Shown: piece by piece, positions 1 to 35,943 of the stretch
Layout: each line of letters starts with the position of its first letter
Numbering within the stretch: position 1 is the first letter of the stretch
Assembly (NCBI GenBank): GCA_018606725.1
Contig: JAGYID010000021.1
Coordinates: forward strand, 1 to 35,943
Source of the DNA: Acidobacteriota bacterium
GTDB taxonomy: Bacteria; Acidobacteriota; Polarisedimenticolia; Gp22-AA2
Length of the DNA: 35,943 nt
Direction: 5' to 3'
Program-made: the position numbers and the translations under genes
Notes under the pieces: generated by a model
Databases searched by the model: none
What the model was told of the DNA's origin: nothing
Seen by the model: only the letters and a program-made list of their open reading frames with translations

Positions 1-111
1 GCGGCCGTCGGCGGCCTGGCCGACGACATCGAACTTCTCGCGCTCCAGGAGACCCTTCATGCCCTGGAGAAAGATCGGGTGGTCGTCGGCGAGGAGGACT
101 CGAGTTGACAT
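1..111 (-). CDS. Response regulator receiver domain (partial, cut by window start)
   Basis: Only the first 37 residues are inside the window. They read MSTRVLLADDHPIFLQGMKG and continue to the window edge. This is the start of a CheY-like receiver domain: a hydrophobic beta strand, the acidic DD pair that binds magnesium, then the HPIFLQGMKGLLE helix typical of the NarL/FixJ class of DNA-binding response regulators. The phosphoacceptor Asp and any output domain lie outside. The ATG at 111-109 is preceded by a clear GGAGG Shine-Dalgarno sequence (ctctggaggattgatc). It is transcribed away from the fibronectin-type gene, so the 112-683 gap holds two divergent promoters. The NarL-type output is inferred from the HPIFLQGM signature only. 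Confidence 0.8.
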   Translation of the reverse strand, partial: MSTRVLLADDHPIFLQGMKGLLEREKFDVVGQAADGR

Positions 112-373
112 GATCAATCCTCCAGAGATCTGAGCATCAACAATTCCGTACCCTCTTCTTGACTTCCAGACTCAGTGAATTAAGTTCCTGCGGCAGTGCG
201 AGAAGATTCTCGGGGCGCCGATCGGTCGTCGACGCCATGCCACGGAACGCGCTCATTGCAATGGGTTTGATGATAACACCGCGATGTCGCGAATCGATGG
301 CGGACACGGCGCCGGGGCGATGATTGGAATCCCTCGGGGATTTCGGCAATCGAGGGGCGGAAAATCCTTACAG

Positions 374-396
374 CCTGTCAGGATGTCCCTGACAGG
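374..396. promoter_or_regulatory. Inverted-repeat operator, copy 1 (TGTCAGG-N5-CCTGACA)
   Basis: CCTGTCAGG, a 5-base spacer (atgtc) and CCTGACAGG form a perfect 9+9 bp palindrome. The 19-bp core at 376-394 (TGTCAGG-N5-CCTGACA) recurs at 32821-32839. It lies about 190 bp upstream of the sigma-54 promoter at 562-577, a usual distance for the upstream activating sequence of an NtrC-family enhancer-binding protein. That it is an activator site is inference; the palindrome and its second copy are seen directly. Confidence 0.6.
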
Positions 397-561
397 AGAC
401 GCAGTGACGCCAGAGTGGCACGATCGGTCCAGCCGCGATCGTCCACCTAAAAATTCCGGTTGTTCTTGAGGCAATTGACTGCACCCTCCCTCCCAACATC
501 TGGCGCGGAAGTCCCTGTTTCGCATAGAGATCCGGACACCGGCACGGCACGTCTCCCCGAA

Positions 562-577
562 TGGCACATCACTTGCT
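562..577 (+). promoter_or_regulatory. Sigma-54 (RpoN) -24/-12 promoter
   Basis: TGGCACATCACTTGCT matches the RpoN consensus TGGCAC-N5-TTGCW at every conserved position. The GG and GC dinucleotides are correctly 12 bases apart (563-564 and 575-576). Transcription would begin near 588, leaving a leader of about 95 bases before the ATG at 684. Sigma-54 promoters need an ATP-dependent enhancer-binding protein, and the palindrome at 374-396 is a candidate site for it. Confidence 0.75.
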
Positions 578-683
578 GCTATAGGCCACTTCCCCTGGCG
601 GTTCGTCTCTCCAAAGAGCAGGAGAGCCCCGCCGGAAGTCGCGGCCTCGAGCCGCGATTCCGTGGGGACAGCGGAGGAACTTG

Positions 684-3617
684 ATGACGTGGTTCAGCCT
701 CGGCCCGACCACCGCACACAGGCCCCGTTTCGTTCGCAGTGCAATTCTGATCACCGTCTTCGCGACCATCGCCTTCGGTTCACCCCGGCCTCAGTTTGCC
801 CAGAGCGCCACCGATCCGGGGCTGCCGAACTCTCCGGGCGGCTTCATCGAGAAGACCAACAGCACGGCTGTGCGGCCGCTTCTGACCTCGACGCAGATCC
901 TGTCCCTGCTCCCCGCGCGCGGGGCCTTCGTCTTCCCGCCCCCTTACAACACCCAGGCGGTGCGGATCACCAATGGCACGGACTGCGGCGGGTCGGATTG
1001 CGTGGTTTCCGTCGGGTACTCGTACTGGCGCAACATGAACAACTCGGCCGGGAGCGAAACCCTGCTGATGTTCCTCGGGCTGGACCGTGCCCGCGGCGGA
1101 GGCGGTCCCACGCTGTTCAGCTATAACAAGGTCACTGACGCAGTCAGCGTGGTGGGACCGCTGTTCGATGCCGCGAGTCCCTTCTCCTGGTCCGCGGGGG
1201 AAGGCTGGTACTTCAGCGCGACCCTGCCCACGGCCCTGTATCTGAACAGCGGAGCGTCGCTGATGCGCTACGACGTCGTGTCCCATCAGATGCAGACGGT
1301 CTTTGACGCCGCCCCCCAGTACGGGAGCGACAAGTACATCTGGCAGGTCCACTCCAGCAACGACGACCGGGTCCACTCCGCCACGCTCCGGTCATCGGCC
1401 ACCTACGAAATGCTGGGATGCCTGGCGTACCGCGAGGACACCAGGCAATTCTCTTTCTTTCCCAAGCAGGGCGACTTCGACGAGTGCCAGATCGACAAAA
1501 GCGGTCGCTGGCTGGTGATCAAGGAAAACGTCGACGGTCTCTACGGCGAGGACAACCGGATCATCGATCTGCAGACGGGAGTGGAGACGGTCCTGCTCGA
1601 CCAGAACGGCGCCGCCGGTCATTCGGACAGCGGCTATGGAGTCATGGTCTATTCGGACAACTGGAACAGCCTGCCTGGCGCGATCCGCGTCTTCGAATTC
1701 GGCACGGACCAGCTCCGGGCGCCGCTGGTCTACAACAACACGGACTGGTCGGTGGCGGCGCCGGGCCACGTCAGCTACGCCAACGCGAAGGCCACAACAC
1801 CGCTCGGGCAGCAGTACGCGTGCGGCAGCGGCGCCAACAGGATCAACTCCAACCGCGCCAACGAAATCCTCTGCTTCCGCCTGGACACGTCCCTGGACGT
1901 CCTGGTGGTGGCGCCGGTGATGACCAACCTCGATGCCTCCGGTGGAGGCGACGACTACGCGAAGCTGCCCAAGGGGAACCTCGACCCGACGGGCCGGTAC
2001 TTCATCTGGACGACCAACATGGGCGGCAGCCGGCAGGACGCCTTCGTCGTCAAGGTCCCCTCGCAGCTACTCGTCAGTTCGTCCGCCGCCGACACGACCC
2101 CACCCGTTCTCTCCTCGGTCAGCGTCTCGCAGGTGACCTCCGGCGGCGCTTCGATCAGCTGGACCACCGGCGAAGCGAGCGACTCGCAGGTCGAGTACGG
2201 CACCACCACCGCCTACGGAAGCGTCACCTCGCTCGATCCGACGCCCGTTCTCTCGCACACGCAGACGCCGAGCGGCCTGACGGCGGGCACGCTGTACCAC
2301 GGCCGGGCCCGATCGCGCGATGCGGCGGGCAACCTGGCCGTCTCGGGGGATTTCACCTTCACGACCGCCGCCCTGGCGGCGCCGCCGCCGTCCGCCGGCC
2401 CGGTCGGCTACTGGATGCTCGATGAGTCGTCGGGTTCGCTCGCCGCCGACTCGTCAGGCAACGGCGGCACCGGCACGCTCCTGAACGACCCGCTCCACGT
2501 TCCCGGCCGCCTGGGCGCAGCCCTGTCCTTCAACGGCGTGGACGAAAGCGTCAACGTGCCCCACGCGGCCGTGCTCGATGCGTATCCGCTCACGGTTTCG
2601 CTCTGGGTGAACACGACGGCCGGCACTCTGAGCGGCCTGGTCAACAAGTACCTCCCGGGTTCGCGCAGCGGCTACCAGGTGTTCACCAGCGGGGGCAGCC
2701 TGTGCGCGTGGTATTTCAGGGACGCAGCGAACTACGTCTGGGACGGCAGCGGCTGCACGCTCGCGACGCCCGGGTTCAACGATGGCCAGTGGCATCACGT
2801 GGCCTTCCTCGTGGATGCCTCCGGCGGGGGCTTGTTCGTCGACGGCACGCTGCGGGCATCACAGCCCTGGACCGGGACGCCCGGCGCAACGACCACGACG
2901 CAGAACCTGAGCCTCGCGCAGTATCCGGGGACTGCGTCCCCCTGTCTCCCGGGCCAGCTTGATGACGTCCGCATCTACAACCGGGCCCTCAGCGCGAGCG
3001 ACGTGTCGTCTCTGTTCAACATCGCGCCCGTTCTCGATACGACGCCCCCGATCATCTCGCTGGTGTCGGCCGCGGGGCTGTCGTCCACCGGCGCGATCAT
3101 CACGTGGACGACGAGCGAGCCGGGCGACTCGCAGGTCGAGTACGGCACCACCACCGCCTACGGAAGCGTCACCTCGCCCGATCCGGCACTCGTGCTTTCG
3201 CACGCGCAGACGCCGAGCGGCCTGGCGGCGGGGACCCTGTACCACTACCGCGTTCGATCGCGCGATGCGGCGGGCAATCTCGCCGTCTCGGGGGATCTCA
3301 CCTTCACGACCGTCGCGCCGGCGCCCGTCCTCGACACGACGCCCCCGGTCATCTCGCTGGTGTCGGCCGCGATCGCGACGGGCGGCGATGAGATCATCAA
3401 ATGGACGACGAATGAGCCAAGCGACACTCAGGTCGAGTACGGCACCACCACCGCCTACGGCTCCATCACGACGACGAACGCGACCCTGGTGGTGTCCCAT
3501 TCGCGAATTCTCACCGGCCTGACGCGGTACACCATCTACCACTACAGGGTCCGATCCCGTGACCAGGCCGGCAACCTCGCCGTCTCAAGGGATTTCACCT
3601 TCACGAAGCTGTGGTAA
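684..3617 (+). CDS. Secreted multidomain protein with three fibronectin type III domains and a LamG domain
   Basis: 977 residues. An N-terminal signal-like segment (RSAILITVFATIAFG) is followed by an unassigned region of about 420 residues that looks like a beta-propeller, with WLVIKENVDG and RYFIWTTNMGG strands. Then come FN3 domain 1 (about 469-562, DTTPPVLSSVSV), a LamG/concanavalin-A-like domain (about 571-779, GYWMLDESSGSLAADSSGNGG), FN3 domain 2 (about 784-875) and FN3 domain 3 (about 882-977). The FN3 units share the EYGTTTAYGS motif. The track starts at a TTG at 681; the ATG at 684 lies 6 bases after GGAGG and is preferred. LamG and FN3 domains commonly bind carbohydrate or act as spacers, so a cell-surface or matrix role is likely. 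There is no PEP-CTERM, LPXTG or other sorting tail; the protein simply ends in TFTKLW. Expression is probably sigma-54 dependent. It converges on the EPS locus, 61 bases away. Confidence 0.9.
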   Translation: MTWFSLGPTTAHRPRFVRSAILITVFATIAFGSPRPQFAQSATDPGLPNSPGGFIEKTNSTAVRPLLTSTQILSLLPARGAFVFPPPYNTQAVRITNGTDCGGSDCVVSVGYSYWRNMNNSAGSETLLMFLGLDRARGGGGPTLFSYNKVTDAVSVVGPLFDAASPFSWSAGEGWYFSATLPTALYLNSGASLMRYDVVSHQMQTVFDAAPQYGSDKYIWQVHSSNDDRVHSATLRSSATYEMLGCLAYREDTRQFSFFPKQGDFDECQIDKSGRWLVIKENVDGLYGEDNRIIDLQTGVETVLLDQNGAAGHSDSGYGVMVYSDNWNSLPGAIRVFEFGTDQLRAPLVYNNTDWSVAAPGHVSYANAKATTPLGQQYACGSGANRINSNRANEILCFRLDTSLDVLVVAPVMTNLDASGGGDDYAKLPKGNLDPTGRYFIWTTNMGGSRQDAFVVKVPSQLLVSSSAADTTPPVLSSVSVSQVTSGGASISWTTGEASDSQVEYGTTTAYGSVTSLDPTPVLSHTQTPSGLTAGTLYHGRARSRDAAGNLAVSGDFTFTTAALAAPPPSAGPVGYWMLDESSGSLAADSSGNGGTGTLLNDPLHVPGRLGAALSFNGVDESVNVPHAAVLDAYPLTVSLWVNTTAGTLSGLVNKYLPGSRSGYQVFTSGGSLCAWYFRDAANYVWDGSGCTLATPGFNDGQWHHVAFLVDASGGGLFVDGTLRASQPWTGTPGATTTTQNLSLAQYPGTASPCLPGQLDDVRIYNRALSASDVSSLFNIAPVLDTTPPIISLVSAAGLSSTGAIITWTTSEPGDSQVEYGTTTAYGSVTSPDPALVLSHAQTPSGLAAGTLYHYRVRSRDAAGNLAVSGDLTFTTVAPAPVLDTTPPVISLVSAAIATGGDEIIKWTTNEPSDTQVEYGTTTAYGSITTTNATLVVSHSRILTGLTRYTIYHYRVRSRDQAGNLAVSRDFTFTKLW
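2179..2232 (+). repeat. 54-bp exact direct repeat, copy 1 (FN3-coding)
   Basis: A stretch within FN3 domain 1 beginning gcgactcgcaggtcgagtac is identical over 54 bases to 3124-3177 in FN3 domain 2. A 32-base part (caggtcgagtacggcaccac onwards) recurs again at 3429-3460 in FN3 domain 3. Exact DNA identity, not just protein similarity, suggests recent duplication or gene conversion. Confidence 0.9.
3124..3177 (+). repeat. 54-bp exact direct repeat, copy 2 (FN3-coding)
   Basis: Identical to 2179-2232. Recombination between the two copies would delete 945 bases in frame (315 codons), removing the LamG domain and leaving a hybrid FN3 domain. Confidence 0.9.
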
Positions 3618-3678
3618 GGCGCCCGACCTGCACTGTCGTTCTCGCGAACGCGGCCGCCCCGCGGCGCGGGCACGCCGT

Positions 3679-4824
3679 TCATGCCGACGCCTTGTCCCAG
3701 GTCACCCGCTGACGTGAAGCGAGGAATCTGAAAGCCCCGGCAAGAGCGGCGCCGTTCACCAGACAGAATGTGTACGGCAGGCTGAACAGCGGGAGGACCC
3801 TCCCCCTGCCGCGCAGCAGCCCTCCGAGGAAGGCGCTGGCGTAGAAGGTCACCTGCGCCAGGAGGGCCAGGAGATAGCCGGGCCGGCCGATCAGGAACAC
3901 GTTCGAGGCAAACGCCGCGAGGAGCAGGGCGGGTCCCAGCAGACGCAGGCCCTTGTGTGAAACCGTCTGAAGCCACAGTGGGTTGCCCAGCGGGTTCAAC
4001 AGCCACTTCTCCCGGAAGAGAAGCTGAAAATTCCCCGCCAGGGTGCGCGCCTTCCGACCGAACTCCTCCCTCGCCGTCGCCGGGGCGCGATCGAAGGCGC
4101 GCGCCGCCGGCTCGAAGAGCACGCGGTACCCGCGCCGGGCGATCAGCATGGGGATCAGGACGTCGTCCAGGATGGTGTCTTCGGGCAGCGGCGGAAAGAG
4201 AGTGCGGCGAATCGCGTAGATCGCCCCGGTCGCGCCCACCGTGGAGCCGACCCGGCTTTCGCAATGGCGCACGAAGCTTTCGTATCGCCGGTAGGCGCCC
4301 ACGCCCTGGCCCACGGCCGTGCCCCGTCCGTCGTCGGTCAGGATCAAGTCCCCGCTCACCGCGCCCGCCTCGGGGTCGGCGAAGTGGGCGACGAGCGCCC
4401 GAACGGCTCCGGGATCGAAGCGCTGCCTGGCGTCCGCCAGCACCACGATGTCGCCCCGCGATCGCGGCACGATCTCGTTGAGGACCGCCGGTTTCCCTCG
4501 CCGCGCCGCGAACGCGATCACCCGCATACCCGCCTGCGCGCCGGCCCGCGCCCTCACCGCGGTGCCGTCGGTCGATCCGTCGGAGACGATCAGGATCTCC
4601 AGGGATTCCTTGGGGTAGTCGAGGGACCTCAGATTTTCGATCCGCGCCCCGATTCGCTCCGCCTCATTGTGGGCCACGATGACGATCGTCACCGTCGGCA
4701 GGATCGCGCGCCGGACATTCGGACGCGGTCGGAGCAGGGCCCACGCGCCGATCAGGGCCGGGTACCCCGCGTAGGCATACACCAGCAGGATGAGCGAGGT
4801 CCAGAAGATCACCGCGGTGGTCAT
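3679..4824 (-). CDS. Membrane-anchored family 2 glycosyltransferase
   Basis: 381 residues from the ATG at 4824, which overlaps the upstream gene's stop (ATGA). The track ORF extends further upstream only as an out-of-frame shadow of that gene. An N-terminal membrane helix (VIFWTSLILLVYAYAGYPALIGAWALL) precedes a GT-A domain: TVTIVIVAHNEAERI, SDGSTDGT, the metal-binding-type LADARQRF and a LDDVLIP acidic motif. Several C-terminal membrane segments follow (LLGPALLLAAF, YLLALLAQVTFY). This is the layout of processive or membrane GT2 enzymes related to cellulose/hyaluronan synthase-like proteins. It probably adds a sugar to the lipid-linked EPS unit at the cytoplasmic face of the membrane. It is the last gene of the minus-strand locus. 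The acceptor and sugar cannot be read from sequence. Confidence 0.9.
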   Translation of the reverse strand: MTTAVIFWTSLILLVYAYAGYPALIGAWALLRPRPNVRRAILPTVTIVIVAHNEAERIGARIENLRSLDYPKESLEILIVSDGSTDGTAVRARAGAQAGMRVIAFAARRGKPAVLNEIVPRSRGDIVVLADARQRFDPGAVRALVAHFADPEAGAVSGDLILTDDGRGTAVGQGVGAYRRYESFVRHCESRVGSTVGATGAIYAIRRTLFPPLPEDTILDDVLIPMLIARRGYRVLFEPAARAFDRAPATAREEFGRKARTLAGNFQLLFREKWLLNPLGNPLWLQTVSHKGLRLLGPALLLAAFASNVFLIGRPGYLLALLAQVTFYASAFLGGLLRGRGRVLPLFSLPYTFCLVNGAALAGAFRFLASRQRVTWDKASA

Positions 4825-6041
4825 GATGGAGAGCCCGACATCGCGTCCTGCCCTCGGGAGATGTGCCGCTCGATTTCCGCCACCCTCGTCTCCCAGCTCT
4901 CGGATTCCATCGCCAGGGCGCGCGTCCGGTCCAGATCCGGGGACCGCTCGCCGAGGGCCGTCGTGAGGGCCCGGATGAAGTCGGTCGCGCCGTCGGCGAG
5001 GTGCACGAACGGTCGGTAGCGCGCCACTTCGGGCATGGGAGTGGACACGACCGGGAGACCGGCGGCCAGGTACTCGCGCAGCTTGAGGGGATTGGCCCGC
5101 AGAGTCAGATCGCTGGTCCGGAAAGGAATGATCCCCACGTCGAATCCGCGGCAGTATGCCGGCAGGAGACCATAAGGCTTTTGTCCGAGCAGGTGGACGT
5201 TTGGCAGACCGCGGACGGCGCCGACGCCGGTCGCCTGCTTCCCCACGAGGACGAACGACCAGCGCGGACGCGCCAAGGCGATGGCGCGCACCAGATCGAG
5301 ATCCACCCAGTCCGCCAGAAGACCGAAGAACCCGATGACGGGGCGCGGGAGATCGCGCAGATCGGCGGGCGTCTCGAGCCCCGCGTGCAGCGCCCTGGCG
5401 AAATGGCCGACATCCACGCCGTGCGTCACGAAGCGGGTGTTCGGGTTGATCGCGCGCCGATCGGCGCACAGACTCTCGGACGAGGTCAGCACCAGGTCGG
5501 CGCGCCGGACCAGGTCGCGCTCCATGCGGGCGATCGTCTCGCGCGACACTCCGGAAAAGGCAGAGTACTCGTCCACGCAGTGATAGATCACCAGGCGCTC
5601 CTTGAGGCGGCCCAGCAGCCGGCCGACGTTCGGCAGGAAGCTCCAGAGAATCGGATCCTGAAGCGCGTGCTGCCGGCACAGGCGGCGCAGCGTGGCGGCC
5701 AGGATGACCGCATTGATGCGGTCGGCCAGGCCCCATCCGGGCAGCGGGACCACCAGCGGGTTGGCGACGAAGATGTTCGGCTCGACCTCCCGGCAACCCC
5801 GCAGGCCCTTCGCCAGCTTGTCGAGAATCCTCCGGAGGTCCCGGCCCGAAGCGGCCGGCCGGCGCATGCCGATCGAGTTCACCCACAGGACGCGGTTTCT
5901 CCGGGCGAGGATCCTCATGATGTGCGTCTTGCTGGTCGGATCGCCGCCCCAGTCGTGGGCAAAGCAGATGATCGACGCGCCCTCGAGGACCGGCTGCTCC
6001 TCGGGGGGCCGCAGGGCCGCGTGGGTGCCGGCGGTCGTCAT
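4821..6041 (-). CDS. Group 1 (GT4-like) glycosyltransferase
   Basis: 406 residues from the ATG at 6041, which overlaps the preceding stop by four bases. The GT-B fold is suggested by an N-terminal half with FAHDWGGDPTSKTHIMRILARRNRVLWVNSIG, a middle with VIYHCVDEYSAF and LVLTSSESL, and a C-terminal nucleotide-binding half: PVIGFFGLLADWVDLDLVR, VHLLGQKPYGLLPAYCRGFDVGIIPF, LKLREYLAAGLPVVSTPMPEV. The LKLREYLAAGLPVV segment corresponds to the conserved E-x-AxGxPV loop that binds the sugar nucleotide. No membrane span or signal peptide is evident, so it is likely cytoplasmic or peripheral. Coupled translation with the GT2 downstream suggests sequential action on the same glycan. The donor sugar is unknown. 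Confidence 0.88.
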   Translation of the reverse strand: MTTAGTHAALRPPEEQPVLEGASIICFAHDWGGDPTSKTHIMRILARRNRVLWVNSIGMRRPAASGRDLRRILDKLAKGLRGCREVEPNIFVANPLVVPLPGWGLADRINAVILAATLRRLCRQHALQDPILWSFLPNVGRLLGRLKERLVIYHCVDEYSAFSGVSRETIARMERDLVRRADLVLTSSESLCADRRAINPNTRFVTHGVDVGHFARALHAGLETPADLRDLPRPVIGFFGLLADWVDLDLVRAIALARPRWSFVLVGKQATGVGAVRGLPNVHLLGQKPYGLLPAYCRGFDVGIIPFRTSDLTLRANPLKLREYLAAGLPVVSTPMPEVARYRPFVHLADGATDFIRALTTALGERSPDLDRTRALAMESESWETRVAEIERHISRGQDAMSGSPS

Positions 6042-7147
6042 TGGCCCTGCGCGATCTTCGCCGCCGAGGCGTCCGTGCCGTCGCCGCGCAGTCCGGCGTA
6101 GACCCTGGCCGGGTTGCTGGGGTCTATCGCCAGGGCGACCGGCAACAGCAGGCCGAGCCCGGCGGTCGTCGCCGTCCATGACTTGCCGCCGTCGGTGCTC
6201 TTGAAAACCCCCTGACCGGCGGCGGCGGAATAGATCGTCGACGGGCTCCTGGGATCGATCGCCAGGGCGCCCACCGAGACGCTGCCCAGGCCGGCGTTCG
6301 CCGCCGTCCAGGTCGATCCGCCGTCGGCGCTCCTGAAGACGCCTCCCCCGCTCGTGCCGGCGTAGACGACCGAGGTCCCCGAGGGATCGATGGCGAGAGA
6401 GCTCACGTCGTAATACCGACCCGTGGGACTGATGATGCTTCCACTGACGAAGTTCCAATTGAGACCGCCATCGACGCTCTTGTAGACCCCGCCGCCCCGG
6501 GGCGTGGCGTGGAAGACGCCGGCGTAGAGCGTGGTGGGGGTCGCCGGGTCGACGGCCAGCGACGTCACGTAGTCACCGCCGACGGTGGAATAGGTCCAGG
6601 TGTCACCGCCATCGACGCTCTTGGCGACCCAGACGGCGTCGGCCGCGTAGTGCGTGGTGGAGACGACGGGGTCGATGATCACGGAGCGGAACACGGGGTC
6701 GGGCAGTCTGGGGCCGACCGCGCTCCAACTTGCCCCGCCATTGCTGCTCTTGAACAGACCGCCCGCCGTCGCGGCATGGAGCATGGACGGCGCCGACCGG
6801 TTGATCCCGAGCGCGTTGATGGCAAGGCTCCTCAGTCCGGCGTTCCTGGCCGACCAGGTTTCTCCCCGGTCCGTGCTCTTGAAGATGCCGCTGGCTTCCG
6901 TCCCGGCATAGAGGGTGGACGGGTCCGCCGGATCGATGGCAAGAGCGCTGACCCCGAGCGAGCCCAGGCCGATGGCCTTCCAGGTCGTCCCGCCGTCATC
7001 GCTCCGGTACAGACTGGCATGGCCCGGGATGGCTTGCAGGCTCATGACGAGCGCGGGCCGGTCGTCGATCACTGGCGGAGGACCGCCCGCGCCTGCTGCC
7101 TGCAGCGCGAGGACGACGACAATCCCGGACTTCCATTGATGCAGCAT
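6038..7147 (-). CDS. Secreted Asp-box (BNR/sortilin-like) beta-propeller protein
   Basis: 369 residues from the ATG at 7147 (AAAGG upstream). A short signal sequence (SGIVVVLALQAAGAGG) is followed by about seven repeats with an Asp-box S-x-D-x-G-x-T-W motif: SDDGGTTW, STDRGETW, SSNGGASW, SVDGGDTW, SVDGGLNW, SADGGSTW, STDGGKSW. Each is coupled to an ALAIDP...TLYAG unit. Proteins of this kind (VPS10/sortilin, photosystem assembly Ycf48-like, BNR glycosidase-like) fold as propellers. No sialidase catalytic Arg/Tyr arrangement can be recognised, so enzyme activity is not supported. Its position inside a glycosyltransferase operon, with ATGA overlap to the next gene, suggests a periplasmic or surface protein linked to the polysaccharide. 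Confidence 0.85.
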   Translation of the reverse strand: MLHQWKSGIVVVLALQAAGAGGPPPVIDDRPALVMSLQAIPGHASLYRSDDGGTTWKAIGLGSLGVSALAIDPADPSTLYAGTEASGIFKSTDRGETWSARNAGLRSLAINALGINRSAPSMLHAATAGGLFKSSNGGASWSAVGPRLPDPVFRSVIIDPVVSTTHYAADAVWVAKSVDGGDTWTYSTVGGDYVTSLAVDPATPTTLYAGVFHATPRGGGVYKSVDGGLNWNFVSGSIISPTGRYYDVSSLAIDPSGTSVVYAGTSGGGVFRSADGGSTWTAANAGLGSVSVGALAIDPRSPSTIYSAAAGQGVFKSTDGGKSWTATTAGLGLLLPVALAIDPSNPARVYAGLRGDGTDASAAKIAQGQ

Positions 7148-7173
7148 CACTGCCTTTCTAGGCGCGGAGGAAA

Positions 7174-9090
7174 TCAGGCGCCGGGGCTCACTGTGATGGA
7201 CTGCGGCTCCTGACCATCGAGGAAGATCCGCTGCCAGATCTCGAGATTCACCAGGAGCCACAGGCGGCTGCCATGGTCGGCGGCACCGGCGTGGTGCTCC
7301 AGGGCCAGGCTCCTGAGGATGGCGGGGTCGAACAGGTTGCGCCGGAGCGTCCGCGGGGAGAGCACGAACTCCTGGACCACGGACCACCATCCTTCCCGGA
7401 TCCATTTGCCGAACGGCACCGGGAATCCCATCTTGCGGCGCTCGAGGATCGCACGCGGCACGACATCTTTCAGCGCCGCCCGCAGCACCGCCTTGGTTCG
7501 CCAGCCGCGCAGCTTGAAGCGCGCCGGCAGCGCCGTGACCTGCTCCACCAGCGGGTGGTCCAGGTACGGCACCCTGCTTTCGAGGGACGTCGCCATGCTC
7601 ATCTGGTCCTGCTTCATCAGCAGCTCGACGAGGTAGGTCTGCATGTCGGCGCGCCCGATCCGGTCGAGCGTCTCGCCCCCGGCCTCGTCGAACAAGCGCA
7701 GGACGTCACCGTACGGATCCCGGGCGGCGGGTTGCGTCCCGTTCAACAGGAGGTGGCTCTGCAGGAACTGCGGGAAGACGGCGAAGTTCTCGCAGAACAG
7801 CTCGCGGGGACCGGGATCGAGCCCAAGGAAGGTGCGCTCGGCGTAACGGCGCACCATCCGGGGCAGCCCCTTCACGATCCGGCTGGTGTGCCCCCGCAGG
7901 GACGAGGGGACCAGGCGCCAGTAGATCTCTCCGAGCCGCTCGTTCCACGCGGTGACTCGATAGCGGTTGTATCCGAGGAAGAGCTCGTCCGCCCCTTCGC
8001 CGCTCAGCACCACCTTGACGTGCCGGCTGGCGAGCCGGGACACGGCGTGCAGCGGCACGCTCGAGTCGAAGGCGATCGGCTCGTCCTCGTGCCAGACGAG
8101 CCGCGGCAGGTCGGCGAAGAACTCTCCCGCGCCGAGCACAATCTCGCGGTGCACGGCGCCCGCCGCCCGCGCCGCCAGGCGCGCGAAGGCGAGCTCGTTC
8201 GCCTCCACCTCGTCGAAGCCGACCGCGAAGGTCTGGATCGGCTCCTGGACCATGCGCGCCATGAGGACGGCCAGCCCGGTCGAGTCGAGCCCGCCCGACA
8301 GGAACAGTCCCAGCGGGACGTCGCTCATGAGGTGGCTGCGCACGGCGTCCTCCAGCCCGGCGCGCACTTTCACGGCCTGCTGCTCGAGGGTGCTGCCGAC
8401 GGGCTCGGCGGGATCCGGCAGGCGCCACCAGCGCCGCTGCTTGATCCCGGACCCCGGCGACCACGACAGCAGCCGACCCGGCAGAAGCTTGCGCACGCCG
8501 CGGAAGAAGGTCTCTTCGCCGGCGACGAAGCGCGAGGCGAGGAACTCCGGGAGAATCTCCTGGTTGAGGACCGGCTTGATCGGACCCGCGGCCAGGATCG
8601 CCTTGATCTCCGAGGCGAAAATCAGCTCGTCTTCGGTCAGCGCGTAGTACAGCGGCTTGATGCCCAGCCGATCGCGCGCCAGCAGGAGCCGGCCCCGCTT
8701 GCGGTCCCACAGGGCGAAGGCGAACATGCCGCGCAGCGACTCGACGCAGCGGTCCTCGTCCTCTTCGTAGAGATGAAGGATCGTCTCGTTGTCGCTGCGC
8801 GTCCTGTACCGATGCCCCAGGCTTTCGAGCTTCGGCCGGAGCTCCGGGTGGTTGTAAATCTCGCCGTTGCAGACGATCCAGGCGCTCTGGTCCTCGTTCG
8901 CCATCGGCTGCTGGCCGCCCTTCGGGTCGACGATCGCGAGCCGCCGATGACCGAGGCCGATCGGACCCTCGACGAGCAGTCCTTCCCCGTCCGGGCCGCG
9001 GTGGCGGAGCGCCTCCCGCATCCGCTTGAGGCGTTCCTCTTCCACGCCCTTGCCAGGATGGAGCTTCAGGATGCCGACGATGCCGCACAT
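7174..9090 (-). CDS. AsnB-like glutamine amidotransferase of EPS loci (copy 1)
   Basis: 638 residues, close to the usual AsnB-type length. It begins MCGIVGIL, so Cys2 is the class II glutaminase nucleophile after Met removal. The glutaminase domain shows RHRGPDGEG, GHRRLAIVD and CNGEIYNHPELR. The synthetase domain has the ATP-pyrophosphatase loop LFLSGGLDS at about residues 265-273 and VVLSGEGADELFLGYNRY. Canonical AsnB makes asparagine; copies in exopolysaccharide clusters, including exosortase-linked ones, are thought to amidate sugar or uronic-acid carboxylates, although this is rarely proven. Here it sits between the YHS gene and the Asp-box gene with no classical amino-acid biosynthesis neighbours, favouring glycan modification. 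No strong Shine-Dalgarno sequence is seen upstream of the ATG. Confidence 0.92.
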   Translation of the reverse strand: MCGIVGILKLHPGKGVEEERLKRMREALRHRGPDGEGLLVEGPIGLGHRRLAIVDPKGGQQPMANEDQSAWIVCNGEIYNHPELRPKLESLGHRYRTRSDNETILHLYEEDEDRCVESLRGMFAFALWDRKRGRLLLARDRLGIKPLYYALTEDELIFASEIKAILAAGPIKPVLNQEILPEFLASRFVAGEETFFRGVRKLLPGRLLSWSPGSGIKQRRWWRLPDPAEPVGSTLEQQAVKVRAGLEDAVRSHLMSDVPLGLFLSGGLDSTGLAVLMARMVQEPIQTFAVGFDEVEANELAFARLAARAAGAVHREIVLGAGEFFADLPRLVWHEDEPIAFDSSVPLHAVSRLASRHVKVVLSGEGADELFLGYNRYRVTAWNERLGEIYWRLVPSSLRGHTSRIVKGLPRMVRRYAERTFLGLDPGPRELFCENFAVFPQFLQSHLLLNGTQPAARDPYGDVLRLFDEAGGETLDRIGRADMQTYLVELLMKQDQMSMATSLESRVPYLDHPLVEQVTALPARFKLRGWRTKAVLRAALKDVVPRAILERRKMGFPVPFGKWIREGWWSVVQEFVLSPRTLRRNLFDPAILRSLALEHHAGAADHGSRLWLLVNLEIWQRIFLDGQEPQSITVSPGA

Positions 9091-9152
9091 GAATGGTCTC
9101 GAGAGATTGGAGGTGCCGGACGGCGTGACTGTGGCCTGCGGCGTTATCGAAC

Positions 9153-9353
9153 TTAACCGCAGCAGCCATGGCCGCTCTTCGGCGGCTTCGCGGACTTGCC
9201 CAGGTATTGCTCCGGACTAAGATCGAACTGGGTTTTGCACTTGGAGCCACAGAAATAGAGCGTCTGCCCTTTGTACTCGGTTCGTCCAGCGGCGGCGGCC
9301 GTCTCGATATCCATGCCGCACACCGGGTCTGTCACAACTGTGGTGCTCTTCAT
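9153..9353 (-). CDS. Small YHS-domain metal-binding protein
   Basis: 66 residues from the ATG at 9353, preceded by an exceptionally strong AAGGAGGGG ribosome site. The track merges it into a longer 122-aa frame that is not supported. The YHS signature is complete: TDPVCGM near residues 8-14, YFCGSKCKTQF near 33-43 and SPEQY at 46-50. It ends in GHGCCG, giving five cysteines and extra His ligands. YHS domains are found in copper-transporting ATPases, monooxygenase subunits and free-standing metal-binding proteins. The function is probably binding copper or another soft metal; no transporter is adjacent. It lies 17 bases after the 37-aa membrane peptide gene, forming a small unit distinct from the surrounding EPS genes. 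Confidence 0.9.
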   Translation of the reverse strand: MKSTTVVTDPVCGMDIETAAAAGRTEYKGQTLYFCGSKCKTQFDLSPEQYLGKSAKPPKSGHGCCG

Positions 9354-9370
9354 GATCACCCCTCCTTGAA

Positions 9371-9484
9371 TTACTTCTTGAACTGCTTGTTGATGACCAC
9401 GACGAGCAGGATCACGACCACGACAACGACCACAGTCCAAAGCCACATACTGCCGCCCATCCATCCGTCCATTTGGTTCATCAT
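9371..9484 (-). CDS. 37-aa single-span membrane peptide
   Basis: Too short for the ORF track. It reads MMNQMDGWMGGSMWLWTVVVV, continues as a valine/leucine-rich span and ends INKQFKK before TAA at 9371-9373. One membrane helix of about 17-18 residues is flanked by a Met/Gly/Trp-rich N-terminus and a Lys-rich C-terminus, predicting N-out/C-in insertion. An AAGGA site precedes the tandem ATG ATG; the second ATG (9481) is an alternative. The strong ribosome site and co-direction with the YHS gene 17 bases downstream support that it is real. No family is recognised. The Met-rich N-terminus could bind copper, but this is speculation. Confidence 0.7.
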   Translation of the reverse strand: MMNQMDGWMGGSMWLWTVVVVVVVILLVVVINKQFKK

Positions 9485-9507
9485 GGAAATCCTTACGGTG
9501 ACGCTGC

Positions 9508-9526
9508 GGCCGGTCCACCACCGGCC
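9508..9526 (-). terminator. GC hairpin, possible terminator or processing site
   Basis: GGCCGGT and ACCGGCC form a perfect 7-bp stem around a 5-base loop (ccacc). It lies between the lipoprotein stop and the 37-aa peptide gene. No T-run follows on either strand, so it is not a classical intrinsic terminator. Confidence 0.3.
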
Positions 9527-9545
9527 AATTCAGCGCGAGAGAGGC

Positions 9546-9563
9546 CCGGTCTTGAGGGACCGG
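9546..9563 (-). terminator. GC hairpin just downstream of lipoprotein stop
   Basis: CCGGTC and GACCGG form a 6-bp stem with a 6-base loop, six bases beyond the lipoprotein stop on the minus strand. Together with the hairpin at 9508-9526 it may separate the lipoprotein transcript from the YHS unit. There is no U-tract. Confidence 0.3.
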
Positions 9564-9569
9564 ACGCGG

Positions 9570-10136
9570 TTAGCTGCCCGTGACCACGATGTAACCGTCG
9601 AGGTAGGGGGGAGGGAGGGGGCAGGTCGCCCCCGTCGTGCCGTCCGGGTCGAGCAGCGTGACCTGATCGCAGTGCCCGGCCGCCATCTCCCCGCCGGCCG
9701 TCCGGGTGGGTGGATGAAAGGTGGTGAAGCACTCGTACAGGGCGTTCGTGTCGTGATCCAGATACGTCCAGAAGATGTGGCAGGTGACGTCCGCGACCTC
9801 GGCCGTGAGTCCCGTGATCGTTTGTCCCGTGGCCGTGAGTCCCGTGGCGGTGATCCTGAAACCTGGCAGAGACTCGTCCCTGAGGACGGTCACGGGGGCG
9901 AAACTGTCGACCATTGCGGATGTCTGCAGCGAGGTTCCCGTCGGACAGTCCAGAGTCGCGGCGACGTGATGGATGTTCCAGGTCCCCTGCAGATCGACCG
10001 CGGTCACCGCGCAGCCTTCGGGAATGATGATCTGCTCCCCGCCGACTCCGCCACCGCAGGCCGCCAGCAGTCCGAGGCAGAGAGCCAGCACGGGGACAGT
10101 GACGGCAGCCAGCGCCTTACGACGAGACAAAGACAT
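9570..10136 (-). CDS. Predicted lipoprotein of unknown function
   Basis: 188 residues from the ATG at 10136 (GGGAG 6 bases upstream). The N-terminus MSLSRRKALAAVTVPVLALCLGLLAAC is a type II signal peptide with an LAAC lipobox. The mature part begins GGGVGGEQII and contains scattered Cys pairs (ATLDCPTG, DVTCHIFW, YECFTTF, GHCDQV, GATCPL). A central GTWNIHHVAATLD strand resembles lipocalin-like META/DUF domains, but no family can be assigned. An alternative GTG start at 10163 overlaps the heparinase-like stop (GTGA) and also has an AGGAG 6 bases upstream, so either start is possible; it would only lengthen the signal n-region by nine residues. It is likely membrane-anchored in the periplasm. 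GC hairpins follow it. Confidence 0.75.
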   Translation of the reverse strand: MSLSRRKALAAVTVPVLALCLGLLAACGGGVGGEQIIIPEGCAVTAVDLQGTWNIHHVAATLDCPTGTSLQTSAMVDSFAPVTVLRDESLPGFRITATGLTATGQTITGLTAEVADVTCHIFWTYLDHDTNALYECFTTFHPPTRTAGGEMAAGHCDQVTLLDPDGTTGATCPLPPPYLDGYIVVTGS

Positions 10137-10159
10137 GCGTATCTCCCTCTTTTTGTTGA

Positions 10160-12367
10160 TCACGGAAAACTCCTGCCGTTGACGACGACCCCGTCGTCTT
10201 CGAATCTCAGCGTGTCCCTGCCCCCGTCGAGGACCAACCCGGCCGGCCGCCGATCTCCCGGTGAGAGGAGCGAAACGTCCGGAGGCAGGCCGGGCTCGCT
10301 TGCTGTCGGGACGAGGAGCGTGATGATGCGGAGGGGGAGACTCGACTCGGCGGTCACGATCATGACGGGCGCCGGCCGGCGCTGCCCGTAGTCGGGAGAC
10401 ACCCAGCCCTGCGCGGGAACCTCGCGGCCCTCGGCGATCTGCGTCGTCAGGGGGACGTTCGCGAAGGAGCGGATCAGCAGCCCGTGTCCCCGGGGCCCGG
10501 TGGCGCGTACCCAGCCGTTCCGCTGCTCCGCCCGCAGCGGGGCGAACTGGAACCGCGTCTCGATGCGGTGCGTGGCCATTCCCTCCAGGTCATCCACGAT
10601 GACGAGGAAGCGGGGCTTCAGGAACAGGAGCCGGCGACGGTGAACGACCGGGTCGGGAAGACGGCGATAGGCCCCGTGTTCGGCATCGGCATAGCTGAGG
10701 GCGTCGTCGGAGGCGAACCGCCGCAGCCGCGCGCGGGGCGCGGCGTGCCAGGCGAACGGGCCGGCGGGTATGGCCTGCCCGACGCCGTCCACCGTCACGG
10801 TGCTGTGCGCCGCCGTGCCGCGGAACATGTCCCGCCACGAGGGGTCGGCCGCGTATCGGAAGGTGCCGGGGTCCACGACGCACGGCTCGCCGAAAGCGGC
10901 GCACTGGACGCTCAGCAGATCGGCGTGCGCGTGGCCTGCGGCGGCAGGGGGCCCCAGCGGCCCGACATCGAAGATGAACTGGTGGTCGCGGGGCTCCCAG
11001 CCGCTCCGCATCACGACATACCCGCCTGCGCCGAACAGCCCATGGGACGACGGTTTCGGGGGGGCCGGCGCGATGGCGCGGAAGGCGGCCTCGCCCGCCC
11101 GGCCGAGGAGCCACTGCGTCTCGGGGGCCAGACCGCCGGCAGCCCTGGCATACTCGGGCCGCCCGAACAGCGCCGCCGCGGTCGAGAAGATGCCGCGCAC
11201 GTCGCTCGGATGCCGGCGGCGCAGTGCCAGGAGCCAGCCGCCGTCGCCGTCTCCCATGCTCGGCATCGTGCCGGCGGGCGTCGCGATCGCCAGCAGGAAG
11301 TCGAGCGCCTTGCGAATCCTCGCCGGCACCGCCTCCGGGATGCGACGGCCGCAACGCGACGCCAGGATCAGGAAATGCAGGTAGATCTCGATCGTGTAGC
11401 GCTGGTAGCAGGTCGACTGCTCGAAGTAGACCCCGTCGTGCAGCACCTGGCGTGCGACCTGCTCCACCAGGATCCGCTCGCCCGTGCTTTTCCAGCGCCC
11501 GGCCTGGGCGAACCCGGGGAACTGGGTGCCCGCGTAGAACAGGCCGAGGGCTTCTCCCGTGAGATGGGTGTTCGGGGACGTGTAGTGCGACAGGTAGCGC
11601 TCGATGTGGGTCGCGTGGCTGCCGATGCCCGCCCGCATCTCCGCGAACAGGACCGGCGTGAGCGCGCGCGAGCCCCGGAACAGGTGCAGGGCCCAGCACC
11701 AGGAGATCAGCCGCAGCGCGACCTCCAGGCTGCTGGCCCAGTTGATCCCCCAGCCCACCGGGTTGGCGGCGATCCATTCCCGGACCGAGGACGCGAACAT
11801 CTCGGCATATCGCTCGTCCCGGCTCAGGCGATAGGCCTGCCCCAGCGTCACCAGCCACTGGTGCCGGTTCAGCTCCCAGATGACCTTGGGGTCGCCCATC
11901 AGTTCCGAGTTCAGGAGATCGATCCGGCTCCAGTGGGCGAAGCGGCTCCGCCGTCCCGAGACCGGGTCAAGATGCCAATCGATCGGGTCGCCGAAAAAGA
12001 GGCCGCGGTAGCCGAGCAGGTCGAACCGCTTGCGACCGATCGACTCGGCCGTCGCCAGCAGCCGGGGGCGCGCCAGCGGCAGCGACCCGTCGAGGAAGCG
12101 CTCTGTCGCGTCGCTCGCGGCGCCGGCGAAGAACCGGCCCGGCGCGTCCTCGTTGAAGCGCTGCTGCGCCCACGCGAGCGCCCAGTCCACCTCGTCCCCC
12201 GGCGGCCTGTGCGCGATCGCGCCCGCCTTGGCCGGAAGGAGCGCGCGCCGCGCGCCGTCCTCGGGGACGATCGCCGCGCCGAGGCGCTCCAGCCACTTCG
12301 CGGCCTCCTGCCGGCCACGACTGGCAAGCTCCTGAAATCCCATCCCCGACAAGCGCTCCAGCCTCAT
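10160..12367 (-). CDS. Heparinase II/III family protein (polysaccharide lyase-like)
   Basis: 735 residues from the ATG at 12367, overlapping the upstream glycosyltransferase stop by four bases. An alpha/alpha-toroid N-terminal half contains NRHQWLVTLGQAY, NWASSLEVALRLISW and YTSPNTHLTGEALGLFYAG, a conserved block of the family with a catalytic-type Asn/His pair. The C-terminal beta-sandwich carries PPAAAGHAHADLLSVQ near residue 477, matching the family His motif, plus VVDPGTFRY. Family members cleave heparin, alginate or other uronic-acid glycans by beta-elimination; members in EPS loci are thought to trim or release the polymer. No signal peptide is visible (N-terminus MRLERLSGMGFQELASRGRQ), which is odd for an enzyme acting outside the cytoplasm. 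The substrate is unknown, but it suggests a uronic-acid-containing glycan. Confidence 0.88.
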   Translation of the reverse strand: MRLERLSGMGFQELASRGRQEAAKWLERLGAAIVPEDGARRALLPAKAGAIAHRPPGDEVDWALAWAQQRFNEDAPGRFFAGAASDATERFLDGSLPLARPRLLATAESIGRKRFDLLGYRGLFFGDPIDWHLDPVSGRRSRFAHWSRIDLLNSELMGDPKVIWELNRHQWLVTLGQAYRLSRDERYAEMFASSVREWIAANPVGWGINWASSLEVALRLISWCWALHLFRGSRALTPVLFAEMRAGIGSHATHIERYLSHYTSPNTHLTGEALGLFYAGTQFPGFAQAGRWKSTGERILVEQVARQVLHDGVYFEQSTCYQRYTIEIYLHFLILASRCGRRIPEAVPARIRKALDFLLAIATPAGTMPSMGDGDGGWLLALRRRHPSDVRGIFSTAAALFGRPEYARAAGGLAPETQWLLGRAGEAAFRAIAPAPPKPSSHGLFGAGGYVVMRSGWEPRDHQFIFDVGPLGPPAAAGHAHADLLSVQCAAFGEPCVVDPGTFRYAADPSWRDMFRGTAAHSTVTVDGVGQAIPAGPFAWHAAPRARLRRFASDDALSYADAEHGAYRRLPDPVVHRRRLLFLKPRFLVIVDDLEGMATHRIETRFQFAPLRAEQRNGWVRATGPRGHGLLIRSFANVPLTTQIAEGREVPAQGWVSPDYGQRRPAPVMIVTAESSLPLRIITLLVPTASEPGLPPDVSLLSPGDRRPAGLVLDGGRDTLRFEDDGVVVNGRSFP

Positions 12368-13422
12368 GATGGTTGACCGGCATACACCGCGAGCCAGGAG
12401 CTGCGCACGTTCTCCCAGCGGTACTTCTCCGCCTCCTGCCTGGCGCATCGCGCGATGAGCTGGGCGCGGTTCGGGTTCCCCAGGAGATAGGACGCGGCGT
12501 CGGCCATCGCCTCCGGGTCCTCGCGCGGCACGAGCAGGCCGGTGGTGCGGTGGCGGATGAGGTTGGCCAGGTCGCCGGTCGGGGTGGAGACGACGGGGAG
12601 CCCGGCGGCGAAGGCCTCCAGGACCGACACCGGCTGGTTGTCGACCACCGATGAGTTCAGCAGGATGTCGGCCTCTTCGTACAGTCTTGGCATCTGTCGC
12701 GGATCGACCGCCCCGGCGAAGCGCACCCCTCCCGCCCCGAGTGCTTCGGCCAGGCCCCGGAGGCGCTTCTCCTCGCTTCCCGACCCGGCGACCGTCAGGG
12801 TGGCCTCCGGGTAGCTCTTCTTCAGGCGCGAGAAGGCGCGGATCGTCACATCCACGCGGTAGTGGGGCTCGAGGCCGCGGGCGGACAGAAAGCGCGGCTT
12901 CAGGGGAGGCCGGTCACGGTAGCGGAAGCGCGCCGTGTCCACGATGTTGCGGATGACGCGCGCCCGGTAGCCATGACGCGCGAAGACCTCTTTCAAGTAT
13001 TCCGACGGCACGACGATCTCGTCGACCCGGCGCAGGAAGGGGTGCACCAGCAGACCCCAGCCAGCCAGGTGCGCCTCCGCCTCGCCACTGTGGTAGTGCA
13101 GCACGACCCGCTTCCCGTAATACCGCGAGGCCGCGATGGCCGGCGCCGGGGCGAGGAGGAACGACCAGAACGACGCGGAAAAGATATGAGCGACATCGAC
13201 CTCGCGCAGTTGCGCGAGGGACGGCAGGTAAAGTGACTGGTTGAGCAGGGTGCGGGCGTAAGGCCACCGACGCACCCATGACAGTGCCCGGGGAAATGCC
13301 GGATCGATGGGGATCCGGGTGACCTGGTGCCCCTCCTCCCGCAGGCGGTCCTGGAGCGCCGCCGCCTGGACCTCCTGCCCCCCCGTGGATCCGGGGCCGG
13401 ACGCGATCAGAGCGACGCGCAT
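12364..13422 (-). CDS. GT4 family glycosyltransferase
   Basis: 352 residues from the ATG at 13422, preceded by AGGGAGG. The GT-B N-domain starts MRVALIASGPGSTGGQEVQ, with the glycine loop of the acceptor side. The C-domain shows FLSARGLEPHYRVDVTIRAF, ATLTVAGSGSEEKRLRGLAE, FAGAVDPRQMPRLYEEADILLNSS and the nucleotide-sugar loop SVLEAFAAGLPVVSTPTGDLANLI, which contains the E-x7-E-like region. The YEEADILLNSSVVDNQPVS phrase is typical of EPS glycosyltransferases. It overlaps the AsnB-like gene upstream by 16 bases and the heparinase-like gene downstream by four, so it is firmly part of the operon. The donor sugar cannot be inferred. Cytoplasmic or peripheral. Confidence 0.92.
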   Translation of the reverse strand: MRVALIASGPGSTGGQEVQAAALQDRLREEGHQVTRIPIDPAFPRALSWVRRWPYARTLLNQSLYLPSLAQLREVDVAHIFSASFWSFLLAPAPAIAASRYYGKRVVLHYHSGEAEAHLAGWGLLVHPFLRRVDEIVVPSEYLKEVFARHGYRARVIRNIVDTARFRYRDRPPLKPRFLSARGLEPHYRVDVTIRAFSRLKKSYPEATLTVAGSGSEEKRLRGLAEALGAGGVRFAGAVDPRQMPRLYEEADILLNSSVVDNQPVSVLEAFAAGLPVVSTPTGDLANLIRHRTTGLLVPREDPEAMADAASYLLGNPNRAQLIARCARQEAEKYRWENVRSSWLAVYAGQPS

Positions 13423-15299
13423 GCGACCTCCCTTTGGCGAGCGGGGCGGGCGTCGACGAAGGCGCGGCACCACAGCTCGAATGAGAGGAGCGTCCAGATT
13501 TCCAGGTCGAGCGGACGGCCCGCCTCGTGATTCCGCACCAGAGTTTCGATCGCGGCCGGGTTGAAGATGCCCCGCTCGCGGCTGCGTTTCGTCAGGAGCA
13601 GATCGCGGACGAAGCTGCCGAGCTTCCCGCGGAACCAGCGGCCGAGCGGGATGGCGAAGCCGTGCTTGCGCCTGTCGATGATGTCGTCGGGCAGGATGCC
13701 CCGCATCGCTTCCTTGAAAATCCACTTCGTCGTGCCGCCGCGCAGCAGCATCCCGGGCGGCAGCGTCGCCGCGAACTCGACCAGCCGATGGTCCAGAAGC
13801 GGCTCACGCGCTTCCAGCGAGTGCGCCATGCTCATCCGGTCCACCTTGGTGAGGATGTCCTGGGGCAGATAGGCCTTCATGTCCATGTAGCGCGCCGCCG
13901 ACAGCCAGTGGCCGCCCGCCCGCGCCAGGTATCCCAGCTCCTCGCCCCCGGGGTCGCCATCCCCCATGCGCCCGAGGACCTCGGGCAGGAACAGGCGCTG
14001 CATGTCGTCGCGACGGAAGAGCATCGATTCGTCCAGGTAGCGGTGCGGCCCGTCGAGCGCCATGTTGCGCAGGAAATTCCGTCCCTTCATTCCCGGAGGA
14101 AGGAGCGCAGCCACCGCCCCGGCGATCCGGCGCGCCGACCCGGGCAGCCGGAGGGCGCGCCTGCGCGCCTCGACGGCGTACCTGTCGTAGCCGGCGAACA
14201 GCTCGTCTCCGCCATCGCCGGAAAGCACCACCTTCACGTGCCCTGCCGCCAGCTTCGACACCACGTAGGTGGGGATGGCGGAGGCGTCGCCGAACGGCTC
14301 GTCGAGGTGCCAGGCGATGTCCTCGACGATGTCGATCACCTCGGGCTCGACGACGAGCTCGTGGTGCTCGGTCCCGAACTCCCGGGCGACCCGCCGGGCG
14401 TGCGCGCTCTCGTCGAACGCCTGGTCCTTGAAGCCGATGGTGAAAGTCTTGACAGGGCCGGGCAGGTGGCGCGCCATGCTGGCCACCACCGCGCTCGAGT
14501 CGAGCCCGCCGCTCAGGAAGGCCCCCAGCGGCACGTCGCTCACCAGCCGCAGGCGCACCGACTCGTCCACCAGAGCGCGCAGCTCCTCGGCGAGGTCGCC
14601 GGCGCTCCGGCCGTTGACCGGCTCGAAGCGCGCGTCCCAATAGGGGAGGACCCGCGCCCCGCCTCCGGGCGTGGCGATCAACAGGTGCCCGGCGGGGAGC
14701 TTGTGGACCCCCTGGACGATGCTGTCGGACGCGGGGGTCGTGAGAAACGTGAACAGGTGCGACGCGGCCCGCCAGTTGATCTCCGGCTCGATGTACGGCA
14801 GCTCGAGGAGGGCCTTGAGCTCGGAAGCGAACGCGAGCCGTCCGGCGAACTCGGCGTAGTACAGCGGCTTCACGCCGAGACGGTCGCGGGCCAGGAGGAG
14901 CCGCCGCCGTCGTTCGTCCCACAGGGCGAATGCGAACATGCCGCGCAGGTGATCGACGCACTGATCGCCGTACTCCTCGTACAGGTGGACGATGGTCTCC
15001 GTGTCGGTGAGCGTATAGAACGCATGTCCTCTCGACTTCAGGTCCTGTCGGAGATCCCGGAAGTTGTAGATCTCGCCGTTCAGCACCACCCAGACCGTCC
15101 TGTCCTCGTTGTGGATCGGCTGCCGGCCGGTTTCGAGATCGATGATGCTCAGCCGCCGCATTCCCAATCCGGCGCAGCCGCCCAGGTACAGGCCCTCGTC
15201 GTCCGGCCCGCGGTGGCGCATCACGTTGCACATGCGCCGAAGGAGGTCCGGATCGACCTGCGCGCTGTAGGGATTGAGGATGCCGGCGATGCCGCACAT
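13407..15299 (-). CDS. AsnB-like glutamine amidotransferase of EPS loci (copy 2)
   Basis: 630 residues from the ATG at 15299; the longer track ORF upstream is a shadow of the flippase. It starts MCGIAGILNPYSAQ, with Cys2 as glutaminase nucleophile. RHRGPDDEGLYLGG, LNGEIYNFRDLRQ and the ATP-binding FLSGGLDSSAVVAS are present, as are VVLSGDGGDELFAGYDRY and the closing RKHGFAIPLGRWFRG. All catalytic elements of the asparagine synthetase (glutamine-hydrolysing) fold look intact. It closely resembles the amidotransferases common in exopolysaccharide/exosortase loci and is clearly divergent from copy 1 at 7174-9090. Two such enzymes suggest two distinct amidation steps or substrates on the glycan. 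It follows the flippase by 8 bases. Confidence 0.93.
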   Translation of the reverse strand: MCGIAGILNPYSAQVDPDLLRRMCNVMRHRGPDDEGLYLGGCAGLGMRRLSIIDLETGRQPIHNEDRTVWVVLNGEIYNFRDLRQDLKSRGHAFYTLTDTETIVHLYEEYGDQCVDHLRGMFAFALWDERRRRLLLARDRLGVKPLYYAEFAGRLAFASELKALLELPYIEPEINWRAASHLFTFLTTPASDSIVQGVHKLPAGHLLIATPGGGARVLPYWDARFEPVNGRSAGDLAEELRALVDESVRLRLVSDVPLGAFLSGGLDSSAVVASMARHLPGPVKTFTIGFKDQAFDESAHARRVAREFGTEHHELVVEPEVIDIVEDIAWHLDEPFGDASAIPTYVVSKLAAGHVKVVLSGDGGDELFAGYDRYAVEARRRALRLPGSARRIAGAVAALLPPGMKGRNFLRNMALDGPHRYLDESMLFRRDDMQRLFLPEVLGRMGDGDPGGEELGYLARAGGHWLSAARYMDMKAYLPQDILTKVDRMSMAHSLEAREPLLDHRLVEFAATLPPGMLLRGGTTKWIFKEAMRGILPDDIIDRRKHGFAIPLGRWFRGKLGSFVRDLLLTKRSRERGIFNPAAIETLVRNHEAGRPLDLEIWTLLSFELWCRAFVDARPARQREVACASL

Positions 15300-15307
15300 G
15301 GGCGGGA

Positions 15308-16795
15308 TTACCCTCCCTCGGCGCGCATGGCCTGCAGCGCTCCGACCACTCCACCGCCGGCGCCCCGCCGCCAATAGAACCCGGCGAGCACCGCCAGGTA
15401 GATCGACGTGTAGGTCATCCCCGCGGCCACCAGCCCCGCCAGCGGATGGTCGGCCAGCGCCCTCATGACCAACCACGCCGGGGCCGCGGCGGCGGCGGAC
15501 AGGCCGGCCGTCGCCGTGAGGCCGGTCCAGGGAAGCAGGCCGCGCAGGCCCACCTTCAACAGTCGACTCGTGTCGAAGAGCATCAGAGCTTTGGCGAGGA
15601 CCATGCCTGAGAGGGTGACCAGGACGGCACCCATGAGCCCGAACCTCGAGAGGAACCAGGAGATCGATCCCAGGATCAACAGGAGCCTGGCGACATTCAC
15701 CAGGAGCAGGAAGCGCGTTCTGGCGAACACCCGCAGGACGCCGTCGGTCTGCAGCACCGGGAACAGGATCGACAGGCTCCAGACCAGGAATATCGGCACG
15801 CTCGCCGCGTACGCGGGGGTGAACAGGACGACGATCAGGTCGCGCCCCAGCACCAGGAGCAGCGCCGTCAGGGGGAAGAAGATCAGCGCGAGGCGAAGCG
15901 TCGTCTGGTGCCACAGCGCCACGACGGAGGCCCGATCCTCGGCGACGAGCCTCTCGCTCATGCGGACCATCATCACGTTGCCGGCCGGTCCGGCCACGAA
16001 GTCCACGAACGGGATCTGCAGGCAGCCGACGGCGTACAGGGCGAAGGTCGCCGCGTCGAAGCGCGCGGACACCACGTACTGGTGCAGGTTCGCCTGGATC
16101 GTCTCGATCAGGACCGCCGCCCCGAACGGCAGCGCGTACGCGAGCTGCTCCTTGAGCGCTCCGCGGGCCGGGCGCAAGGCGCCCCTGAATTCCCCCACGA
16201 AATAGCCGAGCGTCACCAGCACGCGCAGGGCCGCGAACGCCACCGCGCCGATCAGCACCCACTCGACGCGGCGCATGACCAGCGCGGGGACGATGAACAG
16301 CGCCGCGCGCAGCAGATCCGACAGTCCATACGACGCCGCCGCCCAGGCAAAGCGGCCGTGCGCGATCAGGACGATCTCGAGGCCCGCCGAGACGAGCATC
16401 AGCAGCAGGAACGCGCCGATCCACGGCAGGTACGCCGCCAGGGCGGGGTTGTTCAACCGGGCGGCGATCGCCGGCGCTCCCGCCCACACCAGGCCGCCGG
16501 ATGCCAGGCCCAGGGCCCCGAGGCCGATCGCGGCGTTCGCGACGTAGGCCCCTCGGCGAGCCTGCGCCCGCGGCACGAAGTAGAAGAGGCTCTCGGCCAG
16601 GCCGACCTGCGCGATGTAGTACAGGGTCGCGAAGACCAGGAAGAGCTGCTTGTAGGTGCCGAACGTGGCCTGGTCGAACACCCGCACCAGCGCCACCGGG
16701 ATGAGGAAGGTCACCGCGAAGCCGACGCTGCGGCCGAGCGTCAGCACGAGCTCGGGCCCGAACGGAACGCCGGGTGATTCGGCGGGCCGGCTCAC
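15308..16795 (-). CDS. Wzx-like polysaccharide flippase
   Basis: 495 residues from a GTG at 16795 that overlaps the deacetylase stop (GTGA). The track's earlier start is a shadow. It is a highly hydrophobic protein with about 12-14 predicted membrane segments (for example FAVTFLIPVALVRVF, LIFFPLTALLLVLGRDLIVVLF, GMTYTSIYLAVLAGFYW). It fits the polysaccharide transporter (PST/MVF, MOP superfamily) pattern, including FDQATFGTYKQLFLVFATLYYIAQVGLAESLFYF near the N-terminus. Family role: it translocates the undecaprenyl-linked repeat unit across the cytoplasmic membrane. With the Wzy-like protein at 24876-26264 and GumC/CpsD it makes this a Wzx/Wzy-type system rather than an ABC-transporter one. 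Confidence 0.9.
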   Translation of the reverse strand: MSRPAESPGVPFGPELVLTLGRSVGFAVTFLIPVALVRVFDQATFGTYKQLFLVFATLYYIAQVGLAESLFYFVPRAQARRGAYVANAAIGLGALGLASGGLVWAGAPAIAARLNNPALAAYLPWIGAFLLLMLVSAGLEIVLIAHGRFAWAAASYGLSDLLRAALFIVPALVMRRVEWVLIGAVAFAALRVLVTLGYFVGEFRGALRPARGALKEQLAYALPFGAAVLIETIQANLHQYVVSARFDAATFALYAVGCLQIPFVDFVAGPAGNVMMVRMSERLVAEDRASVVALWHQTTLRLALIFFPLTALLLVLGRDLIVVLFTPAYAASVPIFLVWSLSILFPVLQTDGVLRVFARTRFLLLVNVARLLLILGSISWFLSRFGLMGAVLVTLSGMVLAKALMLFDTSRLLKVGLRGLLPWTGLTATAGLSAAAAAPAWLVMRALADHPLAGLVAAGMTYTSIYLAVLAGFYWRRGAGGGVVGALQAMRAEGG

Positions 16796-17919
16796 TGTGT
16801 CGTGCCGCTCCAGGCCGCGCGCAGGTGCGGCCTGCCGTCGATCATGGGCCCGTGTTCCTGGCGGCACGGGGACAGGATGTCGAAGACGCCGCCGACCAGG
16901 CAGGCCAGGACCGGCCCGGAGAAGGCGCCGCGCGCGTCGACGCAGGCGCGTTCCCACAGGATCCGGCGCGACAGCGTCAGGAGCGGGAATGTCGGATCAC
17001 GGTGCCCGCAGGCGGTGTAGGCGAAGCGGTAGCCCGCCCCGGCGGTGGCGATCAGGGTGCGGGAGTCGAACCGGCCGTCGGGGTAGGCGAAATGGTCGAC
17101 GTGGGTCTTCAGCCGGGTTTCCAGCATCCGGCGCGATCCGGAGATCTCGTCGCGCAGGTGCTTCTGGCTCTCGCGGGTCAGCAGTGCGTGGGTCCTGCTG
17201 TGGGAACCGATCGTCACCCCGGCGGAGCGCATCTCGTCGATCATCTTCCAGGTGAGCGCCAGACCGCCGTCGGTGCCGGGCGTGCCGAAGCGGGACTCGA
17301 GCTTGGCGATGACGGCCAGAAGGGCCGGCCGGGGGAGAGTTTCGAGGAGCAGTCGCAGCGCCGTGAACGTCGTCCGGCCCGCGCGGCCGATGGTTCGAGG
17401 CTCCGGTGGGCGCAGCCGACAGTCCAGGTACAGGTCGGAGAGCATGTCCGAGGCGGCCGTCGCCCCCGACCGAGCCCGGCCAAGGAGGGCGTACAGCTTG
17501 TCGTGATTCATCGGCTGAGACGTGCCGATCAGTCCGGTCACGACGAAGATCGTCGCGGGGATCCCCTTGCGCTTCAGGATCGAGAAGGCGTTCTCGTACA
17601 CGTCGCCGTAGCCGTCGTCGAAGGTGACGGCGGCGGTCCCGGTCGTGGGGCGCCCTTCCTCCAGGCGCTTCGCCATGTCCTCCAGCGTGACCAGGCGGTA
17701 GTGCGCGCCCAGCCAGTCGAGCTGTTGCTCCAGCATCCGCGCGCTGATCAGCATCGACGGTATGGAGGTCCTGGCGCTGCGGTCGAAGTCCTGGACCACC
17801 CTGTGGTACCCGACGATGAGCGGCATGTCCCTCGCTCTCCGCCCGGAGGCGAGCAGCCCGACGGTGCCGGACTTGTCCAGACCCAGCGCCAGACCCCACT
17901 TCAGTAGATTTCGAAGCAC
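16792..17919 (-). CDS. Polysaccharide deacetylase (NodB/CE4 family)
   Basis: 375 residues from a GTG at 17919, overlapping the upstream FemAB-like gene by 19 bases. NodB motif 1 is AVTFDDGYGD (Asp101 and Asp102: base and metal ligand). Motif 2 is GSHSRTH (His240 and His244, metal ligands) and motif 3 is FAYPDGRFD. About 135 residues lie between motifs 1 and 2, longer than in classical NodB, as in other EPS-associated members. The family removes N- or O-acetyl groups from sugars in a metal-dependent way. There is no clear signal peptide (MLRNLLKWGLALGLDKSG), though the N-terminal segment is mildly hydrophobic. It probably de-N-acetylates an amino sugar in the glycan, which fits the nearby aminotransferase and acyltransferases. 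Confidence 0.9.
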   Translation of the reverse strand: MLRNLLKWGLALGLDKSGTVGLLASGRRARDMPLIVGYHRVVQDFDRSARTSIPSMLISARMLEQQLDWLGAHYRLVTLEDMAKRLEEGRPTTGTAAVTFDDGYGDVYENAFSILKRKGIPATIFVVTGLIGTSQPMNHDKLYALLGRARSGATAASDMLSDLYLDCRLRPPEPRTIGRAGRTTFTALRLLLETLPRPALLAVIAKLESRFGTPGTDGGLALTWKMIDEMRSAGVTIGSHSRTHALLTRESQKHLRDEISGSRRMLETRLKTHVDHFAYPDGRFDSRTLIATAGAGYRFAYTACGHRDPTFPLLTLSRRILWERACVDARGAFSGPVLACLVGGVFDILSPCRQEHGPMIDGRPHLRAAWSGTTQ

Positions 17920-19127
17920 GTGCCTGTCTCTCCCGGACTGTTCTTCAGGGTGGCGGCGATCCGGTCGGCCAAAGAGCGGGGGAGGGCCCTGCGCGCCAGC
18001 CGCCGGGCGCCGCGGCCGAAGCCGTTCACGCTCCGCTGGAATGCGCCGCGGGCGTGGGGCGGGTAGATCTCCAGCCGTCCGATCTCCCGCTGTTGCCGCG
18101 CCCAGAGGGACTTGTACCGCTCATCGCCGTGCAGAAGGTCGAACTCCGCCGCCTGTTCCTCGACAGCCTTCCGGATGGTCAGGCCCATGACGACGAGGCC
18201 GACGCTGCGCTTGCCGTACGCCGGGTCGAAGCCGGACTGATAGAAGTAGAAGGTGCGACCGTAGCGGAACCCATAGAGCGCCGCGACGGGCACTCCATCC
18301 AGGCGCAGGAGGTACAGGCGCAGCCAGCCGCGCCGAAGGGCCAGCGCGCTGAATTCCTCGTGAAAGGCGAGCGTAGCCGGCGTGTGGAAGGCATCTGATC
18401 CTCCCATCGTCCGTCGTCGCTGCGTGTGCAGATCGATCAGGCGTGCGAGGAACTCGTGCCGTTCCTCCTCGCTCTTTGCCTCGGTGAACTGCAGCTCGGA
18501 CGATCGGGTCAGGTTCCGCAGCCGTCGGTTCAGATTGGCCCGGTGGGCCGGGCCGAGTCCGGCGAGGTACGACGTCCACGTCCGGCCCGAAAGATCGATG
18601 TAGGGACAGACGGCGGTTGCGGCTTCGGACAGACCCCAGCCGCGCCCCTCGATCCGCCCCGCGAGATCGAGGACCAGGGAGGATCCCCTTCTGATCTGGG
18701 CCAGCTCCAGCATCATCGTTCCCCGCGCCAGGTGGTCGGCCAGGGCCGGCAGGGCGTGCTGCTCCTGACCGGCCCGGACGATCAGGTCCAGATAGTCGGA
18801 TCCGACGGTGCCCGTCGCCAGGAACTCCAGGGAGGAGAACGGCGCCAGGCGGCCGTAGTCGGGGGGGCGGAGCGCCAGGGGCGCGATGGCGATCAGCTGT
18901 CCATCCGAAGAACGGACTGCCAGGATCGACAACCGCCGCCGGCCGCCCAGGTGCTTCCACCAGGTGAACATCCACTCCCAGGTCAGGAAGAGAGAGTCGG
19001 ACCGGCTCGTGGAGAGCAGCTCGTCCCACTCGGGGCGCAGCCGCCGGAACCCCTCCGCCTCCGCGATCAGTTCGATCGCGCAGGGGAGGGGCTGGCTGGC
19101 CATCAGGGAAGTGGATGTGGTGGGCAC
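17901..19127 (-). CDS. FemAB/BioF2-like GNAT acyltransferase (copy 1)
   Basis: 408 residues from a GTG at 19127; an in-frame ATG at 19103 (MASQPLP) is equally possible because neither start has a good ribosome site. The N-terminal LRPEWDELLSTSRSDSLFLTWEWMFTWWKHL and the C-terminal GNAT-like LRLYLLRLDGVPVAALYGFRYGRTFYFYQSGFDPAYGKRSVGLVVMG are the hallmarks of the CelD/BioF2 (Acetyltransf_6) group. These two-lobed GNAT proteins are frequent in EPS and exosortase-linked loci, where they are thought to transfer an acyl or aminoacyl group to sugar amines. EFDLLHGDERYKSLWA is the conserved last motif. It probably works with the adjacent deacetylase, whose product amine would be an acceptor; that pairing is inference. 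Likely cytoplasmic. Confidence 0.85.
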   Translation of the reverse strand: MPTTSTSLMASQPLPCAIELIAEAEGFRRLRPEWDELLSTSRSDSLFLTWEWMFTWWKHLGGRRRLSILAVRSSDGQLIAIAPLALRPPDYGRLAPFSSLEFLATGTVGSDYLDLIVRAGQEQHALPALADHLARGTMMLELAQIRRGSSLVLDLAGRIEGRGWGLSEAATAVCPYIDLSGRTWTSYLAGLGPAHRANLNRRLRNLTRSSELQFTEAKSEEERHEFLARLIDLHTQRRRTMGGSDAFHTPATLAFHEEFSALALRRGWLRLYLLRLDGVPVAALYGFRYGRTFYFYQSGFDPAYGKRSVGLVVMGLTIRKAVEEQAAEFDLLHGDERYKSLWARQQREIGRLEIYPPHARGAFQRSVNGFGRGARRLARRALPRSLADRIAATLKNSPGETGTCFEIY

Positions 19128-19176
19128 GGTGCGAAAAATCCGGGAGCCGATCCGGGTATTCGGCCGGGGCGTGCGT

Positions 19177-20709
19177 TTAACGGTGCGCCGCCTGGTCGTT
19201 GACCTCCAGGCTGCTGATCATGCGATCGAACGTCTTGCGCAACTGGTCGTAGTCCTGACCGGGGGCGATGAACAGCGCGTAGATGACGTCCTCATCGGGG
19301 AGCTCGCGGGTGAATAAGGTGACACGCTCCTCCTGAGCCGTCACATCCGAGCGGCCGGCCAGGACCAGGGAGAGAGCCGGGGACCCGCTGACCGTGTCGG
19401 TCCGCTGTGAGTTCGAGGCCATCTTCAAGTTGGGGTTGGACCGGAGAATCTGCGCCACGAGATCGTTCGTGGCCTGGGCGAGGTTGGTGCGGCTGATGGA
19501 GCGACCGCTGCCGTCGACGAAGCCGGCGCTGTAGCCCGTGGAGTCACCGGTGGGGAACCGCTCGCTGACGTCCCGATCAATCGGATCGTAATGGTTGATG
19601 ATCACTCCGTAGACGAGGTTCCTTTCCTCGCCTCCCGTGTCGACGTAGCCGCCCGGCGGAGCGAGGGTGGCCCCGAGCCCGTTCGCCGGCTCGTAGACGC
19701 TCCAGTTCTCCGGGTAGTCGACGCGGAAGAATCCGCCTCGCTGCTGAAACGAACGGAAGTTCGCGGACGGACGGTCGACATTGACCTCGGCGACGCGGCC
19801 GCCGCCGGCGGTGAATCCACTCGTTGCTGGCGTGCTGGGCTTCGCCTGCGCGATCTGCTGCGACGACTTCGCCGCAGGCATCCCCTGGAGCGTGGACTTG
19901 GCCTGCTTGAAGCCGCCGACCGGCTGCGTCGTTCGGACGTTCAACGACTTCATCTCATTCCTGATGCGGGTGGCGCGGTCCTTGGGAGCCGGGTGGCTGC
20001 TGAAGAACTGCTCCACCTTGCCCGGATCGCGCGCCTGCAGGCTTCGCAACATCTCGAAGAAGTCCACCATGTCCTGCGGGTTGTAGCCCGCCCTGGCCAT
20101 CGTCTGGGCGCCCACGACGTCCGCCTGCTCCTCGTCCGTGCGGCTGAACTTCAGGAACATCGTGTTCAGCCCGAATCCACCGACGGCATTGATCGTCTTG
20201 GTGGTCGAGCTGTTGTCCTTGCCGATGAGCCCGCTCATCACCCCGAGCCCCATCTGGCTGAGGTAGGCCTTCGAGGCCTGATTGGTCCCGTGCCGCAGCG
20301 CCACGTGCGCGATCTCGTGCGCCATGACGCCCGCGAGCTGCCCCTCGGTCTTGGCCGCCTCGATGAGGCCGCGGTTGAAGTACAGGTATCCGCCGGGCAG
20401 CGCGAACGCATTGACGTCGGAGGCGTTCACGACCTTGAACTGGTACGCGTAGTCCGCCCCCGGGGCGGACGCCGCGAGACGCTTCCCGACCGCGGTGACG
20501 AAGGCCTCGACCTTGCGGTCATGCAGGATCGGCAGCTGGGTCTCCGCTTCGGCCGCGGATTTCTGCCCGATTTCCTTGTCCTGGTCCACGGAGAAAAGAT
20601 TGAAGCCCGGCTTGATCTTGGTCTGGGCGGAGGAGATCCCCCCGACCGCGACCATCACAGCCAGGACACAGCCGATCACGAGGGCGATTCGAACGTGCCT
20701 TGCGTTCAT
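19177..20709 (-). CDS. Secreted M48 metalloprotease with PsbP-like C-terminal extension
   Basis: 510 residues from the ATG at 20709 (AGAGG 8 bases upstream); the GTG at 20718 lies inside the ribosome site and is unlikely. A signal peptide (IALVIGCVLAVMVAVGGISSAQ) precedes an M48 peptidase domain. This has VMAHEIAHVALRHG near residue 135 (HExxH zinc site) and TDEEQADVVGAQTMARAGYNP (third zinc ligand Glu), ending with FFSSHPAPKDRATRI. After a Gln/Ser/Pro-rich linker, residues from about 325 (GGFFRVDYPENWSVYEPANG) look like a PsbP/DcrB-type domain. BepA/YfgC-type M48 proteases carry TPR repeats instead, so this layout differs. Likely periplasmic, in protein quality control. It is not an EPS enzyme, yet it lies within the operon with the two small membrane genes upstream. 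Confidence 0.9.
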   Translation of the reverse strand: MNARHVRIALVIGCVLAVMVAVGGISSAQTKIKPGFNLFSVDQDKEIGQKSAAEAETQLPILHDRKVEAFVTAVGKRLAASAPGADYAYQFKVVNASDVNAFALPGGYLYFNRGLIEAAKTEGQLAGVMAHEIAHVALRHGTNQASKAYLSQMGLGVMSGLIGKDNSSTTKTINAVGGFGLNTMFLKFSRTDEEQADVVGAQTMARAGYNPQDMVDFFEMLRSLQARDPGKVEQFFSSHPAPKDRATRIRNEMKSLNVRTTQPVGGFKQAKSTLQGMPAAKSSQQIAQAKPSTPATSGFTAGGGRVAEVNVDRPSANFRSFQQRGGFFRVDYPENWSVYEPANGLGATLAPPGGYVDTGGEERNLVYGVIINHYDPIDRDVSERFPTGDSTGYSAGFVDGSGRSISRTNLAQATNDLVAQILRSNPNLKMASNSQRTDTVSGSPALSLVLAGRSDVTAQEERVTLFTRELPDEDVIYALFIAPGQDYDQLRKTFDRMISSLEVNDQAAHR

Positions 20710-20744
20710 GTCATTCACCTCTTTCGATGGCGTTCTGAACGGAT

Positions 20745-20966
20745 CTATTGACCTTTCGGGCGTACGAACAGCAGCACCGCGCCGGCCACGACGGCGCCGG
20801 CGCCCATCCAGACGGGGACGTTGAACGTCTCCTTGTCCTTGACCGACAGCTCCAGCTTGCCCAGCTTGAGATCGTGGGATTCCTTCGTGTAGCTGAAACC
20901 GCCATAGACCAGCCCGAAAATGCCGGCCACGATCAACACGATTGCCAGAATCCTGAGTGCGCTCAT
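20745..20966 (-). CDS. 73-aa two-span membrane protein of unknown function
   Basis: Starts at the ATG at 20966, preceded by an AGGAG that overlaps the stop codon of the upstream lmo0937-like gene (TAGGAG). The longer track frame is not supported. One N-terminal membrane helix (MSALRILAIVLIVAGIFGLVYGG) is followed by a charged stretch (SYTKESHDLKLGKLELSVKDKE), then a second helix (VPVWMGAGAVVAGAVLLFV) ending RPKGQ. Such small proteins occur next to stress-related lmo0937/CsbD-type genes in many GC-rich bacteria. The role is unknown; stress or envelope-related by context. It lies 35 bases before the M48 protease. Confidence 0.8.
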   Translation of the reverse strand: MSALRILAIVLIVAGIFGLVYGGFSYTKESHDLKLGKLELSVKDKETFNVPVWMGAGAVVAGAVLLFVRPKGQ

Positions 20967-20977
20967 GTCACGTTCTC

Positions 20978-21127
20978 CTAGGCGACGCGTCGGCCGCGAA
21001 TGAGGCGGAGCAGCAGTATCACGACGGCGAGGACGAGGAGGACGTGGATGAATCCCCCCATCGTGTACGACGAAACCAACCCGAGCAGCCACAGGATGAC
21101 AAAGAGAACGATCAAGGTCTCGAGCAT
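20978..21127 (-). CDS. lmo0937-family 49-aa membrane microprotein
   Basis: Missed by the ORF track. It reads MLETLIVLFVILWLLGLVSS and continues YTMGGFIHVLLVLAVVILLL with an RLIRGRRVA tail. This matches the lmo0937 (DUF5670) pattern: an N-terminal hydrophobic helix with a WLLG turn, the conserved G-G-x-I/L-H-x-LLVLAVVxLLLRLIxGR second helix and a basic end. The ribosome site AAAGGAGG lies 6 bases upstream of the ATG at 21127. The function is unknown, but the family is often stress-inducible and co-occurs with other small membrane proteins. It lies 11 bases before the 73-aa membrane gene, forming a compact island with it and the M48 protease. Confidence 0.88.
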   Translation of the reverse strand: MLETLIVLFVILWLLGLVSSYTMGGFIHVLLVLAVVILLLRLIRGRRVA

Positions 21128-21157
21128 GTGCGTGCCTCCTTTACAGGGTGACGGGGT

Positions 21158-22378
21158 TCACTGAAGATTCAGGTCGAGAATCTGCCGGGCGGCATAATCG
21201 ACCTGGTTGAATCCGATGTCCTGATGGATCGGGATCTCCAGGACGTGGTCGCGCAGGTATCTCGCGTCCGGCCCTTCCTGGGGGGCGGCCTCGGGGTCGC
21301 CATGATTCCAGAACTGCACCGCCTCGATGCCGCGCGCCCACAGGGCGGCGGCGGCCGTCTCTTTGTCGTTCACCAGGATCGGGAAGAACAGCGGGCACAC
21401 GCCCGGTTCCAGATCGTCGCGAAGCATGGTGACGCTGCCCTGGAGCCGGTCGCGCAGCCTCAGGAAATTCGCCCGGCGGCGCGCCCGGATCCCCTCGTAG
21501 TCAAAGTGCTTCAGGAGATGCCGGGACAGGCCCGAGATCCGCGTGTTGACGTCGGCGAGGCTGAAGCCGATGTCGCCCACGGTGACCCGCTTCGCCGGCA
21601 GGACGCGCAGCGCCCGGCCGACCCCGCCTTTGGCGGCGGAGAGCGCTCCGCCCACTGTCGCCCAGCGCCCGCGGATCCTCCGCACCACGAGCTCGGCGGT
21701 CTGGCCCCCGACCGAGGCCATGCCGCAGCCCTCCCATTCGAGCCGGTCGAGACCGCGCAGCGGCCCGGCGTTCTGGAGCAGCAGGCCGCCGTTGGGAACG
21801 GGGAGCGTCTTGTACAGGCAGAAGATGGCGAAATCGCCGAACGCGCCGAGCGGCCGTCCCTCCGTCCCGCTCAGGAGCGCCAGCGCGCAGTCTTCGATCA
21901 GGAGCATGCCGCGCTCCCGGCACAGCGCCACGAGCTCCCGCATCGGCTGGGGCCAGCCGAGGTAATGGATCACGAAGAGAGCACGCGCGCCCGAGCGGCT
22001 CAGCTTGTCCAGCTGCTCCAGATCCGGCTCCAGCCGGCGATTGATCCGGTAGAAGCGAAGCTGGGCGCCGGAAGCGCGCATCGCTCCCACCTCGTTGCCG
22101 CTGTGGTAATCGGGGGCGAGGATGGTATCTCGAGGACCGAAGCCGAGGGCCCGGAACAGATGGTAGATGCCGTGGCGCGCCCGATAGAAGTAGGTCCCGT
22201 CCGGGACGCCGAACGGGAAGGGCGTCTCCTTCCGGCTGAGCTGTCTCGCCAGCACCTCGAACCCCAGCCCCTGCCATGCCGGCACACAGACGCGCCGTCC
22301 CCGCGGTGCCGGGCCCCGACCCGGAGCGGGCCGCGGCGGGGCCTGCGTCTGCGAGGCCTGCATCATGTCAGCGCTCAT
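21158..22378 (-). CDS. DegT/DnrJ/EryC1/StrS-family aminotransferase
   Basis: 406 residues from the ATG at 22378, overlapping the upstream FemAB-like gene by 11 bases. Other starts (TTG 22387, ATG 22366) cannot be excluded because none has a clear ribosome site. The PLP-dependent fold is shown by APDYHSGNEVGAMRASGAQLRFYRI, FVIHYLGWPQPM, a cofactor-binding LLIEDCALAL, and FCLYKTLPVPNGGLLLQ, where the Lys is the predicted Schiff-base residue. The C-terminal part GFSLADVNTRIS and FPILVNDKE also match sugar aminotransferases. Family members convert a keto-sugar nucleotide into an amino sugar (for example perosamine or bacillosamine pathways). Some family members instead act as dehydratases, but with the Lys present an aminotransferase is more likely. 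It fits with a glycan containing modified amino sugars. Confidence 0.88.
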   Translation of the reverse strand: MSADMMQASQTQAPPRPAPGRGPAPRGRRVCVPAWQGLGFEVLARQLSRKETPFPFGVPDGTYFYRARHGIYHLFRALGFGPRDTILAPDYHSGNEVGAMRASGAQLRFYRINRRLEPDLEQLDKLSRSGARALFVIHYLGWPQPMRELVALCRERGMLLIEDCALALLSGTEGRPLGAFGDFAIFCLYKTLPVPNGGLLLQNAGPLRGLDRLEWEGCGMASVGGQTAELVVRRIRGRWATVGGALSAAKGGVGRALRVLPAKRVTVGDIGFSLADVNTRISGLSRHLLKHFDYEGIRARRRANFLRLRDRLQGSVTMLRDDLEPGVCPLFFPILVNDKETAAAALWARGIEAVQFWNHGDPEAAPQEGPDARYLRDHVLEIPIHQDIGFNQVDYAARQILDLNLQ

Positions 22379-23639
22379 GAGTTTCAAGGATCGCCTGTCG
22401 TTCCGTCTCCGGAGGCCCGCCGGGTCGGGGGGGGCGCGGCTGGCGGCCGCGCGCGATCCAGGTCGCCGCCAGCGTCCGGGCGGCGTCGCGCGCGACGACG
22501 AGGGCGCGGTGCCGCCTGAGGCGCGGGGCGATCCGAAACTTTGCGAAGCGCAGCAGCCGCATGCGCGGGGAATCCGGCATCACATAGAGCCACTCCTGGG
22601 GCCGTGTCCGGGTGGCCCAGTCGAACTTCCATGCATCTTCCTGGCCCAGAAAATCGAATTCCTTCGCGCCCCGATCGAAATGGTCCTGAAGGATGCGGAC
22701 CAGCAGCTGGCTGTAAGGGGAGCAGGTTGCAAATTCCGGGTCGTAGGCCGGCTTCAACAAGTACGCCTTGTCGGCATAGAAGAGAGAGAAGTCGAACGCA
22801 ATCCTCCGGCCGCCGACCCGCAGAAAGTGCAGGCGCAACCAGCCGCGCTGCGCCGCCCGCCGCGCCAGCAGCGAATAGAAGCGATGCGTCGCCTCATCGT
22901 CGGCGATGGCCGTGCCGGCCCGTCCCTTCCAGCCGGCGGCCTCGATCCGCAGCCCTTCTTCGAGCGCCTCCACGACGTCCTGCCCGGAGCCGACGACCTC
23001 CATCCGGACGTCCCCGGACTGCTGCAGTCGCCTCCCCCGGCGGCGGAGGTTGGCGCGGAGCTTGGGGGACAGATGATTGAAGTACGCCTCCCAGCCTCCC
23101 TCGATCGGGATGTAGGGCGCCTCCGCCGATCGCCACATCCCCGTGAGGTAACCGTCCTCCTGCGCCAGGGAGGTGAACATCGTGAGGGTCGGCGAGCCTG
23201 CCGGCAGGTGGCTGAGGACCAGGACGTCCCAGAGCGCCTTCTGCCGCATCAGGGCCTTCCAGATCGCCCGGTACGCCTCGGGGCGCCGGTGCTTTGAGAT
23301 AACGTCGAAGCGCTGGGTATGGACGTTGCCGATGATTTCCAGCCGGCGCACCCGCAACCCGTAGAGCCGTCCTTCGCCCCGCATCAGCGGGACGATGGCG
23401 ATCGGTCGTTGTCCATCCCTCACCACAAGGATGTGAAGCTCGTGGCCGGCGCCGAAGCACTCCCACCAGGTCCGCACCCACTCGTGGCTCAGGAACGGAT
23501 GGTCCACCCCCGCCTCCTCGAGCAGCGTGTTCCAGGCCGGCTGCAATTCGAGCAGCCCCTGCGCATCGGCGATCGTGTCGACCCGGAGCGCTGGCTCGGC
23601 CGTCGGCCGAGGCTCGGGCGCGACCTGGGCCAGGCGCAT
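22368..23639 (-). CDS. FemAB/BioF2-like GNAT acyltransferase (copy 2)
   Basis: 423 residues from the ATG at 23639; a TTG at 23648 overlaps the upstream stop and is an alternative, and no clear ribosome site favours either. The N-terminal WNTLLEEAGVDHPFLSHEWVRTWWECFGAGHELHIL parallels copy 1. The GNAT lobe has LRLHFLRVGGRRIAFDFSLFYADKAYLLKPAYDPEFATCSPYSQLLVRIL and ends KEFDFLGQEDAWKFDWATRTRP. The two copies share the family layout but differ clearly in sequence, so they are likely ancient paralogues with distinct acceptors. CelD/BioF2 proteins are typical companions of exosortase and Wzy-type EPS clusters. It probably acylates a sugar amine in the cytoplasm before export; substrates are unknown. 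Confidence 0.85.
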   Translation of the reverse strand: MRLAQVAPEPRPTAEPALRVDTIADAQGLLELQPAWNTLLEEAGVDHPFLSHEWVRTWWECFGAGHELHILVVRDGQRPIAIVPLMRGEGRLYGLRVRRLEIIGNVHTQRFDVISKHRRPEAYRAIWKALMRQKALWDVLVLSHLPAGSPTLTMFTSLAQEDGYLTGMWRSAEAPYIPIEGGWEAYFNHLSPKLRANLRRRGRRLQQSGDVRMEVVGSGQDVVEALEEGLRIEAAGWKGRAGTAIADDEATHRFYSLLARRAAQRGWLRLHFLRVGGRRIAFDFSLFYADKAYLLKPAYDPEFATCSPYSQLLVRILQDHFDRGAKEFDFLGQEDAWKFDWATRTRPQEWLYVMPDSPRMRLLRFAKFRIAPRLRRHRALVVARDAARTLAATWIARGRQPRPPRPGGPPETERQAILETHER

Positions 23640-23644
23640 GGTGC

Positions 23645-24889
23645 TCAAGACGGCGCCCGCTGGCGGGAAGGAACCCGCGTATCCCTGCGGCGACGGGCCG
23701 ACACAGCAGGCTGAGGAGAGAGGTTCATGGGCGCCCCGGACAAAATGTCCTCGTCCATGGTCGGGCTTCTTTCTCCCCGGAGGAGCGCCCGGTAGAGGCC
23801 CTCGGTCTGGCGCACCATGTGATCCATCGAGAAGCCGTTGACCATCCGCGCCCGGGCCGCCTGGCCCAGTCGCTGCGCCAGTGCCGGATTCTCCAGGAGG
23901 CGTCCGATGGCGACGGCCAGCGCCGGCGCGTCACCCGGCGACACCAGGAGTCCGGTGACGCCGTCGTCGAGAATCTCGGGCGTTCCGCCGACGCGCGTCG
24001 CCACGACCGGCACGCCGGCCGCCATCGATTCGAGCACGACGTTGGACAGCCCCTCGCTCAGCGACGGGGCGACCGAGACGGCCGCCTGCGAGAGGATCGC
24101 CGCGACATCCAGTTTCGTCCCGGTGAAGGCGACCCGTTCCGCAAGCCCGAGCTGGCGCGCCTGTTCCTCGAGCTCCCTCCGGCTGCCCCCGTCTCCCACG
24201 ATCACGAAGCGCGCCTCCGGGAACCGACCTGCCAGGATCGCCATCGCCTTCAGGTAGTCGTCGATGCCTTTCATCGGGTTCAGCCGGGACACCGCCACCA
24301 CCAGGGGAGCGCGCGGCGGCAGGCCCAGGGCCGACCGCAGCGTCTCGTCGGGCGGCCGGGGCGCGAACCGGTCGACATCCACGCCGTTCCGGATCACGGC
24401 GATCGCGCGGCGCGCGTACCCCTCCGACCTGAGCTGCGCCCGGACGGCGGCGGCGTTCACCAGAATGCAGTGGGCCAGCCGGCTGGCGTACTTCTGGACC
24501 AGTCTCTGCGCGCGAGTCCAGGGGTCGCCGCTGTCGCGGATGGACGCCAGAACGACCCGCGAGCCGGCGAGCCGGGCGACCGGCACCGCGAACACGATGG
24601 GGTAGAAGCCGTAGGCATGAACGATGTCGATGGCTTCGCGTTTCAGATAGGCCACGAACCGCCACTGCTGCCGGAGGGTCCCCGGACGCAGGAACCCCTT
24701 GATCGGGTAGGAGGTCAGGGGGAGCCCGCACGATGCCATCTCGCCGTACAGCGGCCCTGCCTGCTGCAGGCAGGCGACGTGAACGTCGAAGCGGGAGGGA
24801 TCCAGGCGCGTGGCAAGGTGGGCCATCTGCCCCTCGGTGCCCCCGACATGGAATCCAGTGATGAACTGGAGAACCCTAATCCGCGACAG
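23645..24889 (-). CDS. GT4 family glycosyltransferase with probable CTG start
   Basis: The frame runs to 25153 in the track, but its upstream part is a shadow of the Wzy-like gene. Conserved sequence begins SRIRVLQFITGFHVGGTEGQM, which contains the GT4 glycine loop (FHVGGTEGQ). The first in-frame ATG comes after this loop. A CTG at 24889 lies 6 bases after a perfect GGGAGG, giving 414 residues, and is my choice; a TTG at 24910 lacks a ribosome site. The C-domain is typical: AVSRLNPMKGIDDYLKAM, FVIVGDGGSRRELEEQARQLGLAERVAFTGT, SVAPSLSEGLSNVVLESMAAGVPVVATRVGG. The SEGLSNVVLESMAAG loop is the sugar-nucleotide binding E-x7-E motif. It resembles PEP-CTERM/EPS-locus glycosyltransferases. Likely cytoplasmic. 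Confidence 0.88.
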   Translation of the reverse strand: MSRIRVLQFITGFHVGGTEGQMAHLATRLDPSRFDVHVACLQQAGPLYGEMASCGLPLTSYPIKGFLRPGTLRQQWRFVAYLKREAIDIVHAYGFYPIVFAVPVARLAGSRVVLASIRDSGDPWTRAQRLVQKYASRLAHCILVNAAAVRAQLRSEGYARRAIAVIRNGVDVDRFAPRPPDETLRSALGLPPRAPLVVAVSRLNPMKGIDDYLKAMAILAGRFPEARFVIVGDGGSRRELEEQARQLGLAERVAFTGTKLDVAAILSQAAVSVAPSLSEGLSNVVLESMAAGVPVVATRVGGTPEILDDGVTGLLVSPGDAPALAVAIGRLLENPALAQRLGQAARARMVNGFSMDHMVRQTEGLYRALLRGERSPTMDEDILSGAPMNLSPQPAVSARRRRDTRVPSRQRAPS

Positions 24890-26264
24890 GGTGCACCTCC
24901 CTTGTTGCAAGCGTTCCGAGGGCCAGCGCGAGTCCGGCGATGATGTAGAAGTAGAAGTGGTACCCGACCGGATGGAACATCCCGGACACCGCGAAGGCGG
25001 CGAGGCTGACCTCCACGGCCACGCCGTAGTGGTAAAGGTTCGCCGCCCCCGGCACCCCCGCCGCGGCGCGCTGCGTCCCGCGCGCGCGTCTGACGCAGGA
25101 CCAGAATAGCGCCAGGAACAGGGCCAGCCCGGGAAGCCCGAGGTCGGCGGCATATTCCAGGTAGACGTTGTGCACTTCCTTCCAGAGCGGACCGCGCGCT
25201 TCGTTGAGCGCCAGGATGTTCATCCCCGCGCCGACGCCGAAGAACGGGTGCTTGAGAGCCAGGCCGGTGGCCGCCACCATGCCGCCCCAGCGTGCCTGGG
25301 ACGAGCCGCTCTGGTCGGAGCGCATGTCGGTGATCGTTCCCATGCGACCGAGATACGACCCGGGTAGAAGCGGCAGGGCCACCAGCGCGAGGAGGACCAC
25401 GGCGATCGCCCAGTGGCGCTGCGTGCTCCTGGAGAGCTTCCAGAGATACAGGGCGAGCATCGCCATCAGCGCCAGGAACCCGGCCCGCGAAAAAGTCAGG
25501 ACGACGGCCGTCGCGACCAGGACGATCACGCCCAGCAGGACCGCCCGCGTGACCGCGCCGCGGGCCCGGATCAGGTGCGCCACCGAGAACGGCAGGAGAA
25601 GGTTGAGCGTCAGGGCGAGGTCGTTGGGATTCTGGGTGAGCGGCGCGTTGTAACCGACGATCCTGCCGAAGCCCACGTCATTCCCGCCGGGCGCGATCTC
25701 ACCCGACGCAAAGTGCACGAGCGCGACCGCGGCCAGCGGAACGCTGGCGATCACCAGGGTCAGGGTCACGACCCGGAAGCGGGCCGGCGTGCTGACGATG
25801 TTCGCGATCAGCCAGAAAATCGCCAGCGCCTTGATGAACAGGTTCAGCAGCAGGGAGATGCTCCCACCCGGCCAGTACGAAAAAGGCACGCCGAGAGCGG
25901 CCCAGGCCGCCAGGCATGCGGCGAGGATGATCTCGGGCGTCACGATGGAGATCGGCCGGTGCGCGAGGAAGCGGTCCAGCGTGTGCGCGCCGATGCCGCC
26001 GACCGCGGCCAGCAGCGCCAGGCGGAAGGGAGCCAGGACCGGGAACAGCGCCTGCGGCGCGAGCAGCAGGATGAGGATGAATCCCAGAAGCGCGACGAAG
26101 GGCGCGGTCCCGCCGCTCGTCTCGCCCGCGTCGGTCGACGCGGCGCTCCGCACCCTGACCCGTGCGCCCGGTGGCGGGGCGGGTCGCCACCACTCCGCAC
26201 CGGGCCGGGAAACGCCGGTCGGGGCAGTGCCGAAGGAGGTCGCTTCTCCGTTCATCCGGATCAT
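24876..26264 (-). CDS. O-antigen ligase/Wzy-like polymerase membrane protein
   Basis: 462 residues from the ATG at 26264, overlapping the methyltransferase stop (ATGA). A Pro/Arg-rich cytoplasmic N-terminus of about 55 residues precedes about 10-12 membrane segments. The long periplasmic loop contains RWGGMVAATGLALKHPFFGVGAGMN, then HNVYLEYAADLGLPGLALFLALF. This matches the O-antigen ligase/Wzy_C family signature, in which an H-N-x-Y/F-L-x-x-x-x-x-x-G-x-x-G-L segment is conserved. The TFSRAGFLALMAMLALYLW phrase is also characteristic. The role is polymerising repeat units (Wzy) or ligating glycan (WaaL-like); the EPS context with Wzx and GumC favours Wzy. The operon partner downstream is the CTG-start GT4. 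Confidence 0.9.
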   Translation of the reverse strand: MIRMNGEATSFGTAPTGVSRPGAEWWRPAPPPGARVRVRSAASTDAGETSGGTAPFVALLGFILILLLAPQALFPVLAPFRLALLAAVGGIGAHTLDRFLAHRPISIVTPEIILAACLAAWAALGVPFSYWPGGSISLLLNLFIKALAIFWLIANIVSTPARFRVVTLTLVIASVPLAAVALVHFASGEIAPGGNDVGFGRIVGYNAPLTQNPNDLALTLNLLLPFSVAHLIRARGAVTRAVLLGVIVLVATAVVLTFSRAGFLALMAMLALYLWKLSRSTQRHWAIAVVLLALVALPLLPGSYLGRMGTITDMRSDQSGSSQARWGGMVAATGLALKHPFFGVGAGMNILALNEARGPLWKEVHNVYLEYAADLGLPGLALFLALFWSCVRRARGTQRAAAGVPGAANLYHYGVAVEVSLAAFAVSGMFHPVGYHFYFYIIAGLALALGTLATREVHPVAD

Positions 26265-27223
26265 CGAGCCGGCGCGGGAGCCGAGGTCCCGGCCCTGACC
26301 CCGCGCATGCGGATCGGCTCCTTCGCGATCTCGATGTCGACACAGCCGTTCTCGCGGAACCACTCGAAGACCTCCGGGTGCGAGAGCTTCCACTGGTACT
26401 TCGGCGTGTACCAGTCGAAGGTGTCGAGCCAGCGGGTGCGCCAGTCAGGGTGCAGAGAGATCGGGCCGACGAACATCAGCACCTTGCCGAGCAGCGGGAG
26501 GCGGTACGGGTAATACAGCGGCACGGCCACGGTCGACAGCGCCCGCACCACGCGGAGCGGCAGCCGGGTCGTGACCTTGCGGATCAGGTCGGGGCCGTAG
26601 CGGCCCGGCCCGGGATTCCGATAGAGATACACCGCCAGGCTCCCGCCCGGCTTCACGCTGGCCGCGACGCGCGCGAACGCGGCGCGCGGGTCGGGAGTGT
26701 GGTGCAGGACGCCGATCGAGTAGGCCCGATCGAACGTTCCCTCGCGGAACGGCATGGCGAAGATGTCCGCCTGGGCCAGGTGGACCCCGGCGCGCTCGCC
26801 GATATTTTCGTAGGCGGCGTCCACCGCTTCGGTGAGATCGATGCCGAAGACCTCCCCGCCCGCCGTCGCGACGATCTCGGCGTACCTGCCGGCGCCGACG
26901 CCCGCGTCCAGCACCCGGCTGCCGCGCAGGTCCTCGGCGGTCCACCCGGTCGTCGCCCGGAAGCTCCGGTCGGACTCGTCGCGCCCGTTGAGCGAGTCGA
27001 GCTGGACGCTCCGGAAGTGTCTCCACTGGTAGGCGAAGGACCCGGCGTAGCCGCCGGCGGAGACGAACCTCGGAACGCCCCGCCGGACGGGATAGGCGGC
27101 GGAGCAGCCGCGACACTCGAGATGGCCTTCCAGGACCTCGTCACCGCGGTACGTTGCCTCGCGCAATTCGAGACCGCCCTTGCAGGCGGGGCAGACCAGG
27201 ACCTTCAAGGCCGACGGCTTCAT
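26261..27223 (-). CDS. Class I SAM-dependent methyltransferase with N-terminal zinc-ribbon-like Trm112 segment
   Basis: 320 residues from the ATG at 27223, overlapping the phosphotransferase stop. The N-terminus SALKVLVCPACKGGLELRE and HLECRGCSAAYPVRRGVPRFV form a four-Cys Trm112p-like zinc ribbon. A class I methyltransferase core follows: SRVLDAGVGAGRYAEIVA (SAM motif I), GIDLTEAVDAAYENI (motif II), FDRAYSIGVLHHTPDPRAAF and VKPGGSLAVYLY. Such fusions are common in EPS and O-antigen loci, where methylation of a sugar or lipid-linked unit is assumed. Alternatives (ubiquinone-like or protein methylation) are less likely because of its neighbours. No membrane span is seen, so it is likely cytoplasmic. 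Confidence 0.88.
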   Translation of the reverse strand: MKPSALKVLVCPACKGGLELREATYRGDEVLEGHLECRGCSAAYPVRRGVPRFVSAGGYAGSFAYQWRHFRSVQLDSLNGRDESDRSFRATTGWTAEDLRGSRVLDAGVGAGRYAEIVATAGGEVFGIDLTEAVDAAYENIGERAGVHLAQADIFAMPFREGTFDRAYSIGVLHHTPDPRAAFARVAASVKPGGSLAVYLYRNPGPGRYGPDLIRKVTTRLPLRVVRALSTVAVPLYYPYRLPLLGKVLMFVGPISLHPDWRTRWLDTFDWYTPKYQWKLSHPEVFEWFRENGCVDIEIAKEPIRMRGVRAGTSAPAPAR

Positions 27224-28380
27224 GCCGCCCGGACCCCGCTCGTCCGGGGAGACGCGGTGCTCCTTGCGGCCACCTTCCTCTCGGGACGAAGACCCAGCAG
27301 CAGGACGCGTGCCGTGCGGGCAAGAATGCGCAGGTCGAGCCACAGCGACCGGTGCTTGATGTAATAGAGGTCGTAACGCATCTTCTCCGATTCTTCCTGG
27401 AGGGTGTTGGCGTAACGGTAGCGGACCTGCGCCCAGCCGGTGACGCCCGGACGTATCAAGGCGCGCAGGGAGTAGAACGGGATGCGGGCGCTGAACAGCT
27501 CGAAGTTGGAGACCGGATGCGGCCGGGGGCCGACCAGGTTCATGTCGCCCCGGAGGACATTGATGAGCTGCGGCAGCTCATCCAGATGGGACCAACGGAG
27601 GAAGCGGCCGGCGCGCGTGATTCGGGCCGTGTTGTCACGGACCCACGACGACCCGTTCTGTCCCTCGGCATGCATGCTGCGGAACTTCAGCAGCCCGAAC
27701 TTCCGCCCACCCCGCCCCACGCGCTCCTGCCTGAAGACCGCCGGCCCGGGCGAATCGAGGCGGATCGCGAGGGCGATCAGGGGCCACAGCGGGGCCGTCA
27801 CGGCGATTCCGATCGCCGACAGGACGAGGCTCATGCCCCGTCCCACGACCCCGGCGATGCGCCGCCGCTGGAACCCTCCGGAGAAAATGAGCGCGCTCGG
27901 GGTGAGCGCGTCGATGGCCAGCCGCCTGGTCAGGCGCTCGTAGAACTCCACGCCCTCCTCCACCGCCACCCCCCGCACGCGCGATTCCAGCAGCGGTCCG
28001 ACCGGCAGCCGCCCGCGGCGCTCGTCGAGCGCGACGACGATCCGATGCGGACGCACCTTCCCGACGATGAGGTCCAGATCCTCGAGCGAACCCAGGACCG
28101 GATAGGGCGGCGCCGGCTCGAGGGAGCGCACGTCGGGGATGACCCCGACGATCGTCCAGCGCGAGCCGCGGGCCTCCATCTCCTGGATCAACTCGCGGGC
28201 GAGACTCCCGGAACCCAGGATGAGAACGCGCTCGCCCGCGCCAGGAGTCCGCACCACCCCGCCTGCGGCGGAGGACCGGGTTCTCAGAGTCCGGGAGGCG
28301 AACAGCCCCATCCCGATGACGGCGGTGCACGCCGCCCACAGGGCGAAATTCGACTCGATGACAGTCCACAGGAAATACAT
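27220..28380 (-). CDS. Polyprenyl-phosphate glycosylphosphotransferase (priming enzyme), short N-terminal form
   Basis: 386 residues from the ATG at 28380. One N-terminal helix (VIESNFALWAACTAVIGMGLFA) precedes a Rossmann-like CoA-binding-type domain from about residue 49 (ERVLILGSGSLAREL). The membrane re-entrant helix (RGMSLVLSAIGIAVTAPLWPLIALAI, 181-206) leads into the catalytic PGT core: ERVGRGGRKFGLLKFRSMHAEG, the DE pair in SHLDELPQ (Asp267-Glu268), LRGDMNLVGPRPHP and YSLRALIRPGVTGWAQVRYRYAN. The enzyme moves a sugar-phosphate from UDP-sugar to undecaprenyl phosphate to start the repeat unit. WbaP/EpsB-type members usually have 4-5 N-terminal helices and about 450-480 residues. Here the upstream gene's stop lies in frame 51 bases away, so the protein cannot be longer. 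No clear Shine-Dalgarno sequence precedes the ATG. Confidence 0.9.
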   Translation of the reverse strand: MYFLWTVIESNFALWAACTAVIGMGLFASRTLRTRSSAAGGVVRTPGAGERVLILGSGSLARELIQEMEARGSRWTIVGVIPDVRSLEPAPPYPVLGSLEDLDLIVGKVRPHRIVVALDERRGRLPVGPLLESRVRGVAVEEGVEFYERLTRRLAIDALTPSALIFSGGFQRRRIAGVVGRGMSLVLSAIGIAVTAPLWPLIALAIRLDSPGPAVFRQERVGRGGRKFGLLKFRSMHAEGQNGSSWVRDNTARITRAGRFLRWSHLDELPQLINVLRGDMNLVGPRPHPVSNFELFSARIPFYSLRALIRPGVTGWAQVRYRYANTLQEESEKMRYDLYYIKHRSLWLDLRILARTARVLLLGLRPERKVAARSTASPRTSGVRAA

Positions 28381-28431
28381 GGCCGATGGTTTCCGATCGC
28401 TAAGGTGGTGAAGCGCGGCCGCGGTCGCTCT

Positions 28432-29214
28432 TCAGCGCGCCGGGGGCGCGCCGTAACCGCGGTAATACGCGTAGGGCCCCGGCCGCGGCGGATCGACGCA
28501 GTTGAACACCAGCCCGGCGACCTTGCCCGGATCGAGGGCGTTCAGCGCCTCCTCCAGGAACTTGCGCGGCGTCCGGTGTGCGGCCACGACCAGGAGAAGA
28601 CTGTCCACCCAGCGCGCGATGACCCGGCAGTCGGGCACCGGCAGTACCGGCGGCGTGTCGACGATGATGTAGTCGTACGCCCGGCGCGCCTGCTGGAGAA
28701 GATCACCCAGGCGCGGCGACCGGAGGGCTTCGTAGGGGGCGGCGAGATGGCGGCCGGCGGTCATGAGCGACAGGCTGAAGGGCGGGCGGCGGAACACCAC
28801 CGCCTCAATGGGAAGATTCGCGTCGGAGATCGCATCGGCCAGGCCCGGCTGCCCGGTATCGCGAATCCCGAGCTGCGCGGCCACATCCGGCAGGCGCAGG
28901 TCGGCGTCCACCAGCAGCACCCGCGTTCCCTTCGACTGCGCCAGGGTGCCCGCGAGATTGATGGCGGTGGTGGTCTTCCCTTCGCCGGCCCCCGGGCTGG
29001 TCACGGCGATCACGCCGCGCCCGCCGTTGGGACGCGTCTCCTCGAGGCGGTGCCTCAGGACCCTGTACTTGTTGGCCTCGAACGACTCGGACGCGAGGAG
29101 GCTGACGAGCTGTTCGCCGGGGTCGTCCGCGATCGTCCTGACCGGCGCCAGGGTCGTTTCTCTCGCCGGCTCCCGGCGCTCGTTCTGATCGAAGATGTTG
29201 AGAATCGATTCCAT
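28432..29214 (-). CDS. CpsD-type bacterial tyrosine kinase (stand-alone)
   Basis: 260 residues from the ATG at 29214, whose first base is shared with the upstream stop (TGATG). Walker A is SPGAGEGKTTT (residues 73-83), A' is VLLVDADLRLP (99-109) and Walker B is YIIVDTPPVLP (182-192), all typical of BY-kinases (Wzc C-terminal half, CpsD, CapB). The extreme C-terminus GPYAYYRGYGAPPAR is a Tyr cluster (Tyr248, 250, 251, 254), the usual autophosphorylation tail. As a separate CpsD it needs a membrane partner, here the GumC/Wzz protein encoded directly upstream. This pair controls chain length and export of the EPS. The N-terminal NIFDQNERREP portion may contact GumC. Confidence 0.92.
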   Translation of the reverse strand: MESILNIFDQNERREPARETTLAPVRTIADDPGEQLVSLLASESFEANKYRVLRHRLEETRPNGGRGVIAVTSPGAGEGKTTTAINLAGTLAQSKGTRVLLVDADLRLPDVAAQLGIRDTGQPGLADAISDANLPIEAVVFRRPPFSLSLMTAGRHLAAPYEALRSPRLGDLLQQARRAYDYIIVDTPPVLPVPDCRVIARWVDSLLLVVAAHRTPRKFLEEALNALDPGKVAGLVFNCVDPPRPGPYAYYRGYGAPPAR

Positions 29215-30587
29215 CAGGCGCGCCCCCCGACGATCATGAGGACCAACGATCCGCCCCAGCGCGCGACGAAGTAGGAAACCCCGACGACCAGCGGGAGACC
29301 CAGCGCCGCCAGGGACGCACCCAGTAAGAGACGGTTCCTGCGTTGCCGCTTCCCCGTCGTCGTGGCGATACGCGGGATACTCGCCAGGACCGGCACCCGC
29401 GTGAACTCGCGCAGATCGTCCACCGCGTGGAACGAGGTGTCGAGGCGCTCCGCCAGGGCGATGGTCCCGAGCGCCAATCCGACCGCGATCACCAGGCCGA
29501 CGAGCAGGATACGGAAGCGGCTGGGCGATGCCGGCTCGTCCGGCACGACCGCCGGATCCAGGATCGCGAACTGAACGCCCTGCTGCCCCTGCTCCATGCT
29601 TTCGTTGAGCCTCGCCTCCTCGTACCACTTCATCAAGGACAGGTATCGGTCCTTCGCCGTCGCGTAGTCGCTCGACATGAGGCCGGCGTTTGCCTGGGCC
29701 AGGCTCTCCCTGAGTTGCCGGGCCGCCTCGCTGTTTGCGGGTCCGGCACCGGCGTCCGGCGTGGCGCCGGCGTCCGGCGCGGCGCCGGCGAGTTGCGACT
29801 CGATCGCCTGGATTTCACTCCGCGTCTGGACGATCTCGGGATGGTTGTCATGGTAGCGCGAGCGCAGCTCGGTCAGGTCCTGCCTGAGCTTCGCCAGGCG
29901 CGTGACGTCGGGCGCCTTGGGGCCGCTGGCGGGCACCATCGAAGTCAGCTGCTTGATCAGGCCGTCGCGGCGTCCGGCGAGGCGTGCCTGCTCCGCGCTG
30001 CTCTGGTCCAGGCGCGCTTTCGCCTCGTCGAGCTGCACTTTCAGGAATTTGGCCGAAGACGTGGCCTGGTGCTCGCGGCTCTTGAGGTTGTCCTCGACGT
30101 AGCTGGTCGCGAGCGTGTTGGCGACCTCGGCGGCGGTCCGCGGGTCATCGCTCCAGTAGCTCAGGGCGAAGGCGACGGTCGTGCCATGCCCGCTGATCGG
30201 GTCGACGCCCTTCGCCTCCAGGAGGATGTCCCGGCGCATCTGCTCGATGATCGCCTCCGTGGAGGCCCCTTTCGTCCTCTGTCCGCTGTACAGATTGAAC
30301 CGCTGAATCACGCCCCCGAGCCGGGCGCGGCTCATGAGTTTCTCGCGGATGGTCTGCAGGCGCGTCTCCAGCTCGTCGGCTCCGCCGGGTCGCAGCAGGG
30401 AGTCCGTCACGTCCGGGCGCTCGACGAGGACCGTGGCGGTGCCGCGGTACAGGTCGGGAAGAAAGGCCGCCACACTGGCCGCGGCCAGGACGATGGCCGC
30501 GAACGTCGACAGGGCCAGCCACTTCCGCCGGCGCCAGACGGCCATGAAAGCATCCGCCCCGCCTCGGTGTCGTGTCGCCTCGGGCAT
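29214..30587 (-). CDS. GumC/Wzc-type chain-length determinant protein
   Basis: 457 residues from the ATG at 30587, which has GAGGG 6 bases upstream; the ATG at 30593 directly abuts that site and is less likely. The N-terminal Wzz domain starts after RRRKWLALSTFAAIVLAAASVAAFL (membrane helix 1) with YRGTATVLVERP. A long periplasmic coiled coil occupies about 150-330 (LKVQLDEAKARLDQSSAEQARLAGRR). The PASPSRFRILLVGLVIAVGLALGTIAL segment (Pro-rich C-terminal helix) follows, then a cytoplasmic tail and a further C-terminal hydrophobic segment. There is no kinase domain, consistent with the separate CpsD downstream. A Pro/Asp/Ala/Gly tandem (PDAGATPDAGAG) interrupts the coiled region. It is the co-polymerase scaffold spanning the periplasm towards an outer-membrane exporter, which is not found in this window. 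Confidence 0.92.
   Translation of the reverse strand: MPEATRHRGGADAFMAVWRRRKWLALSTFAAIVLAAASVAAFLPDLYRGTATVLVERPDVTDSLLRPGGADELETRLQTIREKLMSRARLGGVIQRFNLYSGQRTKGASTEAIIEQMRRDILLEAKGVDPISGHGTTVAFALSYWSDDPRTAAEVANTLATSYVEDNLKSREHQATSSAKFLKVQLDEAKARLDQSSAEQARLAGRRDGLIKQLTSMVPASGPKAPDVTRLAKLRQDLTELRSRYHDNHPEIVQTRSEIQAIESQLAGAAPDAGATPDAGAGPANSEAARQLRESLAQANAGLMSSDYATAKDRYLSLMKWYEEARLNESMEQGQQGVQFAILDPAVVPDEPASPSRFRILLVGLVIAVGLALGTIALAERLDTSFHAVDDLREFTRVPVLASIPRIATTTGKRQRRNRLLLGASLAALGLPLVVGVSYFVARWGGSLVLMIVGGRA
29747..29787 (-). repeat. Short tandem repeat in the GumC-like gene
   Basis: The unit caccggcgtccggcgtgg is followed by cgccggcgtccggcgcgg and then a partial third (cgccggcg), encoding PDAGATPDAGAG. 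Two 18-base units differ at two positions. It lies in the periplasmic coiled region and keeps the frame, so copy-number change would alter loop length only. Confidence 0.6.
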
Positions 30588-30596
30588 GGTCATCCC

Positions 30597-31196
30597 TCAG
30601 AGGGCCGTCAGGGACATCGGTGCCGCCGCGATCCGCGGAGCGCCCGCGCCGGTCTCCCGCCAGGATGCCGGCACCGGCTCGACCGCGGTGCAGTCCACTT
30701 CCACGGCCACGCTGCGCTGCAGCAGATTCACCGACAGCACCAGCAGGCCCTGGTTCATCTTGAGCTGCACCAGAATCCCTTCGAGTCCGGCGAGGGCCCC
30801 GCGCGTGATGCGGACGCGCCAGCCCTCTCTCAGATACGGATGCGCCACGGCCGGAACCTTGGCCCCCACCAGCCGGCGGATGGCCTCGATCTCGGAGTCG
30901 GGGAGCAACGCCGGCCGGTCCCAGCGTTCTCCCAGGATCGCCACCAGCCCACGCGCCTTGCGCACCTCGATGTAGCTCTCCTTGTCCAGGGCATGGCGCA
31001 GGAACAGGTAGCCGGGGAACAGCGGCGTGCCGGTGAGACACCGCGTCCCGGCACGCCTTGCCCACGCCTCGAACTTCGGCAGAAACAGCTCGAACTGCTT
31101 GCCCGCGAGCTGGTCGTACACCAACTGCTCGCAGTGACTGCGCGTCCACAGGACATGCCAGCGGGCGCCCGCGTCAGGTGTCAAAGTTTCAAGCAT
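30597..31196 (-). CDS. NusG-family (UpxY/RfaH-like) transcription antiterminator
   Basis: 199 residues from the ATG at 31196. The N-terminal NGN domain is RWHVLWTRSHCEQLVYDQLAGKQFELFLPKFEAWARR, then PLFPGYLFLRHALDKESYIEVRKARGLVAIL, the F-P-G-Y-L/V-F phrase being diagnostic of NusG paralogues. A KOW-type domain follows: PYLREGWRVRITRGALAGLEGILVQLKMNQGLLVLSVNLLQRSVAVEVD. It is 20-30 residues longer than RfaH, with an acid/Ala tail. Specialised NusG proteins (UpxY, LoaP, RfaH) are recruited to long operons for surface polysaccharide and suppress termination within them. Being the second gene of a roughly 29-kb locus, it likely acts on its own transcript. It follows the propeller gene by four bases; there is no strong ribosome site, so translation may be coupled. 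Confidence 0.9.
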   Translation of the reverse strand: MLETLTPDAGARWHVLWTRSHCEQLVYDQLAGKQFELFLPKFEAWARRAGTRCLTGTPLFPGYLFLRHALDKESYIEVRKARGLVAILGERWDRPALLPDSEIEAIRRLVGAKVPAVAHPYLREGWRVRITRGALAGLEGILVQLKMNQGLLVLSVNLLQRSVAVEVDCTAVEPVPASWRETGAGAPRIAAAPMSLTAL

Positions 31197-31200
31197 GGCT

Positions 31201-32523
31201 CTACTTGTGCGCCTGCTGGTTGCCGTAGGTCAGGAGGTTGGAGACCTGCAGCACCAGGTTACCGGCGGGATCGGTGATGGCGATCGTCGCCCGGTCCTTC
31301 TTCCCCGGCTCGCCGGCGTCGGTGAAGGTGAACTCGATGGTCACGCCATCCTCGCCGTTGTATCGCCCGCTGCCGATCGCATGGTAGGTGTCGAACGACG
31401 CGGCTGGCGGGGGAGGCTTGATCGTCGGGTCGTCGCTGCACTCAGCGAACGTCAGGCTCTCGAGGTGGAACTGGTTCCCCAGCCAGTTCACCTCGAGGTT
31501 GTTCGGGTGCTGGCTGACGTCGCAGTGCAGCTCGAAGCCGTGCGTCACCCGCATGCCGCTCGTCGTGAAGATGCTCCCGCCGCCGGTCATGCGGCCGCGG
31601 GCGGTCACCGCCGTGGGCGGCTTCTTCACCACCACGCCCTTGACGGTGAAGTAGGGTGTCCCGGTATTGAAGCTGTTGAGGATGGCGCCGGTCGCCAAAT
31701 CAATCTTGTAGATGTTGGACGAACCGTAATTGGCCAGCCAGAAGGCGCCGTCTCCCGTCAGGTCCAGGCTGAGCCAGAGATCCGGCTGACCGGGGATATC
31801 GTAGGTCTGCACGACCCCGCCGCCGGAATCCAGCCGGACGACGACCGAGTTGTCCGCCACCAGGAAGCCGCCGTCCGGCATGGCCTTGACCGCGAAGGCG
31901 ACGTCGGGGAGCGTCGCGAAGTCGGGAAGCTGCGCGCCGGCGCAGACGTTGAAGCGCTTCACATGGGTGCCGGACGACGTGTAGAAGACCGTGCAGCCGT
32001 CCGGGGCAAGGTCGATCCAGATGGTGCCGCGGGTCTCCACGGCCGCGTGGTAAGAGGCGATCTTGGCCCCCGCGGTGTTGATCGCCAGGATGTCACCCGT
32101 ACAATCGGCCTGGCCGACGTAGCAGGTTCCGCCGGCGTTGAACGAAATCGAGGTCGGGTTGCAGTTGTAGCCTCTTCCAAACGCCCCCATCGAGGCGCCC
32201 ATCGTGTTGAAACGTTCCACGGAGTTCCCGGTCAGGCAGGTGGGGTCCGCGCAGTGATGCGTGACGTAGAGGTTCATGGCGGCGTCGAACGCCATCCCTT
32301 CGGCCTTGCCCGGGACGACGCCTTTGAGCGTCTTGACGAAGGTTCCGTCCGAGCGCCACCACTGAACTTCACCCGATTGCAGGGAGACGAACACGTCGCC
32401 GGCCTGGAACTTGCCGCCACTCGACGCGGCCATGCTGTCCCGGCCGAGAAGGGCAACAAGAATGACGCCAAGCAGAAGACTCAACCGCCGCCCTGCAACC
32501 AGCATTCTCGATGTGCCTGTCAT
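31201..32523 (-). CDS. Secreted beta-propeller protein with C-terminal post-COAP-like domain
   Basis: 440 residues from the ATG at 32523. The signal peptide is MLVAGRRLSLLLGVILVALLGRDSMAASS. A propeller of NHL/SMP-30-like repeats covers about 40-300: GDVFVSLQSGEVQWWRSDGTFVKTL, GMAFDAAMNLYVTHH, FAVKAMPDGGFLVADNSVVVRLD, LSLDLTGDGAFWLANYGSSNIYKIDL. From about residue 315 a beta domain begins RGRMTGGGSIFTTSGMRVTHGFELHCD and ends LTYGNQQAHK. This resembles the TGGG...GNIQIH module often seen C-terminally in secreted actinobacterial and acidobacterial proteins. It opens the minus-strand EPS transcript and is directly followed by the antiterminator, an unusual place for a secreted protein. The function may be surface binding; no catalytic residues are recognised. 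A 9-base C-run (poly-G on the coding strand) lies just before the start. Confidence 0.85.
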   Translation of the reverse strand: MTGTSRMLVAGRRLSLLLGVILVALLGRDSMAASSGGKFQAGDVFVSLQSGEVQWWRSDGTFVKTLKGVVPGKAEGMAFDAAMNLYVTHHCADPTCLTGNSVERFNTMGASMGAFGRGYNCNPTSISFNAGGTCYVGQADCTGDILAINTAGAKIASYHAAVETRGTIWIDLAPDGCTVFYTSSGTHVKRFNVCAGAQLPDFATLPDVAFAVKAMPDGGFLVADNSVVVRLDSGGGVVQTYDIPGQPDLWLSLDLTGDGAFWLANYGSSNIYKIDLATGAILNSFNTGTPYFTVKGVVVKKPPTAVTARGRMTGGGSIFTTSGMRVTHGFELHCDVSQHPNNLEVNWLGNQFHLESLTFAECSDDPTIKPPPPAASFDTYHAIGSGRYNGEDGVTIEFTFTDAGEPGKKDRATIAITDPAGNLVLQVSNLLTYGNQQAHK

Positions 32524-32749
32524 TGGAGAGGCCCCCCCCCATCCTGAAGATCGCCCGCATTCGCGGCAGGCTTCGCCCCCTTCGTCCCCGCCTCGACTCC
32601 CGGGGCGGAACGACCAGGGTTGTTCGGTGACACTCCGCCTGGACTGAACGTCTGCGTCCTCCCGGCTTGAGCCGCCCCGCCGTCGTGCGGGAGAGCCCGG
32701 CCACGACGTAGAATTCGTCCGTGGACACGGCGGAATTACATGACGGTGT

Positions 32750-32778
32750 GTTTTACCGCGGTGAGCAAGAAGGGACAA
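32750..32778 (-). promoter_or_regulatory. Candidate sigma-70 promoter for the EPS locus
   Basis: On the minus strand TTGTCC (-35, 4 of 6) and TAAAAC (-10, 4 of 6) are separated by exactly 17 bases. Operator copy 2 sits about 43 bases upstream of the -35 box. The match is moderate, and such sites arise by chance in GC-rich DNA only occasionally. Confidence 0.35.
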
Positions 32779-32820
32779 TTCGGCAGCCCCTGAATACGCG
32801 GCGCTTGATTTCCGACACGA

Positions 32821-32839
32821 TGTCAGGAGCGTCCTGACA
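32821..32839. promoter_or_regulatory. Inverted-repeat operator, copy 2 (TGTCAGG-N5-CCTGACA)
   Basis: TGTCAGG agcgt CCTGACA is a perfect 7+7 palindrome with the same spacer length as copy 1 at 376-394. The arms extend to ACGN-TGTCAGG with one mismatch. It lies 297 bases upstream of the propeller start (32523) on one side and 89 bases upstream of the CheB-CheR start (32929) on the other. No good sigma-54 promoter is found on either side, so it may act on a sigma-70 promoter or at a distance. Confidence 0.55.
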
Positions 32840-32928
32840 GCGTATCGCCGTCAGCTGGCGCGGGATGCGAAGGTCCACCACTCGCCCGCTTGGTGTAAGC
32901 TGAAACTTCGTCTCAGGAGCGTGCGGTC

Positions 32929-35900
32929 ATGGCGAGAAAGCCGTACAGGAAACGAGCCCGCGGGGCCGTCCGAAAATCCCCCACACGCCCCGCAGCCGGG
33001 TCAGGGAGGCGCCGCGTGGCGGCGAACCGTCGGCTCGATTGCGCCGTCGTCGGGGTCGGGGCGTCCGCAGGCGGTCTGGAGGCGTTCTCGGCCGTCCTGG
33101 AGAGCCTGCCGGCCGATACCGGGATGTCCTTCGTGTTCGTCTCGCACCTGGATCCGAAGCACGAGAGCATCCTGACCTCGCTCCTCGCCCGGACGACCTC
33201 CATGCCGGTCCTGGAGGCCAGGCACGGGATGGTCCTCGAACCGGATCATATCTACGTGATTCCGCGTAACGCGAGAATGACCATCGACAAGTGCGCCTTG
33301 TCGCTGTCGCGCCGTCTCCAGGCGCCGGCGGAAAACCTGCCGATCGATCATTTCTTGGAGTCGCTGGCGCGGGATCGGAAGCACAGGGCGATCGGGGTGA
33401 TCCTCTCCGGAACGGCTTCGGACGGGACGAAGGGCCTGAGGGCGATCAAGAGCGAGGGGGGCATCACCCTCGCGCAGGATCCCGGCACGGCCAAGTACGA
33501 CGGCATGCCCCGCAGTGCGATCAAGGCGAAGGTCGCGGATTTCGTCCTGCCGCCGGGGGAGATCGCTGCCATGCTGGCAAAGATCGCCCGGAGTCCGGGG
33601 TCGATCGCCGGCGCCGCCACGCTGCCGAAGGCTCCGGAGCAAGCGGAAGGAGGGTTGGCGGAAGTCTTCGCCCTCCTGCTCGAGAGAACCGGGGCCGATT
33701 TCTCCACCTACAAGGAGGCCACCGTTCGGCGCCGCCTCCACCGCCGCATGACTCTCACCAAGCTGCGGGATGTCGCGGACTACGCCCGCCTTCTGCGCCA
33801 GGAGCCGTCCGAAGTGGATGCACTGTACGAGGACCTCCTGATCAAAGTCACCGAGTTCTTCCGGGACCCGAAGACCTTCGAGAAGCTGAGGACCGCGATC
33901 CTCCCCTCCATGATCAAGAAGAAGCCGCCGAAAGAGCCGTTCCGGGTGTGGGTGCCCGGCTGCTCCACCGGTGAGGAGGCGTACTCGATCGCCATGCTCC
34001 TCTTCGAGGTCATGGGCCGCCTGCGCGTCCATACCCCGATTCAAATATTCGCGACCGACCTGAGCGAGAGGGCCATCGCCACGGCCCGCAAGGGGATCTA
34101 CCCGGGGAGCATCGTCGGCTCAGTGTCGCCCGCGCGCCGGCGGCGGTTCTTCGTAAGATTGGGTCAGGAGTACAAGATCGTCCAACGTCTCCGGGAGGCC
34201 TGTGTGTTTGCCAGGCAGGACATCACCCAAGATCCGCCCTTCTCCAATGTCGATCTGGTGAGCTGCCGCAATGTCCTGATCTACATGGGGAAGAGCCTGC
34301 AGGACACGATCCTGCCGATCTTTCATTACGCCCTCAAGTCGGATGGCTGTCTTCTTCTGGGAAAGGCCGAGACGCTCGACAGCTTTGCCGATCTGTTCAC
34401 CCCGATGGATATGAGGCACCGGATTTACAGGAGGAAATCGATCCCCGCCATGCAGGCGACTGGATTCCCTGTCCGCCCTGCGAGACCTGTCCCGGAACCT
34501 CCGGCCCGGGCGGCCGGCAGGGAACAGCCTGCCGCCCGGACCGAGGTGAGCGCACGGGAGGAGGCGAACCGGCTGATCATGGAGAGGTACGCTCCCGCGG
34601 GCGTCGTGATCAACCAGAAGATGGACATCGTCGAGATCCTGGGAGACACCCACCCCTATGTGCGGCTGGCGTCCGGAACGGCCGACCTCAGCCTCCTCCG
34701 GCTGGTCAGGCGCGACCTCGTCACGCAGTTGTCCGCCGCGGTGGATCTGGCCAGGAGGACGGGCGCTCCCGTCCGGAAGGAGGGGCTGCCGGTCAAGCGT
34801 GGCCACGATGGGCACAGGGGGCCCACTCTCGAGGTCATTCCCCTGACAGCCGGTTCCGATCAGGACCGTCGCCTGCTGATCCTTTTCGAAACAGCCGTGC
34901 CTCCGTCCGCCGAAGCGCAAGACGCGAGCCGGGCGGCGGGTGTGAAGGCTGAGGCACGAGAGGGCGGAAACGGACGCGACCTGGTCCGGCTGAGAAACGA
35001 GCTGGCCGACAGCCAGGAACACTTGAGGTTGCTGATGGACGGCCGGCAGACGGCCGAAGAGGAGCTCAAGTCGGCGAACGAGGAGCTCATGTCGAGCATG
35101 GAGGAGCTGCAGAGCGCCAATGAAGAGCTGCAGACCTCGCATGAAGAGCTCGAGTCGACCAACGAAGAACTGACGACGGTCAACGACCAGCTGGCGATTC
35201 GGAATCGGGACTTGACGGAGGTCAGCAACGATCTCACCAACCTGGTCACGAGCGTCAATGTGCCGATCGTGATGCTGACGGGCGATCTGCGGTTGCGCCG
35301 ATCCACCGTCGCCGCGGACCAGGTGATGGGCCTGACGCCCGCGGATATCGGGCGGCACATCTCCGAGATCCGGCACACCCTCAGGCTGCCCAACCTGGAG
35401 GAGCAAGCCGCCGAGGTACTCAAGACCCTGGGGGCCAAGCAAATCGAAGTTCAGGATCGGTCAGACGTCTGGTACTCGATGCGCCTGCGCCCTTACCGGA
35501 CCGAGGACGACCGGATCGACGGGCTCGTCGTGGTGCTGTTCGAGATCGACCGCCTGAAGCGCAGCTTCCAGGAGGTGGAGCGCGCCAGGAATTTCAGCAG
35601 GGCGGTCGTGGAAGTCGTGCAGGAGCCTTTGCTGGTTCTGGGTGGAGACCGGCGCGTCCAGATGGCGAACCACGCATTCCTCAAGACGTTCCACATGTCG
35701 CGCGCGGCGCTGGAGAATCGGCTCGTCTACGAGCTGGAACCAGGCGGGTTTCACTCCGCGGCATTCAAGAGCATGTTGGAGGAAACGATCGCGGGCCGGG
35801 CGCGGACCAGCGACTTCGAGCTCGAGTTCGACATCGGCGGCCCGTCGCCCACGATCATGGCGATCGACGCCCGGCAGTTCGATCTGCACGAGGACACCGG

Positions 35901-35943
35901 GAAGATCGTTCTGCTCACCATGAAAGACATCACCAGGTTCAGG
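32929..35943 (+). CDS. CheB-CheR-PAS chemotaxis-type signalling protein (3' end outside window)
   Basis: Open from the ATG at 32929 through 1005 codons without a stop to the window end, so the ORF track omits it. AGGAG precedes the ATG by 9 bases. After a basic tail (MARKPYRKRARGAVRK) comes the CheB methylesterase domain: GVGASAGGLEAF (Ser), VSHLDPKHES (His), SGTASDGTKG (Asp). The CheR methyltransferase follows from about 241: TEFFRDPKTFE, VWVPGCSTGEEAYS, ATDLSERAIATARKGIY, DLVSCRNVLIYM. A PAS-like stretch comes next, then a long coiled coil (about 684-768) with repeated EELxSxNEEL units, then PAS domains (IVMLTGDLRLRRSTVAADQV; PLLVLGGDRRVQMANHAFLKTF). No receiver domain precedes CheB, typical of this hybrid class, which often ends in a histidine kinase; that part lies outside. 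It may sense conditions for matrix or surface behaviour. Confidence 0.93.
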   Translation, partial: MARKPYRKRARGAVRKSPTRPAAGSGRRRVAANRRLDCAVVGVGASAGGLEAFSAVLESLPADTGMSFVFVSHLDPKHESILTSLLARTTSMPVLEARHGMVLEPDHIYVIPRNARMTIDKCALSLSRRLQAPAENLPIDHFLESLARDRKHRAIGVILSGTASDGTKGLRAIKSEGGITLAQDPGTAKYDGMPRSAIKAKVADFVLPPGEIAAMLAKIARSPGSIAGAATLPKAPEQAEGGLAEVFALLLERTGADFSTYKEATVRRRLHRRMTLTKLRDVADYARLLRQEPSEVDALYEDLLIKVTEFFRDPKTFEKLRTAILPSMIKKKPPKEPFRVWVPGCSTGEEAYSIAMLLFEVMGRLRVHTPIQIFATDLSERAIATARKGIYPGSIVGSVSPARRRRFFVRLGQEYKIVQRLREACVFARQDITQDPPFSNVDLVSCRNVLIYMGKSLQDTILPIFHYALKSDGCLLLGKAETLDSFADLFTPMDMRHRIYRRKSIPAMQATGFPVRPARPVPEPPARAAGREQPAARTEVSAREEANRLIMERYAPAGVVINQKMDIVEILGDTHPYVRLASGTADLSLLRLVRRDLVTQLSAAVDLARRTGAPVRKEGLPVKRGHDGHRGPTLEVIPLTAGSDQDRRLLILFETAVPPSAEAQDASRAAGVKAEAREGGNGRDLVRLRNELADSQEHLRLLMDGRQTAEEELKSANEELMSSMEELQSANEELQTSHEELESTNEELTTVNDQLAIRNRDLTEVSNDLTNLVTSVNVPIVMLTGDLRLRRSTVAADQVMGLTPADIGRHISEIRHTLRLPNLEEQAAEVLKTLGAKQIEVQDRSDVWYSMRLRPYRTEDDRIDGLVVVLFEIDRLKRSFQEVERARNFSRAVVEVVQEPLLVLGGDRRVQMANHAFLKTFHMSRAALENRLVYELEPGGFHSAAFKSMLEETIAGRARTSDFELEFDIGGPSPTIMAIDARQFDLHEDTGKIVLLTMKDITRFR

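Follow-up and report, generated by a model that had tools for sequence, protein, structure and literature searches.

The DNA analysed here (hereafter the window) is contig C228, 35,943 nucleotides long, from the genome of an Acidobacteriota bacterium (G000). At its left end lies the 5′ end of a NarL/LuxR-type response regulator gene, RR1 (1..111, minus strand), the rest of which is found in contig C112 across a 99-bp overlap. The plus-strand gene at 684..3617 encodes a protein of secreted type that has Laminin_G_3 and fn3-like domains. It is followed by an EPS operon on the minus strand (3679..32523) that encodes, among others, a secreted protein, an RfaH/NusG-like protein, chain-length/tyrosine-kinase-like proteins, glycosyltransferases and two XrtA-type amidotransferases. 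Divergent from the operon, a CheB/CheR-type fusion gene (32929..35943, plus strand) runs off the window. The overlap joins window positions 1-99 to positions 8467-8565 of L071, and the CheB/CheR gene appears to run on from the right end of the window into C153 (start of L013); C112, C228 and C153 are probably neighbouring contigs.

Two copies of a 19-bp palindrome, TGTCAGG-N5-CCTGACA, had been predicted in the window, and a check of the sequence found both to be exact: TGTCAGGATGTCCCTGACA at 376-394 (site 1) and TGTCAGGAGCGTCCTGACA at 32821-32839 (site 2). Their predicted placement 290-300 bp upstream of start codons was also correct, the distances being 290 bp to the start at 684 and 298 bp to that at 32523. 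The chance expectation, given originally as about 1e-4 in 36 kb, came to 1.1e-4 per window, or 0.011 per genome, when recomputed from the base composition of the window.

Sites were counted genome-wide by pattern searches. The two copies in the window are the only exact ones in the 3,735,650-base genome, and 12 sites were found with up to two mismatches, of which nine fall on contigs C228, C153 and C196. Together with C112, these contigs correspond by homology to a single 98-kb contig of G003, a genome from another genus of the same family, and the homologous part amounts to about 96 kb. Since nine of the 12 sites fall within what is 2.6% of the genome (P about 1e-12; seven of 10, P about 1e-9, when the two window sites are left out), they were considered to form a regulon of this island. 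Permuted half-sites gave 0-3 island sites, versus nine for the motif. The inner core TCAGG-N5-CCTGA occurs nine times in the G000 genome versus once for the control, and its N6 counterpart, TCAGG-N6-CCTGA, does not occur there at all; in G003, a further 11 N5 matches lie outside the island contig. By rough gene calls, seven of the nine island sites are intergenic, most within ~300 bp of a gene start, and two overlap called genes. The same kind of site recurs before many genes of one roughly 95-kb EPS/stress island. Neither random scatter in coding DNA nor dispersal as a REP-like repeat, the two outcomes named beforehand as contrary to the original prediction, was seen in the genome search. The candidate regulon was supported, as one that is island-wide and larger than the two genes proposed. 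That the 684 gene and the EPS operon share one regulator was likewise supported, by the syntenic conservation of the sites in G003 and by the concentration of related sites on the island, mostly in intergenic DNA ahead of genes.

Site 2 is situated between the EPS operon, which starts at 32523 on the minus strand, and the CheB/CheR-type gene at 32929 on the plus strand. Its position upstream of the EPS operon had been recognised, but the divergent gene had been missed. It is syntenic in G003, where 18 of its 19 bases are kept. It had also been missed that the gene starting at 32523 (31201-32523) opens the EPS operon and is not a separate flanking gene. Because the G003 locus, syntenic in other respects, lacks this gene and has the RfaH/NusG-like gene directly after the EPS promoter, site 2 is assigned to the promoter of the operon and not to the 31201-32523 gene as such. 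Read on the minus strand, site 2 is the distal box of this promoter, and a degenerate 18-bp palindrome, ATTCAGGGGCTGCCGAAT (32778..32795), identical in G003, is the proximal one. A predicted −35 box TTGTCC (32773..32778; TTGTTC in G003) is separated by a 17-bp spacer from a predicted −10 box TAAAAC (32750..32755; identical in G003). Just upstream of the operon, a 99-bp block (32526-32624) is 90% identical in G003, although the length of the spacer between this block and the operator differs by ~94 bp. The block could act as a leader on which the RfaH/NusG-like system works; its predicted RNA folding is not unusual (z +1.45).

Site 1 had been correctly located upstream of the 684 gene, but its original description overlooked the divergent RR1 gene, which starts at 111 on the minus strand, so that the site lies between the two. 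In G003 all 19 bases are identical and lie inside a fully conserved block of ~30 bases; being orthologous, the G000 and G003 sites are non-independent. Three bp from site 1, an extra half-site TGTAAGG (366..372, minus strand; CCTTACA on the plus strand) is conserved in G003, and the resulting arrangement, CCTGACA-3bp-TGTMAGG, recurs upstream of a homologous response regulator gene in G008, a genome from another family. No recognisable −35 box adjoins site 1 on either strand. A consensus sigma-54 promoter, TGGCACATCACTTGCT (562..577, plus strand), is found 167 bp downstream of it. No c-di-GMP-I-GGC riboswitch was found upstream of the 684 gene in the window; orthologs of this gene in G001 and G004 have such riboswitches upstream (L047 2727-2807 and L048 1156-1235, respectively).

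Comparison of the island sites revealed a recurrent promoter layout. At several of them a second, weaker palindrome is located exactly 23 bp away, and in many cases a TTGNCC-like −35 box, followed 17 bp on by a −10 box, adjoins or shares bases with the proximal palindrome. One of the clearest examples on the island, TTGCCC-17-TATAAA, precedes a GGDEF-EAL gene whose G003 ortholog encodes PAS-GGDEF-EAL. Others are TTGCCG-17-TACAAG before a YtxH-like gene and TTGTGG-17-TAAGAA before an operon encoding an RsbT-like protein, a kinase and a second response regulator, RR2; the EPS operon promoter (32750-32839 on the minus strand; TTGTCC-17-TAAAAC) follows the same layout more loosely. When a composite promoter was defined as a palindrome plus TTG, 16-18 bp and a −10 box, eight were counted in the 96 kb of the G000 island and four in 78 kb of the G003 island, versus none in 191 kb and one in 108 kb elsewhere, the background being about 300 kb of other DNA that is not a random sample. 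Because island sites served to train the motif matrix, the tandem and composite counts carry some circularity; several composite matches lie outside the training set, including those of YtxH, BON and the RsbT-kinase-RR2 operon. For two composite matches of the G000 island, no gene was called downstream.

RR1 and RR2 both contain receiver (PF00072, Response_reg) and PF00196 (GerE) domains, and RR2 comes in G000 after an RsbT-like ATPase and a kinase with an RsbU_N domain. RR1 is 95% identical in G003. G008 encodes two RR1-like regulators (77 and 72%), and the motif precedes both genes, so that in G000, G003 and G008 the operator co-occurs with close relatives of RR1 and stands before their genes. 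RR1, encoded beside site 1, is the best candidate regulator: this genomic association points to a response regulator of the NarL/LuxR type, and on these comparative grounds the regulator of the regulon is probably RR1 or its paralog. NarL/FixJ/LuxR-type regulators activate from sites at −35, as RcsB does on capsule genes. The present system would resemble these in its receiver and GerE domains, in palindromes at or upstream of −35 and in its EPS and stress targets; it differs in its odd 7-5-7 sequence, in the frequent use of two boxes with a 23-bp period and in its concentration in one island. Known NarL-type operators are usually even palindromes, whereas TGTCAGG-N5-CCTGACA is odd.

The sites, how they are conserved and concentrated in the island, the layout of the promoters and the link to the response regulator clade are read directly from the sequence; from these we infer the identity of the binding protein, activation and not repression, phosphorylation and the signal. 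The 19-bp palindrome is likely to be the operator of an RR1 dimer that would activate island promoters at −35. Its exact form would be the high-affinity version, bound through the receiver-GerE protein, and many island promoters would carry one or two palindromes, the proximal one at a weak TTGNCC-like −35 box. As the proximal palindrome sits at −35 and the −10 box follows 17 bp on, phosphorylated RR1 would contact RNA polymerase and activate sigma-70 transcription. In the EPS operon promoter, the distal box would be the exact copy, centred near −87, and the degenerate copy would lie at −35. The operator at site 1 could serve the RR1 gene itself, the surface-protein gene at 684, or both; it may thus mediate RR1 autoregulation or modulation of the 684 promoter, or it may bind a sigma-54 activator. 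No NarL-type protein is known to activate sigma-54 directly.

Other proteins were considered as ligands of the palindrome. The 7-5-7 geometry resembles that of NtrC sites, and an NtrC-family sigma-54 activator could bind the motif; site 1 would then be the enhancer of the 562-577 promoter, and the protein would act on sigma-70 at the EPS promoter. In keeping with this, the −24/−12 promoter downstream of site 1 is perfect and the genome encodes 20 sigma-54 activator domains. The G003 promoter, TGGCACATC(A/G)CTTGCT, is ungapped and at the same distance from site 1 as in the window, with no indel in between, and on the other side of site 1 G003 shows large indels. However, when all nine consensus −24/−12 promoters were checked, the other eight lacked the motif upstream, so that a sigma-54 regulon was discarded, and no sigma-54 promoter was found close to 32821 or to most of the other island sites, many of which sit at sigma-70-like −35 boxes. 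No sigma-54 activator gene was identified on the G000 island, and comparison of G000 with G003 singled out no island-specific activator, the sets of other genomes being incomplete. The original suggestion of an NtrC-family regulator is not supported for the regulon as a whole, and this explanation is unlikely. Less probable still is binding by the Crp/Fnr-type regulator encoded on the island (C153 9070-9723), which would also control its own gene. Its distribution is attractive: within the family the crp gene is found only in G000 and G003, both times on the island, and a conserved copy of the motif, TCAGGAGGGTCCTGA, precedes it in both. Homologs nevertheless point to a different site, since several with the same recognition helix, GTTRSRVSFFMN, have TGTKCA-N4-TGMACA (16 bp, with Crp geometry) upstream; no exact TCAGG-N5-CCTGA was found at Crp homolog loci beyond G003, and the motif is present in G008 despite the lack of a crp homolog there. 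Crp/Fnr autoregulation was accordingly rejected. Across the phylum, TGTKCA-N4-TGMACA, found upstream of several of the Crp/Fnr homologs with this helix (L134-L163), is a likely operator of that family.

It is very improbable that the two exact copies are a coincidence or part of an RNA element, a terminator or a dispersed repeat. In G001, G004 and G006, TCAGG...CCTGA stems do occur inside actual or apparent c-di-GMP-I riboswitches that precede the orthologs of the 684 gene. Against this, Rfam gave no match at site 1 or site 2, and a riboswitch or RNA hairpin was rejected (one sub-threshold CRISPR-repeat match lay elsewhere in the second stretch), and the copies are limited to two exact ones in the genome, strongly conserved and placed in a promoter-specific manner. 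The palindromes are very probably true operators, and the regulon they would define has no description in the literature searched. No relevant published operator matching the N5 motif or its N6 form was found in that literature, and DigR from Myxococcus has a different palindrome.

The association of palindromes with response regulators extends to a wider clade. Response regulators encoded beside N5 palindromes (TCAGG-N5-CCTGA) share the helix KT[VI]ETHRMRLM, and the others are mostly of the KTAESHR type. In the wider, RsbR-linked clade with KTAESHR-type helices, the palindrome TCAGG-N6-CCTGA is found before the regulators' own operons, in many cases 100-240 bp ahead of an rsbR-like gene that itself lies a few kilobases before the response regulator gene. 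Such loci were found in Acidobacteriota, Rokubacteria, Methylomirabilota and others, and the exact N6 palindrome was present upstream of eight of 26 rsbR genes versus nine of 720 other genes. Helix type and spacing were associated with P about 5e-7 (Fisher's test), a value inflated by orthologous sites. At many KTAESHR-type loci no palindrome was seen, and a composite site beside a KTAESHR-type regulator in G101 runs counter to the rule. An N6 match at position 431 of L242 was discarded because its surroundings resemble a c-di-GMP riboswitch stem. A tentative reading, somewhat less than evenly probable, is that a widespread NarL-type response regulator lineage linked to RsbR and the stressosome recognises TCAGG half-sites, and that one acidobacterial branch of it changed the helix from KTAESHR to KT[VI]ETHRMRLM together with the spacing from N6 to N5 and runs a self-contained, probably horizontally shared regulon of an EPS/c-di-GMP/stress island. 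TCAGGT-N4-ACCTGA-like palindromes, mostly upstream of the rsbR-like gene, were noted at RsbR-kinase-NarL loci of several phyla (L214, L215, L218, L221, L227, L230, L231, L235 and L242).

Two described systems bear comparison with these loci. RsbRST stressosome modules with a two-component output are known from Vibrio vulnificus, where c-di-GMP turnover is the presumed output (PMC10014275). The wider clade similarly has RsbR-like STAS proteins beside a kinase and a response regulator, but here the output would be a NarL-type regulator that binds DNA and for which an operator is predicted, and no operator was found described for this stressosome-linked class in the literature searched. In the sigma-54-dependent PEP-CTERM element of PrsK/PrsR (Haft et al. 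2006, PMC1569441), motif 1 has 17 nt, ends in TTTACA and stands about 63 nt away from the sigma-54 box. Both that system and the window combine an EPS locus containing XrtA-type amidotransferases with a surface-protein gene that is preceded by a sigma-54 promoter. The window, in contrast, has a 19-bp palindrome at 167 bp, and the PEP-CTERM model gave no match to the 684 protein, so that an element of the PEP-CTERM/PrsR type was discarded. Should the proposed assignment be right, it would provide a predicted operator and promoter layout for the stressosome-linked class of response regulators, with targets undescribed in the literature searched. It would also place EPS synthesis, c-di-GMP turnover and stress proteins (YtxH, BON) under one regulator in uncultured Acidobacteriota, and it would offer a natural pair for studying the joint change of recognition helix and half-site spacing. 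The island contig that carries RR1 also contains a KaiC-domain gene (L071 57-2101) and a small gene that is KaiB-like by eye, and both are found in G003 as well.
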